From Diphasiastrum complanatum (taxonomy: Eukaryota; Streptophyta; Lycopodiopsida; Lycopodiales; Lycopodiaceae): a stretch of 64,000 bases of DNA. The notes under the pieces are model-generated. The model searched no databases. It was not told the origin of the DNA and worked only from the letters and a program-made list of their open reading frames with translations. The stretch lies in NCBI GenBank assembly GCA_029204225.1, contig CM055104.1, positions 44,530,120 through 44,594,119 of the forward strand, read 5' to 3'. Shown in pieces: positions 1 to 64,000 of the stretch; position 1 is the stretch's first letter; the number at the start of each line of letters is the position of its first letter. Position numbers and translations under genes: made by a program.

Positions 1-1434
1 TAAAAGGACAAAAAATGGAAAGAGTCAGTCTTACGATCATGAATGGAGCACTTTGAAATTCAGAAGACTCAGAAGGCCTCAATTTCAGTGTTCAATCAGA
101 AAATGATATTTGCTAGTTGGCAGCTTTTCAGGTTTAGTAGTTCCTTCACATATTCAATAGGGATAATCTAATATGGATTTCATTTGGAAAATCTTCTCTG
201 TGTTAATATTGTTGTAAAACATGTTCTTGTTTCTCTTATAGGTGATGAAAGAAGACCATGACATTCTCTCATGGATATTTAATAGAACGTCATATCCTGC
301 CACCATAAAAAATCACATGGATGGAAATCCACTCAATATTTCTAGAATTGGCACTTTCAACATAGAATGACATTTAGCAGGAGATCTGAAGACATTAAAA
401 TGTATGTTCAATGTATCTCATGGCGCTAACTCTAACACCCATGTTTGTACTGCATGAAAACATCGAAAGACATGATAAAGAGTACAAGAATATCAAGAGA
501 TCGAGAAGGTCCTAATTGGAACCCGTACTACCGATTCCTCTTCAGAATGTCCATATCTATACATTGCATGCAGAGGTGCGTATAGTAGAAAAAATAACAT
601 ATCTTCATATCTTGTTTGCATGGAATTCCAAACCAGAGGCATCTGAGAAGGAAGCTATTTCCAGATTAGAGGATGTGTTCTCTAAAGCAGGCTTACATAA
701 AGGCCACGTTTAAGTAAAAAAAGACAAGCTATCAGGTAAAATAGAAAATATTCCATGCAAGCTGAGCATTGGAAGATCCAAAGCTCGTAGATTTTTATCA
801 AATTATTCTAGCAAACAATCCAAGATTCAATACTTGGTTTGGAAAGAGATAATAGCTGCAAGTCAAGATTTCAAAGAAGAAGGTTCTACTTGTGTATACA
901 AAATAGAAGTTTGGAGAAAATTAGACAACCTGGTGAAATACTTGAGAAAAGATAAATTTTCAAATACTGATGTACAAATGATACAAAAAACAATCAGTGA
1001 ATTTGTGGATGCAGTTCGAAGTGCATGGGGTTTAGATCATATAACTCATTATATGGTAAGATTAAGATGTTACACTAGTGTAGACAAATATGTCCAATTA
1101 ATTTAGATACTTTTGGTACTAATTTGTATTTTGTTTTTATGACATGCAACACATATTATGACATCATTCGACATTCTTTGTAAGAAATATTGGAAGTCTT
1201 AGCATATGGTCATTGCAAGGAATGGAAAAATCTCATTGGCAAGCAAGAGCAGCATTTCATAAAAGTACACAACATGGTGGGACTAGCACAAAGAACAGCT
1301 ATATATTACAACTTTTCCAATGGTTTTTCAGAAGAATCCAAATTCGTTATAATACAAAATCGATGGATTATAAAAAATTTCAAACATTGAAAAATGAATT
1401 AGAACTTACATCTGATCTACTTGACAGCCTGTGA
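1..1434 (+). pseudogene. Transposase-like gene, degraded copy 1 (cut by window start)
   Basis: This stretch is co-linear with the better-preserved copy at 20981-23369. Shared blocks, in order, are ILSWIF, HLAGDLKTLKCM, VSHGA, an LPIPL..VHI.TLH.EVRI block, a KARRFLSN block and GMEKSHWQARAAFH near the end. It is broken. A TGA near 368 replaces the Trp seen in copy 2, there is a frameshift in the Cys-containing YCMK region (about 430-460), and a stop follows the AGLHKGHV block. An intron-like gap (about 1050-1200) lies where copy 2 also has one. The H/G/E pattern near the end (WS.QGMEKSHW) recalls the end of the DDE transposase core in TNP2-like proteins. That is inference; I cannot assign a named family. 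Confidence 0.6.
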
Positions 1435-1536
1435 ATGCAGTAGAGTAAAATCTCTTATTTCTTGTTGCTATTGATGGTGTTCTATGTTCTTTAATCCTTT
1501 CAAAATCAAGAGAAATGTTGAAATAGCTTGCTGTTT

Positions 1537-2289
<753 letters not shown>

Positions 2290-2558
2290 ACTGATGAGAG
2301 TAAGGACTTAGTTTTTTGCAGCAACTGATTTGAATTGCTGATGATTCGGGAATCATCAACATATAGTGCTATTATAACATAGCTTGGCCCCTTTGGTTTT
2401 AGATACACATTTGAATCTGCAGTGTAGGAGGTAAAGTCGTGCTGCAACAAGAAACGATTTATTCTATCATACCAGGCCCTTGGAGCTTCCTCCAAACCGT
2501 ATAATGTCTTATTCAATTTGCATAGTAGATGCTCCTTGCCTTGAGGGATGTAACTTTC

Positions 2559-2829
2559 ACTTAGAATTTGCTTTGCACAGGAACACAGATCATGCTACAA
2601 GGTAACACAAACAGAAAATCACTCTCCTCAGCAAGCTCACATAGCAACTGTCTTTCTCAAAATGAAATTACACTGTACATATAGTTGTTCACTCAGGCAA
2701 CCCATGCATGACCCAGGTTGCCGTTGGCAGGACGCGTGTCCCGTCAACTTGCCTCGTGGCGAGGCCAACTGATCCTTATCCACTGATAGGACCCACAGTA
2801 CAGTAACACAGCGAACTTTAATTCTAACT
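2559..2829 (-). repeat. 3' LTR of nested copia (271 bp)
   Basis: Direct copy of 8307-8582, starting ACTTAGAATT and ending AATTCTAACT on the plus strand. It lacks 5 bp present in the other LTR near its right end. Confidence 0.93.
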
Positions 2830-2838
2830 CTCTCCCTT
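2830..2838 (-). promoter_or_regulatory. Polypurine tract of nested copia
   Basis: On the minus strand a purine-rich stretch (AAGGGAGAG) sits directly upstream of the 3' LTR, where plus-strand DNA synthesis is primed in LTR retroelements. Confidence 0.7.
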
Positions 2839-2882
2839 AAAGTAGAGTCACTTTTTATACAGTCATACACATAGTTTTAAAG

Positions 2883-4560
2883 TCAACAAACTTCAAATAC
2901 ATAAAGTTTTGATCCAAACTTATCAAACTTTTCTCCAGTAAGTGGCTTAGTGAAAATATCAGCTAGTTGTTCTTCTGTGCTACAATAAACAACATGAATT
3001 TCATGACTTAGCAGCCTTTCACGTATGAAGTGATATTGAATCTCAATGTGTTTAGTTCTCACATGGAACACTGGATTCTTTGCTAGCTGAATGCCGCTCT
3101 GACTGTCGCTATGTAAAGTTGTGGGATTTTTCTGCTTCATGCCAATCTCTTCCAAGATTTGTCTCAAGCATATAGCTTCTTGTGCAGCACTACACATTGC
3201 CTTATACGCAGCTTCTGTGGTGGAAAGAGCAATTGTACTTTGCTTCTTACTAGACCAGGAAAAGAAATTACCACAAAACTAGAATATATATCCTGTGGTG
3301 GATCTACGATCATCATAGTCACCTCCACAGTCCGCATCCACATAGCCACACAACTCAGGTAAACCATCATGCTTCCTGTAAATCAACCCATACTCTAATG
3401 TGCCTTTCACATAACGCAAAATGCGTTTAGCTGCTTTCCAATGCGTTTCCGTAGGTGCTGCCATAAACTGACTTACAATGCCAACAACATAGCATATATC
3501 TGGTCTAGTTGTGGTAAGGTAAATCAAGCTCCCTACTAACTGTCTATATAGCGTAGCATCAAATGACTGTGATTCATCAAGCTTAGAAAGCTTTTTACCT
3601 GGTTCAATAGGAGTGTTTACTGGTTTGCAATCTTGCAACCTAAACCTGTGTAGTAACTCTTTGACATATTTCACCTGTGTTAAACCCACTTCATGTCCTT
3701 TTTGCCACACTTCTACTCCAAGGCAGTAATGCATCAGGCTGAGATCCGTCATCTCAAATTGTTCCATGAGGTCTTTCTTGATTATGTCTATCATCTCTTG
3801 ATTATTTCCCGTAATAATTAGGTCATCAACATAAAGAGCAATCAAAGCAACCATACCATCAAAGCATAAGACATATAGATTTGGATCAGAATGTGTTCTC
3901 ACCATCCCCTTTGAACAAAAGTAGGCATCAATCTTGCTATACCACGCACATGGTGCTTGTTTAAGACCATAAAGCGCTTTCTTCAAGCGACATACTTTAT
4001 TTTCCTGTCCTTTCGTTTCAAAGCCTTCAAGTTGATCCATGAACACTTCTTCTTCTAACTCACCATTTAGAAAAGCAGATTTCACATCCATCTGATGCAA
4101 AGGCCGACCAAAATGTGAAGCTAAAGCAATAAGTAGACGTAGAGTATTCCACTTACACACCGGCGCAAAGGTCTCCTCATAGTCAATGCCTTTATTTTGT
4201 GCGTACCCTTTGATTACCAATCTTGCTTTGTGCTTTGCTATGCTTCCATCTGCATGGTACTTAGTTCTATATACCCATTTGCAACCAATGGGTTTCTTGC
4301 CAACTGGTGGTTCTACTAAGTCACATGTGCTATGCTTAGCAATTGACTCCATCTCCTCTCCCATGGCCTTGATCCAAATGTCATCATCCTTCGCTTCACT
4401 ATAAGTCGAAGGTTCTTTGCTTTGAATAATGTTGGATAATAGAGCATAATTTGCTTCATACCTTTCAGGTAGTATCTTCTCTCTTGTTGATCTTCGTAGC
4501 TCTCCTTGGTTAGATGATCCTGGAAAGTCATCTATATCGCGGCTCTCCATCAATCTCTCA
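2883..4560 (-). pseudogene. copia reverse transcriptase and RNase H, nested element
   Basis: A 424-codon open frame on the minus strand (4553-3279) carries a full RT. In order it holds IGCKWVYRTKYHADGSI, KARLVIKGYAQ, MDVKSAFLNGELEEE, LKKALYGLKQAP and ALYVDD, with the catalytic Asp pair intact. RNase H follows: the DAD..GGD block, then after a frame break near 3279 the segment SKKQSTIALSTTEA and TKHIEIQYHFIRERLL down to 2883. In the RNase H block the usual DADW is DADC. Downstream neighbour is the purine tract and 3' LTR. The frameshifts near 3279 and 4555 argue against function. Confidence 0.93.
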
Positions 4561-5616
4561 AACCACTTAGGGAGCTTTCTGTCAGGTGATTGGCTTTCTG
4601 GTGAAAATGTATCCCACGGTACATCCTTCTCCTTGTGTTTGTCACTTGCAATTTGTCCCTACCTCTCCAACCTATTTTTTGAGGTTGAGTAGTAGTATCT
4701 TGAGATGTATCCTCATGTTTATCACTCGGAAGGTCAATGAATGGATCATCATCAAGTGGTATCCTCACTATGCCATTTTTCCTATTGGATGTGTCTATCT
4801 TCTCAGCATCTTCGTCTTCATACATCTTGGATTCATCAAAGATAACATCTTGGCTTATATGGATTTTGTTTTCGACTGGATCAAAACATCTATAGCCTTT
4901 CACGTGATCATCATATCCTAGGAATATGCACTTGATAGCTTTTACATCAAGTTTACGTCTTTCTTCCTTAGGAATATGTACAAAGGCCTTACATCCAAAA
5001 ATTCGCAAGTGGTTCACCTTTGGCTTTTTCTTTATGAATGCTTCCTCAGGTGTAATTTTTGGTATGCAATGGTAGGACTTCTATTTTGAAGATAGACTGC
5101 CGTGCTACATGCTTCTGACCAAAAATCTTTTGGTAATTTCATCTCAACTAGCATAGATCTAGCACTTTCCACAATCGTACGATTTTTGCGCTCAGCTACA
5201 CCATTGAGAGCAGGAGTATGAGCTTGCGTAAATTGTCTTTTAATCCCACATTGATCACAAAGATCATTGAAGTCATTAGACTTATACTCACCTCCACTAT
5301 CTGATCTTAGGACTTTGATCTTCTTACCTGTCTGATTTTCGACCAAGTTTTTGAAGTTCTTGAAGTTATCAAAAGCATCTGATTTCTTCTTCAAGAAGTA
5401 TATCCACGTCTTACATGACATATCATCAATAAAGGTCATGAAATAGAAGGCTTTTCCTAAGGACATGGTCCTCATGGGCCCACATAAATCTGTGTGGATT
5501 AAATCCAGGATGTTCTTTGCTCTTGCAACACCCCCTTTATTGAACTTCTCTCGATGTTGCTTCCCATATATACAAGATTCGCACATCGATTTCAAGTGAT
5601 CTTCTATTGTAGGCAG
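4550..5616 (-). pseudogene. copia integrase, nested element
   Basis: The minus-strand reading begins just after a TGA at 5617-5619 and contains C..C of the zinc-binding region (CESCIYGK). The D,D,E core follows: HTDLCGP, VLRSDSGGEY and NGVAERKNRT. After a frameshift near 5025 come the C-terminal signatures LRIFGCKAFVHIP and FLGYDDHVKGYRCFDP..NKI. The order and spacing match copia integrase. The acidic linker leading to RT lies at 4550-4800. Confidence 0.92.
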
Positions 5617-6235
5617 TCATGTTATCATCTCCAATTTTCTCATCAAACTGAGGCTTCTCAAGTTCAAGTGACCAAGCCTCTTGTGCCACAACTCAGTTTG
5701 CAAAGGAACGGATGACACAAGTCCATGTTGCCCCTTGATTGTGGCATTCAACCTGTACAATTTTGTATTGGGCTCTCTTACTCCATTCGCAATAACTTTG
5801 AACTTTTGGTTCGCATCCTTTACAAAGCAACGATCATGGGCGAATTCTACTTTCAACTTTTGATCAGTAATGACTCCAACAGAAAGTAGATTTTTCTTCA
5901 AACCTGGTACGTAAAGTACCTCCCTGATCATCCTGCTTTTGCCGTCAGGCAGTTGGATTGAAACTGTGTCTATCCCCTTGATCATGCACACTTCACCATT
6001 TGCTTGTGAAACAGATGTTCCATTATCCAATGCCTTCAAACTACTAAACCAGTTCTTGTTACCTGTCATGTGTCTTGTGGCTCCTGAGTCAATATACCAT
6101 GCTTGATCATCTTGATTAGATGACAATGCAGATATGAAGATGCTAGAGTCTTCAATCTCACCTTCATCGACAAGGTTGCTTGCTTGTTTTGGTTTTCCCT
6201 TGTCTTGTTCCGCCAGAAATTTGTGACATTCACTC
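5617..6235 (-). pseudogene. copia protease and GAG-pre-integrase region, nested element
   Basis: WYIDSGATRHMTG gives the aspartic protease active-site D-S-G. LRE..YVPGLKKNLLSVG and ELWHKRLGHLNLRSL follow; these are the usual conserved blocks before copia integrase. An in-frame TGA at 5617-5619 separates this block from the integrase in the same frame. The reading overlaps the frame-shifted tail of the gag frame at 6066-6240. Confidence 0.9.
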
Positions 6236-6995
6236 TTCTAGTGCCCTTTTTACCACAATGGAAGCACTTGCCTTTCTTCTTAGTTTTGCTGGAAGATCCC
6301 TCATCCACCTGAGACTTGGAAAATTGTTGTTTAGTCTTCTTCTTGCCCTTGCCCTTGCCTTGTTTTTGGCGTGTCGCAAGTGCCTGATCATCACTATTTT
6401 GACGTCTGGCTTTCACCATTTCTCGTCGTTGCTCTTCCTGCATCAAGATTCCTGTGAGCTCGTCAAAGGTTGGCAATCTTTCTCTTGATGCTATTCTGCT
6501 CACAAACATCTGATAGGGTTCTTCAATGCTGCATAATGCATTATGCACCAGCTCCACATCACGTATGTGTTCTCCAATAGAATGCAGTTCATCTCTCATT
6601 GTCTTGATTCTGGTCATGTACGTCTGAATGTGCTCTCCTTGCTCCATGCGGGCACTATTCAACTTTGACTTCAAAAACATGATTCTTGACGGATTTGACA
6701 TCTCAAACTGTTCCTTTAGCACATCCCATGCCGGTCTAGGTGTAATAGCATCACAAATGTGGGTAATGATGTGATCCTTCACTGACAAGTTAATGAAGGT
6801 CAAAGCTTTCCTCATCTTTTTGTCGAACACTTTGATGTCTGCTTCATTTGGCGGCCTTCTCTCATCACCTGTGACGACTTCCCACACATCTTTCTCCATC
6901 AGTATGTTTTTAATTTTGAATTTCCACACTGCATAGTTAGAAATCCCGTCCAATTTGCTACTTTCACTCAAAATGGACTCTCCCATGTTTGTCAT
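6230..6995 (-). pseudogene. copia gag, nested element
   Basis: Read leftwards from ATG at 6995, it has the gag (UBN2-type) pattern: LDGISNYAVWKFKI, then DVWEVV, W..L...FE, and LPTFDELTGILMQEE. A lysine-rich tail leads to the start of a CCHC knuckle (CFHCGKKG). The knuckle is broken by a frameshift near 6240; its second half (the Cys) is in the protease frame. Gag forms the particle and binds RNA. Confidence 0.9.
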
Positions 6996-8294
6996 CGCAA
7001 AACTGCTTAAAACTTCTGCCTTAGGCTAAGAACAGTATGTCGAGGCCAATAGTGATGTCAAAAGTTGAAAATAATGACCTGCACTTTTTGTCTTACCAGG
7101 CCACTCGTCGCTTTTCCACCAATTTGAAAGCCAAATCGGTATCGCCTTCCAAAATGCACTCAGTCGTCAATTCCCAACAACGTGCCCAGTGGAATGGTGA
7201 AACTACTTCTGGCGTACTCCGAACACTTTCTCCGCTGCAATCGCTCTGTTTTGATGTACTGTACTTGTAGGGACAGTCCGGGTGCCCTTCGTTTGGAGGT
7301 TATAGCCTTTCGTTTGGGTCAAAACGGGCAAAGGACCCAAAAATAGGGACTTTTCTAGCTTTTGAATTGTTTCTTCACTTTGAAGAAACTTCACTCTTCA
7401 CTTGTGAAGGGACCCAGCTCAACTTTCAGTATAAAAATTTTTAATGAAGTTGAAGGCCAAAATACACTTCAATTCTTCAGGACCCTATTTAAAGCTCATC
7501 CAATGGCTGAACCAAATCTTGTGGTTCAAATTTCTCTCCCATCACAAATTCTGGACTGTTGATTCACTTGACACCTCATCTAAAGGTTCAAAGTACATCT
7601 GGGCATCAAACCAAACTCCTACATATGCTAAGAACTTCGGTACACTGAGTTCTTCATCGCGTTGGGTGCGCGAACTGCCCGCGACTTCCCTACCTGCGGC
7701 CGCGCCTCCCTTCTCTCAAAAAGATCAGATCAAGCTCTCCTGTGGATCGTTTTGAGCACGATCTGAGGCCTGGAGCAGGGTCGCCCTACTAAATCCATGA
7801 CTATAGCATGTTCAGTAAGGAAATTCCGTGGAGAAATGGTGATTTTAGCTCAACTTGACAAAGTGGCTTTTTCACCTTTTTACCGCAAATCTGCTAGGTT
7901 AACTGTCTGGAGACAAATCTCTGACATAAACCTCAGAATCTCTCCATGGCTGATTGACAGTGTGATTAGCTTCCTTCTGTCCTTACGGCATCCAAAACGG
8001 TGCAGAAACAGCGAAGAAATCACCAGTTATGTATAAAAACTGTAACCCCAAGTCCGGTTTCAATTTGCAGCTAGCTTCAAAATTGTCAAATTTTCACCAA
8101 ATTTTTCCCTGTCTGATGTTATGCACAGGCTAATAATCCCTCTGCTGAGCTTAGCAAGCCTGTATAAATTAGAAACCATGCACCAGTGCTTCTCTTTCCA
8201 TCTTCAACCCGCCGTAATACCCCGAACTCTCAGAAGACAGTTCTCCCGAAGCTCTCTTCAACGGCGACACTGTACTGTGTACACTCCCTGTACG
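6996..8294 (-). other. Long untranslated leader of nested copia
   Basis: About 1.3 kb lies between primer site and gag ATG, longer than most copia leaders. No coding pattern is convincing. A GC-rich patch with a NotI-like GCGGCCGC sits near 7697. Confidence 0.6.
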
Positions 8295-8306
8295 GCTCTG
8301 ATACCA
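8295..8306 (-). promoter_or_regulatory. Primer binding site (initiator-Met tRNA), nested copia
   Basis: The minus strand reads TGGTATCAGAGC, the standard plant copia primer site. It directly abuts the LTR at 8307. Confidence 0.95.
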
Positions 8307-8582
8307 ACTTAGAATTTGCTTTGCACAGGACCACAGATCATGCTACATAGTAGCACAGACAGAAAATCACTCTCCTCAGCAAGCTCACATAGCAACTGTC
8401 TTTTTCAAAATGAAATTACACTGTATATATAGTTGTTCACTCAGGCAACCCATGCATGACCCAGGTTGCCGTTGGCGGGACGTGTGTCCCGTTGACTTGC
8501 CTCGTGGCGAGGCCAACTGATTCTTATCCACTGATAGGACCCACAGTACAGTAACACAGTGATTCTAACTTTAATTCTAACC
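8307..8582 (-). repeat. 5' LTR of nested copia (276 bp)
   Basis: Direct copy of 2559-2829. Immediately right of it, CTTTC (8583-8587) repeats the five bases left of the other LTR. Confidence 0.93.
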
Positions 8583-8587
8583 CTTTC

Positions 8588-9547
8588 TGGTTGATAGGTG
8601 TAGGTATCCATGTAGGAATGTCGTCTGGATGTCCATCTAGTAAATATCCAGACCTTCTACAACAGATATAGCCAATAAAGTACGAATAGACTGGTGTTTT
8701 ACTACTGGACTGAAGGTCTCAGTGTAGTCTATCCAATATACTTGTTCAAAGCCTTTAATCACCAACCTAGCTTTCCATTTGGATATTGATCCATCTGGTT
8801 TAAGCTTCAGCTTGAAGATCCACTTTGAGTCAATTGGCTTTACACTTGTAGGAGGAATGACAAGACTCCCAGGGTCTTGGTGTCATGTGAGAGACACCAG
8901 ACTTACTTGTCATGTTTTGGATGTATGCGGCTGAAGCTACAGCCCATAGTACCCTTGGAGCCTTCGAGTAGGCCATCATGCATCTGGCTACTTCCATCAG
9001 GGTCCTGTTCTTTCTTTCTTTAACACCATTGTGTTGCAGTGTGTAGGCTGCAATCCTTCTGTGAATGATGCCATGATCATTGCAGAAGTCAATGAAGTGA
9101 TTCAGGATGTATTTGCCACCTCGATCTATTCTGATCTGCTTCACTTTGTTTCCCGTACATCTCTCAACCCAATTCACATAATCTTGTGAATTTATCAAGT
9201 GTTTCAGATTTGTTCTGAATAAAATACACTCTGGCAAATTTACTATAGTCATCAATGAAGGTTATATAATACTTTGAACCTCCTACTAAGATCACATTGA
9301 ATGGTCCGTAGATGTCAGAATGCACTAACTCTAGAATCTTAGTCGTTTTGTAGGAGTCTTTGATGAATTGAGTGCGTGACATCTCGCCCTTCAGACATGC
9401 ATCACAGGTGGTCGAAGTGGTTGCATTCAAAATGCTGACCACTGTTATCCCTCCATGATGGCTTGCTTGGTAAAGTGCCATCGAGTTATTGTGACAGAGT
9501 CTCCTATGCCACAGAGTGTCTGGTGAGTCATCATGAGTCTGATGCAC
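8588..9547 (-). pseudogene. copia integrase and N-terminal RT, old element
   Basis: From 9547 leftwards: WHRRLCHNN, CDACLKGEMSR, LVHSDIYGPF, then after a frameshift near 9200 IRIDRGGKY and NGVKERKNRTLMEVAR. These give the D,D,E core. The 8588-8830 part reads SKWIFKLKLKPDGSI, KARLVIKGFEQ, DYTETFSPVV and MDIQTTFLHG, the N-terminal RT. It has a small deletion or frameshift before reaching the insertion point at 8587. The continuation is at 2558-2290. Confidence 0.88.
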
Positions 9548-9570
9548 TTGATCTGCAGCTAGGCGTACCT

Positions 9571-11040
9571 TCAGATGATATAGATTCCTTTCTTTCTACC
9601 TTGAGCGATCAATGTACTGGTACTGGCGTCAATCACGTTGCATGCTTCGTCATAAAATGTCACACGCATCTCTGCATCTGCTATTCTTGCTACAGAAAGC
9701 AAGTCTTGTTGCAGAGTATGCACGAATAGAATGTCTTCGAGCTGTCTATCTTTGACGTTGGTGTTGAGCCATAGTGAACCAATATTATTCACTTGATGTC
9801 TAGATCCATCTCCAAGAACTATTAATCTTGAAGGATCTGCACTTCTGAAATTAGACATTATTTATCTTGATGTCACGAAGTGTGGGGTGGCTCCTGAATC
9901 TAAGATCACCTCATGTGTGTCAGATGTTGATGTTGCACACACGTCTTCAGAGATGTAGGCGGTCAAGTAGTTTCTGTTCATTCTTTCTTCGCCCATCTTG
10001 GAGCTCTCGGGCTGCTCGACATAGGATGAATTGCTACTGTTCTCTTATCTATTCTGTGTTGCTTTGTTTCTTGGATTATGGCGGCAATTCACGGCTGCGT
10101 GACCCTTCTTGTGGCAGTGAATACACTCAATCTTGGGATTGAGCCAACAAGCATCTACTATATGCCCGTCTCTTCTGCATCTCATGCAAGTCTTTTTGTC
10201 TGCACCTTGTTGTTTGGACCTCCCTTTGCTCTTCTAGTTGCCTTTACTGGTCCCCTCTGCTTGCTGATCATGATCCTGCCTCTGATTGGACTCTCTCTTA
10301 GGCTTAAATTGTTTCTTGGATTTTTTTTTGTTGCCATAGAGGGCTTGGTCAGAACCATCCTTGTGCTCTGGCCTCAACTTCCTCTCAAATCTCGACAATC
10401 GCCTTTTTGAGACTCATGGTAGGATCTTTCACGTGCAGGGTCCCCGTTGTCTGGAATGATCTGGGTAAGGTTCTCAACAGGTAGGTGAGCTGCTTTTCAG
10501 CTGACACGTCATTCTCTGCTCCAGAGTTATGTAGTGATAGAAACAGATCCTTCATCTTTCTCACGAAGGAAGTTGCTTTTCCATTCCACTATAAATTTGT
10601 CAGCTGATCTTCCAACATCATGATTTGACTTCTTGACTTTGTCTGAAATCTAGTGAGCAATGCATCCCACATCTCCTTAGCTTTGGAGAGTGTAGCCAGG
10701 TCAAGTGTGAGACTATCTTCGATGGAAGATGATAGCAAGGCTACTGCCTTGTCATTTCTCTCCCTCCACTCATGTAGCTCCTTGTCTGATGTTGTAGGCA
10801 TTTTTTCTGTGCCATCCACCCAGGGGCATAATCCTTCACCCTTGAGTATGAGTGATGTCTTATCTTTCCAGTCTAAAAAGTTAGATCCTGAAGAATCAAG
10901 AATGTGCAGATCTTGCTCTGCATGCTGCTGATTGAAGCCATTGCTTATGAAGTTTGTTCCTTTGTTGATGGCTGTTTGTCTGAATGCTTGGCCTTCTGGA
11001 TCTGATAGCTTCTTGGCTATGTCAGATTATGATAAGATAG
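9571..11040 (-). pseudogene. copia gag and protease, old element
   Basis: A gag fragment at about 11020-10589 contains DSSGSNFLDWKDK, the segment MPTTSDKELHEW and MWDALLTRFQ. At about 10200-10080 two adjacent CCHC knuckles read CMRCRRDGHIVDAC and CIHCHKKGHAAVNC, both with perfect C-x2-C-x4-H-x4-C spacing. The protease active site ILDSGATPHFV lies near 9880-9915, followed by a block ending in LFVHTLQQDLLSVARI. The frames are interrupted several times. The copia debris at 29290-30405 has closely similar knuckles. Confidence 0.85.
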
Positions 11041-11044
11041 ATAG

Positions 11045-11056
11045 GCTCTGATGCCA
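11045..11056 (-). promoter_or_regulatory. Primer binding site, old copia
   Basis: Minus strand TGGCATCAGAGC, one base different from the standard initiator-Met site, located one base from the LTR end. Confidence 0.8.
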
Positions 11057-11057
11057 C

Positions 11058-11739
11058 TGATGAGAGGTGAGAGTCTTTCACGGTCGTGAAACTGTCGCGA
11101 AACTGCTGCGAACTCGAAGCAACCACGATTCAATGCGATTCGGATGGAGTTCAGATGTGGTCGCTGGACACTACCAGTTGAATCACTCCTACAGTCCTCC
11201 AGAATGTAGTCAGACATTGTTGATCTACGTTTATAAATCAATGCAACATTCAATAAATTTAACCAATGTGCGAAATTGAAATGAATGGGAGAATCAGACA
11301 CACGAATAACAGCAGAGACATTTTCATTCAAGATTATACATCACAAATTGACATGCGCACAATGGCTACAAGGTCATCTATTGATTTTCTCTAGTTCTTT
11401 AAGCACTGAATGCAGATCTACGCAGTGTGTTGGCATGAGAGAAATACAGTTCTCTCACGAGTGGATGTCTCGCTTACTAGCGGACTTCTGGATCTCTATG
11501 GATCCTGATCACAGAACTCGTCTCGCACGCAGGCGGACTTCTTGTCTATATTTCGTCTTGATTGCTTACTAGCATCAGACTACTTCAGGTGTATTTCTAT
11601 GTGTCAAGTATCATCCAATATATAGTCGCTCTACGTAACTTTAAGATTAGAGTGATTAAGCAACTACAACTAATCAGAAAATTAGAAGAGTGGCAAATTA
11701 GCCACGACCTAGAGTGTATTTGCTGACATCATGCCATCA
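11058..11739 (-). repeat. LTR of old copia element (about 682 bp)
   Basis: Bounded by TGATG and CATCA, with the primer site directly inside. On the minus strand a TATATATTGG box lies near 11610. The right edge (11739) rests only on the inverted ends, because no second LTR is present for comparison. Confidence 0.6.
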
Positions 11740-12023
11740 AATCAGATAACTATACTCCTAGGTACTTGCATGATCTTTGCTGGTACTCTTTGGAGCGTGA
11801 GGGCAGAGAAGGTTTCGCGACGTTTTTTGTGTCACATCGTTGGTTTCGTTTCCGTCATCTGACTTTCTCGTGCTGGACCGCAAAAGATTCTTGTTCACGA
11901 ATCTTTTGTGTTTGTGTCTTCTCGTTGGGTGTTTGCAAAATTTTCGTGCTTCGTGCCTATTGACTTTTGTGTTCGCGAACATCTTTGTCAGGCAGAGGGC
12001 TGAAAGCTAGAAAAGCTTTGTAA
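11740..12023. other. Spacer between LTR and H3-like pseudogene
   Basis: No gene recognised. It is rich in TTCGCGA/TTCACGAA words resembling those of the LTR-like DNA at 28390-28850, so it may be LTR debris. Confidence 0.4.
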
Positions 12024-12478
12024 TTAGAAACATTTTGTTTCTTCAGTTCGCAAGTCAGTTCTATCCATAGGCAAGTCTCTGGAGGTGCTGGCGTTATCCA
12101 CATAAAGGCCAGAATACCGGTCCAGAAGTCGTTTGAGAATAACAAAATCTTTAGGCATGATCGTAACACACTTACCATGCACGGCCAGAAGACATGAATC
12201 CTCAAAAAACTGGTATAGGAAATCTTCAACAGCACCTTGTAAGGCCTGCATAGCTGTCATGACAAAACGAACATCTAGCCCAAGTGACAGGGTGACATTT
12301 CTAACAAATCGGCTGAAAGGAGCTCTAGGGATCAACAATTTAGTTGATTTCTAGAGTTTTTTGATCTCCCTCAATTAGAATTGCTTCCTGCTAGGTCTAC
12401 GGCCGGTACTAGGGTGACACGGACATGGGAGGGCTGTACAAAGGTAATAGCACGAGCAGTGGCCTTCGTCCTAGCCAT
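12024..12478 (-). pseudogene. Diverged histone H3-like pseudogene
   Basis: On the minus strand an ATG at 12478 begins MARTKATAR, very close to the canonical H3 tail start ARTKQTAR. After a frame change the core follows: LREIKKL, a TAG where H3 has Gln, KSTKLLIP, PFSRFVRNV, LDVRF, TAMQALQGAVEDFL, FFEDSCLLAVHGKCVTIMPKDF. These align to alpha-N through alpha-3 of H3 without gaps in loop 1. The protein runs about 30 residues past the usual H3 end. The nonsense codon and tail frameshift mark it as broken. It resembles the H3-like gene at 24922 more than canonical H3 in its C-terminal RL.D.Y block. Nearest features are an old copia LTR and the G-box repeats. Confidence 0.85.
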
Positions 12479-13570
12479 CATGGTTAGATATAAAAAAAGG
12501 ACACAAAAAAAATTTGCAGAAAAAAAGACAAAAAAAATTGCAAAAGAAAGGACAAAAAAACATTTGCAACAAAAAGAAAATTGATAGTCAGAGTATCAGT
12601 TTGGAGCGCAATATTATTAACAAAAAAAAGGAGTTGAAGTTCTGCGTTCGAACGTGATATTGGAGATATCGCGGTATCGGTCTCGAGCGCGGGGGTGTTG
12701 GCGAGTACTAGGAGACTGTTGGACGCGCTTGAGATCGATATTCAACTGTAAAATCTGAAAATTTGAGAGAAAAAGTCAAAAATCCGGGGGGGTAGTTATA
12801 AAATGTTTTTCACACGTGTGAAAAACTAACATGGAACACGTGGCGTTATTTCAGTAGTCCACGTGGCAGGTCGTACAGTAATTATGACTCATTGATGAGG
12901 GTCACGTGGGGATTTGCCACGTGCTCAAATCAAATTTTGCCACGTGTCATTCCACACGTGACAATTGTCACATCAATCATTTTCTGTATAGAGGTATATT
13001 TTAAACCAATCAAAAAACTACATGAATCAATTTTGATTTCATTCTTTTTGAGCTTGATATTGATTCCCAGCACAATTCTCAACCTCAGTAGCCTGTATTG
13101 GTACCTCTGCGCTTGAAATCGATACTACTTTTTTGGATATCTCTCTCAAGTACGTGTTTTCATTATAATTTTCTTTGGCCAATGCACCAGTGCTCCAAAC
13201 TGATACGAGATGCATTTTTGATGCGCTTGAGATCAATATTGAGAGAAAACAAAACTTAAAATTTGCAATCATAGATGGATTTTTTGGAACATGTGACATC
13301 ATGTCAATGGTCCACGTGTCTATCCGTAAACAATATAATGACTCATTGATGATGGCACGTGGGCATTGACATGTGTACGAATCCGATTGGACTACATGTC
13401 ATTCCACACGTGTGAACTGTCACATCAATCATTAACTGAACGGACGAAAATGATTAGCGAATCAAAAAGTGACACGTGTTAGATTCCACACGTGTGAATT
13501 TTTTTTCTAAATTTCTCATTTTTGGTGTGGATTTTCATGCAAATTTTCTGATTTCAACGCCTAATATCGA
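12479..13570. repeat. Diverged direct repeats rich in CACGTG, upstream of H3-like pseudogene
   Basis: About 12725-12990 and 13219-13450 are imperfect direct repeats. Each holds GCGCTTGAGATC, a TGACTCATTGATGA block, CATTCCACACGTG and TCACATCAATCATT. Together they carry about eight CACGTG words. Such G-boxes bind bZIP/bHLH factors in plants, but this may equally be repeat DNA. From the viewpoint of the minus-strand H3-like gene this lies upstream. An A-rich stretch lies at 12489-12580. Confidence 0.6.
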
Positions 13571-14294
13571 ATATCGATTTTAATTTAGGTCCAGTCCATT
13601 ACCTACTTGGAATGGAGATTCACAAAGATCGCGTGAGCAAAAGGATCACCATAAGCCAGCAATCCTACTTAATTAATGTACTTCAAAGATATGGCATGGA
13701 GGATTGCAAGCCCATAAACACTCCTATGGATCCAAGATGCAAGCTATCCAAATACATGTGCCCCAGAACAAAGGTTGATCAGCAAAAAATGTGCAAGTAC
13801 CCTTATCAGTCTATCATAGGTTCTCTCATGTACTCTATGATTTGCACACGACCTGATCTAGCATATGCTATAAGCACGTTGTCACAATTCATGTCCAATC
13901 CATGCCTACAACATTGGAAAGCTCTACAAAGAGTTCTAAAGTACATTGAAGCCTCAAAGCACTATGCCTTGAGTTACAACGGAAATACAAAAGCTGCACA
14001 CTCTTTGATTACCTATTCTGATTCAGATTGGGCAGGAGACGTAGATATCAGAAAATCCACCTCTAGCTACATTTGCTTTCTTGTAGGAGGACCCATTTCA
14101 TGGAATAGCAGGAAACAAAAATGCATTTCATTATCCTTTACAAAATTAGAATATGTCGCAGCTACGTTAGCAATGAAGGAGATTTTATGGCTTAGAAGAC
14201 TACTACAGGATCTGAGATTTCCACAAATTGGTCCAACTATACTCCAGTGTGACAATCATAGTTGTATAGCTCTGTCGTTGAACTGACAAACTCA
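13571..14294 (+). pseudogene. copia RT C-terminus and RNase H, old element (plus-strand half)
   Basis: It begins abruptly at LGPVHYLLGMEIHKDR and continues QQSYLINVLQRYGM, CKPINTPMDP, YQSIIGSLMY, TRPDLAYAI, YSDSDWAGDVDIRKSTSSY and LQCDNHSCIALSLN. It is interrupted at 14299 by the gypsy insertion and resumes at 20228. The start coincides, to within about eight residues, with where the minus-strand RT at 2290 stops, so the two may be halves of one element. A TGA follows LSLN. Confidence 0.9.
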
Positions 14295-14299
14295 CACAA

Positions 14300-15034
14300 T
14301 GTTGGAGGGTTTGCAGATCTCAAGGCAACCCTAACCCTAGTTAATAAGTGAGAGGGATTTGGCACCCTGCGTGTGTAAGTCCACCCCGATGATCACACAG
14401 TTATTTGATTGATTAGTTAAAATCAATAAAAGGACTTTAGGCCTTTTTGCGGGACTTTTAATGTCGCAGGGCCTAAATGTCAAGTTAGTGAAATAAAGTT
14501 GGGTTTCCCTCCAATTTTGATGGTTCCCACACTTTTTTAAATTTGAATAAAAAGAGAGACAAGACTGGACCAATAGGATGCAGAGGCTAGGGTCCTCCTC
14601 TCTACTATAAGAAGCGACCAACTCGAGTTGCTCCTCATGTTCATTTCCTCATTTCAATAAAGCATATTGGTTCTCTTCAGAAATGGATTGATGAATGTCC
14701 TTGCTCTCTATCACTTTTCCTCCATCTCTCATGTTTATTTGGATTTTGCTAGTTGTTGGATCTGAGTGTTATTGGGATTGTATGTTATTATACTTTTTAT
14801 GAGAGAGAAAGGGCGAGAGAGAAAGAGTAAGCTATCTCTGTTGTGGATGTGTAGTGTTAAAGAGTAGGGTTAATGGATGTAGAGATAGATGTGAATCCTC
14901 CATTCATGTTGAAATCTGAACTAAACTATCGCACTCATGGGAACGAACCTACGCGTGACAACTAACTCCGTCTCTTTGATGCTAGATTGACTAGATTTTG
15001 GATTCAAGTTAGGCAAGGAAAGAAACCCACTACA
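14300..15034 (+). repeat. 5' LTR of nested gypsy element (735 bp)
   Basis: Its final part (about 14650-15034) matches 19828-20227. It contains a CTATAAG box near 14605 and an AATAAA signal near 14657. It is shared with the 3' copy except for scattered substitutions and a short tandem duplication of GTGTAGTGTTAA in the 3' copy. Confidence 0.88.
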
Positions 15035-15764
15035 ATTTTGGCATTTTAGGGTTAGTTCGGGATTGATTTTGCTTGATTTGAGTGGATTGGCTTGTTTAAA
15101 ATCTAATCTGATTGATAAATAGGAAAAGCTATTCAGATCACCAATCTTAAAATCCATTTGAATCTGAGATATCAGAGAAAATAACAAAAATTGGTCAAAT
15201 CTGCCACATTTGGTCAAATAAGAGACAAAAAACATTCATAGTAAAATACTATTTTTTGAGTCCGACAAAGATTCTTTTTTATCAGATCACAAAAATTTTT
15301 AAATTTTACCCTCGCTAGACTATAGAAACTATAATTTCTTGTGTCAGAAACCTTTGTCCGATTTTCCATAGTTGTATTTGTGTCAAATCCTTCACCTAAG
15401 AGGTTGGCGAAGGTTATTTCTCTAGAAATTGTCAAAAAGTATTCAGAGAGTTTTTTTTTTCCAAAATAGCACTGTTGAACCTTCGCCGAGACACCCTTTG
15501 CCTAGTGAACCTTCGCCAGTCCTAATTTTAGTTTCTGATTTTCCAGATCAAGTCTCTGTGAAAATTTGGATCAAATTTGATATATTTTGATTTGGATTCT
15601 GAGAGATTTATCATTTTTGAGAAGTATCAATTGATCGAATTTCAAAAAGTTTTTCATCATATAGAATCAGATTCTTGAAAAGTCGAATAGATCTAGTAGA
15701 TCTAATTTGCGATAGGTTTTTAAAAAATCTAGATCCAATCTCGTTATCTATTTGATCTAAATTT
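15035..15764 (+). other. Leader of nested gypsy element
   Basis: Untranslated DNA between LTR and gag. No standard primer site is recognisable at 15035 onward (TTTGGCATTTTAGGG is a weak candidate). Confidence 0.5.
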
Positions 15765-16778
15765 GTGAAGATGGCTGCCCCTGGAGCTGCTCCAGGAGGT
15801 GCTCCACAGGAAGTCAATCCAATTATTGCTAGAAGAGCACCCCGATTGGATCTACCCAAATATAATGGATTAACAAATCCAGTTAGATTTCTTCAGATCT
15901 ATGCTGAATCCTGTGAAGTCTATGGTGAGATTTATCCTCAAGATAAACTTAAGCTGTTTCCTATGGCCTTAACAGACGCAACACAAGATTGGTACTATAA
16001 TCAAGATGAAACTGAACGTACAGATTGGGAGGCTATTAAGCGAGCCCTGATCACACGGTTCAGACCACAAAAGTTTATGGAAGACCCTTTTCTACTTTTA
16101 AGTAAAATTAAAATGGGAAAGCGGGAAATGGTTCGAGATTATATTGAATGGGTGAAACGTCTTAGATTTGAATGTGAACCTAAGCTGATTAATAAAAATG
16201 CCATGATTATGTGGTTTTTGTTAGGTCTACCTAAACGGATCATACGTGAGTTGAAACGCCATAATGAGTATGCACTCTTGCAAAATGCTATGGACGATGC
16301 AATTTGGGAGGAGGATGAAGATTCAGATGAGGAGCCAAATATCAGTATATTGCCTTATACAGCAGGGCAGACTACTACGACATCCACCACTATTGCATCG
16401 ACGAATGTCGACGCTACTATAGAAATGATGTTCACTGAGTTCGAGAAACTCGGGAAGAGCCAGCATAAACAGATGGAAAAGTTGCAATTGCAATTTGATG
16501 AGAAGATCAAAGCATTGGAAAATTTCCATAGGGAAGCAAACAAGGAACCTGAAAATCTTGCAAAGACTTTTCTTACCAGAAAAAATGTTTGGTGTTCTAT
16601 TTGTATAGGAAATTACACAGTGAACGAGTGTCCTCAATTGAAAAAACGAATGAAAATCAGTGTTTGCCATTTGTGTAATTCACCTGATCATGAGACTGCT
16701 TTTTGCAGCTTCAACTCTCGGATAAATTCAACAATGGTATGTCTAGATGGGATATCGAGAACGACAGTATGGAGGTAA
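15765..16778 (+). pseudogene. gypsy gag with CCHC knuckle
   Basis: A 337-codon frame holds a retrotransposon gag domain: PKYNGLTNPVRFLQIY, then KLKLFPMALTDATQDWY, AIKRALITRFRPQ, MVRDYIEWVKRLRFEC and FLLGLPKRIIREL. An acidic hinge and a CCHC knuckle follow (CHLCNSPDHETAFC, perfect spacing); a preceding CSIC..NEC unit lacks the His. The Ala/Pro/Gly start is MAAPGAAPGGAP. A homologous gag is at 41392. The frame ends early and the capsid reading is picked up again at 16870. Confidence 0.88.
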
Positions 16779-18337
16779 TCCAGCAATAAGACCATGACAA
16801 TCTGCTCTTGGATACCCGAAATGTTTAGCTTCACCTGCCCCACCAAAGCACTCTACTCCTCTAGCCAATTTGATGGAACCGGAATCTTACGAAAATGCTG
16901 AACAATGGAACTATGGAAATGATCAAGCAAGTGAATCTTCAGGTAGATTTTCAGAACAATATGCCATTTATGCTGCTGCTCAACAACACGCCTCCAAAAA
17001 CTGGACCAAAGCACCACTCGGATGTTTTGCATGTGGAAAAAATCACAGAGTTTCAGAATGCCCAAATAAAGAAAAATTTGTACCATTATGTCATGATTGT
17101 GGTTACGGGCATTGCTATAAAGACTGTCCAGCAAGACCGAAGCCACCATCAGCTACAACACCTGTAAATTTGATAACAATCAAGCAAAGACCAGTAGCTC
17201 AGAATAAGCCAAGTGCACCCTTGATGGTGGTATAGAAGCAGAAAGAACCAGAAAGATATACCAACAACATCGGGAGTCTATCCAAATCTTAATATAGAAA
17301 AACAAAGATATCAGAATATGAGACAATGGATCAGACATCTGCAAGAAGAAGAGGAGCTTGAAACTGCTAAAGCGACAGCTGAAGTTCAGTCTTGACCATT
17401 GCAGCCGCCAAGAAATTTACGTATGGATATAAATGATCCATCTTGAAGAATTCTTCAAGATGACTGAACCAGAAGCACCGCATACAGAATCACTCATGAA
17501 CATTTTGTCTAGCAAGATCAATATTTCATTGGGAGAGTTCATGAAGCTGGTGCCAAAAGCAAAAGAAGTATTAGCATAAAAGTTATCCCAAGAAGAACTA
17601 GAAGTCCATCAGGAGCCCCTTTTTTGTGCTGAATTTGAAGAATCTAACGAAGTGCTCTATGTTGGAGGCGCTTGGGAAAGTGAACAAAAGAATATCACTC
17701 TGCCAATACAGCATAGACAATTTTCTAAAGAAGCAGCCGTGATAGAAGGAGATTCAGGAGTTAACCTGATTTCTACAAAGCTATGTGCAAAATGGGGCCT
17801 TACAAAGATTAAGCCTACTACTTTTGCTATTATGCTAGCTGATCAAATGACAGTTTGTCCACAAGGAATGGTGGAAGATATACTTATCAGAATTGCGGGA
17901 GTACAATTCGTCATTACTTTTGTAGTGATGGACTTACCAGAAGCGCCAAATTGCTACCGAATTCTATTAGGACGTCCATGGTTACGAGTTGTGCAATAGT
18001 TCATAACTGGGGTACCAAAAAAATCACTTCTGAAAATCATGAACGTGCAGTTAAAATTGATCCTACAACTTGGATGATCAAACTAGTGGTTCAAAAAGAG
18101 GATGACAATTCATCAACAACAGATTATATTTGTGATCGACCAGAGAAAAATTTGGGAGTTCATTACGATTCTCAAACGGATACTGTCAATTGGAGTGAAG
18201 CTCTCGCAACAATTGACTATACAATAGGATATATGTGTCAACAAGATAATCCATCAGATTTGAACGAGATTTTCTTATTAGATCAAACTTTGGATACACC
18301 AATCACGTTTTCACTAAATGTGCTGAATATAGCCTGA
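16779..18337 (+). pseudogene. gypsy knuckle region and aspartic protease
   Basis: 16870-17235 encodes two irregular zinc knuckles with x3 instead of x4 before His (CFACGKNHRVSEC and CHDCGYGHCYKDC). From 17652 the protease region reads AAVIEGDSGVNLISTKLC, with D-S-G retained, and later YRILLGRPWLR, the conserved G-R-P/W-L block. After a frame break it continues to 18337 (CAIVHNWGTKKI and following). Stops and shifts interrupt 17236-17650. Confidence 0.8.
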
Positions 18338-19019
18338 ATATCAACGAAAACTATACCAGATCCGATTGAGGATGAACTCATTCATGTGAGTCATGCCTTG
18401 ACTTATGATGGCAATGCAGAACTTATGGATGAGCAGATTCTAATCATATGGATCCGACCAAATTTAGAGTGCGTAATGTTCCTGATGAACTCACAGTAAA
18501 ACCACCCAAAGTAGTTATATTAAAGGAAGACATGATCACAGGATCGATGATGAAGAAACAAGCTAAGCAACATTATAATACGGTCTTGAAATGGAAAAAT
18601 CTCCCTCGAAAGATTGATTCAGAGACAGTGCCACCCTTATTGGATAAAGGCAAAGGAAAAGTCGAGGATGATTCTTCAAGTCAGATTTCTAGTAAAACGT
18701 TATCGTCTAAGAAGTCTTCACCTGTGAAGAAAGATTTATCATCTTGAAAGTCATCACCTCCATGACTAATTTCTGCTAAGAAGGCTAAGTGAAGATCCAA
18801 GACAAGTCCTTTCGAAAAAGAAGAAACAGATGTAGTCTAGCATGATATGCCTGAACATTTTAAACGTTAAACATTGGATGATGTGGTTATCATCTTACCT
18901 AAAGTACATCGTGAACCTGAAGAATATATGCCGGAATCTAAAGAGGTTTACGATGGCCTAGCTAGGATGCAGCCAATGAATCTTGCCGAACCAGGAGAAC
19001 CAGAAAAGATTGTACAAGT
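18338..19019 (+). pseudogene. gypsy protease-RT linker
   Basis: Broken open frames, including 18448-18747 with a Lys/Ser-rich end (SSQISSKTLSSKK). It has no recognised domain and is placed between protease and RT by position. The reading DDVVIILPKVHREPEEY precedes the RT. Confidence 0.6.
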
Positions 19020-19827
19020 TGGATCACAACTTACTCCTGAATAGTATCAAACACTCCGCTTGTTACTTATTAAGTATCAAGATTGCTTTGCATGGACTTA
19101 TCAAGATTTGAAGGGTATTCCGACATCAGTGATTGAACATACCATACCTTTAGTACCTGATGTAGTTCCAAAGGTTACAAAGTTCTATCGCTGTAATCCT
19201 AATGTGGTGGACCTGATAAAGAAAGAATTTCAGAGATTGCTTGACACCGATTCTATTTATGAGATTGAGCATACTGAATGGATTTCATCGATTGTCATTG
19301 TTTCTAAGAAAATGAAAGATTGTGGATCTGTGTGAATCTCAAAGCATTGAACAAAGTGACACGAAAGGATCAATTTCCGTTACCTTTTACTAAAAGCATT
19401 TTCCGTTACCTTTTACTGATCGTCTTGCTGGAGCGGAAGCTTATAGTTTCCTGGATGGATTTAGTGGTTACAACCAGGTTAAGATTGCACCTGCCAATCG
19501 CCATAAAACTGCTTTTGCAATAGAATGGGGCACCTATGCTTACAAAGTAATGTCATTTGGACTCTGTAATGCACCAAGTTTATTCCAAAGAGTAATGCAA
19601 TTTGCTTTTAAAGATTAGCTGCAGAAATTCCTTGAAATTTACTTGGATGACTTGGGGGTTCATAGTTTAGATACACCACCTGGATCGATTTGAGAAAGTA
19701 TTTGGAAGATGCCGCAAATATAAGATTTTTCTAAATCCGAAAAAATGTCAGATATGGGTTTCCCACGGAGTTGTGCTTGGACATGTGATATCAAGACATG
19801 GTATTGCCATGGATTATTCTAAGATCA
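19020..19827 (+). pseudogene. gypsy reverse transcriptase, truncated
   Basis: Frames in succession read YQDCFAWTYQDLKGIP, WISSIVIVSKK, ICVNLKALNKV, RKDQFPLPF, YSFLDGFSGYNQVKIAP, KTAFAIEWGTYAYKVMSFGL, CNAPSLFQRVMQ and LEIYLDD (the active-site pair). They end in KCQIWVSHGVVLGHVI. A 21-bp local duplication of ATTTTCCGTTACCTTTTACT words (about 19375-19415) disrupts one frame. The thumb is followed directly by LTR sequence, so the downstream RNase H and integrase are gone. Confidence 0.88.
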
Positions 19828-20227
19828 TTTCAATAAAGCAGATTGGTTCTCTTCAGAAATAAATTGATGAATGTCCTTGCCTTCTATCACTTTTCCTCCA
19901 TCTCTCATGCTTATTTGGATTTTGCTAATTGTTGGATCTGAGTGTTATTGGGATTTTATGTTATTATACTTTTTATGAGAGAGAAAGGGAGAGAGAGAAA
20001 GAGTAAGCTATCTCTGTTGTAGATGTGTAGTGTTAATGGATGTGTAGTGTTAAAGAGTAGGGTTAATGGATGTAGAAATAGATGTGAATCCTCCATTCAT
20101 GTTGAAATCTGAACTAAAGTATTGCTCTCATGGGAACGAACCTACGCATGACAACTAACTCCGTCTCTTTGATGCTAGATTGACTAGATCTTGGATTCAG
20201 ATTAGGCAAGAAAAGAAACCCACTACA
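19828..20227 (+). repeat. 3' LTR of nested gypsy element, 5'-truncated (400 bp)
   Basis: Matches the 5' LTR from about 14650 to its end. It includes a tandem GTGTAGTGTTAATGGAT duplication absent from the 5' copy, and ends ACTACA against the CACAA target duplication. Confidence 0.9.
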
Positions 20228-20528
20228 CACAAAGACCAAACATATAGAGGTTCAACTTCATTTTCTCAGAGAGAAGGTTCAAAACAAAGACGTTGTACTA
20301 AGTTATTGTCACACAGACAGTATGTTGGCTGACATTCTGACAAAACCATTGTCAATGGACAAACATTCTACTCTAGTAGAATTGTTAAATCCATTATTGA
20401 AAATATGGGCTCAAAATGGGCCCTTTAAGAAATTTCACTTTAGAGAGAGGTTACGTAGAGAGAGAATGCAAACCGATAACTTCCAAAGCCATTTTTTGAG
20501 TTTTCGGCCTTGTCCGATGTTTAACTAG
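20228..20528 (+). pseudogene. copia RNase H C-terminus, old element (continuation)
   Basis: KTKHIEVQLHFLREKVQNKD, then VLSYCHTDSMLADILTKPL, the standard end of copia RNase H. Similarity to the family fades after HSTLVELL (about 20385). No matching 3' LTR is visible beyond it. Confidence 0.88.
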
Positions 20529-20980
20529 TATGGTTAACTTCATACAGTAGTTAGTTTAGCATGAGATGTAATAATTTCTCTTCATGCTCGTTCCCAAATT
20601 CGGGACTAGAGCTTTAAGACTGAAAATCTTGGTGTGCTCAATGCAAAAACTGAAGCGGGAGAGGCAAAACTTTTGAAATCACTGTATAGTTATAGTGAAA
20701 TATGAGGCAGGACGATTTTTCAAAGCGACATAGACATTACAAAAATAAGGCATGATAGATCTATTCATATTGATTTGCTTTAGGTAGATTCATTTACATG
20801 ATTGTGGCTTTAACAATGGCAATGTTCCATTTGCATGTTGCTCTTCCGATGGAATGCACTCCAATTATTAAGAAAAATGCAAAAGTTGTAGAGAATGATG
20901 CAACAATAGTTAGAGAATTGAGAATGAATAATCATATGAATATAGATTTGTGAGGAAATAGCGGATTACTTGGATATTGT
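20529..20980. other. No gene seen
   Basis: AT-rich sequence with short broken frames; no LTR match to 11058-11739. It may hold the 5' end of the transposase-like gene that becomes recognisable at about 20981. Confidence 0.4.
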
Positions 20981-23369
20981 CAAAGGTTGCGAGATATTGG
21001 AATGCATAGCATATCTTGTCTGAATCAACAATTACAGTTTGTTAATCAACAATTGCAACGTGCAAATCAACGATTGCTTTGTAATGAGCAACACACTAGT
21101 GCTGAAAACAATGCACTCAAGAATGCTATGTCAGAGTTGAATGCTACTGTCACTACTCTTCAAGGATCAAACCAAGAAATGTTAGAATCCATGGAAAAGT
21201 TGCAATCTGAGAGTTTAAAATCTGTTGTTGATCTAGAAGTTATCAATAAGGCAATGATGAAGAGGAAAAGAAAGAGAGTACCGATGAAGAATATTGATGA
21301 CCTATCTACACATAGCGGCAATCAGAAAAAAAGAATCCGAGTATTCAAGTATGTTGTCATCTAAACTGTTTATTTGATTTGTATATGTCATTTAAGTTTG
21401 ATTTGCACTTGATAACATGGACTATTTATTTATTAAACATAATTTGAGCTTCATATGTTTGTTGCAGATCATGTTTGGTGGCAAAGAACTATTTAACAGA
21501 TCGTTCATGCATTGGATCATCTTTAAGTCATGTTTTACCAAGAAAGTCAGCAAAGGAAATGATAAAAAATGCTCAGTTTAAAAAAATGAAAAACGAAATT
21601 GTAGAGACTGTTTTGATTAAGGTTCAATCATACTTGGATGTGAATGTGATACAAGGTGCATGTGATGTATCTAGAATTAGCCAAAATGCTTATTCTACTT
21701 TTTTTAGAATAGTTAAAGAAGCTTTTTCCCAAGTGATGGTGAAGAAAATTAATCTTCCGCGTCCATATCGGGTAAGATTAGCTAGAAATTTTTATAATGA
21801 CGGAATGTTCAAAGTAGCTGGCCAACCACTTCATATAACTGAATTATACAAATCAGAATATGGTGATCTCAATTCAACGATTGCAATAATATTTTCCTTG
21901 ATATTGAAAATGTTCTAAAATACATTATTCAATTCTATAAACTAGACGAACATCAAGTAAATGGAAAGATCATTATTGTAATAAAATTGGATGAATCTAA
22001 AATCATCAAGGGTCAGAAGTTGGAAGGTGTGAGTGTCACTTTAATGAACAAAATTTCAGATACAGATGATCGAATGTTTAGTTTTCAATCAAAAAATCAC
22101 ATATGGCGGTTGGCGGCATTCTAGGCATACATTTCAATTTTTATATAGAATATCTAAATTAACAATTTATACCTTGCCAGTTTTTATTGACATGTGATGC
22201 ATTACTTGTTTCTCTACAGGTCTTGAAAGATGACAATAAAATACTATCATGGATATTTTCAAGAACAAACTATGGCGAGATTATAAAGAGACATTTGGAG
22301 GGTGAGAAATTTACAGTCAAAAACCATGGAAGTTTTCAAATTCAATGGCACCTTGCAAGGGATTTAAAAACATTAAAATGTATGTATAATGTCTCTCATG
22401 GGGCAACATCAAAGCATCCATGTCTTTATTGCATGAAGGATTGCTACAATATGAATTTTGGACAATCAACAAACACTGGCCCAACACGAGAAGCTGAAGA
22501 TCCAAATATGAAAAGTGTTCTGCCAATTCCATTAAAATATGTTCACATATGCACATTGCATGTTGAGGTTCGTATTATTGAAAAACTAATTTACCTGCAT
22601 ATTCTACTAACATGAAATCATAAACCAGAGTCAGTGGCTAAAGCAGCAATTAGGAGGTTGGAAATAGTTTTGTCAAATGCAGGACTTCATAAAGAGAATG
22701 TCACAATTGAAAAAAGTGACAGACTCTTAGGAAAAAAAGGAAATGTTCCTAATAAGCCATCAATTGGAGGTGCTAAAGCAAGAAGATTTTTATCCAATCA
22801 CACATGCAAAGAATCAAGTGTCAGATACGAAATTTGGAGAGAAATTGTTCAAGCCACACAAACATTGGAAGGAAGTAATCGAGTGGAAAAGAGACAAGTG
22901 TGGACCAACTTAGACAAACTCATAGGTGTTATTAGGAAAGAAAACCTATCATCAAAAGATATGAGGACTTTGCAAAATCATTGCACCACATTTGTAAAAT
23001 CTGTACATGATTGTTGGGGAAAAGACAACTTACTCATTACATGGTGTTAATCTATATAATTATCTGGTACTTTTCTCATTCAGGCTTATATTTTTTTCTA
23101 CTGATGTAACTAATCAAAACTATTGTTTGCAGCACATGCTTCTTCATCATGCAACTTATTTTGCAAAGCAATATGGGAGCTTAAGTATCTGGTCATCACA
23201 AGGCATGGAAAAATCTCATTGGCAAGCAAGGGGAGTATTTCATAGAGCAACAAATCATGGAGGACACAATTCAAGAAATAAATATTTAGTTCAACTTTTT
23301 CAGTGGTTTTACAGAAGAGCACAATTTAGATATCAAGCTAAAAACTCGCCAAGTATTACGATATTTTGA
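20981..23369 (+). pseudogene. Transposase-like multi-exon gene, copy 2
   Basis: Blocks in order: a Gln/Leu-rich coiled coil (20987-21340) ending in a Lys/Arg-rich stretch; a probable intron (about 21349-21468, GTATGT..TTGCAG); a block with SSLSHVLPRKSAKEM and LPRPYRVRLARNFYNDGMF (21475-21918, frameshift near 21895); KIIIVIKLDESKI..GVSVTLMNK; an intron to 22219; then a long frame with ILSWIFSRT, WHLARDLKTLKCM, a Cys pair PCLYCM, and KARRFLSN (stops at 22613). After another intron (about 23047-23132) comes LLHHATYFAKQYGSL..WSSQGMEKSHWQ. The scattered acidic residues and the late H/G/E region suggest an RNase H-fold transposase; the family is not named. Two copies in 23 kb support a mobile origin. 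Confidence 0.55.
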
Positions 23370-23437
23370 AAGGCATTCAAATTCATTACAAAAGAGAGAT
23401 CCTTGTAATATATCAAAAATCTATTACAGAAAATTAT

Positions 23438-24330
23438 TTAATTATCATCATCATCCTCTTCAAGATTCAGACGGATGGTATTGTCATGAAGGAATAATCT
23501 CCTTTCATATGGATCCAAAAATTCTAAATTTTTCCTCTTGCTCATATCAATGTAACCCGAATAAAGGGCCATTGCAAATGATCTTTTGGTAGTCTCATTG
23601 GGAGTATAACCCAATATCTTAATAGCCAAATCTCTCTTCACAAAAATTATTTTATATGTTCCTGTTGCGTACTTATGGCCTCCTAAACAAACTGATAATG
23701 ATTTGATGGCCATAATGACAGTGGTTGCATATGGATTATAAGATGAATGATATATATAAATCTCATTATTTTGAAAGTTTTTCAAATAATGAGATAGAGA
23801 AACATCTTTTCTCTCGGTTGATACACCTCGGATGCCTCCATGTCTCATACATCTATTTCAATAGCAATCCTGCAAACGAGAAAAGAAAATAAATTTAGAA
23901 CACTGCAAACTCAATAAGAAAACTGAACAATATCAATACCAATAAGAAATAAGAAAACTGAATAATATCAATACCAATATAATATTTACTTACTAGATCA
24001 TAATCATCGTAATCAATGACGTTTGTTCTGATGATGTCATGTCCTCCAATGGCCTCTACATTTTCGGAGGGGATATATCTACCCTAGGGGGACATCTTTT
24101 TTGAAATTCCAAAAATTCCTCCTTTGTAGGCAAAGTCTTTTCATAGGCTTTAGATTTTTCAATCATGGCGTCGAATTGCTATTCCAGAATCAAAATATTA
24201 TCGAAATTTTTGAAACTATTGGACCCTATATGCATGATCAAAGATTGATTCGGAAGACTCTTCATACGGGCCAAAGTTATGCAGGATCTATCGAATCAAG
24301 CTCTGATCATTCATATTGCGTCCAATATCG
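23438..24330 (-). pseudogene. Uncharacterised acidic-tailed ORF, minus strand
   Basis: A 136-residue minus-strand frame (23848-23438) contains CLGGHKYATGTYKIIFVKRD and YIDMSKRKNLEFLDPYERR and ends in an acidic run. Further minus-strand coding-like pieces continue upstream: EAIGGHDIIRTNVIDYDDYD at about 24000-24060, and KTLPTKEEFLEFQKR..PPRVDISPP at about 24060-24170. They are split by a frameshift or short intron. No family is recognised. It faces the transposase-like gene tail-to-tail and could be a second gene of that element. Confidence 0.4.
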
Positions 24331-24921
24331 GATGAGCGCGTGAGAATATATACTATGGTTGTCAAATGCTTTATATGCGCGTTGATTAGCTATCGGGTGA
24401 AAATCTGGCCTTTGAAATTTTCCAAAATTATAATTATTGGATATAAAAAAGATCTTATATTTAAAGCTTAACATTGTCAATTTCAGCATTAAATGATAGA
24501 AGTGTGATTAATTGTAGATGTGACCATACTTTATTTGAAATTAGTTCTGGTTAATTCGATATGGATTAATCATTTTGATGACTGATGGATATATAGATTG
24601 ATTTGATTGACAAGCCTCTGAGTAATCATCATCTTAATATGAGCCACCACGTTTGCAAACCACCACGTTTGCAATCATTTCTGATTTTCTCTATATATAT
24701 TGATCGACGACACTAAATTTTTTTTGCTTATAGTTATTTGTATCCATGCGATATCGATTCAGCGCATTCGAAAACAACTTCCTTCAATCCGTTCCTACTC
24801 GCTCGCACCCATTCGCTACCAGCTAACGGAATAGTTTAGCTTAGGTATCGCTTCGACGCGTCCGACCTGAGGTCTATCCTGAAATCAACATTATCACGCG
24901 CTGATCAACTACTACACAGTA
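24331..24921. other. Upstream region of H3-like gene
   Basis: No coding pattern. A TATATATA stretch at 24693-24700, about 220 bp before the H3-like ATG, is a possible TATA box. An imperfect tandem of CCACCACGTTTGCAA lies near 24645-24675. The last 150 bp are less AT-rich, with several CpG-containing words. Confidence 0.35.
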
Positions 24922-25798
24922 ATGGCTCGGACCAAGCAGACAACACAAGGGCATTCAGGTGGAATACCAACTTCAGGCGTGGGTCAGGGAAATCCACAAC
25001 CACCACCTCGTCCACCACCACCTCCTCCTAGGCCAAGGGGCAGAAGAAGAGACTCATCCTGGCTCAAGGATATTCGAAAGCTTCAGAAGACAAATAATCT
25101 TCTGATTTCAAAATCTCACATACAGAGGTCCATCGGACAGGTGACAAGAAGTCTATCTACAGATGTGAGATGGACGGTAACGGCAATTGAGGCGCTGCAC
25201 ACAACATATGAAGATTTCCAGGTGAAATGTTTTTCTAATACTGTTGTTGCAGCTGTCCATGCCAAGAGGGTGACCATCATGTCCAAGGATTTCAACATTG
25301 TGTTCAGGCTTTGGGACACATATGACAAATTTGTAGAATACTTTAGATCTGTTTCAAATAAGAGGAGGTCTCTTGACCCTCCATCTAAAGCGAGGATTTT
25401 TCCAAGCCATATCCTCCGAATACTATTATTTCTTCTAGGCATTCTCCTCCTAATTCTCCTCCTAAGTCTCCTTCTCCTTCCACTCCATCTTTAACTTCTC
25501 CTACTAAATCTTCCTCTCCTAACCAATCTCCACCTCCTAAATCTCCTCCTTCTCCTAAACCCGTAAATATTAGTTCCCCTCCTCCTGTTGTTAGAAGCAA
25601 TTTAGATGATTTTATTAGTGTAAAGGTAGAATCAATTTTGAATGACAATTCTTTATGTGGCTTATCAGTGTTACTTCCGTCACCCCCTGCATTTTCCTTT
25701 GTAAATAGTTCTCAATATGTACAGTATAACCAATTGTTAGCATGGTACACTAATTTTTTGAGTCAAAATGCATGTTTTTGTATTAAATTTTTTTTGTG
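24922..25798 (+). CDS. Strongly diverged histone H3-like protein with Pro/Ser-rich extension
   Basis: ATG at 24922 gives MARTKQT, identical to the start of canonical H3. A non-H3 tail follows: Gly/Gln-rich, then a run of prolines, then PRGRRR. From about residue 50 the histone fold is clear: WLKDIRKLQKTNNLLI aligns to LREIRKYQKSTELLI, then HIQRSIGQV, TDVRWTVTAIEALHTTYEDF, AAVHAKRVTIMSKDF and RLWD. VHAKRVTIM is nearly diagnostic for H3. Trp after Arg in TDVRW and the EDF triplet are seen in centromeric H3, but loop 1 has normal H3 length. The reading continues about 30 residues past the H3 end. The original frame then becomes a hydrophobic run to 25494, whereas another frame stays open to 25798 as a Pro/Ser-rich region plus a short tail (LDDFISVKVESIL and following). 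An intron, frameshift or assembly error must lie between about 25375 and 25490. Nucleosome packing is the family role; this protein's role is unknown. Confidence 0.72.
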
Positions 25799-26867
25799 AA
25801 GCTTGAGAATTTTTACGCAAAAAGTATGTTTTTGGGCAAAATTTAATATTTGCTTCCATGTGTTAGGAGTTTAACACGCCTCCAATGCTTTGTGCACTCC
25901 CCCTTAGGGTGCGAATGTGATGAACTCCGATTCCATGTGCTCGTGCTAGGCTAGATGTGATACCTTGTTAAGATGAGATTTTGGACTAATGTGTAAGCAA
26001 GTCTTGCATTCCATGTCATGATCTTGCATAAGGGCTAGATGTGATACCATATCAAGAATGGATTTAAGGACCAATTATTTGAGTACTCAAAGCTTCTTAG
26101 CCACCTCCCAATTGTGTGGGTGTTTCACCAAATATAAATATTTAATGTCCATCCCTATTGAAAGTGGAACTAAGCTAATCAGCTTGTAGATTTGCTTCTT
26201 GGTGTTCATGACTTCAGCTTTTTGTCAAAGAAGCATTGTACTTTATAACATAGTAGCCCAAATGTCTATTGTCTAGAGGACTCTCTTGCATGAATGGCCC
26301 ACAATGCTCAAATTTCAACCGTTGCAAGGTGAATCGGCCTACCTGAAATATTTAGGAATATAAATTCTGTATGCCTAGTCTTCTAGTGAATAGTGAATAG
26401 AGCATGATTGTACTATGATGTGAGGCAACCCTTAAACATATGCGAGAGCATTGCATCTAGAATTTCCTTTCGACTCTCTTTGGCTGCTTGTACTTGGACA
26501 TCACTTGGAGGCAATTGTCGAAGGACTTCTTTCAAGCGTTGTCAGCTTCTTGGGTTGATAAATTCTGCAAGAGGATGAGGCTCCAGTCCTGAATTTATGC
26601 GTCAAAGAAGTTTGTATTTGTTAAATCAGATGTTGTCTTAGACTGGATACATAACTCTCGAAGAATCACTATGGATCATCCTTTACCTACCTTGGATGGA
26701 CTTATGATCTGCTCATACAGGCACAGGATGGGTGAATTGGGTATGTTAAGATTCTGCATGCGCTCGCTCGCTCATTGTGGACGGAATTGATGCAATTCGA
26801 TTTATTTGATATCAATTCACAGGCTAAGGAATAGCTGCAGGAAGACAGATGATGGTACTGGAGCGGT
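25799..26867 (+). other. Upstream region of first KMD-type gene (duplicated with 42840-44075)
   Basis: Non-coding. From about 25870 it is recognisably similar to DNA upstream of the second KMD-type gene. Shared blocks include TAGCCACCTC..GTGTGGG, a region with GTAGCCCAAATGT, AAGGACTT..CAAG.GTTGTCAG, and CATGCGCTC.C. The duplication therefore carried its promoter. No TATA box was identified with confidence. Confidence 0.6.
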
Positions 26868-27965
26868 ATGGAGTCCACAGAGCTCATCCCAGGATTATAA
26901 GAAGAAATTGCATGGACGTGCTTTGTCAAAGTATCTTATGAATGGCATCCTCAGATGCAGGCAGTCTGCCGCAGATGGAAGGCAGTTGTGAGAAGCAAGG
27001 AGTTCTATGAAGCTCGCAAGAGGGCAGGCTCTTCAAGACAGTGTGTGTGCATGGTTCAAGCAGTGCCTCCATCCTCCACAGCCCGCATCGCTAAAGTTGC
27101 TGGAACATCCACACCGCCTTTAAATATCAGCATCTATGACTTGCATCAACGTTCCTGGATGAGACTCTGGCCTGTGCCTGAATTCTCACAAGCAGGTGCG
27201 CCTCTCTTCAGCCAGTGCGTCTACAGTAATGGCAAGCTCATCTTGCTGGGAGGATGGAACCCCACGAGTTATGCAGCTATAAGATCCGTGTATATCTTCG
27301 ATTTCTTCAGTAGGAAATGGTGCCGTGGATCAGACATGCTGAGCACGCGCTCCTTCTTCGCATGCGGTACAGTCGATGGCCTCGTCTTTGTGGCTGGTGG
27401 GCATGATGACAAGAAGGATGCTCTGGCTACAGCAGAGATGTACTCCGTAGAGGATGATAGCTGGAGAGAGCTTCCTAAGATGAGCGAGGAGCGCGATGAG
27501 TGTGGGGGATTTGAGCTGAATGGAAAATTTTACGTGGTGAGCGGCTATCACACCCAAACTCAGGGACAGTTTGTAAAGAGTGGGGAGGTGTTTGATCCAA
27601 GGGTGGGAAATTGGAATAGGATTGAGAATGTATGGATGAAAGCTAGTTGCAGCGCCACAATAACAGCTGTTGCTTGTGGCCAGCTCTATGATTTCAGTGG
27701 ACAAGAAGTGCTGCGCTACGATGCTGATCTCAATTCGTGGATGGTGGTGGACGCCATTCCAGAAGGCAGAACCGTGGCAGCTTGCACTACCTCCGCCTCG
27801 GATTGCATCGTAGTGGCCACTACATCTTGCAACGTTGATATGATATTCAATTACAAGCTATTCCTCTACAAACCAAGCCTTGTCAAGGATTCTCTGTGGA
27901 CTAAAATTGAGAGCGAGGAGGATTTCTCGTGTTTGATTCAAGGCTTGTGCACAGTTGAGCTTTGA
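26868..27965 (+). pseudogene. F-box/kelch gene, KMD type, with early stop codon
   Basis: Intronless and co-linear with the intact 44076-45179 gene; about 85% of residues agree by eye. ATG at 26868 starts MESTELIPGL, but codon 11 (26898-26900) is TAA where the duplicate has Pro. The remaining 355 codons are open in the same frame: EEIAWTCFVKVSYEW completes the F-box, followed by kelch repeats GKLILLGGWNP, LVFVAGGHDD, GKFYVVSGYHT and a degenerate fourth. Re-initiation at the Met at 26955 would give 336 residues lacking most of the F-box and so probably unable to bind SKP1. In Arabidopsis the family delivers PAL enzymes and type-B response regulators to SCF ubiquitin ligase. The otherwise open frame suggests recent loss or an assembly error. 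Confidence 0.85.
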
Positions 27966-28389
27966 ATGAGCCCAAAACAAAATTTGGTTTAGAAAACCTG
28001 TCAAACCACTTTGTTGTGGTTTGTTCAATCATCTGTAGATGATTAGCGATTGTGATATAAGAGTATAGAATATGAAAGGTAGTCTTTAACAATCCGCAAC
28101 TCAATTGATTGAGATGCCAAGTAATGAAAATCTAAACTTGAAAATTGACTTGATTGATTGTGAGTGTGAATGTTCTTTTAGTACTATTCTTTCTTCCCAA
28201 ATGATTTGTTTTGTTTGAAAGGCACAATCAAAGATCAAGAAATAAGTATTCCGGTGTACTGATTTTATTTATTCATGTCTTGTGTAGAAATTCAGCTTGG
28301 AAACTGAAGCCGACAAACATAGGATATAAAGTACATCTTTAGGATGTAGAACAACTGATCAGACAAATCTTGATTCTACCGACAAAGCT
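27966..28389. other. 3' flank of KMD-type pseudogene
   Basis: The first 100 bp or so remain similar to the 3' flank of the second copy (GCCCAAAA..AAATT and following). After that there is no recognisable feature. Confidence 0.5.
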
Positions 28390-29289
28390 CGTAGTTTACT
28401 TAACAAAGGATGAGAAAGAAACGAACGCGAACTCAAAACTTTTTCTATTCGTGACCAACTCGAAAGAATTCGTGAAAGATTTGTGAAACAGTGTCTTGTG
28501 GAAGCTTGTGGCTTTCTTGTTGAAGCTCGAAAGATTCGCGAACAGAATCTTGTCACGAAATTTTTCTGTTTCTTGTTCAAGCCTCAGATGTCGCGAAATT
28601 GTCGCGAACAATTCGCAAAATCTTCTGGACTTTTCTTCAAGCTCACCTGTCGCGAAACTATCTCGAACAGTTCGCGAAATATTCTAGCTTCCTTCAAGCT
28701 CAAGAATTGTCATCTGTCGCGAATGATTCGCAAATGATTAAAATGTCGCGAAGAGCCAAGTGTAGCGAACAATTCGCAAAATACAAAGCTGAAACAAAGA
28801 GACAGACTGTCGTGAAATATTCACAAATAGAATTTATTCGACTCTAGAAACCAAAACGTTGTTGAATATCAACCGTCAAAACGATTGGATTCTATTATAG
28901 AAGGAAAAAGGCCAAAGGACTTATCTTGAACAATATAAATACATGTGCACTTATAGTAATAAAATACTCTCAAATTCAAGCTCAAACTTAAACTCAGACT
29001 GACTTATTTATTTATGCACTTGCGCACTTACGTACTCTTTGTAAAAGAGATACCACAAGGCAGCAAGAAAAATGTATATTGATTCAGACTCAAAATTACA
29101 AAAATTCATTTTTTGATCAAAGTTTCAGTCATTTATCTGATTATCTAATTGTCTATCACATTCACGCATATATTTCCAATTTTCGCACTCATATTTTTGC
29201 ACGCATAATTAAATCATAATAGAACTGCTCTATTAGTACATAGATCATATTCAGGCATGATTAAAAATGCTGATATTGATATGATTTAT

Positions 29290-30405
29290 GCAACCTCTAA
29301 TCGCGTTCTCTAAGGAAGAATTTGCAGAACCTTTTTAATACTTCGTGAATGAATGGAGAAAAATGACAAGCTATAGCAATTATTGCATCTTCAGTGCATG
29401 ACGACATAATGCTAGATCTTTTATCAATTTAAAATGCGAAAGAATTGTGGAAAGAACTACAAACCAAGAATGAGACTCGATCTCGAATATATTGTTGATG
29501 ATTTGCAGTTCACGTGTCCAAAATTCACACAAAAGGACATATTTGAATTCCGACAAGAGATGATTAAGATTTTCCTACTGATGCAACATCGGTGACAATG
29601 GAACAAGAAGCTAGGGAGCTTGCACTTGAAAACGTTACTGAAAAAGAAATTTATATAGAGAAATAGATAGATGGTCTTATTGAAAGGCCAATATAGTTAT
29701 ATTGGATAGAAATATGTACTTCAAAAACTTACATTCAATGTATACAAATCATGACCCTTTCGAGTCTTTTGATATTCGATTGTTGCTATTTCCATCTTTT
29801 GATATTCAATTGTTGCTATTTCTATCTTTTGATATCCATCTTTAGGGAGATGTAATTGTATATTGTACATCTTCCATAGGACCAATTGACTTACCTACAA
29901 TGGGACGGCAAAGACCTGACCACATTCGTGCGAAAGATAAAGCATTTGTTTATTTCTTCGTAGAATTCCGGCAACCAAAAATGCGATCTCAAAGGAAAAG
30001 CAGCTTAGCTATTTTCTTCGCACCCTACCCAAGTCACTCCACACAACTCAAACTTTACTGGCGAAATATTCGATAATGACACTTCAAAAAGTGATAGATG
30101 GAGTCAAAAAGGAAGTAGAAGCACACGAACACTATGATGACAATGGTGATTCCAAAAAAGCTCTTTTCACTCAGAAGAATAAATCTTCTAAGAAGTCTAA
30201 GTCTAAGAGGGAGCCGTTTAAGAAGAATGGAAATTGTTTAGACGAATCAAAGACAAATGATTGACAACCTGGAAAGCAGCAGAAAAATTTTGGTGAAAAG
30301 AAGATCTGCAACAGATGCAAAAAATTAGGTCATATAGAAGACAAATGTTGGTTAGATCCAAAGATTGAATGCATTCATTGTCGTAAATGGGGTCATGCAA
30401 TATTA
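29290..30405 (+). pseudogene. copia gag debris with two CCHC knuckles
   Basis: Broken reading includes AKELWKELQTK near 29430 and, at 30076-30264, a Lys/Ser-rich stretch. Beyond it lie ICNRCKKLGHIEDKC and CIHCRKWGHAI. The first knuckle has perfect spacing; the second is cut after His. WLDPKIECIHC between them is nearly the same as in the old copia at 10080-10200, so they are relatives. Confidence 0.75.
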
Positions 30406-31150
30406 TCGAGTTTACATACCCGAAAGTGGAAAAGTAAAAGTTGTACGAGATGTAAAATTTGATGAGTCAAAGTACATAGCAGACAATGACTTAGTCGGCT
30501 ATGAAATTCTCAAGAGTTATTATGAGTTACCATCTATAGAAGTAAAGCAAGTAGATGACAAAAAAAAAATTACCATAGTGATTTAGAGGGAGTTCAATTT
30601 CGAGAACTGGAAAGAATCGAAATACCAGATCGAATTCAAGCAAATGAGGTCGAAACTGAAGATGCGCCTTTGAATTCGAGACCTATACAGACTGTGAGAA
30701 GATCTGAAAGGTAGCGCAAAACCAATAAGGTTTGGTCATGATGAATTCTGTGGCTTCACTAACGAACCTCAGACATTCGAAGAAGCTATTGACGGACCAA
30801 ATAAAGATCGTTGGATTCAAGCAATGGAGGACGAAATGTCATCCATGTATAAGAACAATGTATCGACACTTGCACCTGTACTTGATGGAAGGAAACATAC
30901 TGAGCCAATTAAATCAGAATCTAGGATGATAACATAGCTCTAGAATCTATGAGTTACCATCTATAGCATTCGCAGTATACAGACTGAGCCAATTAAATCA
31001 GAATCTAGGATCGTTACATTGGAAGCTAGCAAAGAGAGTAGTGCAATATCTCCAGGAAACAAAAGACTATGGACTGTGTTATTCAAAGGAAACTGGATTT
31101 TACATCGAATCGAATCTTACAGTGACACAAGTTGGGCATCCATGAAGGAT
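30390..31150 (+). pseudogene. copia integrase tail, RT start and RNase H fragments
   Basis: 30400-30590 reads YRVYIPESGKVKVVRDVKFDE, the C-terminal integrase signature. 30770-30880 reads FEEAIDGPNKDRWIQAMEDE, the RT leader. 31015-31085 reads LHWKLAKRVVQYLQETKDYGL, the RNase H start. The catalytic RT core is missing between them. The pieces are in element order on the plus strand. Confidence 0.8.
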
Positions 31151-31233
31151 GAATAGAATCTTGTCGCAAAATTTTTCTGTTTCTTGTTCAAGCCTCAGAT
31201 GTCGCAAAATTGGCACAAACAAACTGGATAGTC

Positions 31234-32410
31234 GATTAGTTGATGTGATAACAAAACTTATTCACTACTATCACAAGTATATCTATATTAGTATTCACAA
31301 GTGTAGAAAATGAATGACGATTCCGATTGCTATTTAAATTCAAAAATTGTAGATCATAATAAGTGAGAATAACAAAATCAGTAGAACAAGATAAATAGTG
31401 AAAGTAGTCTGTATTGAAGATGATGAATTATAGATGTTTGATGCTTCCACTGTCTACTTTGATTGCACTATGATAATAACACATCTTATTTTGCTATAAA
31501 TTTCACTCTTACATAAACTATAATTGCGATAGCTTATTGCTAATCAATCTATTCCTATAGTGATATAGAGAAGAAAAGAAGAAAAATGAAATTGAACTTC
31601 AACTTAACAACTTGAAAATAATATGATTTACTTACAGTTTTTGATGGCACAGCCCCCCTATTGGAATGCATCATTTATTGATGTAGCATGGGCTATGGGA
31701 TTGGACCTGAAATGTAGCAGATAAGACTCTACTATTCAATTTGTTGTAGTTGAGTTTGGAACTCTTAATAGTCTATCAACTTCTGGTCGATTCGATTACT
31801 ATTCGATAATTTCTTGAATTTTAAACCATTTCGACGATACGTGTATTTTTTTATAAATGGCTTTGATACCTTCGACACTGTCTTGATAATGCGAATAAAA
31901 CTATAGGACAATTCCTCAGTGCAAATGAATTTAAGAATAAAATCTAACACTCTCACTTAATGTGAGCATACTGGTAGACTTAGAATGATTGTCGAATGCT
32001 AATGCCTTTGAAAATATATCTACTATCATGCAAAAGATTAAAATAATCTCCCTTTCAAGTACTTTGTCTCTAAAAAATGGTACTTTATTTCAATGTGCTT
32101 GCTACGAGAATTATACTTGAGATTAATAGGCAAAGTATTTGTACTCTAATTGTCTCAAAATATGGAAGTAGCTTCTAACTGAATACGATTAATGTCTGAA
32201 TATAGATGCCTTAACTAGATAGTTTTCTTTACAGCATGTGCAGCAGCAATGGATTCATGTCGAAGATAATGCAGTAGAATTCTGCTTCTTGCTATTCAAG
32301 AGACAAGACCCTTATTGAAAACAAAGACTTAACATGTTGTCAACTTTCTCATGTCAATATATCAAATCCAATCTGCATTTGTAAAGCCTTGAAAAAAATT
32401 AATATGTTCA
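31234..32410 (-). mobile_element. copia remnant, minus strand: LTR and RNase H end
   Basis: Minus-strand frames at about 32400-31950 read HIEIKYHF.RDKVLERE and VDIFSKALAFDNHSK, matching the last part of copia RNase H with many stops. Next to it GTGAGAG then TGTTAGATTTTATTC (about 31951 leftwards) resembles a purine tract and LTR start. TGTGATAACAAAAC near 31238 could be the other LTR edge. No second LTR was found. Confidence 0.5.
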
Positions 32411-33429
32411 TTAGAATCATCATTCAAATCTCCACCATAAACGCGAAATCTTTTGAAATGAGAAATGACCAAGGATCTAATTTTTGTTGAAGCCCTTCCA
32501 ATTTTTTTGAAATTCACATAAATTTTGAATCATCAATTTAAACATTGATTGACTATTTTGTAAGATGTTCATTTTGTAAATGTTTAAAATTTAGATGTAG
32601 TGATGCAAAATATTAAAAGAAATTCACATTCAAATCGCTCAAAAATAAAAATATTAGTTTTGTGTAATTTGTTAATATGAAAAGTATTTGTTAAATTAAG
32701 TGAATGTAAAATTTTTAAAAAATAAATTTTTTTCTTTGAAAGTCAACAATTTTTTTTTTGAAAACTTGTATGCAATCTAATGTTAATATACTAACATTCA
32801 AATAAATATACAAAATCGTACAAAGGGTGTAGGGTCTCCTTTGTACAAACTTGGAGATTTATCTTGCATTGCCTTGTTGAATTGTATAGAAACAAAGGAG
32901 ATCATCAACAGAGTTGGAAACAAAAGTCTCTTTAGGATCATCTTCAACGCCAGAGTCCCCAGTCTTTTGTGTTTTCCTCTATGTTACATCCATGTCCAGT
33001 ATGTAGGATTCAGAATAATTCTTGACATGGATAGCCGATCACACTGGTTATTAGTTATGCCTCATCATTTCGGGCATGGCCAGTAATGTAATTAATAATC
33101 TTATGATGACCCAGACATAGGAGCCCTTGAATGGTGTTTGATTGTTATAATGCAAGAATAGGAGGTCAATTGCTTATTCAGGTTGCATGGGAATATTAAG
33201 AGAAATATTCTCTTCTCTTGGGGGAGAATATATACTAGTGGAAACTCACCCATCTACCTATTGGATTTTCTTATCCATGAAGCCAGGAGCCCCTCCTCTC
33301 TTTCATTCATTCACCTTGGCATGGGGGTGAACTAGTTAGGGTTTACGACTGTCCAATTGGATAGCTATTGAGTTTCATGTGCATTTGCATCGAAGTATGC
33401 TATCCGAGCCATCTTGACTCAGCCATGAA
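32411..33429. other. No gene seen; AT-rich spacer
   Basis: Very AT-rich to about 32820, with homopolymer runs. 32841-33086 contains a short open frame without family signal. An imperfect inverted AGAGAAATATTCTCTTCTCT lies near 33200. Confidence 0.4.
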
Positions 33430-34112
33430 AACACAAAAAAGATTTTCCAATAGCGACAGCTCAACGATGCAGAAATGAAATACTCAACAATGAAGCAGGA
33501 GGCATTGGCAATGATTTTAGCGGTCAAGAAATTTAGACATTATTTAATGGCCACCCACTTTGCATTTAATAAGGACCATCAATCCTTGTTATACTAGGGA
33601 ACAAGACCTGCAACATCGGAAGAATCACTAGATGGTTGCTCTTGTTGTTGGACTTTGATTTTAAGATCGTTGTACGCAAGAGAAAACAACACTATGTGGC
33701 TGATGATCATGTGTCAGAATCAAAGAAAAGGAGATCGCAACCCAACTTGATGATGAGCTACCATATGCTGCCTTATTCTACATCGACACAGTACCAAATT
33801 GGGCCACAAATATTGTTGAGTACTTAATGCGGGGCCAACCAGATATATCCTTAACTAAAGTGGAACAACAGAAGCAAGTGTTGAAAGCTCGACCTTATCA
33901 GTTGATTGTCGGCCAATTATATCGAAAAGGACTTGATGACATCCTCTGAAGGTGGTACCACCCCAGCAAGTGGTATCAGAGCCAACAAGCAGACTATCAG
34001 AACCCAACAATCTAGATGCTGGTGGCCAACGATTTACAAGGATACAGAAGAATACTTGAAAAAATGTGATGACTATAAATTGGTTCTAGAGATTCGAGTT
34101 CAGAATAACTAA
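33430..34112 (+). pseudogene. Ty3/gypsy RNase H to integrase fragment
   Basis: Reading EMKYSTMKQEALAMILAVKK then FRHYLMATHF, and in another frame GRITRWLLLLLDFDFKIVVR and KRKQHYVADDHVS, is the standard gypsy RNase H. RPYQLIVGQLYRKGLDDIL and WWPTIYKDTEEYLKKCDDY are the start of integrase with its zinc-binding region (second Cys changed to Asp). Inside this region 33971-33983 carries TGGTATCAGAGCC, a copia primer-site word. Confidence 0.8.
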
Positions 34113-34475
34113 CAAATGTTACTAAAATATTAGATTTTTTTCAAGCATAAGTAAAAAAATAGAATAGATGTTGGCATGTCTTTAATAAAGATGAAAAGCA
34201 TAATAGTGGATATAAAATATTTTGTTGTAATTTTTAGTACATGTTGATCAAACATAAAATCTCATGGTAACTACTTACGATGTGGCATAGAGTAGTTGGC
34301 TATAGTGTATATATGTCATCGACAATGTCATCATATTCATCAGATAATGATCATCTCATGATCGCAACAAAGATAAGTAATGCTAGTGATATTGACAAGA
34401 ATTGTACCTTATTTATTATTTGAATATGATTGCGTAATACATTTACTTTTTTTATTTGGTATTCTCTTGCAAATT
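34113..34475. other. No gene seen
   Basis: AT-rich spacer without a coding pattern or recognised repeat. Confidence 0.4.
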
Positions 34476-35116
34476 TTATTGCTTACAATGACATGTGAAT
34501 GGAATTATGAATTCTGGACGTACCTTCACGTGATTTAGAGAAAGAAAAGAAAAATTGAAATGTACCACGATGTAGATTGCATATTGATCCTTCTTGTTGG
34601 AATTCGTCACGAAGGATACCAATAACCGTCGTTTATCGACGGCAGCTTGTTCGGACCATTTACTAAACAATCTATCACCAAAATGGTGTTGGCATAAAGA
34701 ATAGAGCCGGTCCAAAACCACCCTCCCTTTTCTATTGGCAATTATATTACCTTGAGGAACCACGTCATAATTAGAATTTCGGTGGGGGCAGGAGCCGCGG
34801 CCGCTTGTGAGGGACCACCCTCATCTCAGCTAAGCATACTATGCAGTTCTGCTTTTTGCTCAGGAGTTAATGATTCATATAAATTTTTAACATAGTCTCC
34901 CGAGCTTTCACCACTGCCTGACCTCGACATGATTACTACATTCATAAACATACAATACATTACAATAAACCCTAACATATTGAAATGAAGTAGAAAAGAA
35001 AATCGACTACAGAACTTTAATGCATATTGGAGTGGGACTTTCATACTTGTGATAACAAAAGAAGAGATAGATATGTGTTTAGAGATTGCACCAAGATGCA
35101 AAAGAATCATATACAA
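34476..35116 (-). other. Possible minus-strand ORF beside the CACTA element
   Basis: On the minus strand MSRSGSGESSGDYVKNLYES (about 34930) leads to LTPEQKAELHSMLS. A frame starting at 34763 reads ANRKGRVVLDRLYSL, CQHHFGDRLFSKWSEQAAVD and KRRLLVSF. The two could be exons of one protein; the second part faintly recalls the second gene (Transposase_24/TNPA-like) of CACTA elements. It is oriented opposite to the TNP2 gene that follows. Weak evidence. Confidence 0.3.
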
Positions 35117-35202
35117 CGTATAAAAAATAGTACTATCTAAAAATTAAAACATTAGAATCATACAATAATTCTATGTTATTTGTGTTCTGTACTTGTGCAT
35201 AT

Positions 35203-38200
35203 ATGCAGTTTATCACAACGAGATGAATTACATTCAGATCAGTCTAGCGATGAAGACACTACTCAAGTTAACAGGGTAAGTAATAAACATGCATGTTTTC
35301 TTGTTCATAAAAACTTTGTTATTATAAGTTAAACTATTGTGCTAAAGTGACATGTACTTGATTTTTATTTCTCGTAGAGAAATTATTTTCAAAATAAAAT
35401 ATGGTGCACATGCCTCAAGTGTGATGGACAAAAGATGCGTGAAAGACGCATTGTTGAAAATCATTTGTGGAAGTTTGTACGAAAAGAAAAAGGTCAACCA
35501 TCGAATTTGGAAGACATTGAGATTTGTTAACTTTATATGATTATTTTTTATTATAATCTTCGTCAATCTATATATGTCACTTATGGAATTTGTTTCATGT
35601 GTGTAGCCAATACATCGAATGTCATTCCACAGAGTTGATCCATCTGTGTTTAGTTACAGTCAACGTCAAGTTTTGATAGACTTGAGAAAACAAAGAATGA
35701 AACAAATTGAAGAGGCAAACACAATTGGAAAAAAAGAGTAATCAACTTGATTCTAATGATTATGATGATGAGGTGCAACACGATGAAACAATGCACAACA
35801 TGTTTGAATCTTACTTTGAAACAAATGAGAATGATGATATGCATGCATCTTCTCATAAAAATGAAAATCATGAACAATTTGAGATGGATGAAGACGAAAT
35901 TCTATTGCGCAAGGAGGCAGACACTCCTCTATATCCTGGAGCATCCATTTCGATACTAGCTACGTCAATTCTTATTCTAAACCTTCAAGCAATATACAAA
36001 TGGAGTGATCGTAGCGTGACATCTTTATTCGGGTACTTAACGCATAACACAACTATTATACTTTATAGCGTATTTACATTAAGTTAATTTTTTTTCTTTT
36101 CTAACAACTCACATTGCTCTTTTTTTAGGTTGTTGCATGGAATACTTCCGAAAGAAAATGTGATATCTAAAAGACGAAAAGAAGCACGAAAGATGATGAC
36201 CGTGCTTGGAAAGGATTACGACACAATACATGCATGTCCAGAAGACCATATTCTATATAGAGGTGAGCATTCAGAAAAGCTTCAATGTCCAATGTGTAAC
36301 GCTTCATGTTTTTGAGATGATGTACAAGGGGATAAAGTACCACGAAAAGTGTTACGACATTTTCCAATTATCCCACGATTGCAACATTTATTTTGATGTA
36401 AATTTTTGGCACAACTAATGGATTGGCATGTCAAAAATCGATCTACGAATGATGTGATGCAAGTACCAAGTGATTCACCTGCATGGAAACATATTGAAGA
36501 CCAATGGCCCGAGTTTAAAAACGAACCTCGTAATTTGAGATTTGGCCTTGCTATGGATGGCGTAAATCCTTTTAGTGTTCAAGCGTCAACTTGGTCCACA
36601 TGGCCAGTTGTGCTCGTTAACTATAACATACCTCCATGGTTGAGTATTAAAACGGGACACTTGTTATTGGCTTTATTGATTCCAGAAAAGTACAAGGCCA
36701 AGAACATGGATGTGTATCTTGCACCTTTGGTCGATGAATTGTGCATTCTTTGGAATGGTATTCAGCTTACGACATCTCGAGACCTTTACAACAATGGAAC
36801 TTCGTTGTTCATGGAATTATAATGTGGACGATGTTTAATTTTACCCCGATTTAAGCGAATGTTCAGGTATCTATATAATGAATCTAATCTGTTTTAGGGT
36901 TTAACGTTTGAGTATATTAAACTAAGCTTACGTTTAATTTGGTTTATGAACTATGTAGGTTTAATAACATCGGGTTACAATGCATCTTATATTTGTGGAC
37001 CACTTTTGGAGGGTCGACATAGCATAAATATGTTAAAAAAAGTGGTGTACGAAAATCATCGCAAATACTTGCCGCTTGATCATCCTTTCCGAAGGTTGAA
37101 TAGGCGATTTTTTTGGAGGGCGAGGAGATAATTCTCTAACTACACCACCACCCTCACGCATGGGTGTAGCGGAATGGCATGGTGAATGGCTTAAACATCA
37201 CGACGTTAATTCTTCATGGAATGAATCCATTGATGGTATGAAACGGTTGTCTATTTTTTATAAATTACCCTATTGGAGAAATTTATTGATAAACCATCTA
37301 TTGGATCCTATGCACATATTCAAAAACATCAGTGAATCCTTATGGAACCATATCATTGGCATAAAAGACAACTCCGCAGCTCGTAAAGATCTACAAGCGT
37401 CCAATGTGACAAGACCCTATTGGATTCAATACACCGAAGATGGAGATGAGATTCTACCTAGCGTGTCGTGGATTCTTACAAAAGAGCAACTCTCATATGT
37501 TAAACATGTCATAAAACAAATGAGAACTCCAACAGGCTATGCACATTCTTTTTGCAAATCATGTACCAAAGATGGAAAATTAAGTGGATTGAAATCACAT
37601 GATTGGCATAAGATGTTGCAATTCATACTTCCACTTTCTATTCGAGGTCTCTTCAACGATAACGTACGAAATACGCTTTACAAATTGTCATCGATGATTA
37701 GGTTTGTATATTTTTTTTTAGCACTTGTATAAATATGTGTTATTTCAATAATTTTATGTGTTACACAACCTTATGTACTATCAATCTTGCAGGTGGATTT
37801 CCTCAAAAGAAATAAAAAATAGTGAATTGGATTCCATGAAAATCCAAATGATTGAAATGGTATGTTTGTTGGAAAGAGATTTTCCAACTTCCTTTTTGGA
37901 TATACAAGATCATCTTCTAGTGCATTTGGTCAAAGAAGTACCAATTGCAGGACCTATTTACACGAGATGGATGTTCTACCTTGAGCGCTTTATGAAAGTT
38001 TTGAAGGGCTTTGTGAGACAAAAGGCAAGGCTAGAAGGTAGCATTGCAGAAAGTTGGCTTGTACAGGAATCTTACAATGGCATCTTGCAAGTCCAAAAAT
38101 GTGGTGTGAAGAAGGAGATGAACGTGTTAAAGGTGAAGTACCACAAGGAAATGGTGTGCAAAAGAGACTTTCACCTCAATTAAAAGAGAAAATTGACACA

Positions 38201-39330
38201 TTCATATTATATAATTGTGGACAAATGAAAAAGTGGATTTCAAGGTATGAAAAAGCCAAAAAGGAAAGAAACATAACATTGAAACGAAGAAGAAATATCA
38301 ATCGAAGAAGAAGGAGGGCATTGGAGAACGACGAACCTTTGGAGCCTTTACCTGCAAAATGCACTCGTGAATTTTTTTGATATGATGCTAAAAGCATCTG
38401 AAAACGGAGAGGAAGTGACCAAATTAGAATGGGAATCTGTTCATGGATGTGGATGGAAGGTTAGTGTAATATTGTTTGTGTGAAGTTTTGTTTTTGTACT
38501 ACTCAATATATGAATAGTATTTCTAATTACACACATTTGTTTTTTTTTTGTGTTTTAGTATAAATCATACACTGCCATGTGGGCATATGGACACCATTAC
38601 CATGTTGAGAGAGTTGACAACAAGCAACGTACATATGATTGTGGTATAATGGCCAACTTTCAACAAGAGAGTCGTTCTAGTGCGAGGGACCCTAATGTCA
38701 TTTCGGGCGACCTAGACTATGTCGCACATTGCAACATATTTATGAAGTCAATTACGAGACTAACGACCAATACTTTATTTTTGACATAAGATGGTTTAAG
38801 GTCATCTATCGTGGAAGCAACGCCACGATTAGAAATGATAACTCAAAGTTTTTCAGAATCGACTCAACAAAATGTATATCGATGGACTCTCATCACACTT
38901 TAGTATTGCCATGACAAAGTGAGACTCTAAAATTTCAATGTCATTAATATTCGGAATCCAATTATTTATGTATCAATCTTATAATACTAAATTAATTTTT
39001 TTTAATCCTTTGGCAGATTATATTCCATCCAAATCGAATAGACCCAAGATGGTGGTATGTGATCCAACTTAATGCAAGAAAATGACGTGTGTTTTAAGGA
39101 AAAGATATTGTTGAATTGGATACACACGACGAACCACCATCCAATTTTGGCGACGTTTTGGAAGAACCTGAACCACTCATCCAAACTCCAAATGATGTCG
39201 AAATGATGGGAGAAGAACGTACAAATGGAAATGTTGAGATTCCTATGATCGTACAAGACCAAATTGGGAGAAATTTGAGGCCCTGACATTTGGATGAGAT
39301 AGAATTAGAAGAGGAGGAGATTGAACTATG
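35203..39330 (+). pseudogene. CACTA (En/Spm) transposon TNP2-type transposase, multi-exon, disrupted
   Basis: Exon-like blocks: 35203-35272 (DELHSDQSSDEDTTQ, donor AG|GTAAGT); 35379-35540 with CTCLKCDGQKMRERRIVENH, the transposase-associated domain; 35700-36085 ending TPLYPGASISILATSILIL; 36129-36830 with LGKDYDTIHACPEDHILYRG, CPMC, LAMDGVNPFSVQASTWS, WPVVLVNYNIPPWLSIK and MDVYLAPLVDELCILW (TNP2 core); 37160-37705 with LINHLLDPMHIFKNI; 37793-38180 with HLVKEVPIAGPIYTRWMFY and LERFMKVLKG (DUF4218); 38577-38900 with YDCGIMANF and SRSSARDPN (DUF4216). Stops at about 36314 and 36412 and frame changes near 36830-37140 break it. Terminal CACTA repeats were not found, so element ends are unknown. 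TNP2 proteins cut and move the element. Confidence 0.88.
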
Positions 39331-40193
39331 ACAATTTTATAGTTGTTACACTGTGTATTATAATTTCTCCCTATGAACCAAGTTAATTAGTTTATTTTAT
39401 TGTTGGTCTTTCACAAGTAGGTTAAGCCTTTGTGAAGTTGGATTTTAGGTTAAGCTGTCATTTGAGCTAGTTAAGCCGTCATTTGAGTTAGTTCCTAAGT
39501 AGAGAAACGAGAGAAGAGCAGATCCTACCCTCAGAATACCCATCCTATGCTTGCACTACCTTTTTAGCATCCATATTCATGCTAGTAGGAAGAAGCCTTA
39601 GCATCGACTAGATGGGAGACAGCCATAGCCATGCTAGAAGGAGCCTTAGCCGGAATTAGATACCAAAGAGCTAACATTGGCACTGTTGCCGCTCTATTTT
39701 TTGCTTTGTCTACTACTCTTTCTGTTTTTCAAGCTATTTCTTGCTTGGTGCTTTTTGCTTTTCTTTTCTTGCTTCTTGTTGTCTTTGTGTTGCTTATTGC
39801 TTTTGCCTTTTGCTTTCTATTTTTCTTGCAAGCATCCTTGCTTGTTTTTTTTTTTTTTTACCTTCAAGAAGTCTCATAAAGGGTTTACGCTCATAGAGGG
39901 TTTAAGAGTTTATTCTCATAGAGGGTTTATGGGTTTATGCTCATAGAGGATTATGGAAATTCAATCCTAGAGGGCAGCCACGCGTTTTTGAAGAAGAGGA
40001 GAGCAGGAGGGCAATGTTTTGGGCACGCCATCAGCCTGTTAGTGAGATCATAGAGGGCGCTTTTTCAGGATGCTTCTTGTGATATAGGCCATTTGGTGAA
40101 GCAGGGGGCGCATCATTTGCTGCCTAGCGTGTAGAGAACAGCTTGTTGGAAGTAATCATCTGCTACCTAGAGTGTCTCCAAGTGTTTTTCGTT

Positions 40194-40283
40194 GTTTCCA
40201 GGTGTTTTCAACCGTTTGCAGGTGCCGTCAGCAGGTGTTTTCCTCTGTTTCCAGGCGTTTTCAGCCGTTTGCAGGTGCCATCA
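40194..40283 (+). repeat. Two-copy tandem repeat, 37-bp unit, 53-bp period
   Basis: 40194-40230 and 40247-40283 differ at three positions; each contains CGTTTGCAGGTGCC. Confidence 0.9.
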
Positions 40284-40734
40284 ATTGAAGACATGCACTT
40301 TCCATCTTCCCAGCTGCCATCATCCGATTTTCAGAGGTGGTTAGCACTTCTGCTTCACGATACATCTCGAATAACCAGCCACCTCCTTCCAAATACTCAA
40401 CCTTCATTTTCAGCAGCACCAATGGCCATAAGCAAAGCTTCATTTTTTCAGAATCAGTTATTGTAGTCTTTTCACAAGTGTTCTCATGTTTGCATCCACC
40501 CTCAGCCCTGTGCAATTAAGCATTATTTTCAAACATTTTTTCAAACCTGTTCAACGTTGTGTTATGGTTGTTTTTCCAACTTCAGAGTTTTGTCAGTGTT
40601 TTTCCTATTGTTTTTTCACCTTCGCTATCGGAAGAGCTGATTTTTCAGCAGTATTCACATGTTTTTACCTCCCCGGTCCAGGTGTGCTAGGAAGTACGTT
40701 CCCATGTGCAAATCATCTTTCACCCTGTTTGTGC

Positions 40735-41020
40735 AAGTAAGTACGTTCCTACGTGCGAGTCATCTATCACCGTGTGCGAGTAAGTACGTTCTCGTGTGCG
40801 AGTCATCTTCTGTGCGAGTACTTCCTATGCGAGTCATCTTTTGTGCGAGTCATGTGCGAGCATTAAGTTTTCTTGCACAAGTCATTTTTTGTGCGAGTCA
40901 TCTTCCTGTGTGAGTCATTTTCTGTGCGAGTCCCTAGCAATTTTCTGTCAGTCTCTTGCTTTCTGGTCCATTTGAGTTGACTAGGTCAAAAATAATTCAT
41001 CTTGTCTGTGCGAGTCATTC
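40735..41020 (+). repeat. GTGCGAGT(CAT) cluster
   Basis: About ten copies of GTGCGAG, most followed by TCATCTT or TCATTTT, at irregular spacing of 15-40 bp. Some are preceded by AAGTACGTTC. Confidence 0.85.
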
Positions 41021-41053
41021 TCTGCTTCTCGTCAACTACAAGAGTACTAGAGG

Positions 41054-41056
<3 letters not shown>

Positions 41057-41088
<32 letters not shown>
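41057..41088. repeat. (TA)16 microsatellite
   Basis: Sixteen uninterrupted TA units. Confidence 0.97.
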
Positions 41089-41091
<3 letters not shown>

Positions 41092-41391
41092 CTAATTAGT
41101 TCCACTGAAGGCGATACCAATCGGAAACCTAGTGTCATCCACTAAACCATTATTTGGTATACATCCTACGCGACCGATCTAACCTATTATCACATCACTT
41201 CGGCTATTTACTCATCAACTATCGGCAAAAACATCCTGCCACGTCTAGTTGGAATAAGACATAGGCATATCTAGTAGGGTACCGGCCTTAGACATGACCT
41301 AGATGGAAGCCATAGACTAGGGAGAGACCTTTGCCCTCATCCATCCACCCAAACCATTTGTCTGGCCTTGTGATAATCCGTTTAGATCAAC

Positions 41392-42015
41392 ATGGCAGGA
41401 CCATCCCATCTCCTGCCCAAGTTGGAGAAAAGACTTTCTCGGATTGACGCACCTAAGTACAATGGCGAATCAGATCTGACACGATTTCTCCAAGATTTCA
41501 ACAATGCTTGTAAATTCTATGGGGATGAATTTGACACCGAAAAGGTACGTTTATTCCCCATGATTTTACAAGGTGACGCAAAAGAGTGGTTTTTAAACCT
41601 TAAAGGCCCAGACAACACGTTTTGGGAGACCACCCCCGCAGCACTGATCAAACGGTTCAAACCCTCCAAACTGACGTAGACTCCTTTCATCCAATTGATG
41701 CATATCAAGATGCGAAGTAAAGAATCTGTGCGCACCTACATCGAGCACTTCAAGCATCTTAGAGTAGAGTGTGTCGATGATCACGTAACTGAAAAAATGG
41801 CCATTAAACTTTTTTTAGTCAGTTTACCCAAGGCCATTAGGAGAGAATTGAAACTCGCAGACTCGTATGAGCGATTGAAAGAGGCGATGGATGACGTCAT
41901 CCGTGAAAAAGATGAAGGTTCTGACGAGGACTATGACTTTCGCAACAAGAGGGGAAAGGGGCTAATTAAGCAGAAGACTTCTCGCATGGAAGAATCGTCC
42001 TCATCTAGTGAGGTT
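41392..42015 (+). pseudogene. Ty3/gypsy gag, truncated
   Basis: MAGPSHLLPKLEKRLSRIDA is followed by PKYNGESDLTRFLQDF, VRLFPMILQGDAKEWF, ALIKRFKPSKL, an in-frame TAG (about 41677), RTYIEHFKHLRVEC and LFLVSLPKAIRREL. It is homologous to the gag at 15765, with the same acidic hinge (KDEGSDEDYDF). Sequence similarity ends at about 42015, where opposite-strand copia RT begins, so knuckles and pol are lost. Confidence 0.88.
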
Positions 42016-42723
42016 GATATCTATGCCTTTACAGTTCTCCATATGGAATTTCCTAAGCATGGAAAGTGCATATCTACTTTGGCTTATAAATGCATGACCT
42101 TTCCAAAAACCTATTTCAAGGCCTAGAATATAGTGAAGAACCCCTAAGTCTTGCATCTTAAAATCAGTACCAAGTGCATGCTTAGTTTTTTCAACTAACT
42201 TCTCATTGTTTCCACAAAGAATGATATGATCTACATAGATGAGAAGAATAATTACAAAGTTATTTACAAACTTATAATACAGAGAAGGGTCATATTCACT
42301 TAAACAAAATCCGAGTGATATGAGATAGGAATTGAGCCTTGCATACCAAGACCTTGGTGCCTGTTTCAGTCCATACAGACTTTTGAACAAAAGACAAACT
42401 TTTGATTCATCACCTTCCTTCACAAAACCTGGAGGCTACTCTATATAAATCTCCTCCTCAAGGTAACCATTGAGAAATGCATTAGAAACATCAAGCTGGA
42501 ACATACTCCATTTGTGAAAACATGCAAGAGAGATGAGCATTCGAATTGTTACCATCTTTGCAACTAGTGCAAAGGTGTCTTCATAATCAAGACCTTTGAT
42601 CTGTGAGTAGCCTTTGGCACAAAGTCTTGCTTTATACTTATTGATAGATTCATCATGATTATACTTGATTCTGAATACCCACTTACATCCAATCACATGT
42701 GGAGGACTTGACTCCCACCCCAA
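42013..42723 (-). pseudogene. copia reverse transcriptase fragment with altered active site
   Basis: Minus strand: VIGCKWVFRIKYNHDESI, YKARLCAKGYSQIKGLDYED, LDVSNAFLNGYLEEEIYIE, a TAG, then LFKSLYGLKQAPRSWYARL, LLIYVDHIIL and LGVLHYILGLEI. The catalytic YVDD is YVDH, so this copy could not polymerise even without the stop. Both ends are cut. Confidence 0.92.
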
Positions 42724-44075
42724 GCTTCTTGGTCACTCACCAAATGTGTGAGCACACTCCTAAAGATTGGTACTATTGCTCCATTATATCATGGGACCTA
42801 TCTACCTCTATGTTGTACATAACACGACAGGCACATCCACATCTCGAACAGCTCCAACACTTCCCATTAAGGTGCATAGTGTGATGTGAACTCTTATTCC
42901 ATGTGATGTTGCAAGGGGAGGTCGATGTGATGCCATGTTAAAAATGGATGGTTGAATTAATAGGTTAAATGCTTGAAGCATCCTAGCCACCTCTAAAATG
43001 TGTGGGCACTTCTAGTTATATCAAGGGACACTCAATGGTCAATAGTTCTTTAAGTGTGGTCCATTCTCTTGTTTAAGGGACAACAAGGCAATTAGCCTTC
43101 ACAAAGCAACATTTACTCAATGCACCTCCAACAAAGAGATGCCAAATTCCTATGTAAAGAGTTTTTGGCATCAAATATCTCATGCACAATGCACACCCAT
43201 GGCAAGTTAATCCCTCCATCATCTTTCACAATAATTGAGGGTAGTTGGATAAGATGGGTTGAGTTGGGATTTGACCCTTACGCACGGAACCAAGCTACTC
43301 GATAAGTCAGCTTCTAGGTTTGCTGTTGCTCATAATCATCATCGTGTAGCTTATTTTTAAGCTTCATGGAAGCATTTATACTTTATAACATTGTAGCCCA
43401 AATGTAGGTTTTCCTATGGATTCATGCACGAATTATGGCCCACAAAGCTCAAATGCTTTATCCGTTGAAATAATGAAATAGTTTTCTATTCAATGGTGCA
43501 TAGGTCGTGATGATTGTACTATCGTGTAGGCCAATTCATAGCATTAGATAATTCGGAATCTACAAACGTGTGTATGTCAATTGATAATCATATGCGGGAA
43601 CAGTGAATGGATTAGTTTGATGCTAGATTTTCCATAAATCTTTTGGCAGCTTAGAGTTGGACGCAAAAGCAGGCAACTGTGGAAGGACTTAGTCACTTAT
43701 TCCAAGTGTTGTCAGATTTTGGGTTGACGGGTTCTGCAAGAGGCTCCTACATGCTATGCATCCAAGGAGTTTTTGTTTGTTGAATGAGATCTTATAGGAT
43801 TATAACGGATTTTGATTCTTGTAGCATCAGATGGATGAACGTTTGTTTTGGACGGATACATTATTTGCTCATAGAGGCAGAAGATTGCTGAATTGGGGCG
43901 CATATTGTTGAGGTTCTGCATGCGCTCACACACTCACGGTAGGTGGAATCGACGCATTGATCTGACATAATTACTTGGCAGGCTCAGAACTGGTGAGTGT
44001 CGTTTCATGATAATTGGTGTTTTAATCATCAAAAGGCATAAGTGCATGAGCACAGGTGATGGTGGGTAGAGTGGT
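42724..44075 (+). other. Upstream region of intact KMD-type gene
   Basis: No coding pattern. From about 42840 it is similar to 25870-26867, the DNA upstream of the other copy. It is the likely promoter region, but no TATA box is obvious close to the ATG. Confidence 0.55.
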
Positions 44076-45179
44076 ATGGAGCCCACGGCGCTGATCCCAG
44101 GATTACCCGAAGAAATAGCATGGACGTGCTTTGTCCGAGTATCTTATGAATGGTATCCTCACATGCAGGTAGTATGCCGCAGATGGAAGGCGGTTCTGAG
44201 GAGCGAGGAGTTCCATAAAGCTCGTAAGAGGGCAGGATCTTCAAGGCACTGCGTGTGCATGGTTCAAGCACTGCCTCCATCCTCCACAGCCCCCATCGCC
44301 AAAGCGGCTGAAACATCCATTCCGCCTATAATGGGTATCAGCGTCTACGACTTGCACCAACGTTCCTGGATGAAATTGTGTCCTGTGCCCAGACTCTCAC
44401 AAGGTGCGCCTCTTTTCAGCCGGTGCGTCTGCAGTAATGGTAAGCTCATCTTGCTGGGAGGATGGAATCCCACAAGCTATGCAACTATAAGATCGGTGTA
44501 TATCTTCGATTTCTATAGCAGGAAATGGTGCCGTGGATCAGATATGCTAACCTCCCGCTCCTTCTTCGCATGCAGTGCTGTCGATGGCCACGTCTTTGTG
44601 GCTGGTGGGCACGACGGAAACAAGGATGCTATGGCGACAGCCGAGGTCTACTCCGTAGAGGATGATAGGTGGAGAGAGCTTCCTAGGATGAGCGAGGAGC
44701 GAGATGAGTGCGGGGGATTTGAGCTGAATGGAAAATTCTACGTGGTGAGTGGCTATCACACCCAAACTCAGGGACAGTTTGTGCAGAGTGGGGAGGTGTA
44801 CGATCCAAAGGTGGGGAATTGGAAGAGGATAGAGAATGTATGGATGAAAGCTACTTGCAGCGCTGCTATAACAGCCGTTGCTTGTGGCAAGCTCCATGAT
44901 TTCAATGGACAAGAAGTGCTGTGCTACAACGCTGATTTGAATTCGTGGGTGGTGGTGGATGCCATTCCGGAAGGCAGACCCGTGGCAGCTTGCAGTACCA
45001 CCCCGGCCTCGGATTGCATCGTAGTGGCCACTGCATCCTGCAGCGGTCATTTGAAATGCAAATACAAGTTATTCCTGTACAAACCAAGCCTTGTCAATGA
45101 TTCTGTGTGGACTAAAATAGAGAGCGAGGAGGAGGATTTCTCGGGGTTGATTCAATCCTTGTGCATGGTTGAGCTTTGA
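44076..45179 (+). CDS. F-box/kelch-repeat protein, KMD type, intact
   Basis: An intronless 367-codon frame. Residues about 5-45 are an F-box (LIPGLPEEIAWTCFVRVSYE followed by VVCRRWKAVL), which binds SKP1 in an SCF ubiquitin ligase. Kelch repeats start near residues 122 (GKLILLGGWNP), 171 (GHVFVAGGHDG) and 219 (GKFYVVSGYHT), with a weak fourth near 271; they form the substrate-binding propeller. RSFFAC, the ERDEC motif and QGQF resemble Arabidopsis At1g80440-like (KISS ME DEADLY) proteins. Those target phenylalanine ammonia-lyase and type-B response regulators for degradation, linking phenylpropanoid output and cytokinin response. Which substrate this one has cannot be read here. Acidic C-terminus (IESEEEDF). 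It is the only fully intact host-type gene in the window, and a sister copy with a nonsense codon lies 17 kb upstream. Confidence 0.93.
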   Translation: MEPTALIPGLPEEIAWTCFVRVSYEWYPHMQVVCRRWKAVLRSEEFHKARKRAGSSRHCVCMVQALPPSSTAPIAKAAETSIPPIMGISVYDLHQRSWMKLCPVPRLSQGAPLFSRCVCSNGKLILLGGWNPTSYATIRSVYIFDFYSRKWCRGSDMLTSRSFFACSAVDGHVFVAGGHDGNKDAMATAEVYSVEDDRWRELPRMSEERDECGGFELNGKFYVVSGYHTQTQGQFVQSGEVYDPKVGNWKRIENVWMKATCSAAITAVACGKLHDFNGQEVLCYNADLNSWVVVDAIPEGRPVAACSTTPASDCIVVATASCSGHLKCKYKLFLYKPSLVNDSVWTKIESEEEDFSGLIQSLCMVEL

Positions 45180-46455
45180 ATCAGCCCAAAAGGAAATTCG
45201 GGTTGAAAACTGTCAAATTATTGGATGCAATCATCCTCTAAAAAATTAACAACTGTGACATAAAAGTGTACAGCGCGAAGCTGCCTTAGCTAGTCATTGA
45301 CAATATATTTATGGAAAGTTCGTACCTCTTCATGGCTAATAGTCTTTAGTATAGGGCTAAGGAAGCGGACGGGGGTGGATGAGTCCACTCCTCCTTTTTT
45401 TATATAAAAAAAATTAGTGATAATTAGTGTTAAAAAATCAAAAGAAAATGGACACGTCCTACCCCGCGTCCAGGTCCGGATGCGGACGCAGATTATCCGC
45501 GTCCGGCGCGGACCCTCATGTCTGGACTACTTGGGTGAGGCCCCGTCCCGGGCCTTCAACACCTAGAGGGCGGCAGCCCCAGGCGGTCCCCTGCCATGAC
45601 AATCGATGATTTTTTTTTTGCTAAAAATAAGCCAAGATTTACTAAAAATAGTGAGTTTATGATTTCAATTTTAACTAAAAAGTACTTTTTAATAATAGTA
45701 AAAGTATCTTACAAAGTGTAATGCACTTATAGATGTGTCTAAAAATAATAATGATGCATTATACATTTATTACTTCTCCAAATCTTGAAATAATAAATGC
45801 AGGTGTGATATTGTGGCTTTTAAGGTTTCATAGAAATACACTGTAAAAAAATCAGTAGGTTGTTAAGTTTACAAAGATCCCTACAAGAAATGATTGCAAT
45901 AAAATGTTGGATCATGGACAAGGCTCTTTTGGAAGGAAGAGTTCAGATGGGCTTAAGGGATCCCATTCGAGCTGGTCTCCCCAATACTCAACATAGTTGA
46001 AATTGTCAAAAAGAGGATTTATGTGGCAACTTTTGCTAGGCATAAATTCTAGATTTTTTTTTTTTCATGATTGGATTGAAAGCAAGAACTTTCAAGATTT
46101 GCTTGGGGCTTCATTGCACTGAACTCAACTCCTATGATATCAATTGTTGTTTTCACTGTTCGCGAAAAATCTACAAAGCCTAAGCTCATTTTTAAAATCA
46201 TATATTTACCTACTAAATTTATAGTTGTAGGTTATTAAAGCCTTACTTTTTTAACATATTGTAATCAAACTTGTAGTTTTTAATTCGATGAAACAGAGCA
46301 TTAGGCCTACAAGCTACAACTAAGCAGGGGCCGGGTTCAACTTATGCATTCCTTCACTTTTGCATATTATTTGTGGTTTTGAGCAAAATGAGTCGGTTCA
46401 ACCACGTCACTTAGCACTAGCAAGTCTTTTTACGCGTACTTTTAAAAAAAGTAAA
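45180..46455. other. 3' flank and spacer with a GC-rich island
   Basis: No gene. 45445-45600 is sharply GC-richer than its surroundings, with repeated CCGCGTCC/GCGGACGC words able to pair. An open 60-codon frame there has no family signal. The remainder is AT-rich. Confidence 0.45.
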
Positions 46456-46566
46456 AACCAATGACTGTTTGACACATCAGCAACAAACATTTACATCAAT
46501 AATCATCCTATACCAGATGGGTGAATATATGATTATTTGTTGATGATGTCAAACACCCATTGATTA
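46456..46566. repeat. Short inverted repeat (MITE-like)
   Basis: Left arm CAATGACTGTTTGACACATC pairs imperfectly with the right arm near 46535-46565 (GATGTCAAACACCCATTG), with about 40 bp between. Confidence 0.6.
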
Positions 46567-46800
46567 ATGATACATGTCGTAAGAAGTTTTTCATGTTACT
46601 ATGTTATTGTCTCTAGGGTGCAACAAATGCATTGTTCTTGTTAGTGAACCTTTTTTTTTTCACAAAAAGACTTGCTCTAGCTACAATAAGCTTTTTTAAG
46701 GGTGGTTTCAAATGAGCTGTTCCCTTTGCTTGGCCCTTTGACTTGTTATACACTTTTTGAATTTTGGCAAGTGAATAGCCAAATATCATTTGGTTACTTG

Positions 46801-48532
46801 CCAAATATTGCCATAATTGGTAGTTTCCAAGTACTTACCAAAAAGCCTAGTTTTACTTTACTAGATTCAATGTATCTCAATCAATCAAGAGAAATAGGTC
46901 CAAATACGACCTTATCACTTCACCTAGTTATTAAAAATAGTAAAGACACTATTTTTGGCCCTTATTAACATAAATAAATAAATTTCTAAGTAGAAATCTA
47001 AGTTTGGCCTCCAAATTGCCAAATAGAACCAACAAAACTAGTTGACAGTTTTCACACTGACCCTCTTCAACTAGTTTCACCACACTACTTTGATCCATCT
47101 TAAGAATTATCTCCATTCTAAGAATAGACCTCTTTTCTATGGTTTTGTAATGCTAAAAATAAAAACATTCATAATTGACATAGATAATAGTGTCCATATT
47201 GGATGCTTCACTATTTCCTACATCAATTTTACATATCAAGATGTAAAACCAACATGAAAAGTAATATAAATTCATAATGAATAGATTTCTCTAAAAAAAA
47301 GCATCAACCAAGCAATAAATGTGAGTAATCAACAAATGATTGCATGTCTCCTCCATATTCCACTTTATATTTTTTCTCAAAAATTTTTTACACATAGACC
47401 GATCAAAACACTCAAATTTGAAATCTACATAATGTAGCTCATTAAAATTCAATTTTTTTTTAATAACACTATAATTCGACGTCAGAGGTAGCCCGCAAGC
47501 ATGACATGTTATCCATAGTATAGTATGCAATTTATCATTTCTAAAAAATAGTATAATTTTTAAATAGTAGCTCCGATTGAGACTAAATTTATATCGTTAG
47601 AAAGTGCTTTTTCTAATGACACCCTACATGACCTACTTCTGAGCTACCATTCAAAAGTTATTGCCAATATCAAAGTTTCTAGAAAATCCAATCTCTCTTT
47701 TGTGCACCCATTGAGTACTCTCTCACTGAGAGAGTGCGCTATCCGCGCACAAAAGAAATATTTGGTTAAGAGGGTCATTAATCTGCGCACAGAAGAGATA
47801 TTGGGTCTTTCAAAACTTTGACTAGCAATAACTTTTAAATGATAGCTTAGAAGTAGGTCATTTAGGATGTCATTGAAAGCTCTCATTGAGTGCTTTTCAA
47901 TGGTATAATTTTCATGTGAATTGCAGCTACGGTTTTAAAGTTATACTATTTTTAATGAACTACAAACTATAATGTACATAGCATTGAAAATAGTGTGGAC
48001 ATAAATGAAAAGTCATTTGGATAGAAAATGAATTTATTTTTGTAATTTACATTACTAAACTTTGTCAATCTACGTGGCATTTTTTATAGGGTCTTTTTTG
48101 GATTCAAAATTCTTGTAATGAAGTTTAGATGTATTTTACATACTAAATCACCAATATCAAGAGGGAAGAGAGAGAAGAAGACAAGAGGATAGAAGAATAA
48201 AGCTCTCCAAAGATAATGAGAACATCTAATAAGTTTCTCCATGTTGGCCTTACTATATATAACAACAAAATGTCACTTTCCAAATATTTTCCTATTTGAT
48301 AGTTTCCAAGCAGTTACCAAAAATCCTAGTTTTACTTCACTAGGTTCAATGTATCTCAATCAACCAATAGAAATAGGTCCAAATTCGACATTATCATTTC
48401 ACCTACTTGTTAAAAATAGTAAAAACACTATTTTTAGGCCTTAGACATAAAGAAATAAATGTCTAAGTTGAAATCTAAGTTTGGCCTCCGAATTGCCAAA
48501 TAGGTCCAACAAAACTAGTTGACAATTTTCAT
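46801..48532 (-). mobile_element. Short non-autonomous copia-type LTR element, minus strand
   Basis: 46801-47056 and 48276-48532 are direct repeats (LTR parts) ending TTTTCACA or similar. Right of the left copy, a purine tract on the minus strand (GTTGAAGAGGG) precedes TGTGAAAACTG, the same arrangement as in the element at 52100. The adjoining internal DNA (47057-47290, minus) closely matches 56675-56907 of that element. No gag or pol is present in the 1.2 kb interior, and outer LTR limits and target duplication are not resolved. A foldback sequence occupies part of the interior. Confidence 0.6.
47543..47954. repeat. Foldback element with about 165-bp arms
   Basis: Left (47543-47710) and right (47780-47954) arms are imperfect reverse complements. 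Outer ends are AAAAATAGTATAA / TTATACTATTTTT and inner arms include GACCTACTTCTGAGCTA / TAGCTTAGAAGTAGGTC. The centre has GAGAGAGTGCGCTATCCGCGC. It looks like a MITE. Confidence 0.75.
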
Positions 48533-49273
48533 AGGAGGACAATTAAGCAATTGCAATCAGCCTACTCGTCCAATCGATTGTGCTAGGTAAATTGATTCTT
48601 GAGCAAATAATTCAAGGTGTAACTCCCACATGTTGCCATGTGGCAAGTAGGAATCAAGTATTATCACAACTGCATCAACATTATTGCTACGTAAACTCTC
48701 ACAACCATTGTAAAACCATGAAATTTGAGTGGACATTGTCTATGAGCAAATTTTGAATTGTAAACTAAACCACAATTTTTGGGATGTTTTTAAAGAATCA
48801 CTTCTACAATAAGTTGGAATTTTCATTGTACGTTATGAAATATGAATTCCAAATAAAACCAATCATATCATGTGAGAGGGTGGTGGAGATGGTGTGTCGT
48901 GATTAACCTAAGCAAGAGCATGAAGTAGCACTTGTCTAAAGGCATCAAGAGAGCATGTGAGATATTGAGAAATTGTTTTCATCAAAGAATTCTCGACCTA
49001 GAAATAATGTGACTCAATTATATGTATGAGAAAATGATTCATGTTTACATTACTAAAGTTGTTAACAATCAAAAGCATTGATAAACATTGAAATCCGAGC
49101 CCACAACTCAAACTCGACTATCAACTTTTTCACACTTTCAAAAGTGTTTATTCAAATAAAATTTAGACTAATTAACTTTGAAAAGTCAAACTCTAAGTCT
49201 AATATAAAGTTGGCCTCAATTTGTCAAATAAACAAATATAGCAAATATGATTAAACTAGTTGAATCTTTCACA
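48533..49273 (-). repeat. LTR of copia remnant (minus strand)
   Basis: Read leftwards from 49273 it starts TGTGAAAGATTCAACTAGTTT and later has AATAAACACTTTTGAAAGTG, matching the start of the LTR at 52100 with divergence. The far edge is uncertain. Confidence 0.7.
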
Positions 49274-49850
49274 CTCCCTCTTCAACTATTTTTAGCATGG
49301 ACTTTGATAACACTCCAAGTGATGTCCTATGCTTCATGAACAAGTCCTTTCCCAACGCTTTGGTGAAGATATCAGTTACACATTCCCTTGAGGCCACATG
49401 TTGAAGCTCCACCTCCTTTGCAATGACTTGCTCCCTCACAAAAATGATATTGCACCTCAATATGCTTGCTCCTAGCATGAAAGATATGATTGGTTGCCAA
49501 ACCTTGGGCTGATTGATTCTAAAAAATCCAGCAAGTGAAGATCCTTGATCATCCTCTTGATCCATATCATCTCCTTTGTGCAATGTATAAGAGCTTTGCA
49601 CTCGGCCTCACTAGATGACAATGAGATAGTGGCTTGTTTCTTCGACATCCATGATATAGCTCCATCACCTATTAAAATACAATGAGCACTAATAGATTTC
49701 CTATCCATTACATCTCCAACATAGTCTAAAATTGAAAATCCAAAAAGATTAGGTGATGATCCCTCATACAATATGCCAAAATCTTGAGTTCCAATGATGT
49801 ACCTCAAAACTCGTTTCCTTAGCTTCCAATACTCCTCACACAGTTCTTGC
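49269..49850 (-). pseudogene. copia RNase H remnant, minus strand
   Basis: LRKRVLRYIIGTQDFGILYE is followed by FSILDYVGDVMDRKSISAHC, ISWMSKKQATISLSSSEAEC, a frameshift, then REQVIAKEVELQHVASRE and DIFTKALGKDLF. It ends LKIVEEGV. The stop codon TGA is formed by the first LTR bases, exactly as in the element at 52100 (PKLVEEGV). The upstream RT is missing beyond 49850. Confidence 0.9.
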
Positions 49851-50699
49851 TATGCAGTTGGACTTTTTGGCTTGAATTCCCTGGATTTGGCCTTTCAAGC
49901 ACCGTTATAACCTGGATTTGGAACTGTATTGGTGTTCTGTTGTTTTGTGGAACAATTAGACTTTGATTGGACATTGCCCATCGATGATTTTGAACTTGGT
50001 TGAAAATTGTCGACCTTAGCCTTTTACTTCCCATTGTCTTGTGGCCTTGAAGACTGCGTGAACATGCTTGCTTGCAAACCTTGTGTCGGTTTTCTGCCAA
50101 GAGATTGAGTTGCCATAGGTACTTGTTGTAATTTAGCATCCACCATCCATTGTAGAAGGCTAGGTAGAATTCTCGTAATTTCTATTGCTACAATTTGCTT
50201 GATGGATTCGACCAGCTCTGTCTCTTGTGATGCAGTAGTCATTTGAGTTTTAGGTGACGTTGTGTACTTTTTGGATTTGGGAGGATTGTCGTGTAATCCA
50301 TTGGCCTCAAAACCAAGTGGCACTAAAATTTTCCATCTGTAGTGCATCTTGAGTGGATTTGTCTGATAACATGGTACATGCTGGTCCTTGTAAGATAATG
50401 CCATTTTAGCTTTTTGTAATTGCCTCAATGGACAATCTAGACATGGAGGGTTGACGCCACATTGTGAACACCAAGGTAGAAATACTGTTGGATCACCTCG
50501 ATGTGGGCATTTCGGATCGATGATGCCTTCCACCACATCCGAAACATTGTACCCTACAAAGAATACCATCCCCTTGGAGGTGATAAGCATACACAGGTAA
50601 CAAATGTCCCTTCTCACTCTCCACATAGTAGAGTGGTAAGCTGTTATGGTCTTTAGCTGAATTCGAGGACAATCTTGACGATATTACCAAGACTTCCAC
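49830..50699 (-). pseudogene. Uncharacterised Cys-rich ORF, minus strand
   Basis: Two overlapping minus-strand frames appear to be one protein broken by a shift near 50590: DHNSLPLYYVESEKGHLLPV and YAYHLQGDGILC, then DVVEGIIDPKCPHRGDPTVF and WCSQCGVNPPCLDCPLRQLQ. A hydrophilic Gln/Lys/Thr-rich end follows. The C..C/C..C cluster suggests zinc binding, as in retroelement gag proteins or plant regulators. I recognise no family. It abuts the copia remnant. Confidence 0.4.
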
Positions 50700-52029
50700 T
50701 CTTTTGAAATGAGAGAAACGAAAAAAGAAAAGAGTAAATAAAAAATCGATCAGTATGGATGAAAAAATACGAACAACAAAAATAAAAAGTCATAGTAATA
50801 GATGGATGTAACAGGTGAATTTTATGAACAAGATGAAGGCTACATAGAATGGAGATGGAAGAAAATGAGCATTGTGACGGTGTAGATGGCAACTGATGTG
50901 GAGGAACAATGGTAACTATGGTGCCGGGTGGGTGGGGTCCAAAGCCTCCCCGTTGAGGCCCCAGCGATGGTATGACTTGTTTACGATTGAGCTGGTGATT
51001 GGCATGTCAAGTCATTAGCCAATGAGGCCTCCTCTTTTTTTTTTTTGTAGAAGAGGGCGAGTAATACACAATGGGCGAGTAATTACAGTAGGCGAGTAAT
51101 TACAGTGGGCGAGTAATGGACGCGAGTTATGCTGGGCGCGAGTAATAGCTCTGATGGTGAGTATAATGAATTATAACTCGCCGAGCTCTCAGAAGATAGA
51201 TCAGTATGTGTGCAGGCCTCAACTCTGATGGCAAGTAAAGATAGTGAACAAAAAAACGAAAAACTTTGATGGCGAGTTATAAATCCCTGATGGCGAGTTA
51301 TAACTGGTGAGTAATAAAAATGACGGAAATATAAAAAATGATAGGATAATTTAAAATGACAAGTAATAGCTCTGAGCGCGAGTAATAAATTATGACTCGA
51401 CGATCACCAAGAAGATACCTCTGAGCTTGCTGATCACTCTGCTCTGTTGGCGAGTAAAGTTGATGAGAAAAAAGTGGAAAAAAGTGGTCTAGCGAGTAAA
51501 AGGTGGATGGGCGAGTAAAGTATTGATGGCGAGTTATAAGTTATAACTCGCCGAGCTCACAGAACAGAGTCTAGACCTTGACTAGCTCTCTAAAAAAGTG
51601 GCAAGTAAAGAAAATGACAGAAAAGTGGGAAAAGCACAATAGGCGTGTAATAAATCTATCAAAAAGATAGAAAATACCATGGATAGAAAAAGATTTGTAG
51701 GTAGGATTTCTTTCACTGTTCACCTCCCTTGATAAGACCAATCTCTTGAGGAGAAAATCTAGAGCCAAGAACACCTAGATAAGCACAGATTAATGAAACC
51801 AAAAAAAGACCAACAAGAGAGGTAGCATCCGAGATGAATGCCTCACCAATCTAGGCCATTCCACGATCCAATCCGAAGCCAAGATTGACAACCTTAGCAA
51901 GCCTAGACCCCACTCCTCTTTCGTCGCTTAGCCCTCTCCCTATTGGATCGAAGCCTGATACTACACGACAAAACCCCTTCTTTGCCCTCTACATGCGATC
52001 GATTAGGGAGGCACGAAAAAGTTTCAACA
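50700..52029 (+). repeat. LTR of Athila/Tat-type Ty3/gypsy element
   Basis: It ends CAACA a few bases before the Asp-tRNA primer site, so this DNA is the 5' LTR. The left edge is not resolved; 50900 or later is also possible. It contains the GCGAGTAA cluster. No second LTR copy is seen to the right inside the window. Confidence 0.6.
51050..51660. repeat. GCGAGTAA / TTATAACTCGC cluster in both orientations
   Basis: More than fifteen GCGAGT[AT]AT-like words. Some are arranged in inverted pairs (TAATAA.TTATAACTCGCCGAGCTC), with CCGAGCTC[TA]CAGAA recurring near 51180 and 51550. Confidence 0.85.
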
Positions 52030-52035
52030 TTTTTT

Positions 52036-52053
52036 TGGCGCCGTTGCCGGGGA
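52036..52053 (+). promoter_or_regulatory. Primer binding site (Asp tRNA), Athila/Tat-type gypsy
   Basis: TGGCGCCGTTGCCGGGGA, the standard primer site of plant Athila/Tat elements, just after the LTR end. The leader that follows is cut at 52099 by the copia insertion and resumes at 57564. Confidence 0.93.
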
Positions 52054-52099
52054 GACGGTGCTAAATAGTCCTAGGAGTGGTTTTTTAGTTTGTATTTTT

Positions 52100-52751
52100 T
52101 GTGAGAGATTTCAACTAGTTTAGTCTAGTTTAGTCACATTTTGGTAAATTGTCAATAAGAGGCCAAAACTCATTTTATACTTAAAGATAAACTTTTTGAA
52201 GTTATATTAGTTTAAAATACATTCAATAAACACTTTTGGAAAGTGTGGGAAAGTTGGTAGTCAAGTTTGAGAGAGATTCAAATTTGAACTTTGGGTACAT
52301 TGAATCTAGACCCAAAAATAGTAGGGTTTACATTTTGGAGGGAAAGCCAAGTGGCCAAATAGGGTTTGAAAACTCTATAAAAGGATGTAACTCGTGGAGA
52401 GACACATCTTCTCTCTTCTCTATCTCATTTCATGCTTATACATGGTTCTCTTGGGTTCTACTATCCATTGGTGCACTATCTTGGTGATTGCTTGCAATTC
52501 TATGTGTAGAATGATCTATATTTGCAATTTGTGGATCCACAAGTGTGAAATACCGTAGCTTGCTGGTTTTGTATGGAAAGCAATAGTACATAATCATTTC
52601 ATTCAAGTTTGATCAAGTTCTATTAGTGTTTGCATCTCAAATTATGTGTAGATGCTGATTTTTCTACATTGGTGAAATTGGTAGTGTATTTCTCTTTCTA
52701 ACCAAAGATCATTCAAGTAGATTGGATCTTAAGGATCTGAAATCTTTCACA
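52100..52751 (+). repeat. 5' LTR of RT-less copia (652 bp)
   Basis: Ends TGTGAGAGATTT / AAATCTTTCACA. A TATA box TATAAAAG is at 52376-52383. Confidence 0.95.
52376..52383 (+). promoter_or_regulatory. LTR TATA box
   Basis: TATAAAAG, conserved at 57183-57190 in the other LTR; expected to drive element transcription. Confidence 0.75.
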
Positions 52752-52763
52752 TGGTATCAGAAC
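52752..52763 (+). promoter_or_regulatory. Primer binding site (initiator-Met tRNA), RT-less copia
   Basis: TGGTATCAGAAC directly after the LTR; the last two bases differ from the common GC. Confidence 0.92.
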
Positions 52764-53351
52764 TTGTGTTTCAACTTATGAAAGAGGAAATCATATCTAT
52801 CAATGATTTGGTGAAGATATCAAGTCTAGAGCATGCTAGAAAGGATTCTACACCAAAATCGGATTTTTTGCTTTTGTAGATTGGATCTTTTGTAGATCAA
52901 AACACTAAATAGGTCAATATACTTGTTCAATTCCATTTTTTGAATTCACATGCTGGATTTGGCCAGTTTTTGGATCATTGGTTCAGCCTAAGTGGTGGCT
53001 TATAGATTGCATATCAAATTTTCAGCATTTGCATGTAGATTTGAAATAGTCAATTTTTTGTGATTTTGTCAAAACCCTAATTTTGATTGGATCTCTAGAT
53101 AGTGAGGTTGCTGGACTTCATTTGAGTGTATTTCAATCTTAGGAAGTGGCAAAAGTCATTAGATTGAGGATAGATCATAGGTTGATCAAGATTCCATGAT
53201 TCTATGTGTTGATTTGCTTGGATAAGTGCTAGAAGAGAATTTGTGAGATAGTTTCAAATCTTGGTGATTTCTTTTGAAAGCGTTTGTTGTTGTTCAAAGG
53301 AGTGCTTTGTGCATTGAAACAGGTTGAAAGAGAAGATCAGGTCATTGCTAC

Positions 53352-54146
53352 ATGGCAACCTCAATTGGAGTCATGTTGGAAGCCAATGATAGGCTTACCT
53401 CAAGTAACTATTCATTATGGAAAGTCAGGATGGAGTCACTTCTTGAGATGAATGATGTTTTGGATATTGTTGTAGGTTTGGAGGAGAGACCAGCAACACA
53501 ACAAGATCAATTGAGGTATGACAAGAGGGCCAAGAAGGCTCTACACATGATAAAGATGAATGTTACCAATGAACTTCTCAAGGAAGTTGGTAAGTGCACA
53601 TCGTCTTTGAAAGCTTGGAATTCATTGAAGAAGCTTTATGAATCCAAGTCTACTTCTAGAGTGTTGACTCTAAGAAGGCAAATCTTTTCTTGTTTGCAAA
53701 AGAATGAAGAAAGTCCAAGTACTTTTGTTTTGAGAATGAAAGCATTGAATGATGAGTTAGCTTGCATACATGAAAGCATTAAGGAAGGAGAGCTTATTCA
53801 AGTGATTCTTAATGGCTTGTTGGATGCTCATGCTAACATTGTTCAAAGTATTGCTATTCAAAAGACTTTGCCAAGTTTGATGGATCTTCAAGAGATCTTG
53901 ATCAATGAGGAATATAGGCTTCAAGCAAGAGGTGGATCTACATCGACACTTCAAGAGGATGCTATGTTCACAAAGGGCAAATTCAAGGGAAAAACCAAAA
54001 GCAAGTGATCTAAAGGGCAAGATCAAGTGGATGCTTCTTCAAGTGGCAAAAAGAAGAATAGATCAAAGCTCAAGTGCTTCTATTGTGGCATCAAAGGACA
54101 CTTTGCAAGTGAGTGCTACAAGAAGAAGAGAGATCAAGGAGACAAG
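53352..54146 (+). pseudogene. copia gag with CCHC knuckle (one stop codon)
   Basis: MATSIGVMLEANDRLTSSNY, then SLWKVRMESLLEMND, FSCLQKNEESPSTFVLRMKA, LPSLMDLQEILINEEYRL. A TGA at 54006-54008 lies in frame just before the knuckle CFYCGIKGHFASEC (perfect spacing). CGA to TGA decay is likely; a programmed stop is less likely because it falls before rather than after the knuckle. Confidence 0.93.
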
Positions 54147-55835
54147 CAAAGTAATCTTACTCTTGATGAGGATGGTTTGGATGTGCAAGATGCAAATGAT
54201 GATGCTTTTGTGATGTCTTCATGTATGCTTGCTAATGATGGACATCTAGATCCTTGGTGGATTGATAGTGGAGCAAGTTCACACATGACTTTTCACAAAG
54301 AGTACTTCACTTCTTTGTTGGCATATGGAGATGACAAGAGGGTGATCTACACGGCCAATGATGGTGAGTGTGCAATCAAAGGGATTGGCACGATTCCTAT
54401 TTCTCTCTCTACAAATAGGAATGTTCATTTGGAGGATGTCTTGTTTATTCCATCTATTACCAAGAATTTTCTTAGTGTGAGTCAAATGCTAAGTAAGGGC
54501 CTCAAGGTGGAGTTTGATGGAGATGCTTGTTTGATCAAAAGGAAGGATGTCTTGATTGGAAAAGGTAAAAGACAAGGGAAGTAGATCAAACTTGATGCTT
54601 GTGTTATTGCTAACCAAGTTGGATGTGTTGCAAAGGAGCAAATTTCTATTCAAGAGGTTTGGCACAAAAGGATGGAACACCTCAACTTCAAGTCATTGGA
54701 GGTAATGGCAAGGAAGAAGGTTGTGATTGGTCTTCCAAGTTCCTTAAGTAATGACAAGCATGTTTGTGAGTCTTGTGCTTTGTCTAATTCACATAGACTA
54801 CCTTATACTAGATCTATTTCTAGATCTACAAAGCCTTTTCAACTTGTACATTCGGATATTCATGGATTTACTACAATTAGCAATAGTGGAGCTAAGATGT
54901 ATGTAACATTCATTGATGATTCTAGTAGATTTTGTTGGATCTATCTACTAAAGAGCAAGGATGAAGTGTCTGATGTCTTTGTCAAGTTCAAGAATGCAAG
55001 GGAGAACCAATTCTCCACAAAGATCAAGTGCTTGAGAGGTGACAATGGTGGTGAGTACATATCTAACAAGTTCAAGGCTTGTTGTGATGAGCATGGGATC
55101 AAGAGGGAGTATACAACATCAAGGACCCCACAACAAAATGGATTGGCTGAAAGGAAGAATAGAACTTTATGTGAAAGTGCTAAAGCTATGAGGTTAAGTG
55201 CTAATCTTGACAAACCATTTTGGGATCAAGCTTTGTTGTGTGCCAATTTCTTGTGCAATAGGTGGCCGAGTGCTATTTTGGATGGAAGGACACCTTTTGA
55301 GATGCTATTCAAGAGGAGGCCGAGTGTCAACTTTCTAAGAACCTTTGGATGCACATGCTATGTCAACATTACTCTTGATGATAGGACCAAGGAGGATCCA
55401 TCTTCAAGAAGAGGTATTTTTGTTGGATATAATGAGGTGAGTAAAGCCTACAAGGTTTACATTCCTTCTACTAACAAAGTGACTGTTGGTAGAGATGTCA
55501 TTTTTGATGAGGGAAACATTCCAAAGGTGTCTTCAAGCATGATTGATGGTAAAATAGATGGATCTAACATTCTTGATGTTGATGAGAAGGATCCTACTTT
55601 GGATGGTGGTGATGATGGACCTTCATCAAGTCAAAAGCCAAGGAGAACATCAAGAGAAAGACAAGTACCTTCAAGGCTCACATATGATCAAAAGGGTAAG
55701 CAAGTAGTTTCTGGAAATTACGTTGCTTTCCTAACCTCTTTGGATGATCCTACAAGTGTAGATCAAGCAAGGAAAGAAGAGGAGTGGATCCAAGCAATGG
55801 ATCTCGAGTATCGATCTCTTATGAAGAGTGGAACA
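54147..55835 (+). pseudogene. copia protease and integrase (one stop codon), RT-less element
   Basis: Same frame as gag. Protease: WWIDSGASSHMTFH, then VLFIPSITKNFLSVSQM. A TAG at 54582-54584 follows KGKRQGK. Then come VWHKRMEHLNFKSL and CESCALSNSHR, then the integrase triad LVHSDIHG, LRGDNGGEYIS and NGLAERKNRTLCES. The C-terminal LRTFGCTCYV, GIFVGYNEVSKAYKVYIP and the Ser/Asp-rich linker follow. It reaches EEEWIQAMDLEYRSLMKSGT, the usual RT leader, and there leaves the copia pattern. Confidence 0.95.
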
Positions 55836-56912
55836 TCTTTTGGAGGATCTTCTTGTGTACATGGAGCTATGCAAGTGGATGGATGTTATCTTGCTATAAA
55901 ATCAAGTAATGGATCTGGAAAACAAAGTTTGTTCAATGACTTTGATGGTCAAGTTGAAGATCAAGAGGTTGATCTCAAAGCACTTCAACTAATCAAAAGG
56001 GAAGGTGACAATTTGGAGCTAGTCAAGAGCATCAAAGGAGAGGTAATTGGCAAAGGTGTTATGGATCTGTTTTTACAGCATATTGAAGACTCAAGTAAAG
56101 TCAAAGGAGCAGCAAGGAAGTGTTGTTCAAGTTTACTTTACTTGTTCCATCTCATGTTTGAGCTATTTCATGTGGATGTGTGCAAATTGTCAAGATATGG
56201 ACAAACTAGCTACATTGTCTTGCAATATCTTATTGTTGGAGTTGTACTAGCATTCTTGGCTGGTTTTGCTGATGGAAATGAAGTTATTGGAGGTTCATTA
56301 TGTCACTCATCCATGATCAAGCTCTCAAGTGTTGAGCTACTTGGTGCCAATACTTGGAGATTGTCAATTTTTGGTGAATTCATGGTCATTTTCTTGTGTC
56401 AAGTAGATCTTGAAGATGGACTAGTGCAACCTACTTTGTTTATGGAGTCATGTGGTGCTAGATTTGCATCATTAATGTACTCACCTACTCATGGATTTCC
56501 AAGGTTTGATGGTTTCTTGTGGCAAGATGGAGATGGAGGCTCATTCATGGAGTTTTATGGTGGAGACATATCAAGAAAGGACAAAGTTGGAGGAGACAAG
56601 CAAGCAAATGGTCATCACTCACATTTATTGTTTGGTTGCTGTAATTTTCCAGAGAGTTTAAAGTTTGAAACATGGAAGAATCATTTCATTCACATTCTAT
56701 TTGGTTCTTCATGTTCTAGTTATATCTTGATGTGTAAAATTGATGTAAGAAATAGTGAAGCATCCAATTTGGACACTACTCTCTATATCAATTATGAAAG
56801 ATACTTTAGAACCTTAGAAAGAAGATCTATACTGAGGATGGAGATCATTCTAAAGTTGGATCAAAGTTCTATTGTTCAAACTATGCCAAAACTAGTTGAA
56901 GAGGGAGTGTGA
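55836..56912 (+). CDS. Unrelated open sequence replacing RT/RNase H, fused in frame to integrase
   Basis: About 358 codons are open from the integrase linker to the TGA formed by the 3' LTR. It contains no RT motif (no LYGLKQ, no YVDD), no RNase H motif and no ILTKP block. Parts are charged (DNLELVKSIKGEVIGKGVMD), one stretch is hydrophobic (LQYLIVGVVLAFLAGFADG, a possible membrane segment), and it ends PKLVEEGV as in the RNase H-bearing relative at 49269. The last 230 bp are shared with the short element at 47057-47290. I recognise no domain. It may be non-coding filler that happens to be open, or a captured gene. Confidence 0.6.
   Translation, partial: SFGGSSCVHGAMQVDGCYLAIKSSNGSGKQSLFNDFDGQVEDQEVDLKALQLIKREGDNLELVKSIKGEVIGKGVMDLFLQHIEDSSKVKGAARKCCSSLLYLFHLMFELFHVDVCKLSRYGQTSYIVLQYLIVGVVLAFLAGFADGNEVIGGSLCHSSMIKLSSVELLGANTWRLSIFGEFMVIFLCQVDLEDGLVQPTLFMESCGARFASLMYSPTHGFPRFDGFLWQDGDGGSFMEFYGGDISRKDKVGGDKQANGHHSHLLFGCCNFPESLKFETWKNHFIHILFGSSCSSYILMCKIDVRNSEASNLDTTLYINYERYFRTLERRSILRMEIILKLDQSSIVQTMPKLVEEGV
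56898..56907 (+). promoter_or_regulatory. Polypurine tract, RT-less copia
   Basis: GAAGAGGGAG directly before the 3' LTR; it also encodes the last codons EEG of the open frame. Confidence 0.9.
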
Positions 56913-57558
56913 GAGATTTCAACTAGTTTAGACTAGTTTAGTCACATTTTGGTAAATTGTTAATAAGAGGCCAAAACTCATTTTAGACTTAGAGATAAAC
57001 TTTTGAAGTTATATTAGTTTAAAATACATTCAATAAACACTTTTGGAAAGTGTGGGAAAGTTGGTAGTCAAGTTTGAGAGAGATTCAAATTTGAACTTTG
57101 GGTACATTGAATCTAGACCCAAAAATAGTAGAGTTTAGATTTTGGAGAGAAAGCCAAGTGGCCAAATAGGGTTTGAAAACTCTATAAAAGGATGTAACTC
57201 GTGGAGAGACACGTCTTCTCTCTTCTCTATCTCATTTCATGCTTATACATGGTTCTCTTGGGTTCTACTATCCATTGGTGCACTATCTTGGTGATTGCTT
57301 GCAACTCTATGTGTAAAATGATCTATATTTGCTATTTTTGGATCCACACGTGTGAAATACAGTAGCTTGCCGGTTTTGTACGGAAAGCAACAGTACATAA
57401 TCATTTCATTCAAGTTTAATCAAGTTCTATTAGTGTTTGCATCTCAAATTGTGTGTAGATGCTGATTTTTCTACATTGGTGAAATTAGTAGTGTATTTCT
57501 CTTTCTAACCAAAGATCATTCAAGTAAATTGGATCTTAAGGATCTGAAATCTTTCACA
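56908..57558 (+). repeat. 3' LTR of RT-less copia (651 bp)
   Basis: Direct copy of 52100-52751, about 21 substitutions and one deleted T by eye; flanked by TTTTT. Confidence 0.95.
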
Positions 57559-57563
57559 TTTTT

Positions 57564-60110
57564 CTCCTATCACGTCATCATGACACATCACCATCCTCTC
57601 CACACAGCTACTGCATATCATAGTCATTTTCTATTTTCTTCCTCACACTTTCTTCTTGTATTTTTTATGCCTTCTTTCATTACTTATGATTACTATCTTT
57701 GTGATCAAGCATTCTATTACAACCTGTTGCAATCTGCGGAGCTTTCGTCAAATATTCGACAAAATGGCTTCTGGATCCAGCTCTTCTATTATCTGAAAAG
57801 CATGCGTAGGAATATGGCTGACATCAATCCAGTCTCTTCTGGATCAATGCAGATTGGGAAGCTTGAAAGTGGAACCTTCAGTCATCCTTTCTGAAGTCAG
57901 TACTGAGTTCGTGAATTCCATCCACTCAGTATCTGATGTGGATTTTAAAGTTCATGTGCAAGAAAAGTTCTTTATTGTCTCTGAAGAAATGTTCTTCACG
58001 GCTTTGGGATTACCACTGGATGGTAAAATTATTTCTACAAACAGAGATGCAATGGATGAAGACACCTATTTTCTGAGCAACTGTTTCGTACCCACCAAGG
58101 GCTACAAAATTTCTATGATCAAGGATGCCACATTCAAAATGTTTTGTAAATACGCCAACAAGTTATCTTTTTGACAGATGTGGATGCTACCATTTCGGTG
58201 CAAAATTTTGGGTATTTATTGGACAATCCTGTATGCTTTGGCATCATTGTATAAAGGCATTTTTTGAGGTGGATCAAACATGAAAATTTTTCGGCAATAG
58301 GAGCACATGTTTCGCATTTGTGTGAGCATTTTGGAGTCTTAACCAACTAGGAGAAAAGTTTGTTGATGGAAAGACTGTTGCCCCCAACACCAGTCGACCT
58401 ATCTAGTCTTATAACCACACCTGCCACAACCACCACAGTAGCACTTGTGCCACCAATCCAAGTAGCAGCTATAATTGCTATGGACGTTGATGGTGCCACT
58501 GCCATTGCCATGGATACGGATGGACCTACTGTTGCTGAATCAACAAAGCCAGCCTCTGCTTCAACCTCACAGAAGCAGAAGAACTCAAGTGCCTCGGAGG
58601 AAGACGAAACTCCATCCGACACTTCAGACAAGGCTCGAGCAACTACAGTAGGCGACACTGGGATAGCTGATGAAGATGATGATGAACCTGACAACCAGCC
58701 CCAGTGGTTCACTTCCATGACTAACAAAGCCAAGAATTTTTTTGTTGATATATATGAATTTGATAGATATAATCAGAGGAACATCATGGACCTGATAGAA
58801 GTAGAGCAAATGTTTCAAGACTCTCTCAAAGAGTCTTATGAGAAGATTGATTTGCTCGAATTAGACAACACCAAGCTGATCGACGAAAATCATTTCCTTG
58901 AAACACAGCTTCATTTCGCAATCAAGGAAGCTGATTCTTTGAAGGAAATCAATAAGGCAATTGAGGCCAAGTCTGTCAATTATCAGACTACTATTGATTC
59001 TTTAAAACAACAAGTGCTGGATGCTTATAAACACAATGTCGCTCTCCAGAAACATTTGCAAGAGGAGCAAGCGACATGAATAAAGGCAGAAACTATGCTT
59101 GCTCTATGCAACAATGCAGGTTCTATCATGATAGATCTCTCGAAACTAAACTAGCTCCAAGGCCAGATGCTAGAAAATTTTTGAGTAGAGTTCTTGCAAC
59201 TGCTCGAAGATGTGAAGGCGCTAGTCGAAGAAGAGTTTGCGGAGTTGAAGGAGCTATCTATTGAAGCCACCCAAACTTGCAATGGTCCAAACTCCCATGA
59301 TGAATAACTATAGGCCCTACTGAGAATTGATGATCTGATGCAGCAACTTAGTCCATTCTTGTCTGTTCGGGAGTTGTTGACCATCTAAAATACTTGGAGG
59401 CAATAGCGAAGGTTGACAAGCTCAAACAAGAGTTGTCTGATCTCAAGCAGCAGCTGGAAGATCAAAAGTTAGCTGCCGAGTTACAAACTCAAGAACAGCA
59501 GCTACTTAGACAAAGCCACGTCGAAACCAATCAAAGGTATGTGTATCCATTTGCTGATCGATTTTGGAAGTGGTGTCGACAAGCTTTTAACATTGAATTA
59601 CAATGGCGTGTGGATTATATGATGCTACCAGGCGCAGTAGGCATCGCCTTCGATGACTGGAAGACACCATGGGAAAAGGATGACCTTCTCTGGTTATGGG
59701 CCCAGTTATCTATCGAGCAGAAAGGATGTCTCTGTTGGGGCATAATTTAGGGAAAATTCACAATTGCGCCTTTCAAATCAGGTGAGTTGTACATAGGCCC
59801 GTGTGCTATGTATGCCTCAGAATACATTCGTATTAAAGAATATCAATTTTTACGGAATGAAGACAATAAGAAACAATTTTGGAAGCGGAAATCGCAATTC
59901 CAATTGTACAAACCAAAAGATGTTGCGAACATAGGCGCTTTTGATGAAGCTGGACTGCTCGTCAATGTAAATATGGCGTATCCAAAACTTTTTAGTCTTT
60001 ACGTGGATTGGGAGCGAAATCTTGTTGACTATTTTGCAGAAATTAAACACAATCTGCAAGATCAAAGAAAGTCAAGTCATTTCAAGAACTTCTGTACATA
60101 TTTGTTCTAG
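57564..60110 (+). pseudogene. Coiled-coil ORF region in the Athila/Tat-type element, broken
   Basis: ATG near 57762 (MASGSSSSII, then TGA). Frames continue: 57854-58174 with VHVQEKFFIVSEEMFFTALG, LPLDGKI and DAMDEDTYFLSNCFVPTKGY; 58360-59079 with an Ala/Thr-rich then acidic stretch and a long coiled coil (LLELDNTKLIDENHFLETQL and following); 59394-59750 with a second coiled coil and YPFADRFWKWCRQAF, WRVDYMMLPGAVGIAFDDWK; 59787-60110 with a basic/aromatic tail. Stops and shifts separate them, but style and order suggest one gene. By position it is the first ORF of the interrupted gypsy element. Tat/Ogre elements carry an extra ORF1 of unknown function, to which this may correspond. No enzyme motif. 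Confidence 0.45.
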
Positions 60111-60717
60111 CAGTTTGGAACTTTTGCAGCAAAGACTTTGTTTTTTGTACAGGATCTTTATGTTAAAAGTTCTTTTAGAGATTTTCAGCTCGCTTTTGTA
60201 AAGAAATCACACTTAGTGATTCAAATGAAGATGAAAAGCTAACTCATGAGCTATTTGATGGAACATTGCTCCTTGTTTAGCTTGAAGAATTGGCAACCTA
60301 CCAGTTGGCCGTTATACGAAATCAAAGGAAACCTTGATGTTGTACGAGGCTCAACAAAATTTGGAGTTAGCCCAATGATTACATGAAGAATTGAATCCAT
60401 CATGAATATTCATTCTTGCCTATGTAATGGTGATGTTTCTATGTGATGCTGAATCCTAATCTTTGAAGTTTTGAAGATGTTTTGAAGTTTGATTCCTGTT
60501 CTCATCAATAATTCAAAGATCAACTCAAATCAACCTATTTAATTCAAGAAGCAGCAAGTCATATATTCTCTAAGCAAAAGAAATATCTAAAGGAAGGAGC
60601 ATATGAAGAAATATATTTTCACCTTAACGAATATCTAAAGAACAGAATGATTCGCGATGATCCTCAAAACAAAGATTATATGTTCATGAGGACGTTTCAC
60701 ATTTGAGAAAGAGGATA
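60111..60717. other. No gene seen
   Basis: AT-rich sequence with short frames only. It ends with a purine-rich GAGAAAGAGGATA that could be a polypurine tract before 60718. Confidence 0.4.
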
Positions 60718-61796
60718 TGTGATGCCACAAAAATATTGAATATCAACCTAAATATGGCATGATATACTCGAAAATGAAGATATGAGCTAGATATTATAAA
60801 TCATGAAGAGGCCTAAGTCATTTTTCGAGAAAATATCTCCTAAAGACTTGCCTTGTATTTAAGGACGAGACCTCTAAAAGAGAAACGATGTCTTGGATAA
60901 GCCTTTACTAGGTCATCTACGTGAAACGACTAAATATGAATCGACATTTAAACTAGAGTAATTTCAACTTTTAGTTAAATATATCTCTTATGGTATAATT
61001 GAACATACATTCAACCTAATTGTTAACTAGAGCTTTTCACAAGAGTGACACACCTGTAGTTTTAGAGGTGTGTTTGTCCACTCCATAGAACATATATCAC
61101 ACGCTTCAGTCTCGATCATCGAGAGAGGAAGAGTTTATGTATTTGTGAGAGGTTGAAGAAGTGAATAGAGTGTTGAGCATTATTCTCTCTTATCTCTGTT
61201 CTCCGCACTGTTAAGTGTGAGTGATCCTGAGTCTACTAGCAATCTCTACTACATTACATGAATTACTCTCTAGTCAGACAGACACTCTAGCGCATTACAA
61301 TCATTTGCTATATGTTCGTAAATATGCTCTAAAAAACTATCTTAAAATTCTCTTATTCATTTGTCGCGAACACATTCTTTTTGGCACTCGAATAACGTCT
61401 ACATTTGGTACAGTCTAGTACAATCATTGATAGAACTGTATGTATACATCTGAGATGTCAGTCTTTATCTGAGAAATTGAGTCTTTGTTCTGTGTTCTTG
61501 CTTGTAACTGACATAAGTTTCTAACGTACTCTAAAACTATTTGTGCTCTTTAACCATAACCTTGGACTTAAGTTGTTGAGGAGTTCTGTCTAGAAACGAA
61601 CAATTTGCGAATATGATTAACTAATTGTCTGCACAAACACGAATACATCGAACATTTCTTGACTCTATATTGACACCTCAATCAGTCGGAGTGTAGTACC
61701 GTTGTACTACTCTCTCACCTGTAGAACGCATTTAATTCGATTTGATAGAGGCAAGACTGTTGTTCTAGAATTATTAACACTACACACCCCCAACAC
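60718..61796 (+). repeat. Putative LTR
   Basis: Starts TGTGATGCCAC after a purine tract and ends CACCCCCAACA. TATTTAAGG near 60858 is a possible TATA box. No second copy or primer site was found, so this rests on boundary words only. Confidence 0.35.
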
Positions 61797-63060
61797 AAGT
61801 AATATTGGTTACTTTCTAATGTCTGTTGACAACCAAAATAACACTCGAATCCACTTCACTCGAAATAAATCATAATTGTACCAAATACATAACTTTTAAA
61901 TGCTATCCTCTGAGGGTTTGACATTATTTACTACAAAATCTATATTAACCTTGTTGGTATAGTACGACACATATAGTACTCAGAAAACACCGTAAAGCGA
62001 AATCTATTTCAAGACATCCAGCTGGTACTTGCCACCATCCCACCACACAAAACCGTGCAAGTTAGCACTTTGAGGAAGACTGTGTCAACGCTGAATGTCA
62101 GTTGTTATCCATGTACAAAATAAGTTAAGCAACTTAACAGCTTATTGTATTTTATGCAATATTGTATTCCAATCTTCCCTACTTAAAATGATTGATAGTG
62201 ATAAGCCACACGATATCCTTACCATATTAGGGCATTCCGCCATTCTGATCAATTTTATGGTACTAGTCTATATCTATTTATAAAATTAAAGCATACGTAC
62301 TTGAAAAATAATTGTGCTAAACATATTGCAATTTGCAAATAGGGGATAGTGTGGATTGATACTTAGATATGGGGCAAATCCATGCCATACCAATACCTGA
62401 ACCTATCGTATAATACATAGGTAATGCATTGTTTTCACAACCCTTGAGCATATCCATGCTTTCCAAGAGCCCGCCAACTATCACTCTGTTTTCATACTTT
62501 TTTATACTAATTGTATCTTAAAAATAAACCATACTTGTCTGTGCTTATATTGGGCCAAGTATTTTACTCTAACACTTGTAATAGGATTAGGGAAAATCCA
62601 TGCCATTCCAATCCCTACGAGTGTGGCGATCTCTTGCACAACTCCATGTGCATTAAGGGTGCCTAGGTTATCAATATTTGTTTCATTGGTTTATACCTTT
62701 TTAAATGGGTAAAAAACTAAAGAATCATCATATGTGTTGTCTTAGTTAGTGAGGTATGTTTTCTTTGAAAAAATTGAAAATAGATTGGTAGTTTACTTTT
62801 TCCTATATAGGTAAGATATGAACGTTTTCCTGTTATTTATCATTGTCTTACCACCATTCATCTTTGTATGCTATTGTTTATAAGGCTAGCTAATACCCAT
62901 TTTAAAGTTCTTTGAAAGGAGAAAATTCCATGTCATCATGTAAAAAATAAAAATAAAAAATTCCACGTCATCAATTTTTAATGATGAAGTGGCATTTTCC
63001 ATGGGTCAGGTCTTGGATGTGCAACAAACCGTCTAAATGTCCTACACGTCGTCTAGGGTC
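61797..63060. other. No gene seen
   Basis: AT-rich spacer. An imperfect repeat of GG[GC]AAATCCATGCCAT[AT]CCAAT occurs near 62373 and 62592 in similar surroundings. Confidence 0.45.
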
Positions 63061-63069
63061 CCTGTCTCG

Positions 63070-63218
<149 letters not shown>

Positions 63219-63328
63219 GCTCATATTTTCCATCAGGTGTGTCTATTCGAGGGTGTGTCTATTCGAATGTCGCACACCCATCTACAGGTGTACAAAAGGT
63301 CTCTCTCGCGGTAGCTCTCCCTTTCCCT

Positions 63329-63330
<2 letters not shown>

Positions 63331-63360
<30 letters not shown>
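63331..63360. repeat. (TC)15 microsatellite and CT-rich tract
   Basis: Fifteen units followed to about 63530 by CT-rich DNA with repeated CTCTCGCATCAGCTCTC (about 63356 and 63412) and CCCCCACTCTTCTCGC words. Confidence 0.9.
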
Positions 63361-63364
<4 letters not shown>

Positions 63365-63530
63365 CAGCTCTCTCCATGTTTCTCTCTCTCACACACTCGG
63401 GGTGATCTCTCTCTCGCATCAGCTCTCCCCTCGTCTCTCTCTCTCATACACTCCCCCTCCCCGACTCTTCTCGCGTGCAGCACTCCCTCCCCCACTCTTC
63501 TCGCTTCCCCCACTCTTCTCGCTTGCAGTA

Positions 63531-64000
63531 TCTCGTAAGGTGAGTGTAGTGAGTGCATACTCACGAGGTGAATGTAGTGAGTGCAGACTAAGCATCTCGG
63601 GTTTAGTGTATACGATTTTTCGTATTGTGGATGTTTATGCTGGTAAACGACGCTCGCAGAAATAAGTCTTGAATTTTGAAAGTCCAAGGATCGAATCGTC
63701 AACGTCTTTTCCTTGGTAATAACTCATGCTTTTGCTTTTGGATTTTACCTGCAAAATTATTCTGTTGGAGAGGAGGTTTCTTTATTTAGAATTTGGAGTG
63801 AGTTTCCACTATTAAGCAATGGCATTTCAAGACATGAACAATCGAGATATTTCTTCTTGACGATTTCAGATCCATTGCCTTCAGCATTTTATTTATGTAT
63901 TGAATGGCCATCTATTTTTATCTTTGCTTTTTATGTCGTTCTGCATCATTTTGTCTCAGCTTCCGCTCCAACTATTGATCTGCAGCTTTGCTACGAACGA
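63531..64000. other. No gene seen
   Basis: A short direct repeat GGTGA[GA]TGTAGTGAGTGCA (about 63539 and 63567) and otherwise unremarkable sequence to the window end. Confidence 0.4.

What the first reader, a model, noticed from the sequence alone, without database searches (positions are those of the whole stretch)
55836..56912. copia-type element whose RT and RNase H are replaced by unrelated sequence open in frame with integrase
The element has paired LTRs (about 3% apart), TTTTT duplications, primer site and purine tract, so it transposed in this form. From gag to the 3' LTR the whole of 53352-56912 is one frame with only two stops (TGA and TAG). The last 358 codons are open yet contain no RT or RNase H motif. 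An open frame this long in AT-rich DNA is unlikely by chance, so the replaced part may be translated. It would be a gag-integrase-unknown polyprotein mobilised in trans.
Basis: partly seen in the sequence, partly recalled or inferred. Interest (0 to 1): 0.85.

Follow-up and report, generated by a model that had tools for sequence, protein, structure and literature searches.

The report
Jumping gene with a swapped-in tail
A plant copia retrotransposon that lacks the gene for its copying enzyme carries a long, still-readable tail shared with many other such copies, and its end repeats show it was made by copying two different RNAs packed together, so it must move with borrowed enzymes.

Summary
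The element at 52100-57558 has paired LTRs, TTTTT duplications, primer site and purine tract; it encodes gag, protease and integrase, then 358 open codons without RT or RNase H. The segment is not unique: in the same genome exact 20-mers occur 773 times for the integrase-segment junction, 1206 times for a second RT-less family (A) that carries the segment, and 1269 times for the RT start of the autonomous family (D) whose gag-PR-IN is about 98% identical. Both window LTRs are clean two-part mosaics, A-type to 57211 and D-type from 57229, 29-47 bases past the TATA motif: the scar of a first strand transfer between two co-packaged RNAs. Transposition in trans is well supported. The segment shows weak or no amino-acid constraint (dN/dS about 0.5-1.5; 0.15-0.3 for gag/PR/IN between families), yet open lineages accumulated changes without in-frame stops, and 6 of 8 transmitted indels keep frame. 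My reading: a non-autonomous hybrid with a mobile 3' module kept translatable but nearly free in sequence, perhaps to protect the RNA. No captured host gene was found; the segment's ultimate origin is unresolved.

The parts
52095..52099 (.). target-site duplication TTTTT, left
   Evidence: read by eye
52100..52751 (+). 5' LTR; U3 A-type to 52404, R-U5 D-type from 52422
52752..52761 (+). primer-binding site TGGTATCAGA
   Evidence: read by eye; initiator tRNA-Met type is recalled
53352..54008 (+). gag, D-type, ended by TGA 54006-54008
   Evidence: Pfam; 98% to L046
54009..54584 (+). zinc knuckle and protease region, D-type, ended by TAG 54582-54584
54585..55835 (+). integrase (pre-integrase, rve, SH3 domains) to just past the start of RT (LMKSGT), D-type
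   Evidence: Pfam; 98% to L046
55836..56080 (+). first part of the RT-replacing segment, B-type
   Evidence: diagnostic sites
56081..56907 (+). rest of the segment, A-type (from 56109 by diagnostic sites), to the purine tract
56898..56907 (+). purine tract GAAGAGGGAG
   Evidence: read by eye
56908..57558 (+). 3' LTR; U3 A-type to 57211, D-type from 57229; TATA motif at 57182; the frame's stop TGA is at 56910-56912
57559..57563 (.). target-site duplication TTTTT, right
   Evidence: read by eye

Best explanation
The window element is a non-autonomous hybrid copia retrotransposon. Shown: its gag-PR-IN half is that of an autonomous-type family (D, with RT and RNase H); the RT-RNase H place is taken by a segment (seg) shared with a second, abundant RT-less family (A) and, at 74-76%, with a third (C); the IN-seg fusion (B) is itself amplified. 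Shown by its scar: this copy descends from a B RNA and an A RNA reverse-transcribed together. DNA begun at the 5' end of the B RNA (R-U5) jumped at the U3/R border to the 3' end of the A RNA, copied A's U3 and the 3' part of seg, and switched back to B near 56080-56109. Inferred: reverse transcriptase, at least, came in trans, most simply from D copies. Also inferred: seg is a 3' module that passes between families by such switching, and it is kept open in frame because the RNA does better when translated to its end (for example by escaping decay triggered by an early stop), while its amino acids drift almost freely.
For: Mosaic LTRs: 59 A-type then 56 D-type diagnostic sites in the 3' LTR, 59 then 55 (one neither) in the 5' LTR, none out of order, change at 57211/57229 with TATA at 57182. 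D copy L046 with RVT_2 E 1.2e-57 and 98% gag/PR/IN. 773, 1206 and 1269 exact 20-mers for the B junction, an A mark and the D RT start, reversed controls 0. Two A insertions, L034 and L040, with identical LTR pairs (0 of 654), their own target duplications and a 1203-aa frame in which Pfam sees only gag, zinc knuckle and protease region, so RT-less copies moved very recently. Segment dN/dS 1.12-1.24 between A and B; 85 fixed A/B differences without a stop, 5.0 expected, P 0.006; 128 A/C differences without a stop, 6.4 expected, 0 of 3000 simulations; 6 of 8 transmitted indels in frame against 8 of 29 singletons (P 0.03) and 0 of 16 non-coding between-family indels (P 0.0002).
Against: No RNA, protein or particle data. 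The frame-keeping evidence is modest within families: in position-sampled copies shared variants have 6 stops against 11.4 expected (P 0.06), and two transmitted indels (5 and 1 bases) break the frame. A/C dN/dS is 0.49-0.79, and 0.32 on 12 changes between two C copies, so weak protein constraint is possible. B copies keep about 590 bases of old RNase H sequence after the segment's stop, which fits an early-stop-decay model poorly. An Arabidopsis element without intact ORF has moved (PMC8704663, passages), so an open frame is not always needed. That D proteins act on A and B is inferred.
Confidence: 0.7

Rival explanations
1. The segment encodes a real, selected protein (captured host exon or accessory protein) that replaced RT and RNase H.
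For: Long open frame with coding-like base composition at codon positions; A/C dN/dS 0.49-0.79 and C/C 0.32 on 12 changes; frame kept in transmitted changes.
Against: dN/dS 1.1-1.5 among transmitted A and B changes; differences spread evenly over codon positions; in-frame 174-base deletion amplified (6 of 16 A, 2 of 14 B); no Pfam or PDB match; AlphaFold pLDDT 27.7, which with 10 similar sequences is weak evidence.
Confidence: 0.12
2. The segment is the far-decayed RT end and RNase H of an old copia lineage, kept open while the enzyme was lost (an origin compatible with the best explanation).
For: Family A upstream of it has a decayed RT (YDGD for YVDD; 0 of 500 shuffles as good) and a decayed integrase (1 of 500) in an open frame; the segment ends, like D's pol, in LVEEGV at the purine tract.
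Against: Segment against D RNase H aligns no better than shuffled sequence; the RT-like part of A lies before the integrase-tail motif, so the order is not that of a simply decayed pol.
Confidence: 0.25
3. The frame is open by inertia: all copies descend from recent open masters and nothing selects for openness.
For: Shared-variant stop deficit in position-sampled copies is only 6 against 11.4 (P 0.06); singletons are neutral.
Against: Stop-free A/B and A/C divergence; off-frame control not depleted for A/B (13 against 12.4; in the reverse direction 11 against 15.0, in-frame 1 against 5.9); transmitted indels mostly in frame.
Confidence: 0.2
4. A one-off genomic rearrangement or neutral filler.
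For: The window's only 99% copy is a duplicate of the same locus.
Against: Junction 20-mer 773 times; target duplication; LTR mosaic of reverse-transcription type.
Confidence: 0.02

Closest known systems
ONSEN recombinants in Arabidopsis (PMC5668417, passages)
   Same: LTRs recombined at the first template switch, within R, from pairs of co-packaged RNAs.
   Different: There members of one family recombine; here an RT-less family and a hybrid of an autonomous family, with replacement of RT-RNase H.
TR-GAG elements, e.g. AT5TE33540 of ATCOPIA63 (PMC8704663, abstract and passages)
   Same: Copia elements without RT that transposed, probably with help of an autonomous relative.
   Different: TR-GAGs have a single Gag ORF; B also encodes protease and integrase and a long open tail, A a 1203-aa frame.
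BARE-2 (seen only as a name and reference-list entry in PMC10552921; details recalled)
   Same: Non-autonomous partner living off an autonomous copia family.
   Different: BARE-2 lacks working gag and keeps pol; here gag is kept and RT is lost.
Autonomous/non-autonomous LTR swapping in soybean (Du et al. 2010; reference-list entry only; paper not held)
   Same: LTR exchange between autonomous and non-autonomous partners (by title and recall).
   Different: Not compared; text not seen.
Defective RNA virus genomes that keep an open frame (recalled, no call)
   Same: Deleted genomes in which end-to-end translation is favoured though the protein is useless.
   Different: Here a genomic retrotransposon; translation not shown.

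Membership tests
autonomous Ty1/copia element | gag, protease, integrase, RT, RNase H in one element | tested here: not met
   gag, PR, IN found; no RT or RNase H by Pfam
copia order and kinship | integrase placed before RT; copia-type gag and integrase domains | tested here: met
   Retrotran_gag_2, Pol_BBD, gag_pre-integrs, rve, SH3; relative L046 has IN then RVT_2
non-autonomous LTR retrotransposon | paired LTRs, PBS, PPT, target duplication, missing enzymes | tested here: met
TR-GAG | single ORF coding Gag only | tested here: not met
   integrase and protease regions present
BARE-2 type | gag defective, pol kept | tested here: not met
   gag recognised, RT absent; definition recalled
LARD | internal region without coding capacity | tested here: not met
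   definition recalled
template-switch recombinant (ONSEN-like) | LTR breakpoint at U3/R, same in both LTRs | tested here: met
   position of R inferred from the TATA motif, not measured
template-switch recombinant (ONSEN-like) | co-packaged RNAs or recombinant extrachromosomal DNA observed | not testable with these tools
   needs RNA or particle DNA

The most novel reading that the evidence does not exclude
The segment is coding sequence selected for being read, not for what it says: a translated, nearly sequence-indifferent tail that protects or licenses the RNA (for example against early-stop decay), spreading as a mobile 3' module onto the gag-PR-IN halves of different copia lineages by template switching.
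Probability: 0.33. Interest if true: 0.78.

Novelty: new variant of a known kind. Interest (0 to 1): 0.55.

Why it matters
It gives a readable two-parent scar of reverse transcription, ties three RT-less copia families to a shared 3' module, and makes a question testable: is a retrotransposon RNA selected to be translatable end to end even when most of its protein is useless? If so, an open frame in a transposon is not by itself evidence of a functional protein, and stop-codon surveillance would shape parasites' genomes.

Tried and rejected
Seg as RNase H by pairwise alignment: no better than shuffled sequence. AlphaFold model of seg: pLDDT 27.7, pTM 0.21, so no fold search was made. PDB (best E 0.14) and Pfam searches of seg: nothing significant. 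Stop counts in eight A copies fetched whole (0 stops in the A middle part and seg against 10.8 expected) were dropped as a constraint test, because I had picked those copies for open 3' frames; they were replaced by copies picked by position. Even those came from the part of the lists shown (16 of the first 100 of 1206, 14 of the first 100 of 773, contigs C1 and C2). Off-frame control: in A's middle part new stops were low in all three frames (in-frame 5 against 11.8, other frames 23 against 35.9), so that part is no clean test. Integrase of the window against four near relatives: dN/dS 0.84-2.25 on about 19-30 changes each, that is no constraint visible since the recent split; the low values for integrase come from the D/C comparison. 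A stretch upstream of L042, wanted for family C, was mostly N (L047). Paper searches on stop-decay or frame-keeping (listings only) gave nothing on the point. The host species was not determined.

Full report
Observation. The window holds a complete LTR element at 52100-57558 with TTTTT duplications, primer site and purine tract; its LTRs differ at 21 of 652 sites. One frame runs from gag to the 3' LTR with two stops, TGA 54006 and TAG 54582. Pfam finds gag, zinc knuckle, protease region, pre-integrase, integrase core and SH3 domain, and nothing in the last 358 codons. A Markov model expects 22.9 in-frame stops there; 0 of 500 simulations had none.

Relatives. The genome (G000, 1.74 Gb, unnamed) was searched with the segment: 40 places scored of 4708 first-look candidates. 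Of the 30 loci cut out, the window itself and near-identical pairs included, 21 have no stop in the segment's best frame. L002/L036 is a duplicate of the window locus (flanks 99%). Blastn of window parts against 11 loci fetched gave that duplicate; two hybrids with A-type LTRs around D-type parts (L037; L038, in which gag and most of the leader were not matched); and eight members of family A: LTR 83-88%, leader 78-79%, gag 82-86%, protease region 70-72%, no integrase match inside the element, but segment 94-95%. So the segment shares a younger history with A than the rest does. I had chosen the A copies for open 3' frames.

Family A. L034 and L040 have identical LTR pairs (0 of 654) and different target duplications, and each has a 1203-aa frame from gag into the LTR in which Pfam, at E up to 10, sees gag, zinc knuckle and protease region and nothing after about residue 392. 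Part of that stretch is a decayed RT (YMEQ, YGLK, YDGD for YVDD; score 57 against shuffled 29.2, sd 4.5, 0 of 500) and part a decayed integrase (1 of 500 shuffles as good). The RT-like part lies before the integrase-tail motif (KGKQV in most A copies printed, KGKHM in L040), a rearranged order.

Families D, B and C. L046 is a D copy with gag, protease, integrase, RT (RVT_2 E 1.2e-57) and RNase H, frameshifted in places, 98% to the window's gag, PR and IN. L042, L043 and L045 have D-type integrase sequence, then the segment (88-90% over the longest match), then about the last 570-590 bases of D's RT-RNase H region; L045 is open for 1110 aa, and Pfam finds in it gag, PR, IN and SH3 but no RT. 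The junction after LMKSGT is an exact 20-mer in the window and its duplicate, L004/L038 and L042 among the loci then held. In the genome that 20-mer occurs 773 times, an A mark 1206 times, the D RT start 1269 times; reversed controls 0. L089 belongs to a more distant family C: protease and integrase about 70% to A and D and the segment (74-76%) beginning 34 bases after the integrase match, with no room for RT; this copy's segment is interrupted by about 970 bases. A 26-mer from that border occurs 85 times with up to 2 mismatches, 2 of them exact. L088 shows the C segment without integrase beside it.

The scar. Ungapped sites that separate three A copies (L031, L032, L040) from two D/B copies (L042, L043) in the LTR were read on the window. 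In the 3' LTR the first 59 are A and the next 56 D, without exception; in the 5' LTR 59 A, then 55 D and one neither (with gap columns the same picture). The change lies between 57211 and 57229; the TATA motif is at 57182. In the segment, against L042 alone, B-type sites run to 56080 and A-type sites from 56109, with exceptions: A-type at 56005 and 56033, B-type at 56659, one site neither. This is what a first strand transfer from a B RNA to an A RNA and one switch back would leave; ONSEN recombinants show LTR recombination at that same step (PMC5668417, passages). The transcription start is inferred from the TATA motif.

Constraint between families. dN/dS: gag A/D 0.29-0.31, protease A/D 0.29, segment A/B 1.12-1.24, segment A/window 1.15. 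Integrase: 0.15-0.16 for L045 against the C copy, 0.23 for A's protease to pre-integrase part; but window integrase against four near relatives gives 0.84-2.25 on few changes. Of 85 fixed A/B segment differences 26/36/23 fall on codon positions 1/2/3 and none makes a stop (5.0 expected, P 0.006; reverse direction 5.35, P 0.004). Changing one site at a time (87 differences), in-frame new stops are 1 against 5.6 and the other two frames 13 against 12.4; in reverse 1 against 5.9 and 11 against 15.0. A against C copy L089: 128 differences, 38/45/45 by position, no stop, 6.4 expected, 0 of 3000 simulations; dN/dS 0.49-0.79 for A/C, 0.75-0.99 for B/C, 0.48-0.66 for window/C, 0.32 on 12 changes for C/C. 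The open stretches were chosen for this; that is fair for asking whether an open lineage exists, not for counting broken copies.

Constraint within families. Sixteen A and fourteen B copies were picked by position from the listed hits. Singletons behave as neutral, which calibrates the method: stops 18 against 17.8 and 12 against 12.0. Variants in two or more copies: A 5 against 7.4, B (with L042) 1 against 4.0, together P 0.06; dN/dS 1.17 and 1.50. In the 19 de-duplicated best-scoring A copies, in-frame stops in seg are 2 against 8.2 (singletons) and 1 against 3.3 (shared); the other two frames 25 against 21.6 and 13 against 11.3. In gag of 17 A copies shared variants have dN/dS 0.42 and no stop (1.4 expected), singletons 0.92 and 7 stops (6.4 expected). 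Distinct indels in two or more copies in A's middle part and seg: 9, 12, 3, 9, 9, 174, 5 and 1 bases, 6 of 8 in frame; left out were three seen only in pairs at about 100% (two of 1 base, one of 9) and the alignment end where B's segment stops. Singletons in the A sample: 8 of 29 in frame. Between-family indels in leader and LTR: 0 of 16 in frame. Fisher P 0.03 and 0.0002.

Reading. The element is a real, transposed, non-autonomous hybrid. Its gag-PR-IN comes from D, its segment end and U3 from A, and RT must have come from elsewhere, since Pfam sees none in the A and B copies tested. The segment is a 3' module found in three settings: behind D's integrase (B), behind C's integrase, and behind A's decayed pol. 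It is kept open in frame while its amino acids drift almost freely; the best mechanism I can offer is that the RNA gains from being translated to its end, for instance by escaping early-stop decay (recalled biology, untested). Against this: B carries leftover RNase H sequence after its stop, a 1-base indel ends B's segment out of frame, and an Arabidopsis element with no intact ORF moved (PMC8704663, passages). Weak protein constraint is not excluded. Host-gene and RNase H origins are both without support.

What is known. Recombination at the first template switch and transposition of non-autonomous copia elements are in print (PMC5668417 and PMC8704663, passages); classes of non-autonomous elements are named in PMC10552921 (passages); PMC3701649 was seen as abstract and outline only. 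In the searches (listings) I saw no copia family with gag, protease and integrase joined to a shared open tail in place of RT; the library lacks most subscription papers. On re-checking I lowered the novel-case odds slightly (0.35 to 0.33), because a recount gave 6 of 8, not 6 of 7, transmitted indels in frame.

Noticed in passing
window 3279-7025 (-): Another copia element in pieces: RVT_2 (E 2.7e-75) and Retrotran_gag_2.
   Followed up: no
window 13552-14286 and 15756-16778 (+): A weak RVT_2 end below its cut-off and a Retrotrans_gag match: further retrotransposon remains.
   Followed up: no
window 24883-25494 (+): 203-aa frame with a core histone match over residues 47-143 (E 1.4e-17).
   Followed up: no
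window 26901-27965 and 44070-45179 (+): Two kelch-repeat frames with FKB95-type matches, 17 kb apart, probably a duplicated F-box/kelch gene pair (the plant link is recalled).
   Followed up: no
window 57797-59079 (+): Directly downstream of the element, open frames with coiled-coil-like sequence and no Pfam match above cut-off; L088:1496-2812, beside a C segment, also codes coiled-coil-like protein.
   Followed up: partly
L040:2536-6144 (+): In family A a decayed RT-like stretch lies before the integrase-tail motif, a pol order that simple decay does not explain.
   Followed up: partly
L058, L060, L065, L066, L067, L072 (A); L075, L081 (B): The same 174-base in-frame deletion in the segment occurs in both A and B copies, so it was transmitted, perhaps by recombination.
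   Followed up: partly
G000:C13:44585955 and G000:C13:45447586: The window locus is present twice, 0.86 Mb apart, with 99% identical flanks: recent segmental or assembly duplication.
   Followed up: partly
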